DNA of 64,000 nucleotides. Source: a virus. This document shows positions 1-64,000 of this stretch, in pieces. The stretch covers positions 124,001 to 188,000 of the IMG/VR virus record IMGVR_UViG_3300027299_000001; one strand, 5' to 3'. Position 1 is the first letter of the stretch. The number at the start of each line of letters is the position of its first letter. The translations under genes were made by a program, and so were the position numbers. A model generated the notes under the pieces. The model saw only the letters and a program-made list of their open reading frames with translations. It was not told the origin of the DNA and made no database searches.

Positions 1-573
1 AATTGGCTGAATTTTGATTGTAGAGAGGATTATCCATATCTACAAAGACTGAGCCATTTCTTTGGTAAGCACCCGCATATTAAATGGGAAGATTATTTTG
101 CGGCTCCATACAAAATCCACAAATCACAAAAAAACAACGGCAGGATAGCACTTGAGTATTACATATCACCAAAAGCAATTAAAGACTATACGTCATATAT
201 GAAGTATTTGTCATTGCTGGAACCAGATGATCCACAACAAGCAGCACTCACCATACAATCATTTAAGTTCATCCGTGATTTTTGTGTTGAGAATAAAATT
301 AGAGCATCACAATACTGCCAGTTTAAGCAAGGATATACATCTACCTTTCTTAAGCATATCAAACAACACCAAGTATCATTGTATGCCATCTTTGCATTTC
401 CAGATGCATTTTCTATTATGAACGGGCTGCACCCAGAAGAATTTGGTTTGTTTCTTGGAGATGTGAATTTGTACTCACACAAGACTAAATACGATAGATC
501 AGATATCAAACCAAAAACACAACAACTATACCAAGCACTACAAAACTACACTAAAAAAATTCTTGAATCCTAA
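1..573 (+). CDS. Partial protein, possible gp59-like helicase loader
   Basis: The frame is open from the first base of the window, so the 5' end is missing; 190 residues remain and the stop is TAA. No motif can be named with certainty. It lies directly upstream of gp32, the place of gene 59 (helicase loader) in many T4-like phages, and its helical, aromatic-rich make-up with a C-terminal part containing FAFPDAFSIMNGL is compatible with the gp59 fold. That assignment rests mainly on position and size and is tentative. The last codons contain the -35 box of the gp32 promoter. Confidence 0.6.
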   Translation, partial: NWLNFDCREDYPYLQRLSHFFGKHPHIKWEDYFAAPYKIHKSQKNNGRIALEYYISPKAIKDYTSYMKYLSLLEPDDPQQAALTIQSFKFIRDFCVENKIRASQYCQFKQGYTSTFLKHIKQHQVSLYAIFAFPDAFSIMNGLHPEEFGLFLGDVNLYSHKTKYDRSDIKPKTQQLYQALQNYTKKILES

Positions 574-591
574 ACAACCAACAATTATAAT
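563..591 (+). promoter_or_regulatory. Sigma70-type promoter for gp32 operon
   Basis: TTGAAT at 563-568, a 17-bp spacer and TATAAT at 586-591. It overlaps the end of the upstream gene and leaves an A/C-rich leader of about 17-20 nt before the gp32 ATG at 615. Confidence 0.65.
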
Positions 592-601
592 AAAATACAC
601 A

Positions 602-612
602 ACCAAATAACA
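602..612 (+). promoter_or_regulatory. Leader element ACCAAATAACA before gp32
   Basis: An 11-nt sequence ending 2 nt before the gp32 start codon. The same 11 nt occur in the leaders of two early genes (minus strand, 58471-58481 and 62384-62394), once at the same 2-nt distance. No Shine-Dalgarno sequence is present here. It may aid translation or be an operator; T4 gp32 is known to autoregulate through its own leader. Confidence 0.4.
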
Positions 613-614
613 CT

Positions 615-1571
615 ATGTCTATTCTCGACGAAATCTTCAGCAAAATTCAAACCTCACAAACACCACAAAGTGCATCACCGAAAAACGATAATCTCTTTAA
701 ACCAGAAATTGACAAGACGTATATCGTACGCTTTGTTCCATATCTTCCCAATCCCAGCAACTCAATGTTGTCGTTTATGAATCACGGATGGGAGTCGAGA
801 CAGAATGGTCGTTACATCTCTGTGCCGTGTCTCAAATCATGGGGCAAGTCAGAAATTTGCCCTTGCTGTGAAACCAGATTCGCAGAGCTTAAAATTGGCA
901 CAGATGCCGCGAAAAATAAAGCACGACTGCTTCGTCAGAAGACAATGAATTACGCCAATATTTACATTATCGAATCTCCAAATGAAAAGGATATTGGTCA
1001 GGTTAAGCCATGGCGCTATGGTGCCGAAATCGGCAAGATTTTGAGTGCAGCAATTGTCGGTGAAGATAGTGAAGAATACGGTAAGCGTATTTTCGACCTA
1101 TCACCAAATGGGGTTGATTTTCGTATTCGTTGTGAGATGAAAGGCACTGGTAAAGAAGCAACACCTACATATGTAGCAAGCAAATTCATCAGTAAGCAAC
1201 GCAACCTGAATTTTACCGCAAGTGAAATTGAAAACATTTACGGGCTTGCACAGGATTTGACTACGTTGCTTCCTCCAAAGAAGACAGCAGACGAGATTCA
1301 AAAGGTGCTGAATGAACATTATTTCACAAATCAAAATAGACCTTCTATTCAAGTTATCTCATATGCAAATGATGATGTTGATGTTGATGATGTACAGCCT
1401 AATACGATTGGTCAATATGGTGGACCGCCAGCTAGTGTAATCAATACAAATAATGCAGTACGCGAAGCAGTTGCAGAAACACAGTCAAAGAGAGAAATCA
1501 AAACCAATTCGGTGGATATCGATGAAACGGTAAACTCTCTCCTCAAAGAATTCGAAATCCCTACTTTCTAA
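615..1571 (+). CDS. 32: Single-stranded DNA-binding protein gp32
   Basis: Coats single-stranded DNA during replication, recombination and repair. The protein has 318 residues against 301 in T4. After a short N-terminal segment (MSILDEIFSKIQ, the likely cooperativity region) the OB-fold core contains YIVRFVPYLP near residue 36 and a zinc site with H57, C72, C82 and C85, the His-Cys-Cys-Cys pattern of gp32. The C-terminal 60 residues are acidic and low in complexity, as in T4, where this tail recruits other replication proteins. It is followed after 5 nt by folE, so the two are probably cotranscribed. Confidence 0.9.
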   Translation: MSILDEIFSKIQTSQTPQSASPKNDNLFKPEIDKTYIVRFVPYLPNPSNSMLSFMNHGWESRQNGRYISVPCLKSWGKSEICPCCETRFAELKIGTDAAKNKARLLRQKTMNYANIYIIESPNEKDIGQVKPWRYGAEIGKILSAAIVGEDSEEYGKRIFDLSPNGVDFRIRCEMKGTGKEATPTYVASKFISKQRNLNFTASEIENIYGLAQDLTTLLPPKKTADEIQKVLNEHYFTNQNRPSIQVISYANDDVDVDDVQPNTIGQYGGPPASVINTNNAVREAVAETQSKREIKTNSVDIDETVNSLLKEFEIPTF

Positions 1572-1576
1572 TATAC

Positions 1577-2185
1577 ATGAAACAACAAAAATATAATTTC
1601 GACGATGCCAAAAAGGCATATGGTGGCTTCTTGACGGCACTTGGATTTGATTGGCAGAATAATCCGCATATGAAAGATACACCCTCTCGTGTCACAAAGG
1701 CATGGGTTGAAGATCTTGCTCGTGGTTGTTTTGAACCAGCACCAAAAATTACTGCATTTGATAATGACGGTAGTTACGACGGGATTGTTTGTCAGACCAA
1801 TATTCCTGTAGTATCCATGTGTGCACATCACAACCTACCATTTTTTGGATATTGCCATGTTGCGTATATTCCACAAAAGGATGGCAAAGTCATCGGTCTT
1901 TCTAAGCTCAATCGAGTAGTTGATTACTTTGGTCGGCGCCCGCAAGTACAAGAAAATCTTACGATGGAGATTCACAACTTCTTAAACGATCTTTGTGAAA
2001 ATAATCTTGGAGTCTCGGTGCTAGTCGAGGCAAATCACACGTGCTGCTCTATGAGAGGCATTAAACAGAATTCAACAATGCGTACGGCAAAAATGTCGGG
2101 CGCGTTTATTGAAGCATCCAATAACAGCAGAAACGAATTTTATAAATTCGTAGAATTTGCACAAACAAGTAGAAGCCTAGTATGA
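1577..2185 (+). CDS. folE: GTP cyclohydrolase I
   Basis: Converts GTP to dihydroneopterin triphosphate, the entry step to tetrahydrofolate and to 7-deazaguanines. The 202-residue protein shows the family signature: CAHHN at residues 82-86 (zinc Cys and His), the GLSKLNR segment near 107, and HTCCSMRGI near 154, which provides the second zinc cysteine. With queD (23832) and queE (42977) it forms the early part of a preQ0 route, so its role here is probably DNA modification rather than folate supply. Its stop overlaps the next start as ATGA, which suggests translational coupling. Confidence 0.93.
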   Translation: MKQQKYNFDDAKKAYGGFLTALGFDWQNNPHMKDTPSRVTKAWVEDLARGCFEPAPKITAFDNDGSYDGIVCQTNIPVVSMCAHHNLPFFGYCHVAYIPQKDGKVIGLSKLNRVVDYFGRRPQVQENLTMEIHNFLNDLCENNLGVSVLVEANHTCCSMRGIKQNSTMRTAKMSGAFIEASNNSRNEFYKFVEFAQTSRSLV

Positions 2186-2763
2186 TTGAATTAAGCAGAG
2201 ATGAAGCGATCGCGACGGCAAAATTGGCATCATTTGTTTCCGGTGCTCTGAATAGTATTGGTGAAATGTCGACAGGATCTTCTCGCAATATCACAGATGG
2301 GAGAGACATTGATGTGAATAATATTCTATCACAGTTCACTATTACAGCACCACCAAAACCACCAGGACCAGTGATCGAAGGTATTGCAGTCGATCGCGAA
2401 GATAAAGAGGTCGTTTTGCATCCTGTAGAACAATCAAATGTTATCGATGAACCAGTTAGAATCGAAAATCCTTTTGCTAAACAATCGACTATGATAACAA
2501 GCAACAAGCCAGTAATTCCACTCAATCCAAATGGCAAATCACCGATAGCATCTTTTCTCAAAAAAGAGGCAACAAGTACTGTGGAGGCAGCACCAATACC
2601 AACACAATCATTACCAGGTACGCCAGGGCTGAATGAGGGTGATATTAGCAAAAATAGTGTTGCATCGTTAATCTATGAGAAATTAGTATCAATTGAACTT
2701 AAGTTAAAAACAATACAAACGTCAATTAAGAAACTAAATGAAAATAAAAGTTCAAAAGGATAA
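2182..2763 (+). CDS. Hypothetical protein, Pro-rich linker and C-terminal coiled coil
   Basis: Not recognised; 193 residues. The N-terminus (IELSRDEAIATAKLASFVSGAL) is predicted helical, residues 50-150 are rich in Pro, Ile and Val and look disordered, and the last 35 residues (IYEKLVSIELKLKTIQTSIKKL) look like a coiled coil. It is coupled to folE by an ATGA overlap and overlaps the clamp gene by 26 bp, so it belongs to the gp32 replication operon. Confidence 0.75.
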   Translation: MIELSRDEAIATAKLASFVSGALNSIGEMSTGSSRNITDGRDIDVNNILSQFTITAPPKPPGPVIEGIAVDREDKEVVLHPVEQSNVIDEPVRIENPFAKQSTMITSNKPVIPLNPNGKSPIASFLKKEATSTVEAAPIPTQSLPGTPGLNEGDISKNSVASLIYEKLVSIELKLKTIQTSIKKLNENKSSKG

Positions 2764-3487
2764 TTTCAGTAGCTTTTTATTGCCAGTTTCACGCATTAGT
2801 GACGCCAATATTTCTTGTGCAATTCACATAGAATCGGATTATCTGTATGTTGTATCTCATGACGCAAGTGCGGTTTGCATTTACTATGCAAAGCATGTTC
2901 CGATAAAAATAGAAGACGTTAGCGAACCGTTTGTTATATATGTATCGGATATTCGCAAGGTAATTAATGCAATTGATGTTATCGACGAAGACGAAATTAT
3001 ATTGAATATTACGTCAAAATTCATCAGTTATGAATCACCAACCATCAAGTTCAAATGTTATCTTTTGGATCCCGCAGTAGCGGCTGCTGAAAAAATCAGT
3101 GCCAAGATGATTGATTCATTTAAGTTCGATACGGAATTTGTTATGAACACAAATACGTTTTCAAAAATTAATAAAGGATGCACATTTACAGACAACAAAG
3201 GAAAGATCTATTTCTATACCAACGCGGAGAATAAAAAGGTATATGTTGACTTGGATGATAAATCCGCAAACCATAGCGTCAATAACATTACGTTTATCGC
3301 CGCTGATGGGTATATTGGATCAGACCTGACACCAACATCACCATTATCAATTGATACATTTAAAATTATCAGTGCATTAAAACATGACGTGCAAACGAAA
3401 GTAAATATTACCAAGGGAGCATATATGTTTTATTACAGAGATGGAAATACAGAAATCAAATACTTGCTTAGAGCACTTAAATCTTAA
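2738..3487 (+). CDS. 45: Sliding clamp gp45-like
   Basis: Processivity clamp for the replicative polymerase; in T4 gp45 also activates late transcription. The 249-residue protein is close to the gp45 size (228) and has the alternating beta-strand pattern of clamps, with KFDTEFVMNTNTFSKI near the middle (start of the second half) and a C-terminal strand MFYYRDGNTEIKYLLRAL. The assignment rests on this pattern, its place in the replication operon and a gp44 homologue in the window; there is no single diagnostic motif. A clamp fits the T4-type late promoters seen elsewhere. Confidence 0.72.
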   Translation: MKIKVQKDNFSSFLLPVSRISDANISCAIHIESDYLYVVSHDASAVCIYYAKHVPIKIEDVSEPFVIYVSDIRKVINAIDVIDEDEIILNITSKFISYESPTIKFKCYLLDPAVAAAEKISAKMIDSFKFDTEFVMNTNTFSKINKGCTFTDNKGKIYFYTNAENKKVYVDLDDKSANHSVNNITFIAADGYIGSDLTPTSPLSIDTFKIISALKHDVQTKVNITKGAYMFYYRDGNTEIKYLLRALKS

Positions 3488-3502
3488 CCAAACACCACAT
3501 AT

Positions 3503-3853
3503 ATGGCAAATAAAAACAAACCAACTAACGAAAGTTATTTCATCAAAAGACTCCGCGACAGCGGATACCTTGTTGACAGGCTTCCGATTCGATACGGCCA
3601 ACATGATCCACGCTCATGGTCAGTAGTTATCGATCCTGGTAATTCCTCTGTAATCGCGACTATGTATCGCAATCTAGACGGAGTGGACGAGAACTATCTT
3701 GAATTCTACGATGGGGATCAATTTGTACCACAACGATTCAGACTGTCTACAGATTCAATGGAAGTAATTATGGAGTGGTTGTATAAATTCGGCATCAATA
3801 ACAAAACTACACTTTATAATGCAAGAGGGTCGAATACATCGACCGCAGAATGA
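3503..3853 (+). CDS. Conserved phage hypothetical protein
   Basis: 116 residues, not assigned to a function. It begins with YFIKRLRDSGYLVDRL, then a beta-rich middle (SWSVVIDPGNSSVIATMYRN) and a helical end (STDSMEVIMEWLYKFGI). The layout resembles a small protein family common in T4-like phages, but I cannot name it. It follows the clamp gene by 15 nt and precedes the next gene by 3 nt. Confidence 0.8.
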   Translation: MANKNKPTNESYFIKRLRDSGYLVDRLPIRYGQHDPRSWSVVIDPGNSSVIATMYRNLDGVDENYLEFYDGDQFVPQRFRLSTDSMEVIMEWLYKFGINNKTTLYNARGSNTSTAE

Positions 3854-3856
3854 ACT

Positions 3857-4210
3857 ATGAAGAAAAAACCTAAATCTTCTGATTATGGCTTGTATAAGTC
3901 ATTAAAAGAATTATCAAGCCAACTACAAACAGAGGGATTTAGTTTATCTCCTGAGCAACTGCGCGACCTGAAAGCACAGATTGCTCAGGAGATGTCAGTT
4001 CATAAAAGCTTTAAAGAAATTAAAAACAATACCCAAAGGATTGTCAATTATCTTGCAGAGTATTTCGATTCATTTATTTTGTTAGGGTATGATTCAAAGG
4101 GCGAAAGAGTCGAATTACGGTTCTGCGACACCGCCCTTAAACAAGATGCACTAATAAAATTCTTAGAGCAAATTTTTATCAAATTTCACAGAACACCAAC
4201 AGAACAATAA
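3857..4210 (+). CDS. Conserved phage hypothetical protein
   Basis: 117 residues, largely helical at the N-terminus (LYKSLKELSSQLQTEGFSLSPEQLRDLKAQI) followed by a beta region ending in FIKFHRTPTEQ. No catalytic motif is visible. It lies 3 nt after the previous gene and 4 nt before the kinase gene, inside the replication operon. Confidence 0.78.
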   Translation: MKKKPKSSDYGLYKSLKELSSQLQTEGFSLSPEQLRDLKAQIAQEMSVHKSFKEIKNNTQRIVNYLAEYFDSFILLGYDSKGERVELRFCDTALKQDALIKFLEQIFIKFHRTPTEQ

Positions 4211-4214
4211 TAAT

Positions 4215-4919
4215 ATGAGAATAGCAGTAACCGGATCACAGTGCACAGGTAAAAGTACATTTATTAATGACTTTTTGAATAGATGGCCTATGTATAAAAG
4301 ACCAGAAAAAACATATAGGGATATTATCAAAGAAAAAAATCTTAATATCAATCGCACAGGAGATAGAGATAGTCAGCATGTTATTTTAGAAGCACTGTGT
4401 GAGCAAGCAGAAAGCAACAAAGACGAAGAATTTTGTATCCATGATAGATGTGTCATTGACAATCTAGCATACACGTGTTGGCTTGCTGCTAAGGGCCTTG
4501 GAGGTGTAACCGGAAATGATGTTACTGCGACAATCATTCAAACAAGAGAAGCATTGAAGCATTATGATGTTATTTTCTTTTTGCCGATCTCGAATACATC
4601 ACCAATTCCAGTTGAGCCGAAAGATAATAGAGACGTTGATCTTGAATATCGAACAGAAATTGACCAATTTCTTAAAGCGTTTAATGTAGATTATGTGCAG
4701 AAAAAAGGCAAAGTATTTCCAACAGAAGATTGCCCTGCTATGATTGAAATTTTTGGAGATAGGTCTGAAAGACTAGAATTAGCAGCTCTTTACATCAAAC
4801 CAAACGGCAACGCTTTTGGGGATGAAGATGGTTCTTTGATTAGTTTCAGCGAAGATACTGATGCAGAAGATACACTTTCTCCATTTGAAAAGGATGAATT
4901 ATTGCGCAGCCTTTCCTAA
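4215..4919 (+). CDS. P-loop ATPase/kinase of the NadR/Ttd14 (AAA_28) type
   Basis: 234 residues with a Walker A motif GSQCTGKST at residues 7-15 and a Walker B-like strand followed by HDRCVIDNLAYTCW near residue 75, as in NadR-like and thymidylate-kinase-like P-loop enzymes. It probably phosphorylates a small nucleotide-related substrate that I cannot specify. The last 35 residues are acidic (DEDGSLISFSEDTDAEDTL) and look like a disordered tail. It ends the replication operon. Confidence 0.82.
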   Translation: MRIAVTGSQCTGKSTFINDFLNRWPMYKRPEKTYRDIIKEKNLNINRTGDRDSQHVILEALCEQAESNKDEEFCIHDRCVIDNLAYTCWLAAKGLGGVTGNDVTATIIQTREALKHYDVIFFLPISNTSPIPVEPKDNRDVDLEYRTEIDQFLKAFNVDYVQKKGKVFPTEDCPAMIEIFGDRSERLELAALYIKPNGNAFGDEDGSLISFSEDTDAEDTLSPFEKDELLRSLS

Positions 4920-4935
4920 AAATGAAATATATTGG

Positions 4936-4943
4936 TAAATAAA
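4936..4943 (+). promoter_or_regulatory. T4-late-type promoter box TAAATAAA
   Basis: The box lies 3 nt upstream of the ATG at 4947 and resembles the boxes before other virion genes. The spacing is shorter than usual. Confidence 0.35.
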
Positions 4944-4946
4944 TCC

Positions 4947-6176
4947 ATGGACTTGCAAAAACTTTATAAAATTTTAAAAGAAAACACATCATCTCATGAT
5001 GATATAATGGATGAAATGGCGCAGATTGCAGGAGGATTGGATACTGCAATTAGAGACGTTATTGCACAAAATTCTACATTATCCGATTCAGATCTTAGAC
5101 GTGTTATCAGACGCGACGCAACAGTGCGATCTGAATTAGAAGCGTCTGGTGAAAAGTTACACGACAATCAATTGAATCGGTTTATCGCAAAAGTCAAAGA
5201 AGGTAAACCAACAAAAGCACCAAAGCCACAAGAAAGAGAATGGAGTGACGTCGAACCAGATAAGGCGGAAATCGCCCAAATGGTTCGCAAGACAATGGCA
5301 ACAAAAAGAGCAGTCTCACCTAACCATAATCTTTCTCCAGCACAAGTAGAAGACTTGGTAGCAACACTTGACGCTGTATCCGACGACCCAAGATCATTCC
5401 AAGAGTTATCAGTAGAATTGGCAAGCGACTATGAATTAACACCTGACGCAATTATTTCTATTTATAAATTTGAAAAGGGTGATGTCGAAGACACCGAAGA
5501 TGAAGAAGGTGGGCCAGATCTACCAGAACCGGCTGACAAGGAGGATGAATTTGCTACTAAGGTTAAATTAGACATTCCAGAAGTGCCAGCAGCAAAGGTC
5601 GAACAAAAGGTGAAAGATAAAGCAGAGACTCTATTTGCTATCGGCATCAAGAGTGAATCTGATGTTCTTCGTCGCGTTCGCAGCTGGATCGATTCAAGAG
5701 ATGAAGAAAGGGAAGTCGATGACCCAAGAGGACCGCACCCATTAGCAGGTGTTTCTGATGAGGTGGCTGACGATGCATATAATGCAGTCGCGGCAGGATT
5801 GAAAGGATTACAAAAGACAGGGCTATCTAGAGCACGCAAATCAAAGCCAGGTGGTGCTGATTATGGCGGTGATAGCAGCGGTCGCACAGACAAAGCACCA
5901 AGTGCAGAAGAAATGGGGGTTGCGTTTGATTCCTTCCAAAACTTCGCCAATTCGATTGGAGAAAATCTTAAGACGTACAAGGCAACAGTTGTCACCAGAT
6001 ATCCACAGCAAATCAGATTTAGTGAAAAGTTCATTAATCAATTGGCTGAAGAATTCTTTAATCACAATATGATCTCCGAAGATCAAGGATTTATTCGAAA
6101 TCTAGAAGAAAAAATGGTTAAAGCGCTTCGAATGCATGTTTACGAGTTTGCTCGACAATATAAAGAAGCACAATAA
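4947..6176 (+). CDS. Putative prohead core or virion protein with capsid-targeting peptide
   Basis: Function not recognised; 409 residues from the ATG at 4947. An upstream in-frame TTG at 4932 is less likely. The N-terminus MDLQKLYKILKE followed by N fits the short leader and (L/I)xE cleavage site that gp21 removes from T4 internal proteins. The middle is very acidic (GDVEDTEDEEGGPDLPEP), residues 290-330 are Gly, Ser and Lys rich, and the C-terminal 90 residues look helical. Late-type box upstream, intrinsic terminator downstream. A packaged core protein is the inference. Confidence 0.75.
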   Translation: MDLQKLYKILKENTSSHDDIMDEMAQIAGGLDTAIRDVIAQNSTLSDSDLRRVIRRDATVRSELEASGEKLHDNQLNRFIAKVKEGKPTKAPKPQEREWSDVEPDKAEIAQMVRKTMATKRAVSPNHNLSPAQVEDLVATLDAVSDDPRSFQELSVELASDYELTPDAIISIYKFEKGDVEDTEDEEGGPDLPEPADKEDEFATKVKLDIPEVPAAKVEQKVKDKAETLFAIGIKSESDVLRRVRSWIDSRDEEREVDDPRGPHPLAGVSDEVADDAYNAVAAGLKGLQKTGLSRARKSKPGGADYGGDSSGRTDKAPSAEEMGVAFDSFQNFANSIGENLKTYKATVVTRYPQQIRFSEKFINQLAEEFFNHNMISEDQGFIRNLEEKMVKALRMHVYEFARQYKEAQ

Positions 6177-6187
6177 AAATTAATTAA

Positions 6188-6212
6188 GGGGAGCCCAAAG
6201 CTCCCCTTTTTT
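6188..6212. terminator. Bidirectional intrinsic terminator
   Basis: Perfect 7-bp stem GGGGAGC / GCTCCCC with loop CCAAA, followed on the plus strand by TTTTTT. The minus strand after the stem is T-rich too. It separates the convergent genes ending at 6176 and 6218. Confidence 0.85.
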
Positions 6213-6217
6213 ATTGC

Positions 6218-6958
6218 TTAGTAATTGCCAAATACAGAATCTCTATTGTCTGTATATGGTTTAATGGTCTCTGAAATCGCCTCGACGCTACCATCATATA
6301 CCTTCGCCGGCACTGGCGACGCAGGATTAGTGCTGCCCGATAATCTGCCGAATATTTCTTCGTCAGAAACATCTGGGTTTTCGGCTTCAGGTGGTGCACC
6401 CGGTTCATATGCATATTCAAATCTATTCGCCTCGAGAAACCAACCATAATGTCTGCCGAGGAAATCACCAGCAGCATTCTTACGATCGTAACGCTGTGTG
6501 ACTTCAAATACTTCGGCGGTTCTTTGGCCCTTACGACCACACCCCGTATTAACTACTACAAACACATCTCCTGTTTTTGGTTCATCATTAGGGAAGTATG
6601 TATCCCAAACATCAAATGGAATGGCGACGCTCACTTCCGCCGATGTCTTTATACCGAACTTGCTCAATACATTACTGTTCTTGGTTATTTCGACATACGC
6701 TCTGAAGGTAGTATCGTCACCAAATCCAGCCATCAAATCCTCCCCGAACAGAGTGTTCATTTGTTCTAGTTCAAGTTTATAAGGATAATACCGAATCATC
6801 ACACCATATAGGTTTATGATATCTTTCAACCAACTGCCATATGTCAATTGATCATTGGTTGGTTGGGATGCACACGATGGAATATACGAATAAGGAGTGT
6901 CTGAATCGTTTGGATTAAATGAAAAGGGCTCGTCTTGAGGATTGAAAGTAAAGGCCAT
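6218..6958 (-). CDS. 14: Neck protein gp14-like (head completion)
   Basis: 246 residues, close to T4 gp14 (256). The segment LEQMNTLFGEDLMAGF, followed by FRAYVEITKNSNVLSKFGI and the strand AEVSVAIP, matches the gp14 arrangement (FGEDL, then a SKFGI-like turn, then beta strands). gp14 forms the neck ring between portal and tail. It is transcribed opposite to its neighbours. The start has a late box, ATAAATA, about 9 nt upstream within a palindrome shared with the divergent gene. The C-terminal 60 residues are a Pro-rich tail. Confidence 0.7.
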   Translation of the reverse strand: MAFTFNPQDEPFSFNPNDSDTPYSYIPSCASQPTNDQLTYGSWLKDIINLYGVMIRYYPYKLELEQMNTLFGEDLMAGFGDDTTFRAYVEITKNSNVLSKFGIKTSAEVSVAIPFDVWDTYFPNDEPKTGDVFVVVNTGCGRKGQRTAEVFEVTQRYDRKNAAGDFLGRHYGWFLEANRFEYAYEPGAPPEAENPDVSDEEIFGRLSGSTNPASPVPAKVYDGSVEAISETIKPYTDNRDSVFGNY

Positions 6959-6980
6959 CGGTAAATATATTTATCACAGA
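6959..6980. promoter_or_regulatory. Bidirectional late promoter
   Basis: The 22-bp gap between the divergent genes at 6958 and 6981 holds the near-palindrome GTAAATATATTTATC, which provides a TAAATATA box on the plus strand and an ATAAATA box on the minus strand, each about 10 nt from its ATG. Confidence 0.5.
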
Positions 6981-9002
6981 ATGCGCGACTATACTTACAA
7001 TTTTGAAATAGAGGATTTGATTGTTCAATTTATTGACGCATTTAATGACGTTATTATTAAGCGCTATAATAAAGACAGAGTCGCACAAGATCATATACAT
7101 GCCAATTTTGTATATTCTCCCAAAAAGAGAATGATCTATGACATTTTAAACAAAAATCCAAATCCAGTGAATATGCCGACAATTGCGGTGTATATTAAAA
7201 GCATTTCGAGAGATTCGACAAGGGTTGAAAATAAAATAGATAAAAGTTTTTACGTTAACGATTCGGGTACATACAAACAAAGAAGGCAACCAGTACCTGT
7301 GAATGTTCAGATGGGGATGTCTGTAATCACAAAGAGCACTCAAGACATGCTTCAATTGATGAGTAACTGGGTTCCGTATACAGATCCATATATCTACATC
7401 GATGTTGTAGACCCAAGTACAAAACAAACATTAAGAACAAAGGTTACATGGACCGGAGAAATCTCGATTAACCAAGAACTGGACGTTCCAGACAATTCAA
7501 CATTTCGGACTGGATTCGACACTTCATTTACAATTGAGGGCTATTTATTTAAAGCACCTATAGGAGATGAAGGGCATATTTGTAAGGTGGTTACAAATAT
7601 GATATCTGTTACATCGATGAACAATTGCTTCCTCGATATCCAATCATTTGAAAAATCAATCAACGCGACAGAAGACAACAAGATTACATTCTCTATTAAG
7701 GGTGTACCTAAACTTAGATGCTTGTCACCATTTGCAATGAACCTTGGGTTAACCAAGTATAATTTCCAAATCACAGGACAAAACTTAGACTTTACATCAA
7801 ATCTATACATAAGTGCAACACCGGGGATGTTCCCCACATCTGCATACAATTATTACAATCTATTTCCAGATACTAGTGCAACCTCTGCAATTAACGTATG
7901 CTCTGAGAACCCGTCAGTAACAACGTCAATTACATCAAGCGAATGCCCACCGTTCTACGCAATTCCTATATCAGCATATACGATCAATTCAGTAGGCAAT
8001 ACAATTGATTTTACACTGCCGTATATACCAGACACAGAAGGCATATTCGATATAATAGCAACATCGAAATGTGGTTGCTCTAGGCTATCCATTGATAGCG
8101 TTCTTGAAACGTATAATCCATATCCATCAGGCACAAATGATTATGAAAATTATATCCCATATCAACCACCATATGCACAAACAGAATATGGTGGTGCTGT
8201 AATCTTTAATGTCAATTGCGACGATTTAGCAGGAAGAGTAATTGCATTGGAGGCACTAACTGCGGGGTACACATCTACTCAAAACACAGTAACAGCAAAC
8301 AGTGCGAATTGGAATGCAACATATAGTATAATATCAGCAAATAGTGCTAGTTGGAATAATGCATATGCATTGTCATTAGCAAATTCGGCTACATTGATAC
8401 AGATATCCGCATATACCTTAACAAGCACAAATACACCAAATGCAGCATTAGCCCAGCTTAGTGCAGATGTAATTTCTCTATCCGCGTCTCTCGGTGCCTT
8501 AGAATATCATCATTATAATTCCACATATAGCGTTCTTGGTGATTTTATAACATACGAATATAGCACAGCCAATGTCAGCAGAGGCGATACAGTTAAGCTC
8601 GCAAACGGTCGTATATTTTTATTAACAACCAGTAGTGGTACACTGTCTGCAGATTATCTTGAGATAAATCCATATCCAATACAACCAATATACATCACAA
8701 ATATATCAAATTATGGCACTGTAAATGCGTTTAATCTGTCATCATTCAATACAGCCAAATATACAATGCAAGTAGATGACCTCGCACTGAGCGCATCACA
8801 ATACTCAGAACTCGTAGTTATAGCATCAAACACAGATTCATCAATATTAGAGTATGCATTAACTTACACATCAGGATCTCCGTTAGTTGAATATGGCGTT
8901 TACTCCAACGGAGTGACAGTGACATTGTCAGCATATTCAGCATCAGGATCGATGACGAATAAAACATTCAAAGGAACACGCACTAATTTCTTTAAGAGAT
9001 GA
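6981..9002 (+). CDS. 15: gp15-like tail terminator fused to fibre-type C-terminal domains
   Basis: 673 residues from the ATG at 6981 (an in-frame TTG at 6942 lies inside the divergent gene). Residues 1-230 resemble T4 gp15, the tail completion and sheath terminator protein, in strand and helix order (FIDAFNDVIIKRYN near the start, then IAVYIKSISRDSTRVENKI). T4 gp15 has only 272 residues. The rest holds a TIG/IPT-like segment (FAMNLGLTKYNFQITGQNLDF), two to three copies of the 14-residue NSASWN repeat near 8290-8400, and a beta-rich end homologous to the next gene. The last four bases overlap the next gene as ATGA. Confidence 0.68.
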   Translation: MRDYTYNFEIEDLIVQFIDAFNDVIIKRYNKDRVAQDHIHANFVYSPKKRMIYDILNKNPNPVNMPTIAVYIKSISRDSTRVENKIDKSFYVNDSGTYKQRRQPVPVNVQMGMSVITKSTQDMLQLMSNWVPYTDPYIYIDVVDPSTKQTLRTKVTWTGEISINQELDVPDNSTFRTGFDTSFTIEGYLFKAPIGDEGHICKVVTNMISVTSMNNCFLDIQSFEKSINATEDNKITFSIKGVPKLRCLSPFAMNLGLTKYNFQITGQNLDFTSNLYISATPGMFPTSAYNYYNLFPDTSATSAINVCSENPSVTTSITSSECPPFYAIPISAYTINSVGNTIDFTLPYIPDTEGIFDIIATSKCGCSRLSIDSVLETYNPYPSGTNDYENYIPYQPPYAQTEYGGAVIFNVNCDDLAGRVIALEALTAGYTSTQNTVTANSANWNATYSIISANSASWNNAYALSLANSATLIQISAYTLTSTNTPNAALAQLSADVISLSASLGALEYHHYNSTYSVLGDFITYEYSTANVSRGDTVKLANGRIFLLTTSSGTLSADYLEINPYPIQPIYITNISNYGTVNAFNLSSFNTAKYTMQVDDLALSASQYSELVVIASNTDSSILEYALTYTSGSPLVEYGVYSNGVTVTLSAYSASGSMTNKTFKGTRTNFFKR

Positions 9003-9757
9003 CACTATTTTTAACACGAAGAGTTTCTGCGCTAGAGGCGCTGACTGCGGCATATACTAGCACACAGACTGTAGTATATACCAATAGTGCATCGTGGCAA
9101 AATTCGTTCACAATATTATCAAGCAATAGTGCATCATGGTTGCTCACTGACCAAATAAACGCTTCTATTGGATCCTTTATAACTTCGATCACCGCAGTAT
9201 CAGCAAGCATTCTCAATCTATCCTTATTAGTGTCAAGCATAAGTGCTGATATCACCGATACGCCCTTTGATAATTTTAACTCCAATTATAATACTCTTAC
9301 TGGTTTCATAACATATGAATTAGGTTCTGTGAATATTCATAAGGGGGATACGGTGTATCTCAAAAATGGTAAAATATTCATGTTCGCCACTGGCAATGGT
9401 GCATCAGTAAACGACTATATCAATATAAACGACAATGTAGCTGATGTCATTTATGCCAAAAATTTAAGTGCAGGGGATGTATTAGATGCATTTGCACTAT
9501 CGTCTATCGGTGCTATAAAATATGAAATCGAAGTTAAAGACTTGTCTACCAACGATTTATATTTTTCATCACTAATTGTGCATCCATCAAATACTGCTGT
9601 CGATTTAATTGAATATTCGATTGTGTATACATCAACTCCATTTATTTCATATGATGCTGTTATTTCATCCGCCGCAGTCATATTAAAAGCATCAACCACA
9701 CAGAATGTTCTTTCGACAAAAGAATTTAAAGGCATTAGACTAAAACATTATGTATAA
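8999..9757 (+). CDS. Virion protein, tandem paralogue of preceding C-terminus
   Basis: 252 residues homologous over most of their length to the C-terminal part of the preceding protein: both have ALEALTA.YTSTQ, NSASW repeats, then FITYE, GDTV.L.NG.IF and a C-terminal KEFKG/KTFKG motif. It looks like a tandem duplication of the fibre-type domain now encoded as a separate protein and coupled by ATGA. Probably a tail or neck appendage; no enzymatic motif. Confidence 0.75.
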   Translation: MTLFLTRRVSALEALTAAYTSTQTVVYTNSASWQNSFTILSSNSASWLLTDQINASIGSFITSITAVSASILNLSLLVSSISADITDTPFDNFNSNYNTLTGFITYELGSVNIHKGDTVYLKNGKIFMFATGNGASVNDYININDNVADVIYAKNLSAGDVLDAFALSSIGAIKYEIEVKDLSTNDLYFSSLIVHPSNTAVDLIEYSIVYTSTPFISYDAVISSAAVILKASTTQNVLSTKEFKGIRLKHYV

Positions 9758-9792
9758 TGATCCGGTATGTATAAGTAGCTTTTAATAAAAAA

Positions 9793-12700
9793 ATGGCTGG
9801 ATATGACAAAGCATTTATCGTAAGAAACTATTTTAACGCGCTGAGCGGGGCGTTCTTTGGAAATACAATATCTGGTGTTTCTATTAGCACGTCGGGTAAA
9901 ATATTATCAGCGGGCGTTGATTTGTCACTGATATTTGCATCACAAAATAACACAGCAAGTTGGAATGCTGCGTACACTACACTAACAGCCAATAGTGCTA
10001 GTTGGAATAATACTACGGTTACAGTTATAGCCAATAGTGCTAGTTGGAATGCTGCTTACACTACATTAACAGTAAACAGTGGAAATTGGAATAACACTAC
10101 AAATGTTGTTAATGCAAATAGTGCCAGCTGGAATTCTACTACCAGCACCGTGAATGCGAATAGCTCCAACTGGAACACTTCGTATACAATACTGACAGCA
10201 AATAGTGCCAGCTGGAATTCTACAACCAGCACAGTGAATACTAATAGTGCCAACTGGGGATCTTCGTATACAATACTGACATCAAATAGTGCCAGTTGGA
10301 ATAACACTACAAATGTTGTTAATGCAAATAGTGCCAGCTGGAATTCTACTACCAGCACAGTGAATACTAATAGTGCCAACTGGGACACTTCGTATACTAC
10401 CATAACAGCAAACAGCGCATCATGGGGATCTGGCAGTGGCAACACATCCGTCAACGCCGCAGTTACGTCTAATAGTGCTAATTGGAATACTTCATATACT
10501 ACTCTGACTGCAAACAGTGCCAATTGGAATTCTACATATGCTACAGTAACAGCCAATAGTGCCTCATGGGGATCTGGCAGTGGTAATGCTGCAGTTAACG
10601 CGGCAGTAACGACGAACAGTGCTAATTGGAATACTTCATATACTACTCTGACTGCAAACAGCTCATCGTGGTTCCCAGCAGGAACAGGAACAGAAATTCA
10701 ATTTAAAAATGGAAATGTTTTTGGAGCAGTATCAGGTTCATCCGTATTAGGCACTTCTATAACAGCAATTGGTGGTTTGACTTTGCAAACGACAGTAACT
10801 GCAGTCTATGGTACATTTATTACTCTACGGACACTAACACCGGCAACGTCGGCTGTTCAATATACATCACCAGCATTAAGATTTACAACGACTGGGTGGA
10901 ATACTACCGTTTCGGGTGTTTCTGCAGTTTCGGCGAGCAGACCAGTGGACGCAGAGCTTTTTCTGCAGAGTAACTCGGCCCCAGGCGAACCTGACTCAAC
11001 TGCTATTTTCCGTTTTCGTACAAATTCAGGCGCGTGGACCAACCTACTATCTATCAGACACAGCACAACCAATGGGCATTTGATAAATATCGGTGGCGTG
11101 CAGATATCGCAAAATAACGGCAGCACCTTTGTAAACACTTTGGATGTCGGGGGCAACATATTACACAATGCAAACGGTCTCACAATTAGAAACGACTATG
11201 CGTTAAGATGGTCGTCGACGACCCAAGTGCATGGGGCGGCAGATCTATTCTTACGCCGCAGATCAGCGCATAATTTATGCTTAGGAACTACCGATACGTC
11301 TGCCATAAACCCTCAAACAATTTCGGTCCAATCTGTTGCAGCAGGAACGACTAACAGTCCAGGTTCAGCATTTACTATTGACGGTTCGCAAGGAACCGGG
11401 ACGGGTGCTGGAGGTGACATCATTTTCCGGGTAGCACCTGGGGGGGTTTCCTCTGCTGCTCAAAACCCTTTAACAGAAGTTTTTAGAATCAAAGCAGGCA
11501 CTAGCGGACCCCCACAAATAGCTTTCTACGGGACTAATCCTAACGGGTTTTTCTACACGCCAGGAGCTACTATACTAGCTTACCGTGGTTCGCAGTTTAG
11601 AATTGAAGGATCAAACGCGATAGATTCTACTGCACTCTTTGTAATGGGAAATACTGCCCGTGTTCAAATGCGGCCTAGATCCCTGGACAACTTGTGCCTT
11701 GGTCCAGTGGATGCCGCATCTCCGTTTCCGCAAACAATTTCCACACAAAGTGCAACAAGTTCTGCAAATGCCGCAGGCTCATTATTCTCAATTGATGGTT
11801 CTCAAAGCACTGGAAATGCACTAGGAGGAGATATCAGATTCCGTACCACAAATGCAAGCACTGTTCCAAGTAATAGTGCTACACAAAATGTATTGAATGA
11901 AGTATTCCGTATCAAATCCACAGGGGCGATTAATCTTAACCCTTTAGCCGTTGAACCATCTCTTCCTTCGTCGGGAGATGTGTATTTTGATTCTGCTCAA
12001 ACTACTTTAAAGTTCTATGACGGATTTGCATGGATAGATCTTAAGAGTGCTAATACAATATTAATTGCGAACAGTGCCAATTGGAATTCTACATATGCTA
12101 CAGTAACAGCCAATAGTGCCTCATGGGGATCAGGCCGCGGCAATGCAGCAGTCAATGCAGCAGTGACAGCGAATAGTGCTAATTGGAATACTTCATATAC
12201 TACTCTGACTGCAAACAGTGCTAATTGGAATTCGACATATGCTACAGTAACGGCAAACAGCGCATCGTGGGGATCTGGCAGTGGTAATGCTGCAGTTGAT
12301 GCTGTAGTTATTGCGAATAGTGCTAATTGGAATACTTCATATACAACATTAACAGCCAATAGTGCTAACTGGAATTCTACGTATGCTACAGTAACTGCGA
12401 ATAGCGGAAATTATATTTTAAATGGAGGCAATGACACAAATTCTTCATTGACACTAGGAACTAATTCAAATTTCGATTTAGATTTTAAAACAAATAACGT
12501 AACTGGAATGAAGTTTTCTAGGTTTGGTCAATTAGGAATTGGAACAACTACTCCGGTTGGAAAATTACATATTAATGATACCATTCACGCAGGATCGAGT
12601 GGATTATCTGATCCTGCATTAAATATCACTCAAACATGGAATACTTCTGGAACACCAGTGTCATTTAGTTTAAATGTTACAGATTTATCAAGTAATGCAA

Positions 12701-13914
12701 ACTCTTCTTTACTTAACTTATCAATAGGTGGCGCATCTCTTTTTAGAATTGCAAAATCTGGAAATATAATTATTCCCGCAAATGCTAGATTAACAGATAA
12801 TACAAATAGTTTTGTAGTGAGAGACACTACGAGATCTAGTGCCGCAGTGCTGTCTTCTATGCAAGGCATGAAATTTATATATGGAAGTAGTCTACAGCAT
12901 GTGGCAGAATTTATTAATAATGGTTGGCTCAACCTTCCTACTAGATTAGTTATAACTAATCCTAATGCTGGGGCGGATTTGATTTCAGGTCCGCGTTGGA
13001 CATTAGCAGGAAATGGAGGCTCTGGTGAATTCGTCGTATTTGACCAAAGTGGCAATCCAGGTCATTTATGTCTTGGAAATAACAATAAACTGATGTGGGA
13101 CGCAAATAATGCATTTGGTGTTAGAAATGGAACGAATGCACAAACATTTTCAATTTACAGAACATTTACAAATTCTACAACATATGAAAGATTAGTGTTC
13201 AAATCTTCCGCAGGTAATAATATCATTGGAGCAGAAACTTCTCCGGGAAGCGCAACTTGGAGAAATATTGAATTTCAAACTCTGACCGCAACGAGAATGT
13301 CTATTAAAACTAATGGTTCAGTTAATTTCGCAGGTATATCAACCGATCCGACTGTAAATTCCGCAGGAGATGTTTATTATAATTCAACTTTTAATTCATT
13401 AAAATTATTCGATGGTACTGCTTTTGTTCCAGTAAACACGACTAGAACAATTGCAACTTTTACCGCATTGGAAAATCATCCAGTTTCTGCAAATTTCGCA
13501 ACATTGAATACACGAAATTTTGATAACGTAGGAGTTCTACAATTTGCAGCAGGAAGTCCAATCAGAGAAGCAAGATTTATTAGTGTAATTCCTGATAATG
13601 CAGTTTTAGCAAATGGATTACTAATTAGAACGCAATTCTCTACAATTACCGCAACATCTGGTTCATGCCGTTGGGGAGCGCAAATTAAAAAATTATCATC
13701 AACTTCATATGCAGCATCTGCGGGAATAGATGTAACTGTTTCTGGAACTGCTAATCAAACAACTATGACAGGAACAATCACATTGCCATCAATTGATAGT
13801 TTAGCTCCGGGAGATGCATATGCATTAAGAATATTCAGAGAAAGCAGTAATGTTGCTGATACATTAGTAGATTCGGCTCAACTATTAACAGTAGAAGTTA
13901 GAACAAATATTTAA
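9793..13914 (+). CDS. Long tail fibre protein with 14-residue coiled-coil repeats
   Basis: 1373 residues. After an N-terminal attachment segment of about 50 residues come roughly 16 units of the type ANSASWNSTYATVT (residues 52-295), mostly exactly 14 residues, i.e. two heptads, as expected for a trimeric coiled-coil shaft. A second block lies near residues 755-875. Between and after them are two copies of a domain with FSIDGSQ.TG...GGDI.FR...EVFRIK, and further beta domains with GDVYFDS/GDVYYNS..LK.FDG. The C-terminal 150 residues form an all-beta domain, the probable receptor-binding tip. Preceded by a TATAAGTA late-type box. Confidence 0.85.
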   Translation: MAGYDKAFIVRNYFNALSGAFFGNTISGVSISTSGKILSAGVDLSLIFASQNNTASWNAAYTTLTANSASWNNTTVTVIANSASWNAAYTTLTVNSGNWNNTTNVVNANSASWNSTTSTVNANSSNWNTSYTILTANSASWNSTTSTVNTNSANWGSSYTILTSNSASWNNTTNVVNANSASWNSTTSTVNTNSANWDTSYTTITANSASWGSGSGNTSVNAAVTSNSANWNTSYTTLTANSANWNSTYATVTANSASWGSGSGNAAVNAAVTTNSANWNTSYTTLTANSSSWFPAGTGTEIQFKNGNVFGAVSGSSVLGTSITAIGGLTLQTTVTAVYGTFITLRTLTPATSAVQYTSPALRFTTTGWNTTVSGVSAVSASRPVDAELFLQSNSAPGEPDSTAIFRFRTNSGAWTNLLSIRHSTTNGHLINIGGVQISQNNGSTFVNTLDVGGNILHNANGLTIRNDYALRWSSTTQVHGAADLFLRRRSAHNLCLGTTDTSAINPQTISVQSVAAGTTNSPGSAFTIDGSQGTGTGAGGDIIFRVAPGGVSSAAQNPLTEVFRIKAGTSGPPQIAFYGTNPNGFFYTPGATILAYRGSQFRIEGSNAIDSTALFVMGNTARVQMRPRSLDNLCLGPVDAASPFPQTISTQSATSSANAAGSLFSIDGSQSTGNALGGDIRFRTTNASTVPSNSATQNVLNEVFRIKSTGAINLNPLAVEPSLPSSGDVYFDSAQTTLKFYDGFAWIDLKSANTILIANSANWNSTYATVTANSASWGSGRGNAAVNAAVTANSANWNTSYTTLTANSANWNSTYATVTANSASWGSGSGNAAVDAVVIANSANWNTSYTTLTANSANWNSTYATVTANSGNYILNGGNDTNSSLTLGTNSNFDLDFKTNNVTGMKFSRFGQLGIGTTTPVGKLHINDTIHAGSSGLSDPALNITQTWNTSGTPVSFSLNVTDLSSNANSSLLNLSIGGASLFRIAKSGNIIIPANARLTDNTNSFVVRDTTRSSAAVLSSMQGMKFIYGSSLQHVAEFINNGWLNLPTRLVITNPNAGADLISGPRWTLAGNGGSGEFVVFDQSGNPGHLCLGNNNKLMWDANNAFGVRNGTNAQTFSIYRTFTNSTTYERLVFKSSAGNNIIGAETSPGSATWRNIEFQTLTATRMSIKTNGSVNFAGISTDPTVNSAGDVYYNSTFNSLKLFDGTAFVPVNTTRTIATFTALENHPVSANFATLNTRNFDNVGVLQFAAGSPIREARFISVIPDNAVLANGLLIRTQFSTITATSGSCRWGAQIKKLSSTSYAASAGIDVTVSGTANQTTMTGTITLPSIDSLAPGDAYALRIFRESSNVADTLVDSAQLLTVEVRTNI
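9946..10671 (+). repeat. 42-nt coding repeat block 1 (14-aa units)
   Basis: About sixteen consecutive units of 42 nt, two of them enlarged to 60 nt by a Gly-Ser insert (WGSGSGN). The stretch 10513-10574 is identical over 62 nt to 12070-12131 in block 2, so exchange or duplication between blocks was recent. Confidence 0.85.
12058..12408 (+). repeat. 42-nt coding repeat block 2 (14-aa units)
   Basis: Eight further units of the fibre repeat, including 60-nt variants with SGRGN and SGSGN inserts. It shares long identical tracts with block 1. Confidence 0.8.
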
Positions 13915-13923
13915 TAAATTATT

Positions 13924-14561
13924 ATGGCACTTTCATTTAATGGCGCAAATGCTTTGGTAAATATAATATCTCCCCGGTAGTATCGGTTCCGTTGACCATT
14001 GCTTGTTGGTTTCGACCTTTAGTATTCCAAGGGCAAGCAGTAACTTTTACTTCGGCTATTGGCGCGACACACGTTCTCCTCGGAATAAACACAAGTGGCC
14101 AATGTGTCACTTCTATGAGAGATGACAACTTCCAATCAGGAATTGCAACTACTGCAACAATTTCTGCAACACTTGGAAACTGGCAACATATTGCATGTGT
14201 TCATAACTCTATAAGTGCAAGAACCGCTTATTTAAATGGAGTTGCATCGCCCGTAGGTACGTTTGTTCTTGTCGGAACAGTACAACCTTTGTTTAGAACA
14301 GCAATAGGAGCTAGGAGAACTGGCGGACTTGATTCTTTTGCAAATGGCGATGTTGCGGAAGTCGGGGTCTGGAATACAGTTTTGACTGCTGAAGAAATCG
14401 CATCTCTGGCAAGAGGATTCAAACCATCCAAAATCTGTCCATCCTCTCTAGCTTTTTATACTCCTCTCATCCGTGCAAGACAAGATGTACGTAATAATCT
14501 TGTATTAACTGATTCAGGCACCGGATTGGTACAGGAAGTGACTCATCCGAGAATAATATAA
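13924..14561 (+). pseudogene. LamG/concanavalin-like virion protein with apparent frameshift
   Basis: ATG at 13924 opens a frame (MALSFNGANALVNIISPR) that stops at 13978. The -1 frame continues with SPVVSVPLTIACWFRP and runs to 14561. Joined, they give a typical LamG-type jelly-roll protein of about 212 residues (start with FNG, ACWFRP strand, GNWQHIACVHN, YLNG, GDVAEVGVWNTVLTAEEI). The break falls at the run TCCCCGG at 13971-13977; one extra C would restore a single frame. It may be a sequencing or assembly error, a real mutation, or programmed slippage. Such proteins bind glycans and are often fibre-associated. Confidence 0.65.
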
Positions 14562-14586
14562 ATCACGAAGATTTAGACATTATAAC

Positions 14587-14594
14587 TATAAATA
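14587..14594 (+). promoter_or_regulatory. Late promoter TATAAATA
   Basis: Perfect T4-late consensus, 5 nt before the ATG at 14600. Initiation 6 nt downstream of the box would fall on the ATG itself. Confidence 0.65.
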
Positions 14595-14599
14595 TAATT

Positions 14600-14935
14600 A
14601 TGCCAATACCAATTCCAGAAATAATTCAAACTCCACTAATTCCAGCAAAAACATTTGATATTTTGTGGATTTACAATCTTGCAATTTTTTGCCCATCAAC
14701 TACAAACGGAACAGTCAAAATTGCCTGTTTGCCTATGTCTTCTGCTACGGGTGAACTAGGATCGACTAATTTAATGCAAATGGTGCAAACCGACGACTTA
14801 TTTTCTGCCGTGAGCGAAGTACCCGAAGTTGCCATTGCATTCCAAGCAGTTATTAACGCAGTAGCACCTCTTCAAGCATGGATCGATGCAAAAAATTCCC
14901 CACCAACTCCAGAGCCAACTCCAGAGCCAGTATAA
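14600..14935 (+). CDS. Small virion-associated hypothetical protein
   Basis: 111 residues. It begins with a Pro/Ile-rich segment (MPIPIPEIIQTPLIP), has an Ile/Leu/Phe-rich middle (DILWIYNLAIFC) and ends with a Pro-Thr-Glu tail (PTPEPTPEPV). Not recognised. Its late box and its place between fibre genes and portal suggest a structural role. Confidence 0.7.
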   Translation: MPIPIPEIIQTPLIPAKTFDILWIYNLAIFCPSTTNGTVKIACLPMSSATGELGSTNLMQMVQTDDLFSAVSEVPEVAIAFQAVINAVAPLQAWIDAKNSPPTPEPTPEPV

Positions 14936-14995
14936 GACTAATCGGGATTTTTAATATAGTATGCGCAATATAGATGGAAATATTGTATATGTCAA

Positions 14996-15002
14996 ATAAA
15001 TA
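14996..15002 (+). promoter_or_regulatory. Late promoter ATAAATA before portal gene
   Basis: The box ends 8 nt before the portal ATG at 15011, in an AT-rich gap of 75 nt. It probably drives the head operon. Confidence 0.6.
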
Positions 15003-15010
15003 CAATTAAT

Positions 15011-16762
15011 ATGCCATCGACAATGCCGCAAAGTTGGACTCATCGTATCTTGGGTTCATTGCCATACACAGCTTCGAGAAAAGTAGAAGATACCAATCCT
15101 AAATACAAAGCGTTCGAAGCTGCGAGTGGTAGACGCGATGAAATTATTCGCAGACTATCCGTGTCTCGCAATTCGGTAAACAATCCGATGGGATATGATA
15201 ATATGATGACCGATAAGGGTTATCATTCATTGATTTACGCACCTCTAGATGAGAATAAAATCAATCGCATTAATGAATATCGACGCATGTCGGATTATTC
15301 AGAGCTATCTGATTGTCTAGATATTATATGTGATGAAATTCTTAACGAAGATGAAAATGGCAAACTAATCAATTTAAGAATTGAAGCAGGCAAATATAAT
15401 CAAACAGCAAGAAGCGAAATTACAAAAGAGTTTGAACATTATGTTTCTGTTTTTGGATTAAAAAATAAAGGGTGGGAATATTTCCGTCAATTCTTTATTG
15501 AAGGTGAACTATTCTTTGAAAACGTTATCTCTGACAAAAATCCAGAACTAGGCGTCTTAGGAGTTGTTAACGTTCCTACTGAATTAATAGAGCCAGTATA
15601 TTTTAACGTTCAAAATGAGGATTTAAGCCATTTCATTTTAAGAAAGTATAATGAAACGACGGTGCATCCTGGGATCTTTAATAGAGTATCATTTACGAGT
15701 CAAACACCAACGACAGAAGAATTAGTACCAATGCAAAAACAGCAAGTGGTATACATTCATTCGGGTGTATGGGATAGAGACAGATTATTCAAAGTACCTT
15801 ATCTTGAAAAATCAAAAAGAGCTTATTTGCAATTAAGCATGATCGAAGATGCTATCGTTATATATCGTCTTGTTCGTGCGCCAGAGCGTCTTAAATTTAA
15901 GATCTATACAGGTAATGCACCCCCCGCGCAAGCAGAACAAATTGTGCAACAAGCGATGAGAAAGTTCTGGGAAAAGAGAACACCAGGACAAGGTGGATTT
16001 AAGAATGTATATGACCCACAGTCAATGCTTGACAGTTATTGGTTTGCAAGATCATCTGGTGGCGAAGGTTCGGATGTTGAAACAGTTCCTGCTGGGCAAA
16101 ATTTAGGCCAACTAGATGACTTAAACTACTTCGTCAAGAAGCTATATCGGTCGATGAAGATTCCTTTGAATAGAATGAATCCAGAAACGACCATGCGAGA
16201 CGGCAAAGAAATTACCGCAGAAGAATTAAGCATGGCACAATTCATTATGCGCATTCAAAGGCAATTCGCGGAAGGGATTAAGCAAGGATTCATCACACAT
16301 CTCAAATTGAGAGGATTGTGGAAATTATACAAGATTCGTGAATTTGATTTCCAACCAGAATTCAACGCGCCTCGAAACTTCAAGATGATGAGAGATCTGC
16401 AGTATCTCGAATTATTGTACAAGACATACGGTGATATTTCTGGTAATGCGAACATTTCGCCGACATTACTAATGATGGACGTCTTGAAATGGACACCAGA
16501 AAAGATTCTTGAAAATCGCGCACTGTTGCGTAAGGATAAAGCGTTTACATGGGAATTGGATCAAATTGGATCACAAGGACCTAGCTGGAGAGATGAAATG
16601 GCTGCAGCAAATGCATCAGCAGGGATTACGCCACCCGAATCACCTCCTAGTGGTGCCGGTGGTGGATCAGAGTTGCCCCCATCATTTAGCGCACCACCAG
16701 AAGAAGCACCGGCGCCTCCTGAAGAAACCCCAGCAGCACCGCCTGAAGAAACTCCAGCATAA
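15011..16762 (+). CDS. 20: Portal vertex protein gp20
   Basis: Forms the dodecameric portal through which DNA enters and leaves the head. 583 residues against 524 in T4. Family features: YAPLDENKINRINEYRRMSDYSELSDCLDIICDE near residue 75, KGWEYFRQFFIEGELFFE near 155, and YWFARSSGGEGSDVETVPAGQNLGQLDDLNYFVKKLYRSMKIP near 340-385. The last 60 residues are a Pro/Glu/Ala-rich disordered tail. First gene of the head operon; gp13 follows after 2 nt. Confidence 0.95.
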   Translation: MPSTMPQSWTHRILGSLPYTASRKVEDTNPKYKAFEAASGRRDEIIRRLSVSRNSVNNPMGYDNMMTDKGYHSLIYAPLDENKINRINEYRRMSDYSELSDCLDIICDEILNEDENGKLINLRIEAGKYNQTARSEITKEFEHYVSVFGLKNKGWEYFRQFFIEGELFFENVISDKNPELGVLGVVNVPTELIEPVYFNVQNEDLSHFILRKYNETTVHPGIFNRVSFTSQTPTTEELVPMQKQQVVYIHSGVWDRDRLFKVPYLEKSKRAYLQLSMIEDAIVIYRLVRAPERLKFKIYTGNAPPAQAEQIVQQAMRKFWEKRTPGQGGFKNVYDPQSMLDSYWFARSSGGEGSDVETVPAGQNLGQLDDLNYFVKKLYRSMKIPLNRMNPETTMRDGKEITAEELSMAQFIMRIQRQFAEGIKQGFITHLKLRGLWKLYKIREFDFQPEFNAPRNFKMMRDLQYLELLYKTYGDISGNANISPTLLMMDVLKWTPEKILENRALLRKDKAFTWELDQIGSQGPSWRDEMAAANASAGITPPESPPSGAGGGSELPPSFSAPPEEAPAPPEETPAAPPEETPA

Positions 16763-16764
16763 TT

Positions 16765-18342
16765 ATGAGCCAAGTACCTTGCATTTCATCAGTTCTACCT
16801 ACAGGATATCATGGTTCGACTTATCTTAATAGTAAGATCGAATCATATGCAAACCTGGCTTTACGCATTAAAAAGGCACTAGGCTATCCAGCGGTAACCG
16901 TAGAAGTAACAGATTCTCAATTAGCGGACTTTATAGATAGAGCCGTAGAGATGTATACTCGATATGCTGGGTACACAGAAGAGTATCTAGTATTTGATAG
17001 TAATTTATACATACCTGGAGTTGGTGTTAAATTAGATACACTTTTGACAGGCAATATGTGCCTGCAAGATACTAATTCAGATTATGAGATAAATGATATC
17101 GAAAGAGGATATTGCACATTTGCGGTAGTTACAGGCACTGCAGTCACTACTACATATCTTGGAAGTGCGGTATCATACGCACAAGCAGGAGCTACATCGA
17201 CATCAGGTAATATTGTTACACTAACACCTCTATCTTCATGGAACTTTGCTGTATCTGATACTGATAGAGTTGTTGTTAGCTCAATATCGAGCTATACACC
17301 AAATACATTATATTCTAATGTTACTGGTTTGATTAGTGTATCAGGAGGAAATGTAACCATTTATTCGGGAAGTGCATACAATATACCATCTGGTTGTCCA
17401 ACCCCACCACTTACAGCATTATGGGGATATGACGTAACCAAAGCATCACATATTACTATTAGTAATCTACCAACATGTGAATTGACAGAAAATACTATTG
17501 CCATCACATCAAATAACGGCAATTACATCACTGCACGCATATGCGATACAGAACTCAACTCAGAAGGATTTATTCCAGCAACGTTTAATTTCTTAAGTGC
17601 TAAACCATATCCGAATGCAATCTTTGGTACATTTGATCTTGTCAATAATAAGATCTTTAATATGTCATATCAAGCGGCAAGCTGCTGTCAGTATATGCCT
17701 ACTAAATTGCCAGTTGCGGTGACATTCTATAGCACAAGCACTACGGAAGCTACAGGATTATCCTCTGTAACAACAACAGGAAGATATGATTATAGCTTGG
17801 AGGACTATCGCAAAATCACGAGTGTTGTAAGCTTCGAAGCAGGTAGCTTCACTAATACAAATATTCTATTCAATATTGACTATGCAATTGCTCAACGAGT
17901 ATTTGGCCAGACTTCGCAATTTAGCCATATTCAACACACAGGATTTGATCTTATCTCTTATGAGATTTTAAGACAGTGGGTTGATTTGACTAATAGAGTA
18001 TTAGCACGCAACGTCTATATCCGATTTGATCGCAAAACACAATTGCTAAAGCTTATTCCTGAACCATCACCAAATAGTAGATATTGTGCTGCTATTGGAT
18101 GTTACATGGAGAAAAGAGTAGAAGATGTCATTGATGAAAAGTGGGTATTTGAATATGCTACAGCATTGACGAAAATAGCATTAGGATATATTAGAGGCAA
18201 ATTCTCAGGCATTACATTATACGGCAGCGGCTCGCTTGTTGCTAATATCGGCGATCAGGGTGAAAAAGAAAAAGTCGCACTTGAAGAATTACTACTAAAA
18301 GGAGGCGAAGGTCCGACAATCGCCCCATTCTTTATCGGATAA
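16765..18342 (+). CDS. 13: Neck protein gp13-like with large insertion
   Basis: 525 residues, far longer than T4 gp13 (309). The N-terminus has RIKKALGYPAVTVEVTDSQLADFIDRAVEMYTRY, and the C-terminus has LLKLIPEP, EKWVFEYATALTKIALGYIRGKFSG and an end in PFFIG, which matches the gp13 C-terminus. Between residues about 105 and 320 is a Ser/Thr-rich beta insertion with several cysteines that has no T4 counterpart and may decorate the neck. gp13 and gp14 complete the head after packaging. Confidence 0.82.
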   Translation: MSQVPCISSVLPTGYHGSTYLNSKIESYANLALRIKKALGYPAVTVEVTDSQLADFIDRAVEMYTRYAGYTEEYLVFDSNLYIPGVGVKLDTLLTGNMCLQDTNSDYEINDIERGYCTFAVVTGTAVTTTYLGSAVSYAQAGATSTSGNIVTLTPLSSWNFAVSDTDRVVVSSISSYTPNTLYSNVTGLISVSGGNVTIYSGSAYNIPSGCPTPPLTALWGYDVTKASHITISNLPTCELTENTIAITSNNGNYITARICDTELNSEGFIPATFNFLSAKPYPNAIFGTFDLVNNKIFNMSYQAASCCQYMPTKLPVAVTFYSTSTTEATGLSSVTTTGRYDYSLEDYRKITSVVSFEAGSFTNTNILFNIDYAIAQRVFGQTSQFSHIQHTGFDLISYEILRQWVDLTNRVLARNVYIRFDRKTQLLKLIPEPSPNSRYCAAIGCYMEKRVEDVIDEKWVFEYATALTKIALGYIRGKFSGITLYGSGSLVANIGDQGEKEKVALEELLLKGGEGPTIAPFFIG

Positions 18343-18356
18343 CTAACATAAATTAA

Positions 18357-18363
18357 ATAAATA
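18357..18363 (+). promoter_or_regulatory. Late promoter ATAAATA before gp21
   Basis: Box in an A/T-only stretch, 6 nt before the ATG at 18370. Confidence 0.55.
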
Positions 18364-18369
18364 TATATT

Positions 18370-19053
18370 ATGCCAGGATTAAAATTATTGATTAATAAAC
18401 CATTTGATATTCAATATCATCTTAAAGAATCGAACAAAGATTCCACCAGAGAAATGTATATTGAAGGGCCGTATCTTATGGCTGAACAAGAAAACAGAAA
18501 TGGAAGAATTTACTCGGAACAGGAGATGGATGACGAGGTTCAAAGATATACAGAACAAATGATCAAGACAGGCAGAGCAATTGGTGAACTAAATCACCCA
18601 ACATCTGCCGAGATTAATCCTGAAAGAGCTTGCCATAATATCGTATCATTTCGCCGTGATGGAAATATTTGGTACGGCAAGTCCAAAATTCTCACAGGGG
18701 TGCCTATGGGAGACTTGGTTAAAGGTCTTCTTTTGAATGGGGTTAAATTGGGAGTATCATCTAGAGCACTAGGAACTCTTGCGGAGACAGATGGCACCAA
18801 AGGAAATCGTGTTTCCAATTTTCATCTTATTTGTGTAGATGTAGTTAGCGACCCATCAGTGCATAGTGCATTCGTTGAAGGCGTATTAGAATCAAAAACA
18901 TGGATGCTAGATTCTAATGGTGAGTGTAAAGAGTGTATGGACCTGATGTACAAACAACTTAATAAAAGTATTGCAACTCTACCAAAAAGAGACGCAAACT
19001 CATTTATTCAAGAACAAATTCAAAAATTTCTCACATCACTAAGACAGATGTAA
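18370..19053 (+). CDS. 21: Prohead protease gp21 (S78 serine peptidase)
   Basis: Cleaves scaffold, capsid and internal proteins at (L/I)xE sites during head maturation. 227 residues, near the T4 size (212). Key segments: ENRNGRIYSEQEM near 41, GELNHP with the likely catalytic H76, PMGDLVKGLL near 112, and GVSSRALG with the catalytic serine at 130 or 131. It lies in the conserved order 20-13-21-(small)-22-23. Its presence gives meaning to the (L/I)xE leaders on other late proteins in this window. Confidence 0.93.
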   Translation: MPGLKLLINKPFDIQYHLKESNKDSTREMYIEGPYLMAEQENRNGRIYSEQEMDDEVQRYTEQMIKTGRAIGELNHPTSAEINPERACHNIVSFRRDGNIWYGKSKILTGVPMGDLVKGLLLNGVKLGVSSRALGTLAETDGTKGNRVSNFHLICVDVVSDPSVHSAFVEGVLESKTWMLDSNGECKECMDLMYKQLNKSIATLPKRDANSFIQEQIQKFLTSLRQM

Positions 19054-19080
19054 TGAAATTAGGGTAAGTATTTTTTAATT

Positions 19081-19239
19081 ATGCAAATCGGTAAACACAT
19101 CGATAATTTTAATGCTAGTTTGCTCGTCAAAAACTACGCACAAGCCGACAAATTCTTAAAGAAAATTGTCAAAGAAAAACTACGCATTAAATTTGATAAT
19201 GAATATCGCAAAGTTGAGCGTTCGTTTTTCACTAAATAA
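19081..19239 (+). CDS. Small basic protein between gp21 and gp22 (core protein candidate)
   Basis: 52 residues (MQIGKHIDNFNASLLVKNYA... ending RSFFTK), rich in Lys, Phe and Asn, with a G(T)AAGTA-type late box upstream near 19063. It sits where T4-like phages keep small prohead core proteins such as gp67 and gp68 (in T4 between 20 and 21). No homology can be claimed; position and codon usage support a real gene. The next gene starts 5 nt later. Confidence 0.7.
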   Translation: MQIGKHIDNFNASLLVKNYAQADKFLKKIVKEKLRIKFDNEYRKVERSFFTK

Positions 19240-19244
19240 TTCCA

Positions 19245-20186
19245 ATGAAAATATTAGATATTATCAAAGAAGCCACTAAGGAATATCTTAACGAAGATAC
19301 CTTAAAGACTATCGAACAAGGCTTTACGGCTGAGGTTGACCAACTTGTTTCCGAAAAAGTTGCCGCTGCAGTACAAGTAGCTTTGGATAGACAAGATAAT
19401 GAACACGCTTCGGCTCTTCAATCTCTTGTTGAAAAGCTAGATTCGGATAGAGCAAGAAAGCTTCAACTTGCACTCGAAACGATGGAGAGCGATCATATTG
19501 ATAAGCTAATTCAAATCAAAGAGAGTTATGAAAAGCTACTCAAGAAACAGTCTACAGTTCTTCGTGACGAATTGAGAGTACAAATTTCCAAATATCTTGA
19601 CCTTCAATTGGAAAAGGCAATGCCTGCTAAACAACTCCAAGAAGCAGCGAAAGAAACATTCGCGCGCAATATTCTATCAGAAGCACGCAAGCTTTTTGCT
19701 ATCAATGATATCTATGAAAATGAAGTCGTTGTAGAGGCAGTCAAAGACGGTGTAAGCAGAATCAAACAACTCGAAGAACAAGTTGTTGGCTTACAAAAGA
19801 AAAACCAAGTAATTTCAGAACAAGCAGAAAAAACAAAAGCTACTTTACTAGTCAACGAAAAAGTGAATAGCTTACCAGAATTCAAAGCTGCTTATTTAAC
19901 CAATTTCTTCAATAGCAAGAGTGAATCGTATATCAAAGAGAATTTTGATTATGTCGCATCCCTCTATGATCAGGAAGAAAATGATCGCCGCCAAGTAGTA
20001 TCCGAGCATGCAAAGGAACTGCGCAGACGGAGTAATGTTGATCGCTTAGTCACAGAGAAGAGAAGCGATGAAGCGGAGAATCTTAATTCGTTTACTCCAG
20101 ACAAAGAAAACGGCAGTGCTGTTTTGTCATACATTAGCGAATTAAAAAGAAATGACTCTAAACGTTATGGTAGCGTTCAAGAGTGA
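19245..20186 (+). CDS. 22: Prohead scaffold (core) protein gp22
   Basis: 313 residues, almost entirely helical and charged, with long coiled-coil segments (for example IKQLEEQVVGLQKKNQVISEQAEKTKATLL), as in T4 gp22 (269). Scaffold is assembled inside the prohead and digested by gp21. The leader EATKEYLNE followed by D offers an LxE cleavage site near residue 17. Located directly before the capsid gene. Confidence 0.9.
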   Translation: MKILDIIKEATKEYLNEDTLKTIEQGFTAEVDQLVSEKVAAAVQVALDRQDNEHASALQSLVEKLDSDRARKLQLALETMESDHIDKLIQIKESYEKLLKKQSTVLRDELRVQISKYLDLQLEKAMPAKQLQEAAKETFARNILSEARKLFAINDIYENEVVVEAVKDGVSRIKQLEEQVVGLQKKNQVISEQAEKTKATLLVNEKVNSLPEFKAAYLTNFFNSKSESYIKENFDYVASLYDQEENDRRQVVSEHAKELRRRSNVDRLVTEKRSDEAENLNSFTPDKENGSAVLSYISELKRNDSKRYGSVQE

Positions 20187-20223
20187 CACACTATTACCAA
20201 CATAAAAACACAAAACTAATAAT

Positions 20224-21660
20224 ATGAATAAACATATTACATCATCACCAAACCTCATCAATGAGGATCGTGCAGCTCAGCTGCTTAATAAATGGGGACC
20301 AGTTTTGGATTATTCTTCATCGAGCGTTCGCCCGATTGAAGAGGACTATGTTCGTCTTAGCACCGCAATCCTTCTCGAAAACCAAGAAAAATGGTGCCTT
20401 ACCGAAGCTAACATAGCCGCAGGTAACTCCACACAAAGTTCTTTTGTTTACGGAGCGGGGGTTAATAACGGTGCTCAACCAAACTTCGGCAATGCTGACA
20501 CATATGCCCCTGGTGACGCGCGTCTTCCAAAAATCCTTATCCCGATGATTCGTCGTACTTTCCCTGAGCTCATCACTAACGAAATCGTTGGTGTGCAGCC
20601 AATGGGTGGTCCGGTCGGATTAGCATGGGCTCTTCGTTATAAATACGACGGAACCCAGGGCCTTGATGGAACCAATACTGCCAACGCAGCACAATGGCCT
20701 TCCGTTTCGGCAAACAATGAAATTGGTTATAACTTCCTCAATACTAACTATACAGGATCGTCTGCTCTTAGCTCCGATCTTGGTGTTGGTATTCTTGGTA
20801 CGTCCGGTATTCTTGCTGCTGACCGTGGTCTTGCTGCAGCACTGGGTGTTTTCGAAGCACAAGGTAATTTCCCACAAATTTCCCTTAGCATCGAAAAGAC
20901 TGCAGTCGAAGCAGGCACACGTCGTTTGGCATCCAAATGGACACTTGAGCTCGAACAAGATCTTAAGAACATGAACGGTATTGATATCGACTCGGAACTT
21001 ACGAATGCAATGTCGTATGAAATCCAAGCCGAAATCGACCGCGAAATGGTTATTCGTATGATCAAAGTCTGTCTCAAAGCAGGTGCCGGTGCAGGTTACT
21101 CCACATGGTCTCCAGCTTCTGCTGACGGTCGTTGGTTAGCTGAGCGCGGTGTTGACTTCTATAACAAGGTTCTTGTTGAAGCCAACCGTATCGCTATTCG
21201 TAACCGTAGAGGTGCTGCAAATTTCATTATCGCCACACCACGTGTGTGTACGATTCTTGAAATGCTCAAAGAATTCAAGCCTTACATGATTAACGGCAAT
21301 GTAAACACACAACCAACTGGTATCGCTAAAGTCGGTTCCGTTGGTGGTCGTTTCAACGTTTATCGTGATACTCGCTTTGAAGGACAGATCCAAGTTGGTT
21401 ACCGCACAGACACAGTGGAATACGCACTCCTCGGCTATAAAGGCCCTGAGTTCTATGACACTGGTATTGTGTACTGCCCTTACATCCCAGTGATGGTGCA
21501 AAGAGCAATTGATCCGAATAACTTCACACCACGTGTGGCGATGTTAACACGTTACGGCGTTGTCGACAATCTATTCGGTGCAAATCTCTACTACCACATG
21601 GTGATTGTATCTGGCCTCAGCACTGCATTTAGCCCTGCTAATCAGTCGGTGTATCTCTAA
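20224..21660 (+). CDS. 23: Major capsid protein gp23
   Basis: 478 residues (T4: 521), HK97 fold expected. Typical segments: GDARLPKILIPMIRRTFPELITNEIVGVQPM near residue 98, SLSIEKTAVEAGTRRLASKWTLELEQDL near 220, and GRFNVYRDTRFEGQIQVGYR near 375. The propeptide is probably removed after LTE at residues 59-61 (next residue A62), an LxE site of gp21. Codon use is visibly more G/C-rich than in its neighbours, consistent with strong expression. Followed by a strong terminator. Confidence 0.97.
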   Translation: MNKHITSSPNLINEDRAAQLLNKWGPVLDYSSSSVRPIEEDYVRLSTAILLENQEKWCLTEANIAAGNSTQSSFVYGAGVNNGAQPNFGNADTYAPGDARLPKILIPMIRRTFPELITNEIVGVQPMGGPVGLAWALRYKYDGTQGLDGTNTANAAQWPSVSANNEIGYNFLNTNYTGSSALSSDLGVGILGTSGILAADRGLAAALGVFEAQGNFPQISLSIEKTAVEAGTRRLASKWTLELEQDLKNMNGIDIDSELTNAMSYEIQAEIDREMVIRMIKVCLKAGAGAGYSTWSPASADGRWLAERGVDFYNKVLVEANRIAIRNRRGAANFIIATPRVCTILEMLKEFKPYMINGNVNTQPTGIAKVGSVGGRFNVYRDTRFEGQIQVGYRTDTVEYALLGYKGPEFYDTGIVYCPYIPVMVQRAIDPNNFTPRVAMLTRYGVVDNLFGANLYYHMVIVSGLSTAFSPANQSVYL

Positions 21661-21687
21661 TCTAGATCCTAACACACAATAACACGA

Positions 21688-21721
21688 AGAGAGCTGAGAG
21701 AAATTTCAGCTCTCTTTTTTT
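21688..21721 (+). terminator. Intrinsic terminator after major capsid gene
   Basis: 10-bp perfect stem AGAGAGCTGA / TCAGCTCTCT with an 8-nt loop followed by seven T. Ends the head operon. Confidence 0.9.
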
Positions 21722-21745
21722 GTTGATTTAAATTGTCGACTACAC

Positions 21746-21752
21746 ATAAATA
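21746..21752 (+). promoter_or_regulatory. Late promoter ATAAATA
   Basis: 5 nt before the ATG at 21758 and directly after the capsid terminator, so the next gene has its own late transcript. Confidence 0.6.
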
Positions 21753-21757
21753 TAAGA

Positions 21758-22600
21758 ATGACGGATGATGAAATCAATAATCTCTTAGATCAAACTACGT
21801 TCAAGAAATATACAAGGGACCAAGCCTTTGAAGCTCTTAAAATTTGTTCAGAGAAAGGGTTACTTGAAGCAGAGAGGCAAACAGGAATACCTAGAAGAAA
21901 TATTACTAACTGGAAAAATCCTGGACGAAATTCGCAGTATTGCAAAGCAAATACAAAACGACATTATGATGCATATCAACAAAAGTGGGTAGAGCGTTAT
22001 AAGAACAATCCTCAAAAGATTAAAAATATAATCAATAAATCAAAGCAAAAACAAGGATATGATGGTATAATAAAAAGACGAGAATATGCGAGAGATGAGA
22101 ATATAGCTAATCTACAACCACTGCAGAAAAATTTAGCCAAAGGCAATAAGATCATCGGAAAGACATTAGGTATAATTGCATGCTCCAAACGTAAAAAGGA
22201 TTATAAATGTACTGTAAATGAAATGTATAGTGATTCGACATTCTTTAATACATTCAAGACATATTGTTTGCAGAATTACCATAACTGTAAAGTTCTATCA
22301 GCCAAGCATGGGTTGCTTGACTTGCTAGAAACTATTGAACCGTATGAATCAATAACATTATCAGAATGCTTTGATCGTAAAGATACCAAAGTAATGTCTC
22401 ATCCAGATCGTCGTGTTTGGGCACTTAAGGTTTATAATTCCTTCGATTGGCGATCTTATGAAGAAATACACTTTCACATGAGCAAGCACTACTGGAGATA
22501 TTTGGAACCTTTGTTCACTAATCATAAGAATATATTCTACCATCCAATGGACGCAGGATTAGGAATCAATATGCAAAAGATCCAAAAACAAATTTCTTGA
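21758..22600 (+). CDS. HTH protein with C-terminal DUF6884-like domain
   Basis: 280 residues. Residues 18-50 look like a helix-turn-helix (AFEALKICSEKGLLEAERQTGIPRRNITNWK). After a basic linker, residues 135-280 contain LGIIACSKRKKDYKC, EMYSDSTFF, VLSAKHGLLD, IEPYESITL and HPMDAGLGI, the order seen in DUF6884-type proteins, whose function is not established to my knowledge. A nucleic-acid-binding role is an inference from the HTH and basic linker. It could take part in DNA modification, but nothing in the sequence proves that. Confidence 0.7.
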   Translation: MTDDEINNLLDQTTFKKYTRDQAFEALKICSEKGLLEAERQTGIPRRNITNWKNPGRNSQYCKANTKRHYDAYQQKWVERYKNNPQKIKNIINKSKQKQGYDGIIKRREYARDENIANLQPLQKNLAKGNKIIGKTLGIIACSKRKKDYKCTVNEMYSDSTFFNTFKTYCLQNYHNCKVLSAKHGLLDLLETIEPYESITLSECFDRKDTKVMSHPDRRVWALKVYNSFDWRSYEEIHFHMSKHYWRYLEPLFTNHKNIFYHPMDAGLGINMQKIQKQIS

Positions 22601-22659
22601 CAACTAACACACAATAAAAAAGGATTCAAAAATTGCTCCTTTATACCATAAGTATATTC

Positions 22660-23076
22660 ATGGCATTATTTAATTTTCAAGCAACCCCTGCATCGGCTAC
22701 TACACCTTTTAATATCTCGGTATCATCGCGCGTTGCGAGTGGTGCTAATACTTTAGCACAATTCAATGTAGTTGGCGGTGCTTCATTCTATGGTTCTAAC
22801 ATCATTGGTGTTCTCTTCAATGCACCTACCGCTACTATCGTTGCCGGTACTACGACATTCTCCGCATTTGGTGGTGCACAATTTTTGCTTAATAACGCAC
22901 TCAATAACCAAACGGTGGCATTACTATTCGCAAATGGTGGAACAATTAAATTCACGGCACTGTCCTCAGGAACTACCGTGTCATTATCAACCCTAGCTAC
23001 CTTCGCAGCAAACAGAATTACATTTGAGGATTCGTGGCCAGATTTGAGACGCAAATATGAATTAGGATATATCTAA
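22660..23076 (+). CDS. Small virion hypothetical protein
   Basis: 138 residues from the ATG at 22660; an in-frame TTG at 22633 is less likely because an ATAAGTATA late-type box lies 5 nt before the ATG. Sequence is rich in Ala, Thr, Asn and Phe with a beta pattern (GANTLAQFNVVGGASFYGSNIIGVLF) typical of virion decoration proteins. Ends with WPDLRRKYELGYI. Convergent with gp16. Confidence 0.75.
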   Translation: MALFNFQATPASATTPFNISVSSRVASGANTLAQFNVVGGASFYGSNIIGVLFNAPTATIVAGTTTFSAFGGAQFLLNNALNNQTVALLFANGGTIKFTALSSGTTVSLSTLATFAANRITFEDSWPDLRRKYELGYI

Positions 23077-23077
23077 T

Positions 23078-23605
23078 TCAATCTTCCGTCAAATCAATAG
23101 TAAGGGGTTGTTTTTCGACTTTTGAGTTAATGTCGCTCGTAAGTTGTTGCATGATTTCTTCTCTTGATGCGTTGATGTAAAAGTTATTTTGTTGCATATG
23201 CATTCCTCCTGAATTGCTATTACCCAAAAGTTCTTTTTGTTGCTCGTGTTTGCGCTCGAGCAATTTTTCTTTTAAGGCATGGTCTTTTGCTTGCATAGAT
23301 TCTGCATTCTTGATTTTGCGACTTTGGAGTGCAAACTTGCTCATCAGTTCTAATTGCTTCGATGCTGCGGTAATCAGAGAAGCCAATGCTGAAATGGTTT
23401 CGCCATCATTGGATTGAATTGCTATGTCTTTGACTTCTTCAATGCTGTCAATGCTTATCTGCGCTATCTCATCTAGTTTGCCTGTAATATATTCCTCGAG
23501 ATTTTCTGGGTCAATTTTTACCGGCTGGTTCTGTTTTTGAGTAGGTGCTGGTTTTTGTTCTAGTTCGAAATTTTGTAAAAATTTATCGATATCGGCGTCT
23601 TCCAT
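23078..23605 (-). CDS. 16: Small terminase gp16-like
   Basis: 175 residues (T4 gp16: 164), mainly helical. The pattern fits gp16: acidic N-terminus, central coiled-coil pair (ALASLITAASKQLELMSKF, KLLERKHEQQKELLG), then a Met/Gln/Asn-rich strand (MHMQQNNFYINASREEIMQQL) that matches the T4 segment preceding its C-terminal helix. gp16 regulates packaging by the large terminase, which is not in the window. It is on the minus strand with a GTAAGTA late-type box 8 nt before its ATG. Confidence 0.68.
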   Translation of the reverse strand: MEDADIDKFLQNFELEQKPAPTQKQNQPVKIDPENLEEYITGKLDEIAQISIDSIEEVKDIAIQSNDGETISALASLITAASKQLELMSKFALQSRKIKNAESMQAKDHALKEKLLERKHEQQKELLGNSNSGGMHMQQNNFYINASREEIMQQLTSDINSKVEKQPLTIDLTED

Positions 23606-23634
23606 TTGATTTTACTTACACCACGTTTTATATT
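23606..23634 (+). promoter_or_regulatory. Early-type promoter for queD-dut-gp44 operon
   Basis: TTGATT at 23606-23611, a 17-bp spacer and TATATT at 23629-23634, 7 nt before the ATG at 23642. Same geometry as the early promoter array at 54-64 kb. Confidence 0.65.
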
Positions 23635-23641
23635 AATCTAT

Positions 23642-23830
23642 ATGATACCAGTAATAGTACAAGGTTATGGGACCTATCAAATCCCAGTAGAACGAGTCGG
23701 AGAAATCATCTCAGTACTGAAAGCAATGTCAGCATCAAGAATTAACATTAATCACCCAAATATTTCTGAACAAAATGGACGCACGGATCGTATTCTTCTC
23801 CAAGAATATCAAAACACCAACACCCATTAA
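23642..23830 (+). CDS. Small hypothetical protein before queD
   Basis: 62 residues from the ATG at 23642. Contains YGTYQIPVERVGEIISVLKAM; function unknown. The ATG lies 7 nt after the -10 box of an early-type promoter, which supports this start over an upstream TTG. queD starts 1 nt after its stop. Confidence 0.65.
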   Translation: MIPVIVQGYGTYQIPVERVGEIISVLKAMSASRININHPNISEQNGRTDRILLQEYQNTNTH

Positions 23831-23831
23831 T

Positions 23832-24326
23832 ATGCATACACCCCACACTAACAAATTTGTTTCAACAAAAGTAATTGAGCTTGGTAGTTGTGCGTTTAGG
23901 CAATGGCGTGCCACACATAGCCATTGTTGCAAGCTTCATGGCTATCGGCTTACAGCGAAATTCTGGTTTGGTGCAACTAAGCTTGATGAGAAGAATTGGT
24001 GTGTTGATTTTGGTGGTTTGAAACCGCTGAAGGAAAAGCTGCAACATATGTTCGATCATACCACCTGCGTTGCGGCAGACGACCCGTGCATTGATCAATT
24101 CTTAGTGCTCGCGGAAGTGGGTGCTTTGGATATTCGAATTATGCTGAATGGAGTTGGGGCCGAAAGAATTGCGGAGTACTGCTATAATGTATCTGCTGAA
24201 TATATCAAAGAAAAATACGGAGATCGTTGTTGGGTAGAAAAGGTTGAAGTGTTTGAACATGAAGACAATTCAGCTATCTACGAAAAACCAATTCAGTCTT
24301 TCTATACAGGCATTAACATTAATTGA
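23832..24326 (+). CDS. queD: 6-carboxy-tetrahydropterin synthase (QueD) family
   Basis: Converts dihydroneopterin triphosphate to 6-carboxytetrahydropterin in 7-deazaguanine synthesis. 164 residues from the ATG at 23832; an upstream ATG at 23775 would overlap the preceding gene. Zinc and active-site region: ATHSHCCKLHGY at residues 27-38, the HSHC..LHGY variant rather than the HGH form of E. coli QueD. Further marks are NWCVDFGGLKPLKEKL (55-70), MFDHTTCVAADDP (73-85) and the C-terminal VEVFEHEDNSAIY with the catalytic-type Glu. Forms a tight operon with dut and gp44. Confidence 0.88.
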   Translation: MHTPHTNKFVSTKVIELGSCAFRQWRATHSHCCKLHGYRLTAKFWFGATKLDEKNWCVDFGGLKPLKEKLQHMFDHTTCVAADDPCIDQFLVLAEVGALDIRIMLNGVGAERIAEYCYNVSAEYIKEKYGDRCWVEKVEVFEHEDNSAIYEKPIQSFYTGININ

Positions 24327-24328
24327 TT

Positions 24329-24889
24329 ATGATTAAAGCAAAATTCATTAAAACACACCAAAATGCTCAATTGCCTAAGCGCAACAACGGCAGTACATTA
24401 AAGGACACACCAGATCAAATTTTTAATATTGATGAAGGGGCTTTTGGTTTTTATACTCTCAGAGATAATGGTGATTCTGGATATGATTTGACAGCTGTTG
24501 AAGATACATTCATTCCGCCAACAACCGTATCGTTGACCGAAACACAAGACGGAGAAATCGAAAGTCAATGTGAAGTAGGCAATGCGGTAGTTCCTGTGGG
24601 ATTAAAATTGGCAGAGATTCAAGATGGATTCTGGTTCAGAATTGAAGCAAGATCAGGTCTCGGGTTTAAGCATTCAGTTCAACCACACTTTGGAATTATT
24701 GACAATCAATACAGAGGAGACTTGGGTGTCAAATTGTATAATCTTTCGTCGAAAGGATATCACATCAAAGCAGGGGATCGAATTGCACAAATTGTCTTTT
24801 ATCCGATCATTTCAGCTGATATGTCATTTGTTGATGTTGCTGCAGAGTCTGCCAGAGGAGAAAATGGTCTTGGTTCAAGCGGAAAATAA
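24329..24889 (+). CDS. dut: dUTP diphosphatase
   Basis: Hydrolyses dUTP to dUMP, keeping uracil out of DNA and feeding dTMP synthesis. 186 residues from the ATG at 24329. Trimeric dUTPase motifs in order: DSGYDL (motif 1), ARSGLGFK (motif 2), FGIIDNQYRGDLGVKL (motif 3), GDRIAQIVF (motif 4) and ARGENGLGSSG (motif 5). An insertion of about 20 residues lies between motifs 1 and 2. Two nt separate it from each neighbour. Confidence 0.95.
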   Translation: MIKAKFIKTHQNAQLPKRNNGSTLKDTPDQIFNIDEGAFGFYTLRDNGDSGYDLTAVEDTFIPPTTVSLTETQDGEIESQCEVGNAVVPVGLKLAEIQDGFWFRIEARSGLGFKHSVQPHFGIIDNQYRGDLGVKLYNLSSKGYHIKAGDRIAQIVFYPIISADMSFVDVAAESARGENGLGSSGK

Positions 24890-24891
24890 TT

Positions 24892-25833
24892 ATGACATTT
24901 ACTGATCTTTTTATCGAGAAATATCGACCTAAGCGTTTGGCTGATATTGTGCTGGAAGATGGGGTGCGCGAAAAGTTTGAAGAATATATTCAAAATGGAT
25001 CTATTCCTCATTTACTTTTTGCAGGCCCTCCTGGCATTGGCAAGACTTCATTATCAAAAATTATTGTTAATGAACTTGGTTGTGACAGGCTTTACATCAA
25101 TGCGTCAGACGAAAACGGCATTGATACTATTCGCAATAAGGTACAAGATTTTGCATCTACAGTGTCTTTGGGTGATGGTATTAAGGTTGTCATTCTTGAT
25201 GAAGCAGATGGGATGTCTTCCAAAGGGAGTGGTTCGTCCGCTCAAGACATTTTGAGAAATGTCATGGAGACCCATAGTGATAATTGTCGATTTATTTTGA
25301 CATGCAATAGCTTGGCAAAGATCAGCAAGCCGCTACAATCAAGATGTCAGAGGTTTGACCTTACTCCACCAATTAAGGGTGTATTGTCTCGAATAGTATC
25401 TATTCTCTCACAAGAAAATATTACGCTCGACACCGACCAGAAAAACTTTATCGGTTTAACTGTCAAAAGGCATTATCCAGATATTCGGACAATTATTGGA
25501 GTCATTGAGCATTCCATTATCGGTGGTAAAATCACAACAAAGCAGGCGGCTGATACCACAAAGACCATCTCAAATGTCGTTTTAGAGATGATTCAGGAAA
25601 AGAAAAACATTGCAGAAATTCGTGAATATGTAATTACAAAATCAATTGATTTTAACAATGATTATGGTGTGCTACTTCGTGGGCTATTCAATGCTGCGTA
25701 TGAAATTAATGACGAAAAAAAGAAAAGAGATAGTATGCTGATCGTCAGCAAGTATCTCTTTCAACATAGCTTAGTTATGGATCAAGAAATCAATGCAACT
25801 GCATGTTATCTTGAACTCATGACTGCTCTCTAA
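24892..25833 (+). CDS. 44: Clamp loader ATPase gp44
   Basis: AAA+ subunit that loads the gp45 clamp. 313 residues (T4: 319). Starts with the loader motif EKYRPKRLADIV; Walker A GPPGIGKT at 45-52, Walker B DEAD at 103-106, and sensor/arginine-finger segment SLAKISKPLQSRCQRF near 135-150. The small partner subunit gp62 is not recognisable in the window. Last gene of the queD operon. Confidence 0.95.
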   Translation: MTFTDLFIEKYRPKRLADIVLEDGVREKFEEYIQNGSIPHLLFAGPPGIGKTSLSKIIVNELGCDRLYINASDENGIDTIRNKVQDFASTVSLGDGIKVVILDEADGMSSKGSGSSAQDILRNVMETHSDNCRFILTCNSLAKISKPLQSRCQRFDLTPPIKGVLSRIVSILSQENITLDTDQKNFIGLTVKRHYPDIRTIIGVIEHSIIGGKITTKQAADTTKTISNVVLEMIQEKKNIAEIREYVITKSIDFNNDYGVLLRGLFNAAYEINDEKKKRDSMLIVSKYLFQHSLVMDQEINATACYLELMTAL

Positions 25834-25835
25834 GT

Positions 25836-26237
25836 TCAGTAATCGGTGTACTGTGCTTGTGTTGGCTTATCTTTAGGCTGACCTTGCACAGGCACCTGGA
25901 ACGAGTCGTTCTGATTCGCAACGAATTCAAGAACATCAATTGGTACTGTAACCGGATTGTACCATAATCCTGGCATCTCTTCTTCTACGATGTCAGCAAA
26001 GACGACACCGTCACGAATCATACCCATGCCACTGTGCTTGGTGGCAATAGAAGAAACCCGAATGCGTTTGCCATCCGTACCAAGCTCATCTAGCTTTTGA
26101 ATCACATTGGATCCCATATCTTTAAAAAAGGGATTTTTTTTCCAATTGGATTTTAATTTAACAACATCCCCCTCGAGGATTCCATGTTGTTGGAAGCGAT
26201 TTAACGCTGATTCGTAAATCTGATCAAATTTGTTCAT
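25836..26237 (-). CDS. Hypothetical late protein, MNKFDQIYESAL N-terminus
   Basis: 133 residues from the ATG at 26237; a longer in-frame ORF would run into the divergent gp25 gene. The helical leader MNKFDQIYESALNRF resembles that of other core-type proteins here, but I see no clean LxE site. Then a beta-rich domain with HGILEGDVVKLKSNW and IRDGVVFADIVEEEMPGLW. The end is Pro/Gln-rich. Upstream minus-strand box CTAAATAC lies close to the ATG, and TATAAATA about 25 nt away. Confidence 0.72.
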   Translation of the reverse strand: MNKFDQIYESALNRFQQHGILEGDVVKLKSNWKKNPFFKDMGSNVIQKLDELGTDGKRIRVSSIATKHSGMGMIRDGVVFADIVEEEMPGLWYNPVTVPIDVLEFVANQNDSFQVPVQGQPKDKPTQAQYTDY

Positions 26238-26271
26238 ATATGTATTTAGTCTATTATGGTAATTATTTATA

Positions 26272-26808
26272 ATGGCATTAAATTTTAACATCAAAAACGA
26301 AATTCGTGAACTTGATCGCAAAACGAGCAGCACTGAATTGGCAGTTCGTAAGTCCAATAAGTACGTGGATATCAAACTGGATCTAATGCAATCCAAAGTA
26401 GGTAATCCATTATATTTTGATCAGTCGATGGTTAATGATGTTGATATCGCTATCGCCACAGACGAAGAGGCTGTGATTGAGTACTTGAAGAACTTATTTA
26501 CATGTGCTCCTGGGGATCTTTACCTGTATCCAAATTTTGGATTGAATCTTAAGAAATACACATTTGAGCCTATAACAGATCGAGTAGCGTCTGAAATAGG
26601 CCATTACATCAAAAACAGTATTGATGACCTTAGCGATGCTTCCACGAAAGGTCCATTAGTTCGACTTGTAAAAGTTTCCATCTATCCAAATATCGAGGCG
26701 AGTCAATTCGAAATCACCATAATATTTCAGGTCCGAATGCTTAGTAAAGAAATAACCTTATTTGGTACCATTTCAACACAAGATGGGGTTTACTTTTTCA
26801 ATAAATAA
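26272..26808 (+). CDS. 25: Baseplate wedge protein gp25
   Basis: 178 residues (T4: 132), a GPW/gp25 family protein at the base of the baseplate wedge. The core is seen at DEEAVIEYLKNLFTCAPGDLYLYPNFGLNLKKYTFEP and the C-terminal strands RLVKVSIYP, QFEITIIFQV. The N-terminal 50 residues are additional. gp6 follows after 5 nt, as is common for this pair. Confidence 0.88.
   Translation: MALNFNIKNEIRELDRKTSSTELAVRKSNKYVDIKLDLMQSKVGNPLYFDQSMVNDVDIAIATDEEAVIEYLKNLFTCAPGDLYLYPNFGLNLKKYTFEPITDRVASEIGHYIKNSIDDLSDASTKGPLVRLVKVSIYPNIEASQFEITIIFQVRMLSKEITLFGTISTQDGVYFFNK
26801..26807 (+). promoter_or_regulatory. Late promoter ATAAATA before gp6
   Basis: The box overlaps the gp25 stop codon and lies 6 nt before the gp6 ATG at 26814. 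Confidence 0.5.
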
Positions 26809-26813
26809 CTACA

Positions 26814-28646
26814 ATGAGTAATATTATCCAAAGAGATGCTATTTTACCACTAAAGAGTGATAGCTACGCAGCATTTGATCCAGTTTCCCTAAAAGACCTT
26901 TTTAAGAAACGTCTTAACGAATCTGGATTATTCACCCAACAGAACCATGAAGGATCAAACCTTGCTGTGCTGAATGATTTCATCTCAATGGCATTTGGCT
27001 CGTTGTTGTTTTATCTTAATAGAACATCCACAGAAGGCATGTTTTCAGAAGCAGACATTTATGAAAACATGAATAGAATTGTCAAGCTAAATGATTACAA
27101 TCCTCAAGGTTATCATAGTGCCAATCTTGGATTTAGTCTGAGTGCAAACCCATCAATTCCCGTTGGCGCATACACCATTCCAAGATATTCATATATCAAT
27201 GTTGTAGGTGATATACATTACTCATTTACCAAAGATGTAAGCTTTGTCAAAAGCGTATCTGGGTTCGAATTTCTTGAAGAGCCATCTGTGCAGCAGTTAC
27301 TCTATCAAGGCAAATTCAGAGAACATCCTACTATCGAGGCAACAGGGGAAGCTAATGAAATTGTTTATCTAATAACAGACTCAGGTACTAAGGTTGATCA
27401 TTTTAACATCCACGTATACGTACAGCAATCAGGAACAACTCAGTGGACATTATGGGAACAAACTCCTTCCTTGTACCTAGAAAACACCAACTCGAAAAAA
27501 TACGAAATTCGTTTTAATGAAAATGAAAGGTATGAATTAAAATTTGGTGATGGGGTAAATGGCGTTCAATTGAATAGCGGTGATAAAATCGCTATCATAT
27601 ATTTGTCGACATTAGGTCAAGAAGGAGAAGTGGGAGCATTGGCGTTGGGTGACGGTAGATTAGTTCCTTTTAATTCAAAAAATTACCAAAGCATTCTTTC
27701 GAGCACATTGCAAACCAATTCGGTTTTAAGTGATTCCCTTTACACAGGATTGCTGTTTGATAATGCATACCCATCTACCTATTCTAGCGAACCAGAGACA
27801 GTAGACCAAATCCGCAAGAATGCACCTAAAGCATACCGTTCGCAATATCGTCTGGTAACTCAAGATGACTTCACAACATATGTCAATACTAACTTTTATA
27901 ACATTTTACAAGATGCAGTAGTAGTTGATAACGACACATTTGTCAATTCATACATGAAGAGAATTTATGAGTATGGTGTATTGGATCCATCGAGAGAAAG
28001 TCGCGTTCTATTCAATCAAGTAATGTTCGCAGACGCTTGCAACTTTAACAACGCGTATATCTTCGCAGTACCACGTCAGATTACTGGTTCGTCGTATACT
28101 TCATATCTTACACCGGCTCAAAAAAGACTCGTATTAAACACGATTCAAAACTCGAAAATTAAGGTACATACAGTCGAGCCTGTTATGGCTGACCCGATCT
28201 ATATCACTTTCGATGTCGGGGTGCCACTATATGGCCAGGATATTACCATGAGTGATATCGGCACATCAGAAATAGTTGTAAATAAAAATCCAGATGTAAG
28301 AGTGAGCAATGCATCAATAATCAATGGCATTACCGCCATCATCGAGGACTATTTTGCAAGGAAAAATATGAAGCTCGGTAAATCGATTGACATATATGAT
28401 CTCAATAATCAAATACTGGCAGTGCCTGGCGTAGGGAGCATTCGTACACAAAGAACAGACAATCCTAATATTTCAGTAGAAGGTCTTGGCTTGGTCGCCT
28501 GGTCAATGGTTTACGGATTGCCTCGCTTTGTGACTTCAAGACTTAATTTGGAATTTTTTGAATTTGGATATTTCCAATCAGGCGTATCAACAAAAATTCG
28601 AATCAACGAAACTGCATCGAATCTATCTAGAGCTATTCAATACTAA
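26814..28646 (+). CDS. 6: Baseplate wedge protein gp6
   Basis: 610 residues (T4: 660), a J-like baseplate wedge component that dimerises around the hub. Features include SEADIYENMNRIVKLNDYNPQGYHSANLGFSLSA near residue 83, a central beta domain with ERYELKFGDGVNGVQLNSGDKIAIIYL near 240, and VDQIRKNAPKAYRSQYRLVTQDDFTTYV near 330, the typical baseplate J signature. It is followed after 2 nt by the next structural gene. Confidence 0.9.
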   Translation: MSNIIQRDAILPLKSDSYAAFDPVSLKDLFKKRLNESGLFTQQNHEGSNLAVLNDFISMAFGSLLFYLNRTSTEGMFSEADIYENMNRIVKLNDYNPQGYHSANLGFSLSANPSIPVGAYTIPRYSYINVVGDIHYSFTKDVSFVKSVSGFEFLEEPSVQQLLYQGKFREHPTIEATGEANEIVYLITDSGTKVDHFNIHVYVQQSGTTQWTLWEQTPSLYLENTNSKKYEIRFNENERYELKFGDGVNGVQLNSGDKIAIIYLSTLGQEGEVGALALGDGRLVPFNSKNYQSILSSTLQTNSVLSDSLYTGLLFDNAYPSTYSSEPETVDQIRKNAPKAYRSQYRLVTQDDFTTYVNTNFYNILQDAVVVDNDTFVNSYMKRIYEYGVLDPSRESRVLFNQVMFADACNFNNAYIFAVPRQITGSSYTSYLTPAQKRLVLNTIQNSKIKVHTVEPVMADPIYITFDVGVPLYGQDITMSDIGTSEIVVNKNPDVRVSNASIINGITAIIEDYFARKNMKLGKSIDIYDLNNQILAVPGVGSIRTQRTDNPNISVEGLGLVAWSMVYGLPRFVTSRLNLEFFEFGYFQSGVSTKIRINETASNLSRAIQY

Positions 28647-28648
28647 TC

Positions 28649-30556
28649 ATGTCAACTGTAGCAATAACACCAGCGTTAACGGGATATGCAGCCATAACCC
28701 AATTTACCCTTTCCTCTGATAGTTCAGGCAAGACCAATTGGTCTCTCGGTGATGGTACTATTGCTTCTAGCCCAAACAACGCATATCGCAAAACCTATTC
28801 GGAGCCAGGAGTATATAAAGTAACGCTACTCGAAAATGATACAGTAACATCTACAACATTATCTGTCTTTAATTATTTGCCAGAAAGTATATCATTCAAG
28901 ACACCGTCAGTGACGGGCACTGCAGGGATAGCTATACCACTAACAATCAGCGTAACATCCAATTCACCAGGACCATATACTATTGACCTATATGCAGCAA
29001 ATTCATATTCAGCACCATATGATTTTGATGGTACATTATGGTCGCATTTAAACGCAACTTGGAAATTTACTGACGAAGATGGTACTCCAGTTAAAAGAAT
29101 CGAAGTCACACCAACGAGTGTCTTTTATTCGAGTGCGTCGGGTATCGTCACCGATTCTAATTATACGTTTATTGGTACTACGGCTACCGTTACAGCGAAG
29201 TTTTGTGATGACTTGCCTAGTGTAACGGCGGGTACTAGAATCATCGCATCAAAGTATGTTAGTGATACAACAAATAGTAGAGTGACAGCAAATACATTAG
29301 TGTTTCTATCTGCAAATTCAGTAACAGGCATAAACGTAACGATCGACGGCATTAATACACACAATCCGTTTTACTGGCAAGGCGGCAATATTCCTTATGT
29401 TGTCGCACTTAATGGTGCTCAAGGAATTGTCAAGTTTCTACCATATGATGTGACACCGATTAATGTCACCATTAAAGTGCTAAGTGGTTCGACAGACATC
29501 ACATCAAATTTCACATTCAAAGAACCAAATAATCAAATTAAAAAATATGACGATGATGGTTACACCTACAGAGGAGGGTATACACGAAATATAGCAAAAA
29601 CTCTGTTATCAGCATCGAATGTTCGGATTCAGGCATCTGCAGTTTTTGATGTCAATTATAATTCGTTTTCATCGGTATACTTCGCACCACAGAAAATTAA
29701 TTCGACGTTGAACTTTGTTGCATACTCTCCATATTTTGACGTAAAACCATTATCATACAACAGCTTTCGTCGCTTCAATGAAAGCGAAAATTTCAAATGC
29801 CTGATGAATGATTTCGTCAACGCACCTGTGCTCAAAAATAGTACAAATTTCTTTGACAATTATCTTGGCGTATTGCTTGGCGATACTCCAGACGATACCG
29901 AAAATCCAGGCCAAAAGGTCATGGAAAAAATATCAAATTTTGCCAAAAATCATCACGATGTAGACACAGCAAACTTACAACAGTTTTTAAGTCTAGCGAA
30001 ACAAGTAGACATGCCCGTTGACGATTTTGGATTGTCATATCCTTCAAGACTCGCAAGAGTAATGGATATAGCATCATGTCCACGTAAAAAAGTGTGGGGT
30101 GCAAAATGCCCATGCAATCAGAATTTTGGTTGCTCGAATTGCTGTGGTGATGTGTGTAAGGTTTGTGGCAAAGACCGCACAGACAATCTTGGTGCGAAAT
30201 TAACAATGTCCAGTACTATTACGGCCGGGACGCCAATAGTAATTGAATATCTACAGAGTAATAATACAAAATATGAATTATTTTATCCAAAGGCAATTGG
30301 TGCATTATCATCATATACGCTCAATTCGCTTACGAGCATTAGTCTTAAAACACCGCTAACAACCTATTATAATTTCTATACATACATCGATACACCATCA
30401 AACAATCAAGTTGAAGGGTTGATTAACTGGAGCGATGGGTATACAACTATTTCTGAAAGTGCCTCAACCGAATTCCAGTGGTATGGAGATAATCAGATAC
30501 TCGATAGCTTATTCAATCTCGAGCTGCACCGAGGATTAAATATAATCGATGAGTAA
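28649..30556 (+). CDS. Virion protein with PKD-like and Cys-rich domains
   Basis: 635 residues. Residues 10-75 fit a PKD/Ig-like domain (TNWSLGDGTIAS, YSEPGVYKVTL). The middle is all-beta. Near residues 480-515 is a compact cysteine cluster, CPRKKVWGAKCPCNQNFGCSNCC then CKVCGKD, that could bind zinc or iron. Position after gp25-gp6 suggests a baseplate wedge or peripheral component in the place of T4 gp7/gp8, but no similarity to those can be claimed. Confidence 0.75.
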   Translation: MSTVAITPALTGYAAITQFTLSSDSSGKTNWSLGDGTIASSPNNAYRKTYSEPGVYKVTLLENDTVTSTTLSVFNYLPESISFKTPSVTGTAGIAIPLTISVTSNSPGPYTIDLYAANSYSAPYDFDGTLWSHLNATWKFTDEDGTPVKRIEVTPTSVFYSSASGIVTDSNYTFIGTTATVTAKFCDDLPSVTAGTRIIASKYVSDTTNSRVTANTLVFLSANSVTGINVTIDGINTHNPFYWQGGNIPYVVALNGAQGIVKFLPYDVTPINVTIKVLSGSTDITSNFTFKEPNNQIKKYDDDGYTYRGGYTRNIAKTLLSASNVRIQASAVFDVNYNSFSSVYFAPQKINSTLNFVAYSPYFDVKPLSYNSFRRFNESENFKCLMNDFVNAPVLKNSTNFFDNYLGVLLGDTPDDTENPGQKVMEKISNFAKNHHDVDTANLQQFLSLAKQVDMPVDDFGLSYPSRLARVMDIASCPRKKVWGAKCPCNQNFGCSNCCGDVCKVCGKDRTDNLGAKLTMSSTITAGTPIVIEYLQSNNTKYELFYPKAIGALSSYTLNSLTSISLKTPLTTYYNFYTYIDTPSNNQVEGLINWSDGYTTISESASTEFQWYGDNQILDSLFNLELHRGLNIIDE

Positions 30557-30565
30557 GTATGGATA

Positions 30566-33500
30566 ATGGCCGAGATTCTCAAAAGACTAACGCAACAAAC
30601 AACCACATCGTTTGAAACCCAATACAATGCCAATCTTGCGAAAGGTGTTGTTGATGATGTGCCATTGGATTATAATCGACCTTTTACATTTTTAGAATGG
30701 TCTGCGGCAAACCCGAATGCTAACAGCACCATTGCAAAGAAAGTCTATGAACAGTATCTTAGCAGCTGGTACAGCAATCGTTATGATACTCAGACTGCAG
30801 CAGACCTTCTCAAATCACAATATCAGCAAGTAGTTGAGAGACTGCAATATATTTTTAAAGATGATCCAGCATTCAGAAAATTAGCGAATGCAAATTTAGA
30901 CGATCCTTATGATGTCGAAATTTTAATTCCTTTGCTTTCCAAGAAGCTAAGAGATATTGCGCTCTATTATGTAGGCCAAAGAGCAAATGCAAAGAAGAGC
31001 AAAATCAAATACAATATTGCAGGTAGTAATGCAGCAATTGAAAGATTATTCTATGAATACATTTTAAAAAATTACACAGCATCGACATATCAAACTACGG
31101 TAATCGAACAAAGTGCATTCGCAGGTCTTCCTCAATTATCATCAGTTAAAGATGACTTCAAGATAGTAATACAGGAGCTGTATGACACCTCAACATATCA
31201 AGACAAAAATCCAAGCACTGCATATGAAGACATTACAGTAGACTTTGTCAAAGACTTTTGTGCAACGGATGTAGAGGCGCAGCCATATTACAATAAGCTG
31301 GGAGCATATGATGTAGTAATAGATAATCCGATGTTCTTTAATCTTGCAGACTATGTGCAAGACGTTGCCAATATGGCAGCAAGTGCGACGATAAATCTAG
31401 ACGGCATCGATAGCAATAAAATCAATGAATTTGAGGCTACTGCAAAATATCTAGGAACTGATTTGTACTATATTAGTGGGGGATATTATATTCCAAAAGT
31501 TGATACAGTAAATCTAGATATCAAATCGGGCAGTAATTTATTCTACTGGCCTTCCGGCGAGTTTGTATACAGAGGATTGACGAACGCAGAGTATTCAGAA
31601 CTACCAATCAACGAAAGCGAATTTTTAACCAAAGGAACAGCTGCAGCAAATTATGAAGATGCTGATAAGATTTTCGTCAATAGATGTGGATATGGCATTC
31701 AAGGTGCCTGGTTGTGCAAGACATCGGAACAAGATAGAGAAGACACATTTAAAGTTGAATTGCAGGGATCTCTCAAGTGTGATGGCCGCACGATTTTAAG
31801 ATTCCCATTTCCAGGTCGAGGATATTTTATTGATGACGAATGGACTGGTGTGCAGACGAATGGACTGATTAACAAAACATACTTCACAGATGCAGAACTT
31901 GCCAAGCTTGAAGATTTGTATTGGAATACAAGTATTGCAGACGTTCAGTCGTCCACCAAACCTGTTGCGATTAACGATACCTATCTAGCAGCGGATGGCG
32001 CACAGCCCGGTTCTATATACAACAAAGCAGATCACTTCTTTGTTCGACAAACAACAAATCCAAATCGTATAGATGATGAAACGCCTGATGGTGTTTTTAA
32101 TAATAGTGTAAATGATTACTGGTTGTTTAGGTTTGAGAAGACAGAATTGCCAATTACAGCATCAGTTGAATTGTCATCTAGCATTGACAAAGAAAATGGT
32201 ACGCATATATTCTGGCCATATGAAAGCTTTGATGGTTCTGGTGAATACACGCCACTGCCTACATACATCACACGCAAAAATAAAATCGCATTGCCTACCG
32301 CACTGTCGTCGTTAAATGTATTCAAAGATTTCGGTTCATCAAAAGCAGGCACAACTCATTTAGATTCTGATGTAATATTGAAATTAGATAATTGCGGTGA
32401 AATCGTCGGTGCGGCGTATTTGAAAGGCCAGTCTTTGCGCAATTTCAATAGCACAAAATTTAATGACTACGTATTCAACAATAATTATCTAGATCCGTTT
32501 GGATATACATTATTGTCTGGTGTAATTCAGCCGGGCTTGACATTAAAGGCAAGTCCTGGTGTGGTGGCTCCATTTATATGGGGTGTTAATGGTGCGAAGT
32601 TTGGTGATATTAATGATGTCCCAGCTACTAAGATTAACAGCATAGCCGCATTCACAGGACATAAGCATGAACCAAATTGTCCTTATCTTAGAAAAGATCT
32701 ACAATCTCTTTATTACTATCAAACAGAAATTGAACACACCACTGCATGCGAATGTAAAGCTCTGAACTATTCGCCGTTCGGACACAAAGGAAATCGTCTT
32801 GATTCTTTTGGTTCATTATCAGATTTTATTTTTGAAATCACATCGCCTCTAGATTTTGATAAATTTGAATTATCTGAATGGAGGGACAGTCTCGGCAGAG
32901 GATGGCAAAACAGCGATCGCATTGCCTATTTCAAGCTAGACGCTGACAATAAATTTGTTGATCTTGGTTGGGGTACGGGTAAATGGATGACACCAGGCGG
33001 GGGTGAATTTTTACTCCGTCCTGGTGTCGTATATGGCTACTATCGCAATAACAAATTACCATGCTTAGTCAAAGGATCTGATTTTTATTTCATTCTTAAC
33101 CATCAATATTGCAACCCACAAGAATATCTATCAATCAAAGACGAACTTTGCTATTCGAACGAATTCATGTTCGATTTCACACCAAGATGGATTGATCTGG
33201 TTGTTGACAATGATACTAATATTAGTAGCTGGAAATCGAGGGATTATACTCCATCAGATATTGTCTTTAATCCCGGAGATCATTTAGTATATATCCATCG
33301 CAAGCAAAATACATTTTCGATCCAATGGGATGATGGAGATGAAAAAACAGTATCATATGATTTGATTAATTTCATATGGCAAACAAAATTGCGCGGATGG
33401 AATTATAGTCTAAACAAATGGACCGGCTCACAGAATACAGTAGGTGCGAAACCATACTGGGCACTCGCTGATGAGTTGTGTGGTATAGACCATTTCAATT

Positions 33501-35341
33501 TGTCAATTGGAAATCATCGCAAGTTGGTAAACGAATATCTGTTTACAAATCATCCGAAATATACACTTAATACATTAAACCATTTCGACACAATTGAATA
33601 CTTCCGCAGAGCGAATGATTCATTTATATGGACCCAAAATTTTACAGTTAGCTCTACACAAGCAACGACAGAGTGGAGAAAAATTAACCTAGTCGAAAAA
33701 GAACCATACATTAAACACAATTGTTCGGTTCGTACAGAGACAGTCAAGAAATGTTATGGATTGCCTGATGAGTATACACCAGATGATACAGAAACAAATT
33801 TTATTAGCCAACAAGAAGTATTTGATAAAATTTTAGTCATTGAAAGTCTGTCAGGCGAAAGTGATATTGTATTCGAATCATCATCTCTCGACCAGCCAGT
33901 TAGCATAGTATATTGCGCCAAAAATCCGTTTACTATAACCCAAACGCTAACAGACGTATCGGTAGGACTTCCACCTTCCGGTGGTGTATATGTACCAGTT
34001 ACATCGGGTGTTCTTGTCAACGCTAAGGCACCATATGCTAATCTGCTGAATATTAATAACCCTACAGTAGCATATATACCAAACTCGAGCGGATTGGCTA
34101 CAAAAGAAAATCTCGGCCTATTCACACCAGACAATCTAGTAGTTCCGATTTACAATTCGAGCATCGTTGCCAAAGAACCAAATATCGACAATGACTATCG
34201 CGAAAATGTATTCTACGTTGCAGATCCTACTTTTTATATAGACAACCGCGGATTATCAAATGTTGACAATAATCAGATTTTAAAAATCAAATCAACAAAT
34301 GCATCATTTATCAAATATCCATCAACAGCAGCATGCAAATCGGGGGATGTATACAACGACAAAAATTATCCTAACTTCAACGCATATCAAAGTGTTGCGG
34401 AATCGCATGGCAATGATACTATCAGTATTCCATTTAATGAATTGACTGATCCATGGGTTGGTGAATTTGAAGACGAATGGTTTGACAAGATTAACTATAC
34501 AGCGAACTTATATGGTGAATATAATATTCTCAGTGGTTCAAATTCGTGGGCATCATCAAGATTCAACGAAACAACGGCATATATACACAAACACCAAACA
34601 GATATATACGGCAATTATTATACATTATTCAAAGACACACCGACTGCTACATTGTTTGCAAAGCAATCAAATTATGGTAGGTTGTATGTGAAGACCATCA
34701 ACAACAAAACATTGCCAGCAGTATCCGCACTTGCTAAAGTGTATGATACCTACGCAGCGTCAAATACTTCAATCTATCGACAATTAACAGGAAACAAGAT
34801 CAAGAATATTGAAGTATTTTACGATACAATGATTAGCCACTTGTCTGGTGCTATTCTCGTCGATCGAATTTCGGTCGATTATGAAACAGGTGAAATCTTT
34901 TCTAGTGCAGAACAAAAAGCATCCAATACATCCGATAATTCATTTGTCATTACAATAGATAGTCCTACATATGGTACTTGCGGATCTATCTTAATTCCTG
35001 ACGACAACACACTAACATTCGTGACAATGGCTAGCTCGAATCCGCCATATCCGAAAGTATATGAACATATACTTGGCAGCGATATAGTCAGACTGGCTTA
35101 TGATGGCGCAAATGATTACACTACATTCAAGGCAGCATTAAGTAGTTATGGCACTTCGACGATCCCATCATTTGATTTCGCTTATGACAAAAACTCAGGG
35201 ATATACACAGTATCTTACATTTTATTCACAGCAAGCACACTAGTCAATGCGTTTATGACAGTGTTTATCAATTTGAAGAAACAAAACGGTAAATTGGTTC
35301 TAGATTCTTTCAATCTAATCAGACCGTATCTATCCTATTAA
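30566..35341 (+). CDS. Very large baseplate or tail protein (gp7 position)
   Basis: 1591 residues; the longest gene in the window. The N-terminal 200 residues are helical (FEYILKNYTAS, LLSKKLRDIALYYVGQ), the rest beta-rich with many Tyr and Asn and several short Cys segments (HEPNCPYLRKDL, HTTACECKAL). T4 gp7 (1032 residues) follows a similar order near gp6, so a baseplate wedge role is inferred from position and size only. Its last 4 bases overlap the convergent gene ending at 35338. Confidence 0.78.
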   Translation: MAEILKRLTQQTTTSFETQYNANLAKGVVDDVPLDYNRPFTFLEWSAANPNANSTIAKKVYEQYLSSWYSNRYDTQTAADLLKSQYQQVVERLQYIFKDDPAFRKLANANLDDPYDVEILIPLLSKKLRDIALYYVGQRANAKKSKIKYNIAGSNAAIERLFYEYILKNYTASTYQTTVIEQSAFAGLPQLSSVKDDFKIVIQELYDTSTYQDKNPSTAYEDITVDFVKDFCATDVEAQPYYNKLGAYDVVIDNPMFFNLADYVQDVANMAASATINLDGIDSNKINEFEATAKYLGTDLYYISGGYYIPKVDTVNLDIKSGSNLFYWPSGEFVYRGLTNAEYSELPINESEFLTKGTAAANYEDADKIFVNRCGYGIQGAWLCKTSEQDREDTFKVELQGSLKCDGRTILRFPFPGRGYFIDDEWTGVQTNGLINKTYFTDAELAKLEDLYWNTSIADVQSSTKPVAINDTYLAADGAQPGSIYNKADHFFVRQTTNPNRIDDETPDGVFNNSVNDYWLFRFEKTELPITASVELSSSIDKENGTHIFWPYESFDGSGEYTPLPTYITRKNKIALPTALSSLNVFKDFGSSKAGTTHLDSDVILKLDNCGEIVGAAYLKGQSLRNFNSTKFNDYVFNNNYLDPFGYTLLSGVIQPGLTLKASPGVVAPFIWGVNGAKFGDINDVPATKINSIAAFTGHKHEPNCPYLRKDLQSLYYYQTEIEHTTACECKALNYSPFGHKGNRLDSFGSLSDFIFEITSPLDFDKFELSEWRDSLGRGWQNSDRIAYFKLDADNKFVDLGWGTGKWMTPGGGEFLLRPGVVYGYYRNNKLPCLVKGSDFYFILNHQYCNPQEYLSIKDELCYSNEFMFDFTPRWIDLVVDNDTNISSWKSRDYTPSDIVFNPGDHLVYIHRKQNTFSIQWDDGDEKTVSYDLINFIWQTKLRGWNYSLNKWTGSQNTVGAKPYWALADELCGIDHFNLSIGNHRKLVNEYLFTNHPKYTLNTLNHFDTIEYFRRANDSFIWTQNFTVSSTQATTEWRKINLVEKEPYIKHNCSVRTETVKKCYGLPDEYTPDDTETNFISQQEVFDKILVIESLSGESDIVFESSSLDQPVSIVYCAKNPFTITQTLTDVSVGLPPSGGVYVPVTSGVLVNAKAPYANLLNINNPTVAYIPNSSGLATKENLGLFTPDNLVVPIYNSSIVAKEPNIDNDYRENVFYVADPTFYIDNRGLSNVDNNQILKIKSTNASFIKYPSTAACKSGDVYNDKNYPNFNAYQSVAESHGNDTISIPFNELTDPWVGEFEDEWFDKINYTANLYGEYNILSGSNSWASSRFNETTAYIHKHQTDIYGNYYTLFKDTPTATLFAKQSNYGRLYVKTINNKTLPAVSALAKVYDTYAASNTSIYRQLTGNKIKNIEVFYDTMISHLSGAILVDRISVDYETGEIFSSAEQKASNTSDNSFVITIDSPTYGTCGSILIPDDNTLTFVTMASSNPPYPKVYEHILGSDIVRLAYDGANDYTTFKAALSSYGTSTIPSFDFAYDKNSGIYTVSYILFTASTLVNAFMTVFINLKKQNGKLVLDSFNLIRPYLSY

Positions 35342-35637
35342 GTATTTTGAGATGAATCGGAGAAATATTGTGTACGATAATACAATGGACCAGAACCAGC
35401 AATTGTCTTTGCGCTTACCTGATTGGAATCTGTTACACCTCTAAATGTAAATGTGTCGTCAGCAGATAGAGCCATTGCATTGCTTGCTCCAGAAAATCCG
35501 TTGTCATAAATTTCAATAGTTGTTCCAGTTTTATTCACTACGATAACCTCGCTACAGCTTTGCGACGACAAGGCAACCAAGGAATTTGAGATAGTTTGGT
35601 TAAAAGAGCGACAAATATTTTTGTTTGTAAAAGCCAT
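35338..35637 (-). CDS. Small virion hypothetical protein
   Basis: 99 residues from the ATG at 35637. Begins MAFTNKNICRSFNQTISNSLVALSSQ and continues as a beta-rich segment (VIVVNKTGTTIEIYDNG). Looks like a decoration or fibre-accessory protein, not recognised. A late box ATAAATA (minus strand, 35643-35649) lies 5 nt before the ATG. Confidence 0.72.
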   Translation of the reverse strand: MAFTNKNICRSFNQTISNSLVALSSQSCSEVIVVNKTGTTIEIYDNGFSGASNAMALSADDTFTFRGVTDSNQVSAKTIAGSGPLYYRTQYFSDSSQNT

Positions 35638-35642
35638 ATAAT

Positions 35643-35649
35643 TATTTAT
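35643..35649 (-). promoter_or_regulatory. Late promoter ATAAATA (minus strand)
   Basis: Minus-strand box 5 nt before the ATG at 35637, in the 14-nt gap after the preceding minus-strand gene. Confidence 0.55.
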
Positions 35650-35651
35650 CG

Positions 35652-37028
35652 TTATGCACGTTGAATCACATTCATCGACGCCCAAATTACAGCATCATTG
35701 GTAATGCCCTTTGCTGCAATGGTAATATTCTCTGGTGTGCCGTTTATTTTTACACCGAATCGACCGTTTAAACCACCCACAGATGCTTCGTCTGTACTAA
35801 TGCCAGCACGTTGAGATGCACCGATAAATTTCGTCAGCAGGTCGGTTCCTGCAGTCAATATTGCAGTATTAGCACCAATAGCATATTGGAATGGCGTGCC
35901 GACTAGATCAGCCCATGTAGGAGCAGTGCCAGACACTTCAGCATTGTACACTAATTTATAGACACAAGAACCATTATTCGATGCATTTAACAAATCAACA
36001 GAGCGTAATAATGGGACAATATCTGGTTGTGCTGGATTTAATCTAACAGATAATACAGGATGAAATGCTAAGGTATTCACAGTGACAGACGCACTCGTAG
36101 ACACACTCGCTGGTGTTCCTAAAATATCCTCGTTACCCTCAATTATTACAGATGAACAAATATGTTTCATCGATCCAGATCCAGCACCAGTCTGACGAAT
36201 TTCATATCGGATTGGGTGATTAGGAGAAGACAGATATGTGGAATTTAAACTATTGAGATTTGTTACATAGTGCGCATAATAACATTTTCCTTCCAAATAA
36301 AACCCAAAGCGAACACGACCGACACCCAGCCATTCATAATCCATTGTAAGAATCTGAGCTTTGGTAAAATCAATAGCCAACCCAGATGGGCCTGTGCCAT
36401 CTAGCTTGTCGACATTCCATGCAGATTGTGGCACTGAAACCGAATATGCAGTGCCTTCAGTTTTGAGAACTACAAATCTTGGGCCAGCAGAAGTGACTTC
36501 AAGATAGATCCCGGAATTAGGATTATACGGAGCCACCGAACCACTCTGGAATAATCCAACTCTCTTTGTAATATTGGTTTCTGGAGCAAAAACACCAGTA
36601 AATAAACCTACAATGCCTTTGCCTGGTTGATAGTTGAATCTCAAAGGAGTTTGTCTTATAACGTAAGCACCGTTCGCATTTGTCGTCATATTCACCAACG
36701 AATCACCGCTAACATGAACACTAGTGGCATTTGCAGTTACAACCTCATCAAAAATATTGACACCTTTGCCGTACAATTGCTTCGCGTCTATCAGTGAGAC
36801 TGGCTGCGAAACCCGCAAACGGCCAAATGCGTCAGAAGAAGCGTTGTCACCAAATGCACTTCCATTTACCTGAGCCTTGGTTAGGTCGTACACTAGCATT
36901 GCAGTTTTATTATATCTAGTCCCATCAGATGTCGTGACTGGAGGGTAACTAGTGTCGCCGCTTACGGCAACCCAGCACATCGACTTGAGTGCTTGTTCTT
37001 GATATCTTGGATTCGTAATAATCATCAA
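35652..37028 (-). CDS. Conserved virion structural protein
   Basis: 458 residues. Contains SSDAFGRLRVSQPVSLIDAKQLYGKG near residue 65 and APETNITKRVGLF, a pattern I associate with a widespread phage particle protein (GRLRVS.P...D.K..Y) of unknown precise role. It has a fibre-like beta architecture and no enzymatic motif. The start could be either of two adjacent ATG codons (37028 or 37025). A TAAATAC late-type box lies a few nt upstream on the minus strand. Confidence 0.78.
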   Translation of the reverse strand: MMIITNPRYQEQALKSMCWVAVSGDTSYPPVTTSDGTRYNKTAMLVYDLTKAQVNGSAFGDNASSDAFGRLRVSQPVSLIDAKQLYGKGVNIFDEVVTANATSVHVSGDSLVNMTTNANGAYVIRQTPLRFNYQPGKGIVGLFTGVFAPETNITKRVGLFQSGSVAPYNPNSGIYLEVTSAGPRFVVLKTEGTAYSVSVPQSAWNVDKLDGTGPSGLAIDFTKAQILTMDYEWLGVGRVRFGFYLEGKCYYAHYVTNLNSLNSTYLSSPNHPIRYEIRQTGAGSGSMKHICSSVIIEGNEDILGTPASVSTSASVTVNTLAFHPVLSVRLNPAQPDIVPLLRSVDLLNASNNGSCVYKLVYNAEVSGTAPTWADLVGTPFQYAIGANTAILTAGTDLLTKFIGASQRAGISTDEASVGGLNGRFGVKINGTPENITIAAKGITNDAVIWASMNVIQRA

Positions 37029-37072
37029 AAGTATTTAGTTGCATTCTATGCAGCCATCTATTATTATAGATA

Positions 37073-37080
37073 TATAAATA
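37073..37080 (+). promoter_or_regulatory. Late promoter TATAAATA for tmRNA
   Basis: Perfect late consensus 24 nt before the mature 5' end of the tmRNA. Transcription would start near 37086, leaving a short leader for RNase P to remove. Confidence 0.65.
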
Positions 37081-37104
37081 AAAAATAGTTCTTTGAAATA
37101 ATAT

Positions 37105-37549
37105 GGGGGTGAATATGGTTTTCGATTTGATAGTCGAACGTGACATAAGCACACAGTGGTTGACCGGCTGGCCACTATAAAAGCCGTTCAAACAAACCAA
37201 ATGCAGAAGACACTGAAGTCGATGCCCTCTTAGCGCAAGCAGAATATATCTTCAATAACGCAGACGAGTTCGTCTTTGCGGATGAAGAAGCACTGGTTGC
37301 CTAAGCTCAACAGCAAATGATCCTATTAAGTTTGCTGAGGTACTACAATAGGTAGTGTTAATACATCTCATCACATGTAAACCAAAGATGTCTGTAGTTA
37401 CTAGCAGTTTGTAGTAGTAGGTAGTGACCCTAAATGAAAGGCCGATGTACCAGCAGACCTAAGTCAGAGAAATTGCAAATACATCTAAGTGTGTAGAAAG
37501 TGTAACCAAGCTATCAAAGACTCCGGTTCAAATCCGGACACCTCCACCA
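37105..37549 (+). ncRNA. ssrA: Transfer-messenger RNA (tmRNA)
   Basis: The 5' end GGGGGTGAATATGG and the 3' end CACCTCCACCA pair as a 7-bp acceptor stem with G3-U as third pair, the alanyl-tRNA synthetase identity element; CCA is encoded. The T arm is TCCGG TTCAAAT CCGGA just upstream. After the 5' domain, AGTGG/CCACT and CGGC/GCCG interlock as pseudoknot 1 ending TATAAAAGCCG at 37186, as in E. coli tmRNA. An open frame then runs from GCA at 37203 to TAA at 37302, giving a 33-residue tag that begins AEDTEVDALL and ends FADEEALVA. The RNA is 445 nt, longer than the usual 350-400. Function: rescue of stalled ribosomes and tagging of truncated proteins. Confidence 0.93.
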
Positions 37550-37554
37550 TAAAT

Positions 37555-38160
37555 ATGTTTATGGATTTCAAGCAATTTTGTGAAGAGTATGGCGAAGCAA
37601 TGCAGCTTCTTGAAGACGTTAATGTCAGTGATGAACTAAGGTATCATTTAGATAATAAATTTGCATTATATGAAAATGTATTTCGCATTTACTCAGATGC
37701 ATATTTTAAATTAATCGAAGAAGTTCGAACACTTTATTTCGATAATAAAATTGCATTATGCAATGAAGATGCCGATCTAGTAGAATCAAATATCGGACAA
37801 AAGGCTCTTTATAACGGGCGTGAAGTTTGGTTAGATGCACCTATTACAGTCGAAGAAGATTATCTCACAGAAGCGAAATACAAAGGCAAAAACGTTAACT
37901 TGCGAAAACCATTCCGCACACCAGGGGGTCCAAAAAAATTCGCAGTCTATGTCAAGAAGCCGGCATCCGGTAATATTATTAAAGTAACATTTGGTGATCC
38001 TAATTTAAGGATACGCAATGATGATCCAGTAAGAGCCCGATCATTTAGAGCAAGACATAAATGCGAAACCAGAAAAGACCCGACAAAGGCAAGTTACTGG
38101 AGTTGCAACATTGTAAGATATCGCAAAGCATTAGGAATTAAATCTAGCAGACCATGGTAA
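37555..38160 (+). CDS. Putative core/virion protein with C-terminal basic domain
   Basis: 201 residues from the ATG at 37555, 5 nt after the tmRNA CCA; a longer frame reaching back into the tmRNA is not credible. The N-terminus MFMDFKQFCEEYGEAMQLLE followed by D could be a capsid-targeting leader with an LLE cleavage site. The C-terminal half carries a conserved phage domain with KKFAVYVKKPASGNIIKVTFGDP, RNDDPVRARSFRARHKC and ASYWSCNIVRY. Function unknown; packaging with DNA is an inference. Confidence 0.78.
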   Translation: MFMDFKQFCEEYGEAMQLLEDVNVSDELRYHLDNKFALYENVFRIYSDAYFKLIEEVRTLYFDNKIALCNEDADLVESNIGQKALYNGREVWLDAPITVEEDYLTEAKYKGKNVNLRKPFRTPGGPKKFAVYVKKPASGNIIKVTFGDPNLRIRNDDPVRARSFRARHKCETRKDPTKASYWSCNIVRYRKALGIKSSRPW

Positions 38161-38426
38161 AATTACCCTTTACAGAACAGAAAGACGGAGAGCTTCGGCT
38201 TCGCACTTTTGGCATTGATGTGCCAGATGATGAATTAATGTGGCATTGGGATGAAGAGGATCGTTACGTAAAAGTAATTTCCGGTGATAATTGGAAAATG
38301 CAATATGACGACCAATTACCCATTCCATTAATTCAAGACGAAATATACTTTATCGCACAAGGCGTATGGCATCGAATTTTGCGAGGAACTACAGATTTAA
38401 CAATATCAATCGCCAAACAAAAATAA
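38154..38426 (+). CDS. Small cupin-like phage protein
   Basis: 90 residues. The layout ELMWHWDEEDRYVKVISGDNWKMQYDDQLP...IYFIAQGVWHRILRG has paired strands and a late His, like small cupin-fold proteins common in T4-like phages. No known function. Starts inside the last codons of the preceding gene. Confidence 0.75.
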   Translation: MVKLPFTEQKDGELRLRTFGIDVPDDELMWHWDEEDRYVKVISGDNWKMQYDDQLPIPLIQDEIYFIAQGVWHRILRGTTDLTISIAKQK

Positions 38427-38429
38427 ATA
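38423..38429 (+). promoter_or_regulatory. Late promoter ATAAATA
   Basis: 6 nt before the ATG at 38436, overlapping the stop of the previous gene. Confidence 0.55.
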
Positions 38430-38435
38430 TCTACA

Positions 38436-40952
38436 ATGAGCTCATTCAAATCACTAATCCAATCTATTCTAAATGAAGGAGGCCAGGCGGCTGAAAATCT
38501 AACTGCAAAATTAATCAAGTCCACTAATAATCCAAATCTAAAGTATAAGAGAGCAACTCCTACTCCCGAAGTTTTGGATGAAATTCAAAAGATTCTAACT
38601 ATTCTTAGAAGCCGTGGTTATATCGACCCACAAGAGCCATCATACTATCTTGGTTCTAGTAGGCTATTTGCAATCAAAGCAGGGCTAAGGGCGCCGGAGC
38701 CGAATGAAGTAGAGACCCAAGAAATTATCGACAAAGCACTACAAACGAAAAAGGATTTTGGTGATATTGATTTGGATGTTGCATTGAATGACGGAATAAC
38801 ACTAAAAGATATTGGCACGTTTCTTCAAAACGAATACGAGGGCAAATATGCTACAGAGGTCGGTGGTGATGAGATCAACACCGCTGTAGTGGTTGCGGGT
38901 ACTAATGACGTGATCCAAGTAGATATTGTCAACATCAAAGGTAAAGAGAAATTTTTTGGAATGACGCAATTCGCGAGCATGGCAGACATGTCGCAAGGAA
39001 TTAAAGGTGTTGTGCGAGACGTATTGATTCGATCGATTGCGGCTACTACAGACATCGACCCTGTAATGTCCGTGTCGTTTGACCAAAAAATCAAAAGCAG
39101 CGATGCTTATAAAAATTTCGAAGCATCAAACAAATCAAAAGGCGAAATAGGATACAGAATACGATACTCAATGGCAGGAACTGGCTTGGCATATAGAATC
39201 GACTGGACTATAGATGGCAAGCCCCGCAGCTATAGCGCAGGTGGTGTTAAATTCGATCAACTCCAAAAATTTGTATCAGGCGAAGATGCACAACCAGTCA
39301 CATATGATGATATTGATCAGATATCAAGACTGCTTGGATTCAAAGCACCAGAACACATGAAGCATGTCGTGAAGATGGCGGAATTGGTTTCGACATTCAA
39401 TGACGACCGCAGACAACTTATATGGAACTCGCTTGTCTCTAACATAAAACCCAAATTGCCAAATGTGGCTGCAGGGAGAACAGTTGGGCAAATTTCAACA
39501 CAAGAAGCAAAGCAATCATTGGATTATCTTAAACCGTATTTCGGTGATATTGATTATACCGAATCAAATGATCTTTTCTCAGAAAGTGCTGGCAGCACCA
39601 ATGATATTTCAGAAGCAGTTAAAATGACATCAATTAAACATATCGACCAAATGACTGCTAAAGATTTCTGTAATCTTTTTAGCGGAGGTGCTTGGGAGGT
39701 GTCTGAAAAATATGATGGCTCGAATGTATCATTCGGATTGAATGAGAATGATGAACTTTATGTCAAATCCAAAAAAGGTAATCCGGTAACAGACGAAAAT
39801 GAATTCTTCAACATGGCCACGAACTATGATAATGATATTTTTCAAGGATTTGGTAATTTGTTAATTACACTCAAACAAAGTGGAGTTGCTTCATTGTTGA
39901 AAGGGGTTCAAGAAAGTCTTGGCTCTCCAATTCAAATATTCGGAGAACTATTCAGCAAAGCACACATGAATGTCATTCCATATGCACAAGAATTAATTGG
40001 AAATGGCGCTGTAGTATTTTTTGGCGTCATCAAGCTAAACACGCCGAAAGGAGCTGACATTACAACCACAGACGACGGCATGGCAATTAAAGATCAATTG
40101 ATAGATGAACTTAATGGGGTCAATGGGTGGAATTTCTATGACAAAAAACCTCTAGCATTGGATATTGGAGATGACATTAAATCACAAATAGCGAAAACAT
40201 GCAGTGCAGAAAATATGGCGATTCTTGCCTCTCGCAAGAGAACAGGATCCGAAGCAGAAATGAAAGCAAAGTCATCTAAAGAATTTGCAGAGCTTCAATC
40301 GATGATTAAGAAAACTCTTCTTGGTTCGTTGGGTACAGTATCATCCTCACTAGGCGCAGCAGAAATTGAAGGAGCAATCATTCGTAATATTGAAACAGGA
40401 GCAATCGCTAAGCTTGTCGATCTAGAAGGGTTTGGTCGCCGCCGTGCAGAGCAATGGGCAGGAATCGATGCTCTAAAAGATTATCGCAAATCGTTATACA
40501 ACCAACTCAAAAATGATGTGCTCAATAATGCGGATATTTTTGTTTTGGATGATAAACAAATCCAAAAATTAACAGACGCAATGGAAGAGAAGAAATCAAG
40601 ATTTAATACCTTAGACGAAATGCTTGATGTGCTGTATGGTGATGCTGCTTCTGAAGTCGAATTCAAGGAAGCAAATCAAATGGTCCTTGATTTGACTAGT
40701 ACTCTGTCCGCATACAAAGATAATATCGAAGATGCATTAGACGAAATTGCACAAGATGATCAGAAAGCACAAGATGATACATTGAAAGCAATTAAAGCAG
40801 AAAAGGTAAGAATCGATGGGTTTATTAGCGAATTGAACAAGAGAATCCTCAACAAACAAAATCCATATCTGTCAGTTATTCAGTTTGTTCTCGGGCCAAA
40901 ATCTATTGACGAATTCAAGACTAAATTTATGAATGCTGCACAAAATAAATAA
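38436..40952 (+). CDS. Nucleotidyltransferase-ATP-dependent ligase fusion with capsid-targeting leader
   Basis: 838 residues. Residues 1-15 (MSSFKSLIQSILNE, then GG) fit a gp21-cleavable LxE leader. Residues 60-125 resemble a pol-beta-type nucleotidyltransferase: LGSSRLFAIKAG followed by DFGDIDLDVAL. A second enzyme begins near residue 415 with EKYDGSNVSFG, ligase motif I with K425 as adenylation lysine, then a motif III-like IFGELFSKAH, motif IV EGAIIRN and motif V AKLVDLEGF. These are the covalent nucleotidyltransferase motifs of RNA/DNA ligases. The C-terminal 200 residues are helical. I infer an end-joining or RNA-repair enzyme that may be injected with the DNA. Confidence 0.78.
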   Translation: MSSFKSLIQSILNEGGQAAENLTAKLIKSTNNPNLKYKRATPTPEVLDEIQKILTILRSRGYIDPQEPSYYLGSSRLFAIKAGLRAPEPNEVETQEIIDKALQTKKDFGDIDLDVALNDGITLKDIGTFLQNEYEGKYATEVGGDEINTAVVVAGTNDVIQVDIVNIKGKEKFFGMTQFASMADMSQGIKGVVRDVLIRSIAATTDIDPVMSVSFDQKIKSSDAYKNFEASNKSKGEIGYRIRYSMAGTGLAYRIDWTIDGKPRSYSAGGVKFDQLQKFVSGEDAQPVTYDDIDQISRLLGFKAPEHMKHVVKMAELVSTFNDDRRQLIWNSLVSNIKPKLPNVAAGRTVGQISTQEAKQSLDYLKPYFGDIDYTESNDLFSESAGSTNDISEAVKMTSIKHIDQMTAKDFCNLFSGGAWEVSEKYDGSNVSFGLNENDELYVKSKKGNPVTDENEFFNMATNYDNDIFQGFGNLLITLKQSGVASLLKGVQESLGSPIQIFGELFSKAHMNVIPYAQELIGNGAVVFFGVIKLNTPKGADITTTDDGMAIKDQLIDELNGVNGWNFYDKKPLALDIGDDIKSQIAKTCSAENMAILASRKRTGSEAEMKAKSSKEFAELQSMIKKTLLGSLGTVSSSLGAAEIEGAIIRNIETGAIAKLVDLEGFGRRRAEQWAGIDALKDYRKSLYNQLKNDVLNNADIFVLDDKQIQKLTDAMEEKKSRFNTLDEMLDVLYGDAASEVEFKEANQMVLDLTSTLSAYKDNIEDALDEIAQDDQKAQDDTLKAIKAEKVRIDGFISELNKRILNKQNPYLSVIQFVLGPKSIDEFKTKFMNAAQNK

Positions 40953-40993
40953 TTTGTGTTATGCACAACCATAGAGGATATTAGATTCGTACT

Positions 40994-41554
40994 ATGAATC
41001 TGTTTATTCTTGACGCCGATCCGATTTATGCAGCAGTATTCAATCAAGATCTTCATGTAAAGAAGATCATCATTGAAGGAGCCCAAATGCTCGCTAATGC
41101 ATATGACCGCAATAGATTAGCTCAAATCGATGTGCCACGAACTGATAAAGGAACTCCTCGTGTAGGTGGTTTGCCTAATCACCCTATGAGTAAATGGGTT
41201 CGGGAGAATAGTGCGAACTTTGCATGGACGTTGCGACACATCCAAGCATTATGCGAAGAGTATACATACCGCTTCGGTGCGAGGCATTACACAGAAGGGT
41301 TCATTGATTGGGTTGCCAATAATATGCCATCTTTGCCAGACAATCCCCAAACGATCCAACCGCAATGCTTTGCACAAAGTTTTCCTGAGTGTATTGTACC
41401 AGGCGATCCTGTAAAAGGATATCACAATTACTACAACAAGGCGAAGCAGTTTTTTGTATATGGTAAAAACAGCAAAACACCCCGAAGGGTGTTTGCCAAT
41501 TGGACTAAACGCAAGACTCCTTATTTTTTCATTCCAATGTCAAGAGATATTTAA
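40994..41554 (+). CDS. Conserved phage hypothetical (MNLFILDADP family)
   Basis: 186 residues. The opening NLFILDADPIYAAVFNQDLHVKKIIIEGAQMLANA and the motifs GLPNHPMSKWVRENSANFAWTLRHIQALCEEYTYRFG belong to a family common in phages and some marine bacteria; I know of no proven function. Conserved Asp, His and Arg residues suggest an enzyme. Its 3' end overlaps the convergent next gene by 26 bp and contains a small hairpin (41475-41494). Confidence 0.8.
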   Translation: MNLFILDADPIYAAVFNQDLHVKKIIIEGAQMLANAYDRNRLAQIDVPRTDKGTPRVGGLPNHPMSKWVRENSANFAWTLRHIQALCEEYTYRFGARHYTEGFIDWVANNMPSLPDNPQTIQPQCFAQSFPECIVPGDPVKGYHNYYNKAKQFFVYGKNSKTPRRVFANWTKRKTPYFFIPMSRDI

Positions 41555-41891
41555 GCTTATTAATTTCGCTTAAAATTTCATCACGAATATTGAATAATTC
41601 CGTATCTTGCTCTGTGCAGTGAGTTGGAAAATCAGTTTCCAGCAAAATGACACAACGAGTTAACGATTCGAGCACATTAACCTCTTGCATATTCTTTAGT
41701 TGCAATGCCTTGCCAAATGTAAGTCTTGTATTGTATCTACCTTGAAAAACTTCAACCAATTTATCGATATGACTATCAAGAGAGTCATAAAAAGAACCAA
41801 ATGCCGAATGTTGCGCATATGATGTTGTTTGCCAGTGGAAAATCTTAGATTGTAGTTGAAGATGCAGAAGCTGCTCTATAATTTGATTCAT
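41529..41891 (-). CDS. DUF5856-like ferritin-fold protein
   Basis: 120 residues, all helical. LLHLQLQSKIFHWQTTSYAQHSAFGSFYDSLDSHIDKLVEVFQGRY has the HWQT...AQH..F....D..ID..VE pattern of a ferritin/Dps-like helical bundle described in viruses as DUF5856, as far as I recall. Metal ligands would be the His and Glu/Asp residues of this stretch. Role in infection unknown. Confidence 0.75.
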   Translation of the reverse strand: MNQIIEQLLHLQLQSKIFHWQTTSYAQHSAFGSFYDSLDSHIDKLVEVFQGRYNTRLTFGKALQLKNMQEVNVLESLTRCVILLETDFPTHCTEQDTELFNIRDEILSEINKLKYLLTLE

Positions 41892-41902
41892 ATATAATAA
41901 TT

Positions 41903-42250
41903 ATGCCCGATCTATTATCTTTTGTTTTGATTTGTTATGGTTGTACCATTATTCTAGCGTATGGTAAAATCTTTAACAAAATCAGACCGCCATATTCATT
42001 CTTCAAATGCCCAATGTGTATAGGGTTTCATGTTGGGTGGTTTTTTGGGTTGTTTTACAAACCAGTAGTGGTAGATTTGTCATTGATTGAAAATTATTTT
42101 TCGATAAGTAATTATATGAAAGATGGAATTCAATTGCTTGCTTCCGGATGTATAAGCGCGGGTGCAAGTTATTTTTTATCCATGATTGTAAATGATGGAG
42201 GAATTAAACATGACACAAGCCGTAGCACATATTTGGACAAAAGACTATAA
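41903..42250 (+). CDS. Small membrane protein, FKCPMC motif
   Basis: 115 residues with two or three membrane segments: LLSFVLICYGCTIILAYGKI, GFHVGWFFGLFYKPVVV and possibly LLASGCISAGASYFLSMIV. The FFKCPMCIGFHVGWFFG motif is typical of DUF1360-like phage membrane proteins. Probably in the host inner membrane; function unknown. Its end overlaps a short downstream ORF. Confidence 0.78.
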   Translation: MPDLLSFVLICYGCTIILAYGKIFNKIRPPYSFFKCPMCIGFHVGWFFGLFYKPVVVDLSLIENYFSISNYMKDGIQLLASGCISAGASYFLSMIVNDGGIKHDTSRSTYLDKRL

Positions 42251-42287
42251 CCTACGACCAGTCGCACGTTGCTGTGGTGGTCGATAG
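42210..42287 (+). CDS. 25-residue peptide with a Shine-Dalgarno sequence
   Basis: Short ORF MTQAVAHIWTKDYNLRPVAR ending CCGGR. It starts 9 nt after GGAGG, the only strong Shine-Dalgarno sequence I saw in the window, and ends shortly before an intrinsic terminator. It overlaps the 3' end of the membrane protein gene in another frame. Real translation is plausible, function unknown. Confidence 0.45.
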   Translation: MTQAVAHIWTKDYNLRPVARCCGGR

Positions 42288-42312
42288 CTTGGTTTAACAA
42301 CCAACAACGCAT

Positions 42313-42343
42313 AACAATAGTTTTCGGACTATTGTTATTTTTT
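42313..42343 (+). terminator. Intrinsic terminator
   Basis: Stem AACAATAGT / ACTATTGTT with a 6-nt loop (TTTCGG), followed by ATTTTTT. The next gene starts 11 nt downstream. Confidence 0.8.
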
Positions 42344-42353
42344 ATAATGATTT

Positions 42354-42737
42354 ATGGACATTGACAAAATTACAATTATTCTTTATAGGAGATCTAGTAA
42401 CGGTGATCAGGTTTTAGGATGGTTGCCGAAAGGATCTACTACATGGGTTTTGCCAAATGCAGCATCCTCTGGCAATCAAAGAGCAGATGCTGTTAATCTG
42501 CTTCGGCATATGGGATTTATTAATCCAGACGAGAATGCGTTAAAGATCGATGTGAGGCCGGTCGAGTATAATAATCTTCTTTACAAAGCATATATAGTCA
42601 TTTATAAAGATGAAAATTTGATTAATCTAGATTATCTAGACGATGCAAAATTCATTGATTATCATGAGTTATTGGCAAAAATGGAATCTCCTTATAAAGA
42701 TTTGTTGAAAACCATATCAATTTGGAGGCAATTATAA
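42354..42737 (+). CDS. Hypothetical protein with Nudix-like outline
   Basis: 127 residues. ITIILYRRSSNGDQVLGWLPKGSTTWVLPNAASSGNQRADAVNLLRHMGF has the strand-loop-helix outline of a Nudix domain, but the catalytic GxExxE/REUxEE residues are absent, so hydrolase activity is unlikely. Function unknown. Confidence 0.7.
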   Translation: MDIDKITIILYRRSSNGDQVLGWLPKGSTTWVLPNAASSGNQRADAVNLLRHMGFINPDENALKIDVRPVEYNNLLYKAYIVIYKDENLINLDYLDDAKFIDYHELLAKMESPYKDLLKTISIWRQL

Positions 42738-42744
42738 GATAATT

Positions 42745-42945
42745 ATGCATATGGTAAAAACAGAAGATTGTTATGTTGTAATTGATGAACAGGGAAATCT
42801 TGTAGAGGAATACATGGAGTATCTTTTTGACAGTGTAGAAGAAGCAGAAACACACCTTGAAAAGAACGACGATGACGCAGATGAATATGAAGTCGTATCT
42901 CTGATTGAATTTTTTGATAATATAAACGATAAATTACTTGAATAA
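42745..42945 (+). CDS. Small acidic protein
   Basis: 66 residues, about a third Asp and Glu (EEYMEYLFDSVEEAETHLEKNDDDADEYEVVSLIEFF). Could be a DNA-mimic or inhibitor-type protein, but that is only compositional. Sits 7 nt after the previous gene; the queE promoter -35 box overlaps its end. Confidence 0.7.
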   Translation: MHMVKTEDCYVVIDEQGNLVEEYMEYLFDSVEEAETHLEKNDDDADEYEVVSLIEFFDNINDKLLE

Positions 42946-42966
42946 ATAGATCGCCGGTGTTATAGT
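42938..42966 (+). promoter_or_regulatory. Early-type promoter for queE
   Basis: TTGAAT at 42938-42943, a 17-bp spacer and TATAGT at 42961-42966, 10 nt before the ATG at 42977. Confidence 0.6.
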
Positions 42967-42976
42967 ATGTGATATT

Positions 42977-43822
42977 ATGACAACCGAAATTAAAACACCA
43001 AATACACTTCCTATTGCTGAAGATTTTTATTCAATCCAATGTGAAGGTATTACTACAGGAAAGCCTGCATATTTTATCAGGCTCAAGGGATGTAATCTCA
43101 CGTGCGGTGCATCACCGACATTCATCAAGCAGATTCAACAACAAGGCAAGGGGAATATTGATTCGGGATCTTTCCAAGGAGATTTGCATAAAGAAGGCAA
43201 GGCAAGTTGGACATGCGATTCGATTCCAGTATGGCTATTCGGCGAAGCAAAGCCATTTGAATATCTGACTGATAAATGGCGAGAACAAAAAATGCATGAT
43301 GGTCTTAGCATGTATGATTGGATTGTTCGACGACAGATCCATTTGATTTGGACTGGCGGAGAACCAACAATGCATCAAAAGAAGATCACAGAATTTCTTA
43401 ATGTATTTGCTGCAAAGGAAAGCATATATCCATATAGTGAATTGGAAACCAATGGATCTCTTAATCTTGATGATGATTTTCTTGAAAGCATGAGTCAGAT
43501 TAATTGCAGCTTGAAGCTCAAAAATTCAGGCATGTCTACAGCAAAGAGACTCAATCCGAAAGCAATTGAACAGATTAAAGAGCACTGGAACTCGTGGTTT
43601 AAGTTTGTTATTAGCACAGAAGAAGATGTCCATGAATTCATAAAAGAAATTTGCGAACCTCATGATATTGATATGACCCAAGTTGTGTGCATGCCTGGAT
43701 TAGATAGGCAAGAAGATTTTCATGAGCGAACACAGTTTGTTCTTGAAATGGCGAAGAAGTATGGTTTCCATGGCTTGACGAGAATGCACATCAGTGCATG
43801 GGGAGCTACCACCGGCGTCTGA
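42977..43822 (+). CDS. queE: 7-carboxy-7-deazaguanine synthase (QueE), radical SAM
   Basis: Radical SAM enzyme converting 6-carboxytetrahydropterin to 7-carboxy-7-deazaguanine. 281 residues. Marks are DFYSIQCEGITTGKPAYFIRLKGCNLTCG (C39 and C43), then after an insert SWTCDSIPVW (C80), and TGGEPTMHQ for SAM binding. The third cluster cysteine is unusually far away, a spacing I associate with phage QueE proteins. SELETNGSL follows. Continues the pathway started by folE and queD although the three genes are unlinked. queC and a DNA transglycosylase were not found. Confidence 0.88.
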   Translation: MTTEIKTPNTLPIAEDFYSIQCEGITTGKPAYFIRLKGCNLTCGASPTFIKQIQQQGKGNIDSGSFQGDLHKEGKASWTCDSIPVWLFGEAKPFEYLTDKWREQKMHDGLSMYDWIVRRQIHLIWTGGEPTMHQKKITEFLNVFAAKESIYPYSELETNGSLNLDDDFLESMSQINCSLKLKNSGMSTAKRLNPKAIEQIKEHWNSWFKFVISTEEDVHEFIKEICEPHDIDMTQVVCMPGLDRQEDFHERTQFVLEMAKKYGFHGLTRMHISAWGATTGV

Positions 43823-43831
43823 TATAATTTT

Positions 43832-44602
43832 ATGATCTCACATATTCAATTTTACAAGGGATATGCTACTAAGTTAGCCAATATCGGAACTAAGCGGTTT
43901 GATTTCAAACCAGGCATTAATGTATTATTCGGTCCTAATGGATGTGGTAAAAGCACAATCCTCAAAACTGCCGCGGCATATTGCGCAATCCCTAATTCAG
44001 GATGGACGACATTCAGTGACTCAAAGCATTTCATCAATCCAGATGTAGAGTACTACCCACATAATTACGCAAAGTACTCTCCAGGTAATTGTGTTGCTGA
44101 TGTTGGATGGGATGGAACTCCTACTCTTTTTAATGCAGGCGATATTGCGGCAGACGAGAGTTGGTTCTACAAAAATGTAGGACAGTCTAAGGATAATATC
44201 TTCAGCGAGCAAGAGCAGATGTTGGCTATGGTCAATAACCCGTCGAGCGGCGAATACCGGTCTTATCAGATCAATAAAATCTTGAATCATATTAAGAGCA
44301 ATAAAGCTCAAGCGCCCTTAGGTGACGCCAATTCTAATCCACAAGAAGCAGCGTATATCGGGTCATTACCAAGAACAGGCAGAAATACTATATTGTTTGA
44401 TGAACCTGAAAGATCGCTTAGTATGCCTAAGCAATTAGCACTTTTTAATGCATTGGATCATTTTAATGATTTTCAGATCATCATATCAACTCATAGTCCT
44501 TTGATCTTGTTCAAAGAAAATATCAACATCATCGACGTTGAAGAAGGATATGCCAATGAGTGTATTCAAATCTTGATCAATCTATTCGCACAAATTCAAT
44601 AA
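43832..44602 (+). CDS. ABC/AAA-type ATPase
   Basis: 256 residues. Walker A GPNGCGKST at 34-42, Walker B with TILFDEPERSLS near 188, and switch His in ISTHSPLILF near 220. The short domain without membrane segments resembles AAA_15/21 or RecF-like ATPases found alone or in defence and repair systems. No partner nuclease is adjacent. It follows queE after 9 nt and may share its promoter. Confidence 0.85.
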   Translation: MISHIQFYKGYATKLANIGTKRFDFKPGINVLFGPNGCGKSTILKTAAAYCAIPNSGWTTFSDSKHFINPDVEYYPHNYAKYSPGNCVADVGWDGTPTLFNAGDIAADESWFYKNVGQSKDNIFSEQEQMLAMVNNPSSGEYRSYQINKILNHIKSNKAQAPLGDANSNPQEAAYIGSLPRTGRNTILFDEPERSLSMPKQLALFNALDHFNDFQIIISTHSPLILFKENINIIDVEEGYANECIQILINLFAQIQ

Positions 44603-44603
44603 C

Positions 44604-44783
44604 ATGTTTTTAACCGAAGCACAAAAATCAAAAATCAAAGACATTATTAAAAGTGCTGGATTATCATACCATTCGAATGATGTACTTGAGTATCAAAACT
44701 GGCGTGTCCTTGATGCTCTACAAAAGGAAAACAAAGAACTCAAACGTAGAATTGAAAAACTTGAAAAGAAAAGTTCTAATTAA
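44604..44783 (+). CDS. Small coiled-coil protein
   Basis: 59 residues; N-terminal part LTEAQKSKIKDIIKSAGL and a C-terminal coiled coil KENKELKRRIEKLEKK. It follows the ATPase after 1 nt and may be its partner. Ends with an 8-bp overlap with the convergent gene. Confidence 0.68.
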   Translation: MFLTEAQKSKIKDIIKSAGLSYHSNDVLEYQNWRVLDALQKENKELKRRIEKLEKKSSN

Positions 44784-45000
44784 AGATCCTATAACGAAGG
44801 TGTATCTGCAGTGAAGTGAATAATTTCGGATTGTCATAATTATCCAAATCTTCCAAAGAAACAGGTATACGATCGTTATTTCCGTGGGGATACAAAAAGC
44901 AGGCGTAAGAGTTCTTAAAAAGCATTAAACATGCAGAACCTCTTACGCCTGCTTTATTTTCACAATCGTAGAATATAAATGTAGACTCAGGAGTAGGCAT
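44776..45000 (-). CDS. Small hypothetical protein containing a long inverted repeat
   Basis: 74 residues (MPTPESTFIFYDCENKAG...). Not recognised. The coding region contains a perfect 16-bp inverted repeat (44896-44911 and 44940-44955). Starts 2 nt after the stop of the upstream minus-strand gene, so probably cotranscribed. Given the hairpin, a regulatory RNA role for the region cannot be excluded. Confidence 0.6.
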   Translation of the reverse strand: MPTPESTFIFYDCENKAGVRGSACLMLFKNSYACFLYPHGNNDRIPVSLEDLDNYDNPKLFTSLQIHLRYRIFN

Positions 45001-45002
45001 TC

Positions 45003-45317
45003 TTACATTGTAGAATTGGTCACCATGACATCATAATTTTGCTGACATTCTGGACAATCTTTGCATGTACAACTATGCTTCATTGCATATTGGCATTTGC
45101 CCTTTAGGCGGGGCACCTCAACACCAGGCTTGCTTGAAACGTCAAATTCATCTTCTCTATACATATCTTCTTTAAGTTTTACCCCTCTTGCGACAAGCAC
45201 ATCTTTTTTTGTAATTTTGCCGTCGCCAGTCAAATCAGTTAGCTTTTTCTTTGATTTCTGGTCTGATACTTTTTTATATGCGTCGAATATTAGATCACGT
45301 TCTTTGTTTTTTCTCAT
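45003..45317 (-). CDS. Small EF-hand-like protein with Cys cluster
   Basis: 104 residues from the ATG at 45317. The leader KERDLIFDAYKKV matches DLIWEAY and DSIYNAY in two other small late proteins. DLTGDGKITKKDVLVARG is an EF-hand/dockerin-type calcium loop. The C-terminus has CQYAMKHSCTCKDCPECQ, which could bind zinc. A GATAAGTA late-type box lies 5 nt before the ATG. Candidate virion or core protein. Confidence 0.75.
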   Translation of the reverse strand: MRKNKERDLIFDAYKKVSDQKSKKKLTDLTGDGKITKKDVLVARGVKLKEDMYREDEFDVSSKPGVEVPRLKGKCQYAMKHSCTCKDCPECQQNYDVMVTNSTM

Positions 45318-45328
45318 GATATTACTTA

Positions 45329-45652
45329 TCAAATATATGATTGTAATGTTTTATACAAAGAATCTTCTGATGAAAGACCTGACTGGGTTGAGATAACTTC
45401 TCCATCTTTGAACCAAAGCAATGTCGGAATACTTCTGATATTGTGTGTTTTAGCCAATGTTGCAATATCTTCATCATCAACATTAGCTTTGTATACAGTG
45501 ATTTGATCTTTGTTTGATTCCGAAAATTTCTCAAGTACAGGTGCAAGCATCTTACATGGACCGCACCAATCAGCATAAAAATCGACTAATACTAGCTTGC
45601 TATTTTTTAATGCGGAATTATATTCATTTGTTGTTTTGATGGAATTAATCAT
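45329..45652 (-). CDS. trx: Thioredoxin
   Basis: 107 residues, the full size of thioredoxin. Active site DFYADWCGPCKMLAP with WCGPC at residues 29-33 and the cis-Pro segment IRSIPTLLWF near 74. Reduces disulfides and may supply electrons to ribonucleotide reductase. The reading frame extends far upstream in the genome but the ATG at 45652 gives the canonical length. Confidence 0.95.
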   Translation of the reverse strand: MINSIKTTNEYNSALKNSKLVLVDFYADWCGPCKMLAPVLEKFSESNKDQITVYKANVDDEDIATLAKTHNIRSIPTLLWFKDGEVISTQSGLSSEDSLYKTLQSYI

Positions 45653-45661
45653 AGAGTTAAA

Positions 45662-45668
45662 ATAAATA
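45662..45668 (+). promoter_or_regulatory. Late promoter ATAAATA
   Basis: 9 nt before the ATG at 45678, in the 25-bp gap between divergent genes. Confidence 0.5.
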
Positions 45669-45677
45669 TATTCGAGC

Positions 45678-46928
45678 ATGAAATTTTCAACAGATAAAAG
45701 CACCGCACCTAAAAAATTGTCAGACACAGAAGAAAAGCAATTTTGGAGAGCAAAAAAGAAAATTGCATTTAAGCATAAAAAAACTGCAAATAAAACCAAC
45801 AACACCGGATGGGTTAAAATGCTAGGCAAGCGAATTAATAAGTACGACGCAAAGATTGGTAATTTATCAGAGCATAATAGCTTTATTGGGTATTTGTTAG
45901 AAGCAGACGACAATGCAGAAATTGTCCTACCACAACAAGACAACCCAAAAGTACAACTTACACAATGGCCTGACAAAATGCTTAGAGTCATTGAACGTAT
46001 GAAAACCATCAATGATGGTAGATCCGTTGATCCATATAACACAAAAGAATATATTAAAAAATTTAATAAATTCAGTGTCAAAACAGGAACTGAAATTGGA
46101 AATGGTGCAATCTATGTTGCCGTTTATTTGGATTCGCAACAAGCGTCACCCAAATTAAATGCAGGATCCACATACGATGACATTGAACAATTTCTTATCA
46201 ATCACATCGAGGCGAATGGCGCGGATGTATATTTTGATAATACAAAAATAGAAGTCAAAGATGGCGAGACACTCTTTCGAGTAGGCGGCAGCAGCAAATC
46301 AATCGCAAAGGCTGTAACCTTAGTGGCGCCGATTAATACTCTACTTGATAGCTTTAAAACCAAATATTTGGAATACTTTGAAAACCTTGGCGACCAAGAT
46401 GCGATAAAAGAATTCAACGCCAAATATGCCGTCTACTTTGAACCCGACGTTTCGTGGGGTATAAAAAAGTATGAGTTCTTTACTGCGGATGGCACTAAGC
46501 GCAAAGACACATTCGCCACCCTCAAAAAATATATTGATGGTAAAATAAATGCATCAAGTGGCGATGCATTTGATCGCAAAGGATTTACATCAAGCATGTT
46601 TGATGCGTTATCTGCAATTGAGCAAAACGCAGACATTACATCCAGAGGACAATACATAAAGGCGCTCAATGATATAATCAGAGACTCTAAATCTATAGCA
46701 TCTTTTACGGACGCATACAAAGATCTTTATACTGATATTGTATCCAAATCAAACGAAATCCATAATGCGTTGCAAACCCTTGCAACCTCTATAATGGGAA
46801 GCTCTGATCAGATCTACTTTACAAAGAAACAAGGATTTGTACTGGCTGATGTAACCAACGTATCGAATGCAATTAAAGTTACATCAATATCGTCTGGCCG
46901 TGCAAATGCGAAATTGAATATTGATTAA
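45678..46928 (+). CDS. Putative internal/core protein with basic propeptide
   Basis: 416 residues, function not recognised. The first 70 residues are strongly basic (FWRAKKKIAFKHKKTANKT) and are followed by SFIGYLLE then ADD, a possible gp21 site at residues 73-75. The remainder is alpha/beta with several FxxKY segments. The late promoter supports a virion protein. The C-terminus ends convergently with the next minus-strand gene, without a gap. Confidence 0.75.
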   Translation: MKFSTDKSTAPKKLSDTEEKQFWRAKKKIAFKHKKTANKTNNTGWVKMLGKRINKYDAKIGNLSEHNSFIGYLLEADDNAEIVLPQQDNPKVQLTQWPDKMLRVIERMKTINDGRSVDPYNTKEYIKKFNKFSVKTGTEIGNGAIYVAVYLDSQQASPKLNAGSTYDDIEQFLINHIEANGADVYFDNTKIEVKDGETLFRVGGSSKSIAKAVTLVAPINTLLDSFKTKYLEYFENLGDQDAIKEFNAKYAVYFEPDVSWGIKKYEFFTADGTKRKDTFATLKKYIDGKINASSGDAFDRKGFTSSMFDALSAIEQNADITSRGQYIKALNDIIRDSKSIASFTDAYKDLYTDIVSKSNEIHNALQTLATSIMGSSDQIYFTKKQGFVLADVTNVSNAIKVTSISSGRANAKLNID

Positions 46929-47333
46929 TTATTCCCAGCTTATTCTCTTTTTTGATTTTTTAGATCTTTCGCCCTTGGCTGTACATTGAGAAAGAGTTGG
47001 GCGGCATGCTGGATAGCCCTTACGCTTTTCTCCTTCTTGTCTGCCGCAAGGGACCAGCTTGCCTTTTTTACTTTTCTTGCAATCTATCCATCCTTTGCCG
47101 TGATTCCTATTAAACCACGTATTCAAGGTATCCTCATGGAGAATTTTATCGTTGTTTGGGGCACACGATTCTTTTTTTGAATCACCCCAATTGCTTGCAC
47201 CCATTTTGCGACATCTAACAATCGCACCAGACGCATACGCAGAAGGAAATACTTTATATCTTCGTTTGACTTTATAATAGCATTTATCTTTTGCTTCTAT
47301 CAAACGCAAAAATTCAGTTAATTTAGTCGCCAT
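46929..47333 (-). CDS. Basic Cys-rich phage protein, possible packaged protein
   Basis: 134 residues, very rich in Lys, Arg and Cys. N-terminus TKLTEFLRLIE then A fits a capsid-targeting leader. The C-terminal half GWIDCKKSKKGKLVPCGRQEGEKRKGYPACRPTLSQC is a recurrent phage and phycodnavirus motif with regularly spaced cysteines, probably a small metal-binding, DNA-associated domain. Its start overlaps the stop of the upstream gene by one base. Confidence 0.78.
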   Translation of the reverse strand: MATKLTEFLRLIEAKDKCYYKVKRRYKVFPSAYASGAIVRCRKMGASNWGDSKKESCAPNNDKILHEDTLNTWFNRNHGKGWIDCKKSKKGKLVPCGRQEGEKRKGYPACRPTLSQCTAKGERSKKSKKRISWE

Positions 47334-47599
47334 TATATATCGCCTTTGATGACATCAACCATATCACGGGTTTTTAAAAACGAACTAACAGATTCGACAT
47401 AGTCTTCTGCAATTGTAATCTTTGACTGCACCCATGCAGGCAGTTCTGTTGGTGATTGAATTACTTCTAAAATTTCACCGATTCGTTCCGCCATATTTAG
47501 TAAACTTGAAATGGCCATTTCGGTCTCACCGTCGAAATGATGATCACCCTTATGTTCAATTGGTGATTTGAGATACTTTTGAAAAATGTCACAGTGCAT
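47333..47599 (-). CDS. Small conserved phage protein (ELPAWVQSKI)
   Basis: 88 residues, helical: MAISSLLNMAERIGEILEVIQ, then TELPAWVQSKITIAEDYVESVSSFL, a motif shared by small proteins of many T4-like phages. Function unknown. A late box ATAAATA lies 5 nt before the ATG. Confidence 0.78.
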   Translation of the reverse strand: MHCDIFQKYLKSPIEHKGDHHFDGETEMAISSLLNMAERIGEILEVIQSPTELPAWVQSKITIAEDYVESVSSFLKTRDMVDVIKGDI

Positions 47600-47604
47600 A
47601 ATGT

Positions 47605-47611
47605 TATTTAT
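47605..47611 (-). promoter_or_regulatory. Late promoter ATAAATA (minus strand)
   Basis: Box 5 nt before the ATG at 47599, driving the two minus-strand genes down to 46929. Confidence 0.55.
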
Positions 47612-47625
47612 GCCAACATATGCGA

Positions 47626-48306
47626 CTACTTCTTAGACTTGAGCAAAAGATACGCCTCGTATCTTAAATATTGAATTGGGATATTCCTCCATCTTTCAGT
47701 TTCTGTGTTTAGATAGTTAATCGCCAATGCTCTTAGTTTCTTTCCAGTCATCTGGCTATACATAAATGCATATAGAGACAGCTGTAATGCATAGTTGTTG
47801 AATTCACATGATTGCAGATGATCAACAGGCTTCAGTAGATATTCATTGTATTTAGAAAGATATCTGAACTGTTTATTGGTCTTGAAGTCCATGATACTAA
47901 ACTCAGACCCGTGATCGACTATTACGTCAGCCATGCCAGCAACTTTAAACTCGTGGTTGTATACGATCTTTTCTGCATATATAACATTCGCATCGCCTAG
48001 TAAATTTAAATTGTGTGTGAATGAGCTGTAGAGGTTCGAATTGCCTGGTGTTTCTTTATACTCTATAATAAAGTCTTCCATGATCTTATGATAATTCTTT
48101 CCTCGATGGCAGCTAAAGTCCTTAATTTCATCCCATTTATCCATGACTTCTTCCGCAGTGGTGCCGTAATCTTTTGCTTTTTTTGCAGCCCAATACTTTG
48201 TATCAAAAGGTTTTTTGAACTGCGATAAAACAGCAGAAACACTAGTATATTCTTCGCCAGTCTCAGTATTGATATATTTGTGTGTTTCTTCTATGAGTTT
48301 TATCAT
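47626..48306 (-). CDS. PD-(D/E)XK nuclease (RecB/Cas4-like)
   Basis: 226 residues from the ATG at 48306. Catalytic layout: AEKIVYN (E112), GMADVIV (D127), SIMDFKTNK (D140 and K142) and the QxxxY-type segment ALQLSLYAFM. The N-terminus FDTKYWAAKKAKDYGTTAEEVMDKW is the usual helical lead-in. Such enzymes are single-strand or end-processing DNases in phage recombination and repair. An early-type promoter is possible upstream (TTGAAT, 17 nt, TATTTT). Confidence 0.85.
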   Translation of the reverse strand: MIKLIEETHKYINTETGEEYTSVSAVLSQFKKPFDTKYWAAKKAKDYGTTAEEVMDKWDEIKDFSCHRGKNYHKIMEDFIIEYKETPGNSNLYSSFTHNLNLLGDANVIYAEKIVYNHEFKVAGMADVIVDHGSEFSIMDFKTNKQFRYLSKYNEYLLKPVDHLQSCEFNNYALQLSLYAFMYSQMTGKKLRALAINYLNTETERWRNIPIQYLRYEAYLLLKSKK

Positions 48307-48367
48307 AGCAATAAAATATAATAGGTTATCTGCAAATTCAATGACTGATTTCGAATAATTATATTTT

Positions 48368-48562
48368 ATGCGATATAAAGATGTAGATCTGATTTGGGAA
48401 GCATATGCAAAGAAAGCAGACATCGACCCTAAGCAATTAAAAATGGGGATTAAGGTCGAAATGGAGCACACAGATGATCCTAAAACTGCCGAGAAGATTG
48501 CGCTTGATCATCTAGGAGAGGATCCTTTATATTATACAAAACTCAAAAAAGCAAATTTATGA
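48368..48562 (+). CDS. Small DUF5661-like protein
   Basis: 64 residues. MGIKVEMEHTDDPKTAEKIALDHLGEDPLYYTKLKK is the pattern of a small phage family I know as DUF5661-like. Leader RYKDVDLIWEAYAKK resembles those of 45317 and 50249. Overlaps the next gene by 4 bp (ATGA). Confidence 0.8.
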   Translation: MRYKDVDLIWEAYAKKADIDPKQLKMGIKVEMEHTDDPKTAEKIALDHLGEDPLYYTKLKKANL

Positions 48563-49038
48563 ACGCAGTAGCAAGACTTATTGGTTGGATCCGCGAAGAA
48601 ACGGAACAAAATGTTAAAATCACTCTCGACAAGACATCCGCACGAAAGCTAATGGATGGTTTAGAATCCGCCATTACTCCGTGCCCAGATCCTACACAAG
48701 ACATTCAATTGAATTTAGAAAATCGCCAAAAAGCAATTGACGAATATATGTATGGGCCAGCCGATCCGAATAATCCGGGAGACTATTGGGATTCATTAGC
48801 TTTGGTGTGGAGAGAAGATGACGTCAATGCAGTCAAAGGAATGGTTTGTGGTAATTGCGCTGCATTCAATGTAACAAAAAGAATGAAAGCCTGCATAAAA
48901 ACAGGCTTTCAAGATAAGGGAGAAGATGATTGGGATACCGTAGATGCTGGCGAACTTGGTTACTGCCAATTTTTGAATTTCAAATGTGCAGCTAAAAGAA
49001 CATGCAAGTCTTGGGTTACTGGCGGACCAATCAAGTGA
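48559..49038 (+). CDS. Cys-rich conserved phage protein
   Basis: 159 residues. C-terminal half has MVCGNCAAF, MKACIKTGF, ELGYCQFLNFKCAAKRTCKSWVTGGPI, six conserved cysteines arranged like a small iron-sulfur (HiPIP-like) or zinc domain known from many phages. Function unknown. A 10-bp hairpin (48884-48911) lies in the coding sequence just before the last cysteines. Confidence 0.8.
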   Translation: MNAVARLIGWIREETEQNVKITLDKTSARKLMDGLESAITPCPDPTQDIQLNLENRQKAIDEYMYGPADPNNPGDYWDSLALVWREDDVNAVKGMVCGNCAAFNVTKRMKACIKTGFQDKGEDDWDTVDAGELGYCQFLNFKCAAKRTCKSWVTGGPIK

Positions 49039-49040
49039 CG

Positions 49041-49967
49041 TTATTTCAAGTATCGGAGATAACCAGCCACATACTGATAGCTTTCATTTACAGTCCTCAT
49101 CCGTGAAAGAATAGCGTCGATTCTGGCCTTCTGTGCTGGTATAATTTGCGCTGCTTTTACCTTTTCGTATTCATCAGAATCTGGGAAATAAAAGCGGTCA
49201 CGCCATTTGGTCATGCCAATATTTCTGCCGTCGCCAGTTACATCGTAGCCGGATTGTTTAATGAATGACACAACATACGGAACATATTTTGCGACGGGTG
49301 CCGCGTTCTGTTTTCCTTTGATTTGATTTATCTCGTCACCGTCAATCTCAAGCGTAACGTGTGGTTTGTTATTTTGATCCCATAGACTGATTATATTCTC
49401 AGGATCATATCCAGCAGCACAGTGCCCCATTGTTTCGCCTTCATATTTACACATTTTTTTGGATAGCGATTGGACCCATTTGTATGGAGGCATTTCTTTT
49501 ACCACCTCATAATCTTCGCCTTCTACAAGATCAAAATTCGATGATACTTTGGCAGAAGACATTGAGTCATCCCATGCAGGGACTTCGACCATATAAACAT
49601 CTTTTGGCGTCTTTTTGAATAGATCCTTTAAATATTGATCATCTTTGGTTTTGAAATAATCAGCGACGTGATTCAAAAAAGAAATGCGTTCATCTGTATA
49701 TGTGACGTCAAAACTATTAGCTGACCAATCAGGATCTCCTTCTTTTGGTGTATGTTTTTGTATAAGGCGCATGCGGGCATTCTCATTATCGTTTTGGCTA
49801 TCTTGGAAATATCTTTTCTCCGCCTTGATAAACCAATCAATAATTCTCTTGTCTGATATTTTTTTATCTTGTGTGATTTGGTTAACAACATCCACTATAG
49901 GATCTGTCGAGTATAGATTCGCCTCGCCCAACATAAAACTACGAAATATTTTGTCAAATTTATTCAT
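49041..49967 (-). CDS. PcfJ-like domain protein with capsid-targeting leader
   Basis: 308 residues from the ATG at 49967. The leader MNKFDKIFRSFMLGE then A fits a gp21 LxE site. Residues 180-240 contain the PcfJ-type pattern: KKMCKYEGETMGHCAAGY, ISLWDQNNKPHVTLEIDGDEINQIKGKQNAAP. PcfJ-like proteins occur on conjugative plasmids and phages, role uncertain. Late box ATAAATA at 49976-49982, 8 nt upstream. Confidence 0.78.
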   Translation of the reverse strand: MNKFDKIFRSFMLGEANLYSTDPIVDVVNQITQDKKISDKRIIDWFIKAEKRYFQDSQNDNENARMRLIQKHTPKEGDPDWSANSFDVTYTDERISFLNHVADYFKTKDDQYLKDLFKKTPKDVYMVEVPAWDDSMSSAKVSSNFDLVEGEDYEVVKEMPPYKWVQSLSKKMCKYEGETMGHCAAGYDPENIISLWDQNNKPHVTLEIDGDEINQIKGKQNAAPVAKYVPYVVSFIKQSGYDVTGDGRNIGMTKWRDRFYFPDSDEYEKVKAAQIIPAQKARIDAILSRMRTVNESYQYVAGYLRYLK

Positions 49968-49975
49968 ATTTAAAA

Positions 49976-49982
49976 TATTTAT
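49976..49982 (-). promoter_or_regulatory. Late promoter ATAAATA (minus strand)
   Basis: Box 8 nt before the ATG at 49967, in an A/T-only stretch. Confidence 0.5.
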
Positions 49983-50003
49983 TTTTATCACCTTTGATAA
50001 GTC

Positions 50004-50249
50004 TTATCTCTTAATAGATTTCCACATTGCAGCCGCTGCAATTTTTTTGCCCTTTTCGCCACCACCTGCAGCCTTAGCCATCTTCTCAAAGCCAGGACCT
50101 TTTTTACCAATATCCTCACCAGCCTTTGCTTTTTTGACTACATTAGACTTTTGTTTCTGGGTTAACCCCGCTGATGGTTTAGATTTTTTGGCCTCGGTGA
50201 TGCATTCGAGATATGCGTTATAGATGGAATCATTTTCTCTGTATTTCAT
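50004..50249 (-). CDS. Small basic core-type protein
   Basis: 81 residues, rich in Lys, Ala and Gly. Leader MKYRENDSIYNAYLECITE then A offers an ITE cleavage site; the rest (KKSKPSAGLTQKQKSNVVKKAKAGEDIGKKGPGF) looks like a DNA-binding internal protein. A GTAAGTATA late-type box lies just upstream of the ATG. Confidence 0.78.
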   Translation of the reverse strand: MKYRENDSIYNAYLECITEAKKSKPSAGLTQKQKSNVVKKAKAGEDIGKKGPGFEKMAKAAGGGEKGKKIAAAAMWKSIKR

Positions 50250-50291
50250 AAAATATACTTACATAAAAGAAAAAACATTAATCAATGCAAA

Positions 50292-50777
50292 TCATGCGAA
50301 TATCCTTCCTTTCACATCACATACTGCCCTTACTTGTTCTTCAGTGAAATTAACAGTGTTATTACTGCAATAGAAATCACGACCTACTTCCTTTGGCGCC
50401 CCTTCCAAAGATGTGAGAGAGTTGTTGGAGCAATAGAAATCGCCTCCTACTTTCTCTGGAGCACCTTTCAGGGATGTGAGGGAGTTGTAGTGGCAATAGA
50501 AATCACTTCCTACTTTCTCTGGTGCTCCTTCCAAGGAAGTCAGAGAGTTGTTGTGGCAAAGGAAATCACGACCTACTTTCTCTGGTGCTCCTTTCAGGGA
50601 AGTCAGAGAGTTGTAGTAGCAAAGGAAACTTCCACCTACTTTCTCCGGTGCACCTTCTAAGGATGTGAGGGAGTTGTCGATGCAACGGAAGTTTCCTTCT
50701 ACTGTCACATCAGAAAAAACATCTGGAATCTTTTCAAATCCTAAACCGGATATATTTATTTCGTCTATTATTTTCAT
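50292..50777 (-). CDS. LRR-like repeat protein 5 of array (5 repeats)
   Basis: 161 residues: constant N-terminus MKIIDEINISGLGFEKIPD, five 21-residue repeats with core LTSLEGAPEKVGG.F.C..N, and constant C-terminus FTEEQVRAVCDVKGR. Repeats of this type fold as a leucine-rich solenoid; each contributes one Cys and one Asn. Last gene of five; overlaps the upstream gene by 4 bp. Confidence 0.85.
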   Translation of the reverse strand: MKIIDEINISGLGFEKIPDVFSDVTVEGNFRCIDNSLTSLEGAPEKVGGSFLCYYNSLTSLKGAPEKVGRDFLCHNNSLTSLEGAPEKVGSDFYCHYNSLTSLKGAPEKVGGDFYCSNNSLTSLEGAPKEVGRDFYCSNNTVNFTEEQVRAVCDVKGRIFA

Positions 50778-51445
50778 ACATTTATAGTGCCACGCACATC
50801 ACATACTGCCCTTACTTGTTCTTCAGTGAACTTGCCGGGATTTTCTCCACAATAGAAATCACCATACACTATCTTTGGTGCTCCTTCGAGCGACGTGAGT
50901 TTATTATAAGTACAAACAAAATCCCCATCTACGGTCTCAGGAGAGCCTTTCAGTGAAGTTAGATTGTTGTGATGACATGTGAAATCCCCATTTATTTCCT
51001 TTGGAGCCCCTTCTAGTGAAGTGAGTTGGTTGTTGTCGCAATGGAAACCACCTCCTACTTCCTCTGGAGCACCTTCTAAGGAAGTGAGAGAGTTGCTGCC
51101 GCAATAGAAATCACCTACTTTCTCTGGTGCGCCTTCTAAGGATGTGAGCTGATTGCTCCCACAATCAAAATAACCACTCACTTCGTCGGGGGCACCTTTT
51201 AGAGTAGTGAGTTGATTTTGCTCGCAATCGAAATGACCACCTACTTTCCTTGGCGCTCCTTCTAGAGTGATGAGAAAGTTATGATCACAAAAGAACCCAC
51301 CATCTACTCTTTTCGGCGCCCCTTCTAGAGTAGTGAGATTGTTGTGGGTGCAAAGGAAATGTTCGTATACTGTCACATCAGAAAAGATGTCCGGTATCTT
51401 TTCAAATCCTAAACCGGATATGTTTATTTCGTCTATTATTTTCAT
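50774..51445 (-). CDS. LRR-like repeat protein 4 of array (8 repeats)
   Basis: 223 residues with the same constant ends and eight repeats, the most divergent set of the array (for example LTTLEGAPKRVDGGFFC, LTSLKGSPETVDGDFVC); one repeat is a residue short. Overlaps both neighbours by 4 bp. Confidence 0.85.
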   Translation of the reverse strand: MKIIDEINISGLGFEKIPDIFSDVTVYEHFLCTHNNLTTLEGAPKRVDGGFFCDHNFLITLEGAPRKVGGHFDCEQNQLTTLKGAPDEVSGYFDCGSNQLTSLEGAPEKVGDFYCGSNSLTSLEGAPEEVGGGFHCDNNQLTSLEGAPKEINGDFTCHHNNLTSLKGSPETVDGDFVCTYNKLTSLEGAPKIVYGDFYCGENPGKFTEEQVRAVCDVRGTINV

Positions 51446-52053
51446 ACAAATATTTTACCTTTGACATCACATACTGCTCGCACTTGTTCTTCAGTGAACT
51501 TGACTGCATTGTACACACATATGAAATCACCACCTACTTCCTTTGGTGCACCTTCTAAAGAGGTGAGAGGGTTGTCGGCGCATATAAAATTTCCTCCTAC
51601 TTCCTTTGGTGCTCCTTCTAAAGAAGTGAGCTTGTTGATATAGCAATTGAAATCACCACCTACTTTCTCTGGCCCTCCTTTTAGAGTAGTGAGAGAGTTG
51701 TTGCGGCAATAGAAATCACCACCTACTTCGTTTGGCCCACCTTCTAAGGAAGCAAGAGAGTTGTTGGTACAATTGAAATTTCCACGCACTTCCTTCGGCG
51801 CTCCTTCTAAAGAGGTGAGTTTGTTGTTGTAGCAATGGAAATACCCACCCACTTTCTCTGGTGCTCCTTCTAAGGATGTGAGGGAGTTGTAGGAGCAAAT
51901 GAAATTACCACGTACTTCCTTCGGCGCTCCTTCTAAGGAGATGAGAGGGTTGCCGGTGCAATAAAAATTCCCTTCTACTATCACATCAGAAAAGACATCT
52001 GGAATCTTTTCAAATCCTAAATCGGATATGTTTATTTCGTCTATTATTTTCAT
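51442..52053 (-). CDS. LRR-like repeat protein 3 of array (7 repeats)
   Basis: 203 residues with seven repeats; N-terminus has ISDLGFEKIPDVFSD instead of ISGLGF. Repeats include GGPNEVGGDFYC and GGPEKVGGDFNC variants. Coupled to both neighbours by 4-bp overlaps. Confidence 0.85.
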   Translation of the reverse strand: MKIIDEINISDLGFEKIPDVFSDVIVEGNFYCTGNPLISLEGAPKEVRGNFICSYNSLTSLEGAPEKVGGYFHCYNNKLTSLEGAPKEVRGNFNCTNNSLASLEGGPNEVGGDFYCRNNSLTTLKGGPEKVGGDFNCYINKLTSLEGAPKEVGGNFICADNPLTSLEGAPKEVGGDFICVYNAVKFTEEQVRAVCDVKGKIFV

Positions 52054-52598
52054 ACGTATATTCGGCCTTTCACATTACACACTGCCCTTACTTGTTCTTC
52101 AGTGAACTTAACAGTGTTATTACTACAAAAGAAACTTCCCTCTACTTTCTCTGGTGCTCCTTCTAAGGAAGTGAGAGAGTTGTCGTCGCAAATGAAATCA
52201 CCACGTACTTCCTTTGGTGACCCTTCCAAGGATGTGAGAAAGTTGTCGGTGCAAAGGAAATTACCACCTACTTTCTCTGGTGCTCCTTCCAAAGATGTGA
52301 GGGAGTTGTTGTGGCAAAAGAAATCACCCTCTACTTTCTCTGGTGCTCCTTCTAAGGAAGTGAGGGAGTTGTAGGAGCAATAGAAATCACCCTCTACTTT
52401 CTCTGGTGCACCTTCTAAGGATGTGAGAGAGTTGTAGGGGCAATAGAAATTACCACCTACTTCCTTTGGCGCCCCTTCCAAGGATGTGAGAAAGTTGTCG
52501 GTGCAATCAAAATAATTTTCTACTTTCACATCAGAAAAGATATCTGGTATCTTTTCAAATCCTAAACCGGATATGTTTATTTCGTCTATTATTTTCAT
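52050..52598 (-). CDS. LRR-like repeat protein 2 of array (6 repeats)
   Basis: 182 residues with six repeats. Its N-terminal part (KVENYFDCTDNFLTSLEGAP) is identical to that of the next upstream copy, which points to recent duplication or gene conversion. Ends FTEEQVRAVCNVKGRIYV. Confidence 0.85.
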   Translation of the reverse strand: MKIIDEINISGLGFEKIPDIFSDVKVENYFDCTDNFLTSLEGAPKEVGGNFYCPYNSLTSLEGAPEKVEGDFYCSYNSLTSLEGAPEKVEGDFFCHNNSLTSLEGAPEKVGGNFLCTDNFLTSLEGSPKEVRGDFICDDNSLTSLEGAPEKVEGSFFCSNNTVKFTEEQVRAVCNVKGRIYV

Positions 52599-53332
52599 AC
52601 GAATATCCTTCCTTTCACATCACATACTGCTCGAACTTGTTCTTCAGTGAACTTAACAGTGTTATTACTGCAAAAGAAACTTCCCTCTACTTTCTCTGGT
52701 GCTCCTTCCAAAGATGTGAGAGAGTTGTTGTTACAATAGAAACTTCCACCTACTTTCTCTGGTGCCCCTTCCAAGGAAGCGAGAGAGTTGTTGTTGCAAA
52801 AGAAATCACCCTCTACTTCCTTTGGAGCCCCTTCCAAAGAAGTGAGAGAGTTGTTGTAGCAATGGAAATACCCGCCTACTTCCTTTGGTGCTCCTTCCAA
52901 AGATGTGAGAGAGTTGTTGTTGCAATAGAAACTTCCACCTACTTTCTCTGGTGCCCCTTCCAAGGAAGCGAGAGAGTTGTTGTTGCAATAGAAACTTCCA
53001 CCTACTTCCTTTGGAGCACCTTCCAAAGAAGTGAGAGAGTTGTTGTAGCAATGGAAACCACGACCTACTTTCTCTGGTGCACCTTTCAGGGAAGTCAGAG
53101 AGTTGTTGTAGCAATGGAAATAACGTCCTACTTTCTTTGGTGCACCTTCTAAGGAAGTGAGGGAGTTGTTGTGGCAAGAGAAATGACCTTCTACTTTCTC
53201 TGGCGCCCCTTCCAAGGATGTGAGAAAGTTGTCGGTGCAATCAAAATAATTTTCTACTTTCACATCAGAAAAGATGTCTGGAATCTTTTCAAATCCTAAA
53301 CCGGATATGTCTACTTCGTCTATTATTTTCAT
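52595..53332 (-). CDS. LRR-like repeat protein 1 of array (9 repeats)
   Basis: 245 residues from the ATG at 53332, where a GTAAGTATG late-type box lies about 8 nt upstream; an ORF start at 53380 is less likely. Nine repeats, several nearly identical (LASLEGAPEKVGGSFYC occurs twice). First and longest gene of the array; its promoter probably serves all five. Confidence 0.85.
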   Translation of the reverse strand: MKIIDEVDISGLGFEKIPDIFSDVKVENYFDCTDNFLTSLEGAPEKVEGHFSCHNNSLTSLEGAPKKVGRYFHCYNNSLTSLKGAPEKVGRGFHCYNNSLTSLEGAPKEVGGSFYCNNNSLASLEGAPEKVGGSFYCNNNSLTSLEGAPKEVGGYFHCYNNSLTSLEGAPKEVEGDFFCNNNSLASLEGAPEKVGGSFYCNNNSLTSLEGAPEKVEGSFFCSNNTVKFTEEQVRAVCDVKGRIFV

Positions 53333-53635
53333 AAAATACATACTTACCGCAACTTTGATCATTACATAGGCAACAGACAAGAATACCGATAGGACTTTTC
53401 ACACCTCCATCCACACCCAAGTCCAGGTGGCGTAGCATCGTGATTAAACACACATATTTCGCTTATAATAAAGTCTCATGCTTAATCTATATAGATTTCT
53501 GTATTTACAAAGGAACGTATATAACTAAGAGTATGAAGCTTAATATATAGTCTATGCTTCTATTAAGGAAAGCTTACATAGGCATAGTCATAAGGTATAT
53601 CCCGGTTGGGTGGGCATAAGCTTCAAGCGTTTGCA

Positions 53636-53685
53636 TCGAGCAGTGCATCGGGCTAAGGAATCGAGCAGTGCATCGGGCTAAGGAA
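53636..53685. repeat. Two tandem 25-bp repeats
   Basis: Perfect direct repeats, units 53636-53660 and 53661-53685, each containing GCAGTGCATCGGGCTAAGGA. Confidence 0.9.
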
Positions 53686-53754
53686 ATGGATGCGCGCTAT
53701 ATACGGAAATTAAGGAAATGGATGCGCGCTATATACGGAAATTAAGGAAATGGA
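53686..53754. repeat. Two tandem 32-bp repeats plus partial third
   Basis: Perfect direct repeats, units 53686-53717 and 53718-53749, each containing GCGCGCTATATACGGAAATT; a third copy is cut off after ATGGA. Both repeat families end in AAGGAA. Confidence 0.9.
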
Positions 53755-53924
53755 TTTTTGCTAAAAAAATTTTAGCCTTGGCCCCTACCCCCTCCGGTTC
53801 CTATACCTCTCTATTATACAACTCTCTACGACACCTTTCCTATTTCCAGCGCGCCTAAACCAGCGCATAGGCAAACCGCCTCGATCTAAACCACAGCAAT
53901 GATAAACGGCAAGCACTTAATCCA

Positions 53925-53954
53925 GGGAGAGGAACCAACCCTTGTTCCTCTCCC
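53925..53954 (-). terminator. GC-rich hairpin after first early gene
   Basis: 11-bp stem GGGAGAGGAAC / GTTCCTCTCCC, 8-nt loop. It lies just downstream of the minus-strand gene ending at 53967 but has no T-run, so it may be a 3'-end stabiliser or weak terminator. Confidence 0.5.
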
Positions 53955-53966
53955 ACCTCTTTCCCT

Positions 53967-54317
53967 TCAACCAACAATTCGATCCAGACTCGTCTTCAGA
54001 TCTTTCAGCTTGCATCGGGCATCGAACACATCGCCTTGAGCGGTATTGCACTTCCGATACAGGGCAATGTAAACCTCCTCGTTCCCAATCAGATTTGTTT
54101 TAGCCACCTGCAACTCTTCATTCCATTTAGCAATCGCAACCTCATCAGTGCTATTCAAGATCAGCAATTCATTGAACCCGATATTGCTTCTCATAATGTG
54201 TCTCCGAAGGACGAGATCTTTCAACTGCTTAGAGACCTCTTCATGAATTGCAACCTTGCGGCCGAGGTCGGCTTCGGCATGTTCGATCTTGAGTTGGGTG
54301 AGTTGTGCTTCGGTCAT
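53967..54317 (-). CDS. Early protein, coiled coil
   Basis: 116 residues, mostly helical with heptad-like stretches (LTQLKIEHAEADLGRKVAIHEEVSKQLKDL). No known family. Promoter 54323-54351 (TTGATC/TATATT) overlaps the end of the next gene upstream; the ATG is at the predicted transcription start. Confidence 0.75.
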   Translation of the reverse strand: MTEAQLTQLKIEHAEADLGRKVAIHEEVSKQLKDLVLRRHIMRSNIGFNELLILNSTDEVAIAKWNEELQVAKTNLIGNEEVYIALYRKCNTAQGDVFDARCKLKDLKTSLDRIVG

Positions 54318-54347
54318 GAATCAATATAGCTGAGGGTTGGATTGGGA

Positions 54348-54635
54348 TCAAGCATTGAATACCTTTTTGATTGCGTATTCCAATGGATCCACCCTCCAAC
54401 GCAAGACGTCATGCTCTTCAATGATTGCCACGACTGCCTCTGACCTTATCCTTTTGAACTCCTCAAAAGCAAGAGACATCTCAACCCCAGCCTCGTAGTA
54501 CGCATCCATCAATTCTGCGTCTCCATTGATTGCAGGCTTGAGGATTCGCATCCTTGCCTTTGCTGCTGCTCCCTTTGCGGAGGCGTCTGCCAACTTAAGA
54601 ATCGTCTGCTTCAGCGTCTCTTTGGTATTGCTCAT
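54348..54635 (-). CDS. Early hypothetical protein
   Basis: 95 residues, helical, Ala-rich (LADASAKGAAAKARMRILKPA) with an acidic C-terminal half. Not recognised. Promoter 54641-54669 with TTGACA and TATAGT, 5 nt before the ATG. Confidence 0.75.
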   Translation of the reverse strand: MSNTKETLKQTILKLADASAKGAAAKARMRILKPAINGDAELMDAYYEAGVEMSLAFEEFKRIRSEAVVAIIEEHDVLRWRVDPLEYAIKKVFNA

Positions 54636-54671
54636 GAGATACTATAGCGAAGGGTTGAGTTGCTGTCAAGC

Positions 54672-54875
54672 TTAGTTGTGCAGTGCTTGATGTGCTCTAA
54701 TGATCATCATCATCTTTCGGATCGTGGGGCTAGCATTGAACACAATGCGTCGGTTGTGGAACATGTTCTTCAGCCCCTCTACGTAACCTGTATACATTGA
54801 GGCTTTGCGAGCGCGGAACAAGGTTGTGTTAAGCGAGCCGAGCATTGTGATCCAAGAGAGGACGAAGCGGTACAT
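54672..54875 (-). CDS. Early basic hypothetical protein
   Basis: 67 residues (MYRFVLSWITMLGSLNTTLF...), basic with a hydrophobic N-terminus that might be a membrane anchor. Not recognised. Promoter 54881-54909 (TTGAAC/TATAGT). Confidence 0.68.
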   Translation of the reverse strand: MYRFVLSWITMLGSLNTTLFRARKASMYTGYVEGLKNMFHNRRIVFNASPTIRKMMMIIRAHQALHN

Positions 54876-54905
54876 GTTTTACTATAGCGAAGGGTTGTTC
54901 TGAGT

Positions 54906-55103
54906 TCAACCGTTCTTATCCAGCCAATCCACAATAGCGTCATCGTATGGTGCACAGCCCATGACCTCAATGGCATCCTTGATAATGTCCTCCAACTCCT
55001 GAATGCGGAACACTGCTTCTTCGATCAAGTCGGCGTGCTCTGTCGGCAGGCCATTGTTCGGGAAGGCAGCGTCGAGGAGGCGTTCGATAAGTGATTTGCT
55101 CAT
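54906..55103 (-). CDS. Early acidic hypothetical protein
   Basis: 65 residues, helical and acidic (HADLIEEAVFRIQELEDIIKDAIEVM). Not recognised. Promoter 55109-55137 has a weak -35 (TAGACT) but the conserved spacer box and TATAGT. Confidence 0.7.
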   Translation of the reverse strand: MSKSLIERLLDAAFPNNGLPTEHADLIEEAVFRIQELEDIIKDAIEVMGCAPYDDAIVDWLDKNG

Positions 55104-55129
55104 GAGATACTATAGCGAAGGGTTGTTCC

Positions 55130-55399
55130 TCAGTCTACAAGATTCTCCATCAACGCGGATGCAGTGATGAATTCACGCATCGAGGAGTCGGCAGCAGCCA
55201 CCACTGATTTCAGCTCTGCCGTGGCGATACTGATCTTGTCGTGCTTGCCTTTCTCGAGTGCTACATCCAATCCCATTGCCATTTTAATCTCGATCAGCAC
55301 CTCCAGAATCTCCATCATTGCCTCTCCTTTGAGGATCTCTTCCCGGCAAAGCCGCATCTCTTCTTTGATCTCTTGCATCATTTGTTGGTCTTCAGTCAT
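55130..55399 (-). CDS. Early coiled-coil protein
   Basis: 89 residues, helical (QQMMQEIKEEMRLCREEILKGEAMMEILEVLIEI). Not recognised. Promoter 55405-55433 with perfect TTGACA and TATATT. Confidence 0.75.
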   Translation of the reverse strand: MTEDQQMMQEIKEEMRLCREEILKGEAMMEILEVLIEIKMAMGLDVALEKGKHDKISIATAELKSVVAAADSSMREFITASALMENLVD

Positions 55400-55457
55400 G
55401 AATCAATATAGCTGAGGGTTGAGTTGCTGTCAACTGCTTTTGGATCTGACTAACGCA

Positions 55458-55487
55458 AACAAGGGCAGCAACATGCTACCCCTTGTT
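55458..55487 (-). terminator. Hairpin after early gene 55497
   Basis: 8-bp stem AACAAGGG / CCCTTGTT with a 14-nt loop, between an early gene end and the next promoter. The T-tract is weak. Confidence 0.45.
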
Positions 55488-55496
55488 GATGACTGC

Positions 55497-55772
55497 TCAG
55501 TAATCGTGTACCTCTAAGCCAAGCTTGACTTGATCATCATTGATGGCATTGATGGCATTGTTGGTGATATCTTGAGGCTCGTTACAGATATCGTAAACAT
55601 AATTCTCAGCCACCTTCATCAATTCCGCCTTGCGGAAATCAGGATCATTCATCATCCGGGTTTTAAAAGCCACCCATTCTTCGATGGTATCGAAGGATTC
55701 GCTGTGGAAGCCGATTTCAATGGGAACCATGATGACTGCGTTGATCGACTCTTCTTTGATTGGATTACTCAT
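55497..55772 (-). CDS. Early hypothetical protein, paralogue of 57537
   Basis: 91 residues. The segment VIMVPIEIGFHSESFDTIEEWVAF matches VTVMVPVELPIFRDSFESEEEW of the gene at 57537-57791, so the two are paralogues. Function unknown. Promoter 55778-55806 (TTGACA/TATATT). Confidence 0.75.
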   Translation of the reverse strand: MSNPIKEESINAVIMVPIEIGFHSESFDTIEEWVAFKTRMMNDPDFRKAELMKVAENYVYDICNEPQDITNNAINAINDDQVKLGLEVHDY

Positions 55773-55807
55773 GAATTAATATAGCTGAGGGTTGAGTTGC
55801 TGTCAAC

Positions 55808-56065
55808 TCAGTACGCGTAGTAGAAGAGAGGTGTTGTAAGTGGGTTGTCCATATCAATGACTTTCAGGTCGTACTCTACCAGGCGACCAGGCGCCTGTGG
55901 TTGAGCATTCAAATATTCCAGATGCTGACGAGCAGTCTTCTGTTTGTTGAACACCTTAACCACCCCATACTCCCGGCATCCAAGGCCTCGACCAGTCTCG
56001 TACGTTACCAGATACATCTTGCTGCCGAAGCGTTGCAGGTTGGTTTTCTTGGGGGTCTCAGTCAT
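55808..56065 (-). CDS. Early hypothetical protein
   Basis: 85 residues, alpha/beta (YLVTYETGRGLGCREYGVVKVFN). Not recognised. Promoter 56071-56099 (GTGACA/TATATT) directly abuts the gene upstream. Confidence 0.73.
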   Translation of the reverse strand: MTETPKKTNLQRFGSKMYLVTYETGRGLGCREYGVVKVFNKQKTARQHLEYLNAQPQAPGRLVEYDLKVIDMDNPLTTPLFYYAY

Positions 56066-56099
56066 GAATCAATATAGCCGAGGGTTGGTTTGCTGTCAC

Positions 56100-56291
56100 T
56101 TACTTTTTCAAACGCATCTCTACTTTGGCGTTCGCCCTCCAGAAGTCCGAGACGATCTCTTGGCCGGGGTGGCCATTGTAAGATACCTGAACGAAGTTCT
56201 TGGCGGCGGCGTGGAACTCGGTAAGGAGGCTTTCGAGTTCCGCAGCTTCGGCGCGGGCGAGGAGTTGGATGTCTTCTTGGGTTTCAGTCAT
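56100..56291 (-). CDS. Early small helical protein
   Basis: 63 residues (MTETQEDIQLLARAEAAELESLL...). Not recognised. Promoter 56297-56325 (TTGCCG/TATATT). Confidence 0.7.
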   Translation of the reverse strand: MTETQEDIQLLARAEAAELESLLTEFHAAAKNFVQVSYNGHPGQEIVSDFWRANAKVEMRLKK

Positions 56292-56331
56292 GAATCAATA
56301 TAGCTGAGGGTTGGTTTGCCGGCAAGTGTTG

Positions 56332-56469
56332 TTATTTGGATAGAGCAATTCCAATCGTCACCAGCGTTGCAAATACCACCAGCAGCGCCAGCACTCCCAC
56401 CACCGCCTCGTGTGTTGCGCTTCGAACGGCCCTTGCGTATCTCTTCTCGAACTCTGGATCTTTAGTCAT
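56332..56469 (-). CDS. Early small membrane protein
   Basis: 45 residues from the ATG at 56469, chosen because it lies 5 nt after the -10 of promoter 56475-56503; a longer in-frame ORF would read through that promoter. C-terminal membrane segment VVGVLALLVVFATLVTIGIAL. Confidence 0.7.
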   Translation of the reverse strand: MTKDPEFEKRYARAVRSATHEAVVGVLALLVVFATLVTIGIALSK

Positions 56470-56509
56470 GAGATAATATAGCAGAGGGTTGGTTTGCCGG
56501 CAAGTCATT

Positions 56510-56695
56510 TCAGATGGAGGCTTCTCGAGCTTCAGCCAACCACCTATCCATGCCATCGTCAGAATCGTCAGTGCTTTCGACGTGCTGTACTGCTACAAAC
56601 AACAAATCTTTCAAACGATCGATCTTTAGCTGAAGCTCACGATTTTCGCGATGTAAATAGTCAATTTCGCATTTCAGTTGTTCAGTATTAGTCAT
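56510..56695 (-). CDS. Early small coiled-coil protein
   Basis: 61 residues; LKCEIDYLHRENRELQLKIDRLKDLLF is a clear leucine-zipper-like coiled coil. Promoter 56701-56729 (TTGTCA/TATATT). Confidence 0.73.
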   Translation of the reverse strand: MTNTEQLKCEIDYLHRENRELQLKIDRLKDLLFVAVQHVESTDDSDDGMDRWLAEAREASI

Positions 56696-56698
56696 GAA

Positions 56699-56887
56699 TC
56701 AATATAGCTGAGGGTTGGTTTGCTGACAAGCTTCTTTGTTATGGATGATCGCTTTTGCTGTAATCAGGGCTCCAGGACTTCGCCACCAGGATCCTGCACT
56801 GGTAGTCTTTTGGGCTAAATCCTCGTACGTGGCTACCAGCTCTTTCATCACCCGAATCAACTTCTCTTCTTCAGTTGCCTGGTTCAT
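56699..56887 (-). CDS. Early small protein, second gene of a pair
   Basis: 62 residues (MNQATEEEKLIRVMKELVATYEDLAQ...). It lacks its own promoter and overlaps the upstream gene by 4 bp, so it is translated from the same mRNA by coupling. Not recognised. Confidence 0.7.
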   Translation of the reverse strand: MNQATEEEKLIRVMKELVATYEDLAQKTTSAGSWWRSPGALITAKAIIHNKEACQQTNPQLY

Positions 56888-57147
56888 TCAGGAAACGTAA
56901 AGGTTGGGCGCCCCATTGGTGTCAGCATATAATCTGAATCCAGGATACAAGTGTTCATGACATCATAGTCAGTACAACATTCCTTGATAATAACAAAATG
57001 CACCCTTTCGGCATCGTTCTTCGAATTCTGCCATGCACATGGCCTCATCCTCATCAATAGCAACCCTCCTTGTTGTTTATACAAAACACCAATCTTGGCA
57101 TCCTGGGCTCGAATGGCGGTTGCGTCTTGTGTGTTGGTGAACTTCAT
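56884..57147 (-). CDS. Early protein, paralogue of 57178
   Basis: 87 residues. Shares AQDAKIGVLYK, MRMRPC, VHFV and a C-terminal GRPTFTFPE with the gene at 57178-57495. Function unknown. Promoter 57153-57181 (TTGACA/TATATT). Confidence 0.75.
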   Translation of the reverse strand: MKFTNTQDATAIRAQDAKIGVLYKQQGGLLLMRMRPCAWQNSKNDAERVHFVIIKECCTDYDVMNTCILDSDYMLTPMGRPTFTFPE

Positions 57148-57177
57148 GAGATAATATAGAAGAGGGTTGAGTTGCTG

Positions 57178-57495
57178 TCAAGTGGTAGGGAAGGCGAAAG
57201 ATGGTTCGCCAATCAAGATGATTTGCTCGTGACTCCTCTTAATCATCCCATCGACTTCCGGTTCCTCGTTCATTTGCAACCGATTATCTGGCATAGTATA
57301 CACATGAGCCACCCTCACAAAGTGGATCCACTCTTCACCCCTCGGCAACGCCTGCTTGTTAACGTTTTCCTGATGGGCGATGCATGGGTTGATGCGCATG
57401 ATGTAGTCAGGCCCAGACTTGTAAAGGAGCCCGACTTGGGCATCCGCGGCGTCGATGGATGCTGGGCGTTGAGGAGGTGTGTTAGAGTAGTGCAT
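57178..57495 (-). CDS. Early protein, paralogue of 56884
   Basis: 105 residues with DAADAQVGLLYK, MRINPC, IHFVRV and GEPSFAFP, matching the downstream paralogue. Function unknown. Promoter 57501-57529 (TTGCAC/TATATT). Confidence 0.75.
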   Translation of the reverse strand: MHYSNTPPQRPASIDAADAQVGLLYKSGPDYIMRINPCIAHQENVNKQALPRGEEWIHFVRVAHVYTMPDNRLQMNEEPEVDGMIKRSHEQIILIGEPSFAFPTT

Positions 57496-57536
57496 GAGAT
57501 AATATAGCAGAGGGTTGAGTGTTGTGCAAGCGATTG

Positions 57537-57791
57537 TTAGTCGTGGAACTTCTGAATTTCAATCCGGCCCGATTCGATTTCGCTTGACAAGTTATCCATA
57601 ATCATACAGCGCCCTGCATTGTCGTCATATATTTCAACCATGTCTGTTGCAGCAGCCTTCAACCCTTCTGGAGTAGAAAGGCGTTGTAGCATTTCCTGCC
57701 ACTCCTCTTCGCTTTCAAAGCTATCGCGGAAAATCGGAAGCTCTACTGGCACCATGACTGTCAGGACTACTTGTGTTGGCAATTGGCTCAT
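57537..57791 (-). CDS. Early protein, paralogue of 55497
   Basis: 84 residues; see the MVPVE...SFESEEEW motif shared with 55497-55772. Acidic C-terminal half. Promoter 57797-57825 with perfect TTGACA and TATATT. Confidence 0.75.
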   Translation of the reverse strand: MSQLPTQVVLTVMVPVELPIFRDSFESEEEWQEMLQRLSTPEGLKAAATDMVEIYDDNAGRCMIMDNLSSEIESGRIEIQKFHD

Positions 57792-57827
57792 GAGATAATA
57801 TAGCAGAGGGTTGAGTTGCTGTCAAGC

Positions 57828-57932
57828 TTATTTCAGCAAGCGCCACATTCCATACAAGGAGGTGAAGCTGAGAATGAAAACTGCTGTAGTGCAGCGAATG
57901 ATATCGAAGGTGGTTTCAAGTGCGAAGGGCAT
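57828..57932 (-). CDS. 34-residue early membrane peptide
   Basis: Short ORF MPFALETTFDIIRCTTAVFI ending MWRLLK, with one probable membrane segment (TAVFILSFTSLYGMW). The call rests on the perfect promoter 57938-57966 (TTGACA/TATATT) with the standard 5-nt gap to the ATG. Confidence 0.65.
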   Translation of the reverse strand: MPFALETTFDIIRCTTAVFILSFTSLYGMWRLLK

Positions 57933-57970
57933 GAAGCAATATAACCTAGGGTGAAGGTGCTGTCAACACA

Positions 57971-57998
57971 AGAGGGAGGGGAACCCTCCCCTCCCTCT
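57971..57998 (-). terminator. GC-rich hairpin after early gene 58012
   Basis: Perfect 11-bp stem AGAGGGAGGGG / CCCCTCCCTCT with a 6-nt loop, between the end of the gene at 58012 and the next promoter. Confidence 0.55.
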
Positions 57999-58011
57999 AC
58001 TTTTCCGAACC

Positions 58012-58455
58012 TCAAGCTGCAATCAGCTCTTGCTTTTTCGCAGCCCGTTGTTCCCTCCGCCGGCGATTCCGTTCTTCCCTTTTCGCAGCCTCCACTTCAT
58101 TTTCGGTTGGCACAACCACCTCAGCTTCGGGTTCCACAAATACCACCACCTCAGCGTCTTCCTTCGCAACCGGAACTTCCACCGCCACCGACTCCTTCCG
58201 CGCACCACGCGATTTGTAGTGGAGGAACATTTGAACGAGATCTCCGTTGAACTTTTCGATCCGCTTTTGGAAGACTGGCGTCTGGCTCATTCCCACCTTC
58301 AACCCAGTAGCGGAGCAGTACATGTAGAATGGGCGCTTACCCTTTTCAACGTAGTTGCTGATCATTCGCACCATATCTTTAATGGCGGCTTCATCATTGG
58401 CGAGGGCGTGGTTGGTGTTGATGAGCAGTTCGGTGAAGACGGTTTCTTGATTCAT
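58012..58455 (-). CDS. Early protein with GKRPFYMYCS motif, paralogue of 63495
   Basis: 147 residues. The N-terminal 90 residues (GKRPFYMYCSATGLKVGMSQTPVF, MFLHYKSRGARKE) match the gene at 63495-63956; the C-terminal part is charged and low-complexity (EEERNRRRREQRAAKK-like). Unlike most early genes it has a leader of about 30 nt, containing ACCAAATAACA at 58471-58481, after promoter 58489-58517 (TTGACA/TATATT). Confidence 0.78.
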   Translation of the reverse strand: MNQETVFTELLINTNHALANDEAAIKDMVRMISNYVEKGKRPFYMYCSATGLKVGMSQTPVFQKRIEKFNGDLVQMFLHYKSRGARKESVAVEVPVAKEDAEVVVFVEPEAEVVVPTENEVEAAKREERNRRRREQRAAKKQELIAA

Positions 58456-58533
58456 TTGGTTTGAAGTGTTTGTTATTTGGTGTGACTTAATATAGCTGAG
58501 GGTATGTTTGCTGTCAACTGTCTTTTGCTTCTT

Positions 58534-58776
58534 TCAAATCCACCCCTGCCCGAAGAGACTGAGGATTGCGGCGTCAACCATTTTCTCCAATTCCGCCAGT
58601 GCTTTCATTCCTTCTTCACCCACCTCATCTTCCAACGCCGCCCCACCGCCAACCACATACGCCAAATCCATTTGCAGTTGAATCATCTCGTTGTCCAGAA
58701 CTTCCAACCTTTCCAGGATGCCGGTGAGCTCTGGGTGTTTGCTGAGTGCGATTTTGATTTGATTGATCATGTGCAT
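58534..58776 (-). CDS. Early hypothetical helical protein
   Basis: 80 residues (MHMINQIKIALSKHPELTGILERLEVLDNEM...), helical. Promoter 58782-58810 (TTGACA/TATATT) places the start at the first ATG of MHM. Confidence 0.73.
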   Translation of the reverse strand: MHMINQIKIALSKHPELTGILERLEVLDNEMIQLQMDLAYVVGGGAALEDEVGEEGMKALAELEKMVDAAILSLFGQGWI

Positions 58777-58817
58777 GAATAAATATAGCTGAGGGTGGGT
58801 TTGCTGTCAAGCTGTTT

Positions 58818-59099
58818 TTACCAAGTGTGATATCCGACCGGAATGTCATCATTGACTTCCAACTGGCAGTCGTCGTTGATGTCAACCATAATCTTTCTCA
58901 TCATTTCCCCTTTCGTAACCACCCCGTGGTCAACCAAAGTATTGTACCCAGAACCAGGTTCTTCTTCTTTTCGAATCCAGAAGTGGATCTTGTCTTTATT
59001 CCTGTAGGTTTCCATCTCCCACCCTTTAGTATGCGTCATCTTTCTGGTTACGGGCATGAAATATGCAGACAGATTAAACTTGAATGTGTGTTGGAACAT
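58818..59099 (-). CDS. Early hypothetical protein
   Basis: 93 residues, beta-rich with His and aromatic residues (KIHFWIRKEEEPGSGYNTLVDHG). Not recognised. Promoter 59105-59133 (TTGTCA/TATATT). Confidence 0.73.
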   Translation of the reverse strand: MFQHTFKFNLSAYFMPVTRKMTHTKGWEMETYRNKDKIHFWIRKEEEPGSGYNTLVDHGVVTKGEMMRKIMVDINDDCQLEVNDDIPVGYHTW

Positions 59100-59143
59100 G
59101 TAACAATATAGCTGAGGGTTGGTTTGATGACAACGGTCTTTTG

Positions 59144-59320
59144 CTACTTCCTGAATTTGAATGCGTACCTACTACTCAGGCGGATGTCAAACATGCGGTA
59201 GAACCCAACACGACGGTATACTGTTCGACTTGCAATGCCGAACACATGGTTGAACTCCCGTCACCGAAACGCTGCTGCTGCCCGTTCCTGTGTCTGTTTT
59301 CTTTGCTTCCTTTTATTCAT
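59144..59320 (-). pseudogene. Paralogue of 59634 gene interrupted by in-frame TGA
   Basis: From the ATG at 59320 the frame reads MNKRKQRKQTQERAAAAFR, then TGA (59261-59263), then continues without gap (REFNHVFGIASRTVYRR...MFDIRLS) to TAG at 59144. It aligns without gaps to the intact gene at 59634-59837, where the TGA position is Arg. A C-to-T change of CGA would explain it; readthrough is the alternative. Its promoter 59326-59354 (-10 TAGATT) is of the same subtype as that of the intact copy. Confidence 0.7.
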
Positions 59321-59369
59321 GAGTCAATCTATATGAGGGTTTGGTTTGCTGCACCTACTTTTATAGGCT

Positions 59370-59603
59370 TCAGATCGTGGACATGTAGTGTTCCACCACC
59401 GGAGCAATGCTCTCGGACATTTGTTTCATGTTTGACCGGAGCTTCGGGCTGAGGTGCATCCCTGCATTGAACTCCCAGATGCGATTTTCAATCATCGCCA
59501 GTTCGCGCTGAAGCCCGATAGCTTGCTCGACCAGTTCCATCCATTTGACATGGATATGATCTTCGAGTTCCAGTGGCGTGGTGATGTCGAGCGCAGCTTT
59601 CAT
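59370..59603 (-). CDS. Early hypothetical helical protein
   Basis: 77 residues (MKAALDITTPLELEDHIHVKWMELVEQ...), helical. Not recognised. Promoter 59609-59637 (TTGACC/TAATAT). Confidence 0.72.
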   Translation of the reverse strand: MKAALDITTPLELEDHIHVKWMELVEQAIGLQRELAMIENRIWEFNAGMHLSPKLRSNMKQMSESIAPVVEHYMSTI

Positions 59604-59633
59604 GTTATATATTACGACGGGGTTGTTTGCAGG

Positions 59634-59837
59634 TCAAGCGTCAAATACAGTTCTCGTGCCTTCCATTTTCTTTACCCAAGCATTCATTTCAGTCAGCCTC
59701 ATATCAAGGACCCATGACAACCTCAAACGCCTCCAATAAGCAAGATTCCGAATGTAAGGGTTGGTGGTAAGCAATCGGCGGCGAAAGGCTGCAGACGCTC
59801 TGGATTGGCTTTGTTTCTTTTGCTTCCTTTTATTCAT
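59634..59837 (-). CDS. Early basic protein, intact paralogue
   Basis: 67 residues, strongly basic (MNKRKQKKQSQSRASAAFRR) followed by WRRLRLSWVLDMRLTEM. Possibly nucleic-acid binding. Intact relative of the interrupted copy at 59144-59320. Promoter 59843-59871 (GTGCAG/TAGATT). Confidence 0.72.
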   Translation of the reverse strand: MNKRKQKKQSQSRASAAFRRRLLTTNPYIRNLAYWRRLRLSWVLDMRLTEMNAWVKKMEGTRTVFDA

Positions 59838-59886
59838 GAGTCAATCTATAGGAGGGTTTGGTTTGCTGCACCTGCTTTTGTGTGTT

Positions 59887-60030
59887 TCAGTCTTCCCCTT
59901 CGAGCGTGCTCTTCACTTCCTTCTTCGTGACCTCCTTCAGCTTCTGCCTCACGTTCGTACCGTCGAGCTTGTGGTACTTGCTGGAGTTGAGGCTGCGATC
60001 ATTGATCTTGCGGTACTGAGCGTTCTTCAT
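59887..60030 (-). CDS. Early 47-residue basic protein
   Basis: MKNAQYRKINDRSLNSSKYH... ending STLEGED; Lys-rich. Not recognised. Supported by promoter 60036-60064 (TTGACA/TATATT), which lies inside the 3' end of the gene upstream. Confidence 0.7.
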   Translation of the reverse strand: MKNAQYRKINDRSLNSSKYHKLDGTNVRQKLKEVTKKEVKSTLEGED

Positions 60031-60041
60031 GTTTTAATATA

Positions 60042-60317
60042 TCACCGTGTTGTGACACTGTCAACATACTTGTCTGCGAGTTCTTCCCAGTCCACCTCTT
60101 TCAAGAAGGCCTCGATCATTGTAGAGATGAGGTAGGAAGGTGTGCGCAAGAACTCAGAGTTAATGCATTCTTCAACTACACCTTCAAACATGCCAGCCAA
60201 CCGACCTCGATCTTCGATCAAATTCTCTTGGGCTTCTTCGACGATTGAAATAAAGACTTGTTCGAACTGCCCGTCAATCTGTTGCGTTTCGTAATTGAAT
60301 TCAGTGTTTTTGCTCAT
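60042..60317 (-). CDS. Early acidic hypothetical protein
   Basis: 91 residues, acidic and helical (QQIDGQFEQVFISIVEEAQENLIEDRGRLAGMFE). Not recognised. Promoter 60323-60351 (TTGACC/TATATT). Confidence 0.73.
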   Translation of the reverse strand: MSKNTEFNYETQQIDGQFEQVFISIVEEAQENLIEDRGRLAGMFEGVVEECINSEFLRTPSYLISTMIEAFLKEVDWEELADKYVDSVTTR

Positions 60318-60347
60318 GAGATAATATAGCGCAGGGTTGTTTGCAGG

Positions 60348-60869
60348 TCAAAGGCTAAGTGCAGCAATCAGCAACTCCGCCAATTTCCAAGATGCCCGTT
60401 CGCCCTTGACATATGAAATGTTCTTGTCCACAAAAGCCCGTTGATGTTCTTGAAGGCGGAGAATGGCAAACCAGCAAAGGTTATCTTCTCCAACGAAATT
60501 AGGTGCCTGCCAAGATACTTTGCCTTCCTTATCCACCCACTTCAATCCAGCACCTCGAGTCCACCCCATTACATGCTCTGCAATGTATTCATTAATCTCG
60601 TATTCCGTCTGAAGATTGATGTTCTTTCCTTTGAACCGACAAATCGCCAGCGCCTCTCCTTTGAACTTGCCCGTTTTCGAATCGCGCAACCATACCGAGT
60701 ACCATAGTCCAGGATTGGCATCGAACAGGTACCTTGCAGATCGAACAGCATCAATCGGTGTGTCGTAACTCCCTCGGATGGTGAGGATGTTCCGACCGTC
60801 TTTGTTCATTTCACTGGCTTTGGTAGACGGTTGCACGTACGTGGTGACGATTACGATTTCATTGCTCAT
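60348..60869 (-). CDS. Early protein with possible ABA-sandwich domain
   Basis: 173 residues. The middle (INEYIAEHVMGWTRGAGLKWVDKEGKVSWQAPNFVGED) recalls the phage ABA-sandwich domain (VAEKVMGW...P.FS.D). The N-terminus (NILTIRGSYDTPIDAVRSARYLF) is separate. Function unknown. Promoter 60875-60903 (TTGACT/TATATT), whose -35 box is formed by the last codons of the upstream gene. Confidence 0.73.
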   Translation of the reverse strand: MSNEIVIVTTYVQPSTKASEMNKDGRNILTIRGSYDTPIDAVRSARYLFDANPGLWYSVWLRDSKTGKFKGEALAICRFKGKNINLQTEYEINEYIAEHVMGWTRGAGLKWVDKEGKVSWQAPNFVGEDNLCWFAILRLQEHQRAFVDKNISYVKGERASWKLAELLIAALSL

Positions 60870-60895
60870 GAGATAATATAGCTGTGGGTTGTGGT

Positions 60896-61018
60896 CTAGT
60901 CAAGATTCGATGCGTACACTCCAATGATAACACCGCAAACAAATAGTGCAGTATTGGTATCAGCCACAGCAAAGCTTGCGCAGGCGATCATGAATAAGAT
61001 GTATGGGTTCCTTAGCAT
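60896..61018 (-). CDS. Early 40-residue membrane protein
   Basis: MLRNPYILFMIACASFAVAD then TNTALFVCGVIIGVYASNLD: two short membrane segments. It starts 1 nt after the stop of the upstream gene and shares its transcript. Confidence 0.65.
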   Translation of the reverse strand: MLRNPYILFMIACASFAVADTNTALFVCGVIIGVYASNLD

Positions 61019-61019
61019 A

Positions 61020-61271
61020 CTATTCGATTTTGGCCATTAGTGCCAACGCAGCTTCCACGATCTCATTCGCCTTCTCGGCGATTTCCTGTGGAGTCCTGAT
61101 CACAGGGCTAGCAGCCAGCGACGCAATCATGTGCGTCATCATGACTTCCCTCTTAGAGAGACCCATGTACGTATTCAGTACCGTCCTACCGTCGCTGGAG
61201 TAGGAAATATGCGGGAATGCATTTCCCCATCCCATCTTCCGTGGATTTGTTTCTTTGCCGAAGAAGCCCAT
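61020..61271 (-). CDS. Early hypothetical protein
   Basis: 83 residues. MGFFGKETNPRKMGWGNAFPHISYSSDG then a helical C-terminus (IAEKANEIVEAALALMAKI). Not recognised. Starts 1 nt after the upstream stop; middle gene of a three-gene operon. Confidence 0.73.
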   Translation of the reverse strand: MGFFGKETNPRKMGWGNAFPHISYSSDGRTVLNTYMGLSKREVMMTHMIASLAASPVIRTPQEIAEKANEIVEAALALMAKIE

Positions 61272-61272
61272 A

Positions 61273-61443
61273 TTAGCGAGAGATCAGAGCCCATTCTTGT
61301 TCCGTGAGAACCTTGACAGGAGCGCTCTTATTCAGCCGAGGCTTTCGGAATGACCAATGTTTCCTTGCCTTAGAGATGAAGATCGAAGCGCCCTCCGAGT
61401 GGATGCGGTTCTTCATTGTATTCGGTGTGGATGTGTTGCTCAT
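61273..61443 (-). CDS. Early 56-residue basic protein
   Basis: MSNTSTPNTMKNRIHSEGAS... with KARKHWSFRKPRLNK and a C-terminal TEQEWALISR. Not recognised. First gene of the operon 61443-60896; promoter 61449-61477 (TTGACT/TATATT). Confidence 0.72.
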   Translation of the reverse strand: MSNTSTPNTMKNRIHSEGASIFISKARKHWSFRKPRLNKSAPVKVLTEQEWALISR

Positions 61444-61495
61444 GAGATAATATAGCTTCGGGTTTTGTTTAAGTCAAATGGTTTGTGTGCATCGA

Positions 61496-61705
61496 TTATT
61501 GCTCATCATTTCCGACAAGATCCAAAGCAGCACCGATCTCTTTGGTGGTTTCTTTGCGAAGCCGCCTCTTGGCAATGGACATGGTGTACTTCTTGTGCCT
61601 ACGAATAGACCTGAACTTCCGACAGCAGTAACACCCAAAGACGCCACGCTTATTCCGACTGCCGTCGAGATTCTCTTTCTTTTGATAAGCACGTAGTTGG
61701 TCCAT
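61496..61705 (-). CDS. Early basic protein with CxCC motif
   Basis: 69 residues, basic, with GVFGCYCCRKFRSIRRHKK, a possible small metal site. Not recognised. Promoter 61711-61739 has TATATT but a poor -35 (GCTTGC at 17 bp, or TTGCAG at 15 bp). Confidence 0.7.
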   Translation of the reverse strand: MDQLRAYQKKENLDGSRNKRGVFGCYCCRKFRSIRRHKKYTMSIAKRRLRKETTKEIGAALDLVGNDEQ

Positions 61706-61750
61706 GTATTAATATATTTGGGTTGTGGAGACTGCAAGCTAATATGCAAA

Positions 61751-61801
61751 GGTGCAGTGGGATAATAGTCTGGACCATACAGAACTAAACCCCACTGCAC
61801 C
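61751..61801 (-). other. Structured element with 11-bp closing stem
   Basis: GGTGCAGTGGG and CCCACTGCACC enclose a 29-nt loop that can itself form an imperfect inner stem (AGTCTG / CAGAACT). It lies after the gene ending at 61821. It could be a terminator-like 3' structure or a small RNA element; there is no T-run. Confidence 0.45.
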
Positions 61802-61820
61802 CCAGAGACGAGAGGTTGCC

Positions 61821-62381
61821 TTATGGCTTTACTGTGTCGGTATTGCTACTGCACGTCCACTTCACCCCGAGCGGATAAGGACTAACCTGTGTCATTCCTT
61901 GGCCAGAATTTGGTACAAGCACAGCCAATATATTGTTGAAGGAGGCAGTGGTGTTGAGAAGGCTATTAACCGTAGCAACAAGGTGGCTGATAGTCTTTTC
62001 TTGTGCTGAGGTAATGTCCTTCAACCGTTCGATCTCCAAATACGCTCCTGTGAGATCAGACTCATTGTCATTTACCTTATTGACAAGATCATCGAAGTCG
62101 ATATCAAAGAGATCCGGAAGATCATCGAATCGTGATTCAATGTTTTCAATCCTATCTTCGTGTTCGTCTACTTGATCTTCCCGTCTGGATAGACGGGTGT
62201 CTGTTTCCTTCTCATTCGCCTCGATCTCTTTCTGAATCACCTTGATGGAGTTGCCGTGGTTCGATAGCACATTGGTGACCTCATCAACCCACTCAGTCAT
62301 GTCTTTGAATGCTTCGATGACATCATTTTCTGAAGGTGCCGTGTTTACACCAGCGAGGCGGAGGATTTGTTCTGCAGTCAT
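61821..62381 (-). CDS. Early long coiled-coil protein
   Basis: 186 residues from the ATG at 62381; a longer ORF start at 62432 lies in the promoter. A long coiled coil spans residues 45-130 (VIQKEIEANEKETDTRLSRR, VNDNESDLTGAYLEIERLKD), followed by a hydrophobic C-terminal part. It has a leader of about 20 nt after promoter 62404-62432 (TTGACG/TATATT), with ACCAAATAACA ending 2 nt before the ATG, as for gp32. Function unknown. Confidence 0.78.
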   Translation of the reverse strand: MTAEQILRLAGVNTAPSENDVIEAFKDMTEWVDEVTNVLSNHGNSIKVIQKEIEANEKETDTRLSRREDQVDEHEDRIENIESRFDDLPDLFDIDFDDLVNKVNDNESDLTGAYLEIERLKDITSAQEKTISHLVATVNSLLNTTASFNNILAVLVPNSGQGMTQVSPYPLGVKWTCSSNTDTVKP

Positions 62382-62428
62382 AATGTTATTTGGTATGTAT
62401 GTTAATATAGCTGAGGGGTTGTTTGCCG

Positions 62429-62752
62429 TCAATCCGGTTTCGTGATTTCCATGATAATTCCTTCGTTATTCATATGTTCTCTTTTCCAGGTCTCTGCTGC
62501 CTCCTTTGTTGAGAACGTAACCGGGCAGAAGTTATCTCGCCACCATACCCACGCCTTTGCTGGATTTGGCTTGACCCTCCATCGTGAAAGATCCGAACCC
62601 AAGTCAGGGCCATTTGCGGCCGACCCGGTTGGCACGCACCAACCTGCTGTGGCGTATTTGAATTCGAATAGCCGATCTGAATTTGCCGCGGCGAGCGCAT
62701 AGAATTCAGAAAGAGCTTTGCACTTGGTTTCGTAATTAGTTTTGCAGTCCAT
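62429..62752 (-). CDS. Early protein, paralogue of 62802
   Basis: 107 residues. Shares K.KALSEFY, GPDLGSDLSRWRVKP, a Trp/Val strand and a C-terminal EITKPD with the upstream neighbour of equal length. Tandem duplicate. Function unknown. Promoter 62758-62786 (TTGCAA/TATATT). Confidence 0.76.
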   Translation of the reverse strand: MDCKTNYETKCKALSEFYALAAANSDRLFEFKYATAGWCVPTGSAANGPDLGSDLSRWRVKPNPAKAWVWWRDNFCPVTFSTKEAAETWKREHMNNEGIIMEITKPD

Positions 62753-62801
62753 GTTTTAATATAGTTGAGGGTTGAGTTGCTTGCAAATGGCTTTTGCCAC
62801 T

Positions 62802-63125
62802 TCAGTCTGGTTTCACAAGTTCCTGGATCTTTCCCTTCCCATCAGCGTGTTCGTTATTCCATGACTCTGCATCTTCGAGATTCGAAAACGATGGTGCCGA
62901 CGTCAAGTGCCCCCTGACTATCCAATCACAATTAAGCCATACTACATATACTTTCTGCGTCATTGGCTTGACCCTCCAACGAGTAAGATCCGACCCCAAG
63001 TCGGGCCCGTGGCTTTCGTCGCCCCAACCACCAACCATGTAATTGAATTGAATTGGTTGATCGGGGTTCTTTACTGCTTCTGTGTAGAATTCGGCGAGCG
63101 CTTTGCGTTTAGCTTTGTAGTCCAT
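62802..63125 (-). CDS. Early protein, paralogue of 62429
   Basis: 107 residues with KRKALAEFYTEAV, GPDLGSDLTRWRVKP, and ending ELVKPD. Function unknown. Promoter 63131-63159 (TTGCAA/TATATT). Confidence 0.76.
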   Translation of the reverse strand: MDYKAKRKALAEFYTEAVKNPDQPIQFNYMVGGWGDESHGPDLGSDLTRWRVKPMTQKVYVVWLNCDWIVRGHLTSAPSFSNLEDAESWNNEHADGKGKIQELVKPD

Positions 63126-63167
63126 AAGATAATATAGAGGTGGGTTGTGTTGCTTGCAAGTAGTTTA

Positions 63168-63386
63168 TTAGGATTCGAGGGGCCAGTTCCCCCAGAGGAA
63201 GGCGGAAACGATCTGGTACCAATCCAAATCGGCCGTGAGATATTCCGGATACCGTTGCTGCATCACCTCCGTCATGAACCCGATCATCCCGTAATAGTCT
63301 TCCGGCGAATCAACCAGGATATCAACCCAATCGATTTGGTCAACCATCTCTTGTGTGTTCTTGTTGCTCCACTTCATTTTGTGCAT
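63168..63386 (-). CDS. Early acidic hypothetical protein
   Basis: 72 residues (MVDQIDWVDILVDSPEDYYGMIGF...), acidic and Trp-rich. Not recognised. Promoter 63392-63420 (TTGACT/TATATT). Confidence 0.73.
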   Translation of the reverse strand: MHKMKWSNKNTQEMVDQIDWVDILVDSPEDYYGMIGFMTEVMQQRYPEYLTADLDWYQIVSAFLWGNWPLES

Positions 63387-63430
63387 GAATTAATATAACA
63401 CCGGGTTTAGTTAAAGTCAAACAATAAACT

Positions 63431-63468
63431 GCGGAGGGGGAGTCTGACTCCCTAAGCTCCCCCTCCGC
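63431..63468 (-). terminator. GC-rich hairpin after early gene 63495
   Basis: Perfect 12-bp stem GCGGAGGGGGAG / CTCCCCCTCCGC with a 14-nt loop, just downstream of the gene ending at 63495. Confidence 0.6.
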
Positions 63469-63494
63469 GTTTCTTTCCCTCTTTCCCAGTTGCC

Positions 63495-63956
63495 TCAACC
63501 CGCCACCGATGCGGTCAGCTGACCATTGCGATCGTTAGCCTCTTCTGGGGCGTACCAAATGTAGTCAGGTTCCGTAGAACCTGGGAACGGTGTCGGCTCC
63601 GGGGTTGGTGCGGGGACCGACACTTCCTTCTGAGTCTTGTCTGGCTTAGGAGTCTTCACCTTTGGCTCTTTCGGAACCTTCTTTTCCTTTGCTTCCGTAC
63701 CGTCTTTCCGTGCATCCCGAGACTTGTACTCCAGGAACATTCGGACAATATCACCACCATAAGCAGCGAGACGCTTCTCAAAAACAGCTTGTTGACTCAT
63801 GCCCACCTTAGTTCCAGTGACGGAACAATACATGTGGAATGGTCGTTTTCCGTTTTGTTGGAAGGCATCAATCAGCTTAACCATCTCCGCAACCGACTTC
63901 TCGTCGTCACGAAGGATATGATTGCTATTCTTAATCAGTTCGTTTGTGTTGCTCAT
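63495..63956 (-). CDS. Early protein with GKRPFHMYCS motif, paralogue of 58012
   Basis: 153 residues. N-terminal domain GKRPFHMYCSVTGTKVGMSQQAVF and MFLEYKSRDARKD as in 58012-58455; C-terminal half Pro/Lys-rich (KEPKVKTPKPDKTQ, PAPTPEPTPFPG) and probably disordered. Unknown function. Promoter 63962-63990 (TTGACT/TATATT); this gene has no leader, unlike its paralogue. Confidence 0.78.
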   Translation of the reverse strand: MSNTNELIKNSNHILRDDEKSVAEMVKLIDAFQQNGKRPFHMYCSVTGTKVGMSQQAVFEKRLAAYGGDIVRMFLEYKSRDARKDGTEAKEKKVPKEPKVKTPKPDKTQKEVSVPAPTPEPTPFPGSTEPDYIWYAPEEANDRNGQLTASVAG

Positions 63957-64000
63957 GAGATAATATAGCTTCGGGTTTATTTTAAGTCAAACGGTTTGTC

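Follow-up and report, generated by a model that had tools for sequence, protein, structure and literature searches.

As a rule, leaderless mRNAs form a minority class; in phages they are a curiosity (lambda cI, phiYS40). The Thermus thermophilus phage phiYS40 makes leaderless middle and late mRNAs, with the promoter start coinciding with the start codon at many genes (PMC3594737, citing Sevostyanova 2007). Its middle and late promoters are reported to consist of a -10 element only, the sigmaA-type -10/-35 promoters forming the early class. T4-type phages have strong sigma70-type early promoters with extra conserved positions ahead of many small, mostly dispensable genes, and promoter cassettes have spread from gene to gene in them (PMC2988021; PMC4503421). 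In bacteria, leaderless genes of Deinococcus-Thermus, Actinobacteria and some alphaproteobacteria carry a -10 box at a short fixed distance ahead of the start codon (PMC3160421, PMC12340547, PMC4842269). The sigma70 promoters of Sinorhizobium and Bradyrhizobium read CTTGAC-N17-CTATAT, with GCTATA as an extended -10 (PMC2873474, PMC4842269).

The locus studied here lies in IMGVR_UViG_3300027299_000001 (hereafter G000), a record of 195.9 kb; the window is the 64,000-nucleotide stretch from position 124,001 to 188,000 of that record. G000 belongs to the T4 superfamily. It encodes the gp23 capsid protein, large terminase, sheath, gp19 and the late sigma factor gp55 (record positions 97602-97934, E 4e-15), as well as a portal protein that, like gp21, was assigned from ORF reading alone. 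Its capsid protein is only about 33-34% identical to those of cultured phages. No capsid relatives were found in GTDB genome contigs, and WhiB, looked for as a clue to the host, was not found. The same phage is present in another IMG/VR assembly (L017/L019, 100% identical over the compared parts).

The right end of the window contains a module of 33 consecutive small genes, mostly orphans, read leftwards on the minus strand (53967..63956). Thirty minus-strand sigma70-type promoters are found at 54323-63990. In 28 of them the ATG starts exactly 5 nt past the -10 hexamer, as originally counted. The thirty sites also agree with the original prediction, whereas the uniform 17-bp spacer and TATATT hexamer given there do not hold throughout: 29 sites have a 17-bp spacer and one has a 15-bp spacer, and the hexamer is TATATT in 24, TATAGT in three, TAGATT in two and TAATAT in one.

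All promoters are on the minus strand, and the position of the ATG is given in brackets. TTGACA-17-TATATT is found at 60036..60064 (60030; within the 3' end of the upstream gene, an arrangement that had been predicted), 58782..58810 (58776), 57938..57966 (57932), 57797..57825 (57791), 57153..57181 (57147), 55778..55806 (55772), 55405..55433 (55399) and 58489..58517. At this last site the adjacent triplet is ACA and the ATG (58455) lies 33 nt past the hexamer. TTGACT-17-TATATT occurs at 63962..63990 (63956), 63392..63420 (63386), 61449..61477 (61443) and 60875..60903 (60869), TTGCAA-17-TATATT at 63131..63159 (63125) and 62758..62786 (62752), TTGTCA-17-TATATT at 59105..59133 (59099) and 56701..56729 (56695), and TTGCCG-17-TATATT at 56475..56503 (56469) and 56297..56325 (56291). 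TTGACC-17-TATATT at 60323..60351 (60317) extends with its -35 into the end of the upstream gene. TTGACG-17-TATATT at 62404..62432 is followed by ATA, the ATG (62381) being 22 nt past the hexamer. Other variants are TTGCAC-17-TATATT at 57501..57529 (57495), GTGACA-17-TATATT at 56071..56099 (56065), TTGATC-17-TATATT at 54323..54351 (54317), TTGACC-17-TAATAT at 59609..59637 (59603) and the short-spacer TTGCAG-15-TATATT at 61711..61737 (61705). TATAGT is the hexamer of TAGACT-17-TATAGT at 55109..55137 (55103), TTGAAC-17-TATAGT at 54881..54909 (54875) and TTGACA-17-TATAGT at 54641..54669 (54635). GTGCAG-17-TAGATT is found at 59843..59871 (59837) and 59326..59354 (59320), the second preceding a short gene that is probably a defective copy of the one at 59837.

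A 38-bp weight matrix built from the aligned upstream regions, as had been suggested, separates the array clearly: the median score of its sites is 46 bits (two atypical sites, 61716 and 59614, were part of the training, and two sites score low when left out), against a maximum of 16.7 bits in length-matched first-order Markov sequences (15 replicates). An independent promoter scan found 42 promoters versus 12.3 +/- 2.9 in shuffles. The spacer is itself conserved, AACCC at -21..-17 reaching 1.6-2.0 bits per position, above the last three bases of TTGACA. GC directly precedes the -10. The -35 is aligned as well, and at 25 of the 26 aligned sites a C stands directly before the ATG, giving a C/A initiator step. 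The 5 nt ahead of the ATG co-vary with the first codons (ATCTC-ATGAGCAA, GATTC-ATGACTGA), so cassettes including the first codons have clearly spread. Given the 5-nt gap, the ATG begins on the sixth base past TATATT. A polymerase preferring position 7 or 8 would start one or two bases later, on its T or G. Taking CTATAT as the -10, in the Sinorhizobium style, widens the gap to 6.

An own promoter of this leaderless type precedes 28 of the 33 genes, and for these the expectation of one promoter per gene holds. Two more have a promoter and a short leader of roughly 17-28 nt. The remaining three have none, and each of them adjoins or overlaps the stop codon of the gene upstream (gaps 1, 1 and -4). 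The first 40 nt of the predicted array mRNAs are unstructured (-1.5 vs -6.5 kcal/mol, p = 7e-12). Terminator-like sites number 12 against 10.4 in shuffles (both strands), without enrichment between genes. Searches of Pfam and PHROG gave no above-chance match for 10 array genes, and IMG/VR homologues of the two array proteins searched were found only in the same phage. Unstructured, A-rich starts are also common among leadered genes.

The module resembles T4-type early arrays in having host sigma70-type promoters ahead of many small same-strand genes, with cassettes spread among genes. However, T4 genes are SD-led (51%) and none of the T4 -35/-10 promoters stands at a gap of 4-8 nt; leadered, SD-led transcripts are not what the G000 module predicts. 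PeSL cassettes combine a promoter with a stem-loop, whereas the array lacks terminator enrichment. As in phiYS40, many genes are each predicted to have a promoter start at the start codon. The phiYS40 pattern of leaderless -10-only middle and late promoters and leadered early ones is nevertheless not that of G000, a T4-superfamily phage in which the -35/-10 promoters themselves are of leaderless type and the late ones of gp55 type. The view that no phage module is built this way must thus be qualified by the leaderless mRNAs of phiYS40 and by the T4-type early promoters before small genes. There are exact matches to CTTGAC-N17-CTATAT at several array sites, and GC ahead of TATATT is retained at most, as in Sinorhizobium and Bradyrhizobium, but the relatives of G000 use TATAAT without GC. 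Bacterial leaderless genes are cellular and a minority in each genome; here a phage lineage shows scarcely any SD signal.

What is new is the comparative result: the promoter-to-ATG spacing is conserved over nine relatives, in early-type and late promoters alike. The comparison set comprised nine IMG/VR phages with major capsid proteins 61-90% identical to that of G000. Their stretches were analysed singly rather than joined, so that genes cut at stretch ends were missed, and G004, G007, G008, G009 and G010 were compared without their last 2-12 kb. The motif search suggested with the original prediction gave next to nothing when the exact G000 promoter was sought in these relatives; in IMG/VR the exact array motif occurs only in the same phage (L017/L019), apart from a single fortuitous hit in L018 that falls within a structural gene, on the other strand. 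The common design emerged only through profiling of box-to-ATG gaps. Together the nine relatives have about 100 -35/-10 promoters exactly 6 nt ahead of an ATG, where about 3 are expected. Across the clade, -10 boxes lie at a fixed distance of about 5-7 nt ahead of start codons far above chance. Pooled with the ATG as +1, the relatives show TTG at -34/-35 and TATAAT at -12..-7. Promoters at the 6-nt gap number none in T4, HTVC008M and the alphaproteobacterial T4-type phages phiM12 and Cr30, one in P-SSM2 and two in C48C1. Three relatives, G002, G003 and G007, have separate small-gene arrays with different spacer sequences and the same -35/-10-to-ATG geometry.

Late promoters follow the same rule. 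In the relatives, gp55-type late boxes (TATAAATA) stand 4-6 nt ahead of the start codon, with 52 cases at gaps 4-6 against 21 across gaps 7-30. The corresponding counts in T4 are 0 and 16. In G000, TAAATA or TAAGTA is located 5-7 nt ahead of 39 start codons, structural genes included. Two examples on the plus strand of the window are the TAAATA boxes at 18358..18372, 6 nt ahead of the ATG (18370) of a gp21-like prohead protease gene, and at 26802..26816, 6 nt ahead of the ATG (26814) of a baseplate-like gene (610 aa).

SD motifs, counted with a simple ORF caller on which the values depend, precede 5-15% of first ATGs in this clade against 1-9% for the internal-ATG null; the values are 51% in T4 and 24-39% in other cultured T4-like phages. 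G000 itself has 5% at first ATGs and 8% at internal ATGs, and G002, G004, G010 and G011 are somewhat above their internal rate. An unbiased k-mer scan returned TAAATA, TATAAT and TTGATT as the top pre-ATG signals of the clade, versus AAGGA/GGAG in T4. About 46% of G000 genes, in a crude classification, have no promoter box, SD or coupling, so SD-less leadered initiation occurs too.

The conserved placement of the promoters, the lack of an SD signal, the unstructured 5' ends and the coupling pattern lead us to propose that host RNA polymerase early and gp55-polymerase late would make leaderless mRNAs, and that one promoter per gene would follow from SD loss (probability about 0.8). The small genes of the array would most likely be early ones, to judge from the host-type promoters and the type of gene, and would serve in host takeover. 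Each gene would have its own strong host-sigma70-type promoter, with the RNA starting at the A of the ATG, and ribosomes would load at the 5'-terminal AUG. An internal cistron without SD would be loaded poorly. It would need either a 5' end to itself, which would account for one promoter per gene, or termination-reinitiation, by which the promoterless abutting or overlapping genes may be reached. The array would then be a local form of a lineage-wide habit in which sigma70-type and gp55-type promoters put the start codon at about +1. The leaderless reading of the original prediction is thus well supported at the sequence level, with the spacing recurring in nine relatives and at late promoters and with little or no SD signal. 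A wider claim is, on balance, probable: that the whole T4-superfamily lineage abandoned SD initiation, with leaderless host-polymerase and gp55 late genes and reinitiation-coupled cistrons between them. This would impose the one-promoter-per-gene architecture, and it probably mirrors or takes advantage of an unusual translation apparatus in the host.

The usual +1 for a TATATT hexamer is the seventh base downstream, here the T of the ATG, and the RNA of these promoters could begin there, at the G or beyond, an internal codon being the true start. We find this improbable. The start codon stays in the same place at 28 genes, the relatives at gap 6 have their ATG at the canonical +1, and the C preceding the ATG argues in the same direction. 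Moreover, the array paralogues 56884/57178 align from Met1 and 62429/62802 from residue 2 or 6, which places translation starts at or near the adjacent ATGs. Less probable still is an RNA-level translation signal, a ribosome-recruiting motif at a fixed distance to each start codon in a long polycistronic mRNA. The fixed distance, the conservation of AACCC above parts of the -35 and the lack of terminator enrichment between genes would fit such a signal, yet TTGACA-17-TATATT with GC ahead of the -10 is a sigma70 promoter of classical form, the relatives change the spacer sequence while keeping -35, -10 and distance, and late genes carry a late-promoter box at the same place rather than the array motif.

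The co-variation of the pre-ATG bases with the first codons and the paralogy of some array genes also suggest duplication of a single promoter-plus-start cassette, whose fixed spacing would reflect shared descent instead of selection for leaderless starts. As the whole explanation this is the least probable of the three: most array proteins look unrelated, with paralogy in only some tested pairs, and in three relatives the geometry recurs in independent arrays whose sequences differ. It is also shared by late genes present in one copy, so the fixed spacing is found outside recent duplicates. Duplication is therefore at most a minor contributor, explaining the spread of the cassettes and not the clade-wide spacing.

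With leaderless transcription as the preferred reading, this phage lineage seems to have reshaped the T4 transcription programme, in both its arms, around leaderless mRNAs. It may offer a natural system for studying how leaderless messages compete for ribosomes in infection, why SD sites are dispensable and whether the cost is a promoter for every gene. Gene finders that expect SD, and promoter predictors, would mis-call starts in such phages, for which the fixed box-to-ATG distance would allow start codons to be assigned, and early and late genes recognised, directly from the sequence alone.

A single-subunit-RNAP-type promoter was also considered, the AACCCTCA...TATA of the array promoter resembling the T3 promoter. 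It was dropped: Pfam scans of most large ORFs gave no RNA polymerase, and the clade keeps the -35/-10 geometry rather than the spacer. Promoter copies also occur beyond the window. Same-strand array copies continue at record positions 188906, 189079, 189645 and 190493, and about 11 variant copies precede leucine-rich-repeat genes at record 192-195.5 kb and 0.3-1.4 kb. Isolated copies are found at record positions 7400 and 15120.

The array of 33 small genes at window positions 53967-63956 is read leftward throughout. The original prediction counted 30 promoters, with the ATG 5 nt past the -10 hexamer in 28 of them, and both numbers were reproduced exactly. Its picture of the elements was slightly too uniform: the -10 hexamer is TATATT in 24 promoters but TATAGT (3), TAGATT (2) or TAATAT (1) in six, and the 17-bp spacer is present in all promoters but one, which has 15 bp. 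Similarly, the idea of one promoter per gene applies to most of the array. For 28 genes, the start codon and the predicted transcription start coincide; two others have a promoter followed by a leader, and three lack a promoter. In the two leadered cases, the triplet adjoining the promoter is ATA or ACA and the ATG lies about 17 or 28 nt further on. The three promoterless genes are exactly those whose ATG abuts or overlaps the upstream stop codon (gaps of 1, 1 and -4 nt). Intergenic spaces are mostly 26-52 nt, with room for little more than a promoter. Terminators are not enriched in the array (12 vs 10.4 expected), so its transcripts probably overlap.

The array is a real, non-chance feature. 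With a weight matrix, its sites score a median of 46 bits, versus a maximum of 16.7 in 15 first-order Markov genomes, and strong sites lie on the minus strand without exception. The array extends past the window on the same strand to record 188.9-190.5 kb. Beyond this extension, about 11 variant promoter copies precede leucine-rich-repeat genes at both record ends. The spacer sequence is also conserved, chiefly AACCC at -21 to -17 and GC directly before the -10 element, and a C immediately precedes the ATG in 25 of 26 aligned sites. AACCC may be an extra recognition element for the host polymerase or a factor, or may merely reflect shared descent. The best sites, CTTGAC-N17-CTATAT, match the published Sinorhizobium sigma70 consensus (PMC2873474). 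In Bradyrhizobium, a GC extension of the -10 element was demonstrated to matter (PMC4842269).

Paralogue alignments begin at Met1 (56884/57178) or at the second or sixth residue (62429/62802), which supports translation from the assigned array ATGs. Over their first 40 nt, the array mRNAs are rich in A and C and nearly unstructured (-1.5 vs -6.5 kcal/mol internally, p = 7e-12). Across 54317-63956, the five bases upstream of each ATG co-vary with the first codons, in ATCTC-ATGAGCAA, GATTC-ATGACTGA and AAAAC-ATG classes. This suggests that promoter-plus-start cassettes moved between array genes. Such cassettes recall the promoter plus stem-loop cassettes (PeSLs) of T4-type phages (PMC4503421) but have no stem-loop. 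A short, apparently broken copy of gene 59634-59837 at 59235-59320 retains promoter and start codon.

The phage of the window (G000; bases 124001-188000 of an IMG/VR record of 195,888 bp) belongs to the T4 superfamily. It encodes a gp23-type capsid and a T4-type terminase, tail sheath, gp19 and UvsY. Reading of the sequence added ORFs for portal, gp21 and a clamp-like protein. A second assembly, 3300027534_000002, contains the same phage. Nine IMG/VR relatives were chosen by related capsid using tblastn (90% identity for G011, 61-64% for the other eight). In a capsid tree, G000 and relatives form a fully supported branch separate from T4, phiM12 and C48C1, a result to be read with caution given the long outgroup branches.

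The main result is that the leaderless-type promoter arrangement is lineage-wide. The relatives were profiled for distances from -10-like hexamers to ATG without the G000 motif. Pooled, they yielded about 100 -35/-10 pairs with a 6-nt gap versus about 3 expected from gaps of 12-30 nt. Seven of them (G002, G003, G007, G008, G005, G004 and G009) show this signal strongly; in G010 and G011, both short records, it is weak or absent. With the A of the ATG as +1, the pooled sites have TTGA from -34/-35 and TATAAT at -12 to -7; with TATATT as -10 element, the ATG of the G000 array sits one base nearer than usual, and RNA may start at its A, T or G. Small-gene arrays occur in G002, G003 and G007, with the same geometry, different spacers and a promoter consensus of their own (in G007, CTTGaagTTCC...aaTTCCctTATACT-N6-ATGAAAAATAAG). 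No pair at gap 6 was found in T4 (95 kb), phiM12, HTVC008M or Cr30 (50 kb each); P-SSM2 has one and C48C1 two. In the open-access literature searched, we found no description of a T4-type lineage of such design.

Late promoters follow the same arrangement. The late box of T4 type, TATAAATA, occurs in the relatives 52 times at 4-6 nt before an ATG vs 21 times at 7-30 nt; the T4 counts are 0 and 16. In G000, a looser TAAATA/TAAGTA box takes the corresponding position upstream of 39 start codons, including those of gp21, gp22-like, baseplate-like and tail genes. In T4, about one helical turn separates the start from the late box upstream of it (PMC2988020), so late mRNAs of G000 and its relatives should be leaderless too. 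G000 has a gp55-like late sigma factor (record 97602-97934, E 4e-15), and Pfam scans of most of its large ORFs found no phage RNA polymerase. The cultured pelagiphage HTVC008M (1-50 kb) may also have leaderless late genes: four of its TATAAATA boxes are 4-6 nt from an ATG downstream vs two at 7-30 nt, although Shine-Dalgarno (SD) sites are common.

A single ORF caller was applied to all genomes. In G000, 5% of first ATGs follow an SD motif (internal ATGs 8%), compared with 5-15% in the relatives (internal 1-9%); the share is 51% for T4 and 24-39% for five further cultured phages of T4 type. The most direct evidence that clade start codons are marked by promoters, not by ribosome-binding sites, comes from a prior-free k-mer scan. 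Upstream of ATGs, AAGGA/GGAG is the top signal in T4, and TAAATA at -12, TATAAT at -12 and TTGATT at -34 are the top signals in the G000 clade. By a crude classification, about 46% of G000 genes lack box, SD and coupling alike, so some genes are translated from leaders without SD or have had their starts mis-called.

We propose that a host sigma70-type polymerase would begin array RNAs at the A of the ATG, presumably early in infection, and that 70S ribosomes would load on the 5'-terminal AUG, the established route for leaderless mRNA (PMC9031893). The gp55-polymerase would likewise start late RNAs at the ATG. An internal cistron devoid of SD would be poorly loaded and would need either a 5' end to itself or ribosomes that reinitiate after the preceding gene, which would explain both the one-promoter-per-gene layout and the promoterless exceptions. 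Of this scheme, the analysis itself shows the geometry and its conservation, the missing SD signal, how the 5' ends are structured and which genes are coupled.

Both leadered array genes (window 62404-62381 and 58489-58455) and the gp32-like ssb gene (window 604-615) have ACCAAATAACA in their leaders. The scan of this record gave five occurrences of the 9-mer CAAATAACA, three of them within these leaders. This motif may be an SD-less ribosome-loading element. Elsewhere, a cluster of 28 tRNA genes, between them representing most anticodon boxes, lies at 2012-10357 of stretch L011. A sugar-nucleotide/glycosyltransferase cluster of lower G+C at record 100-120 kb (GDP-mannose dehydratase, GT10, GT25, WavE-like) may hint that the host is Gram-negative. 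Tandem leucine-rich-repeat-like paralogues lie towards both record ends (window 50292-53380, about 4100-7600 of L009 and about 290-2600 of L010), the distal ones preceded by the array-promoter variant CCCTAAGCTATAGTATTGTATG. The assembly break probably falls in these repeats, in a circularly permuted genome.
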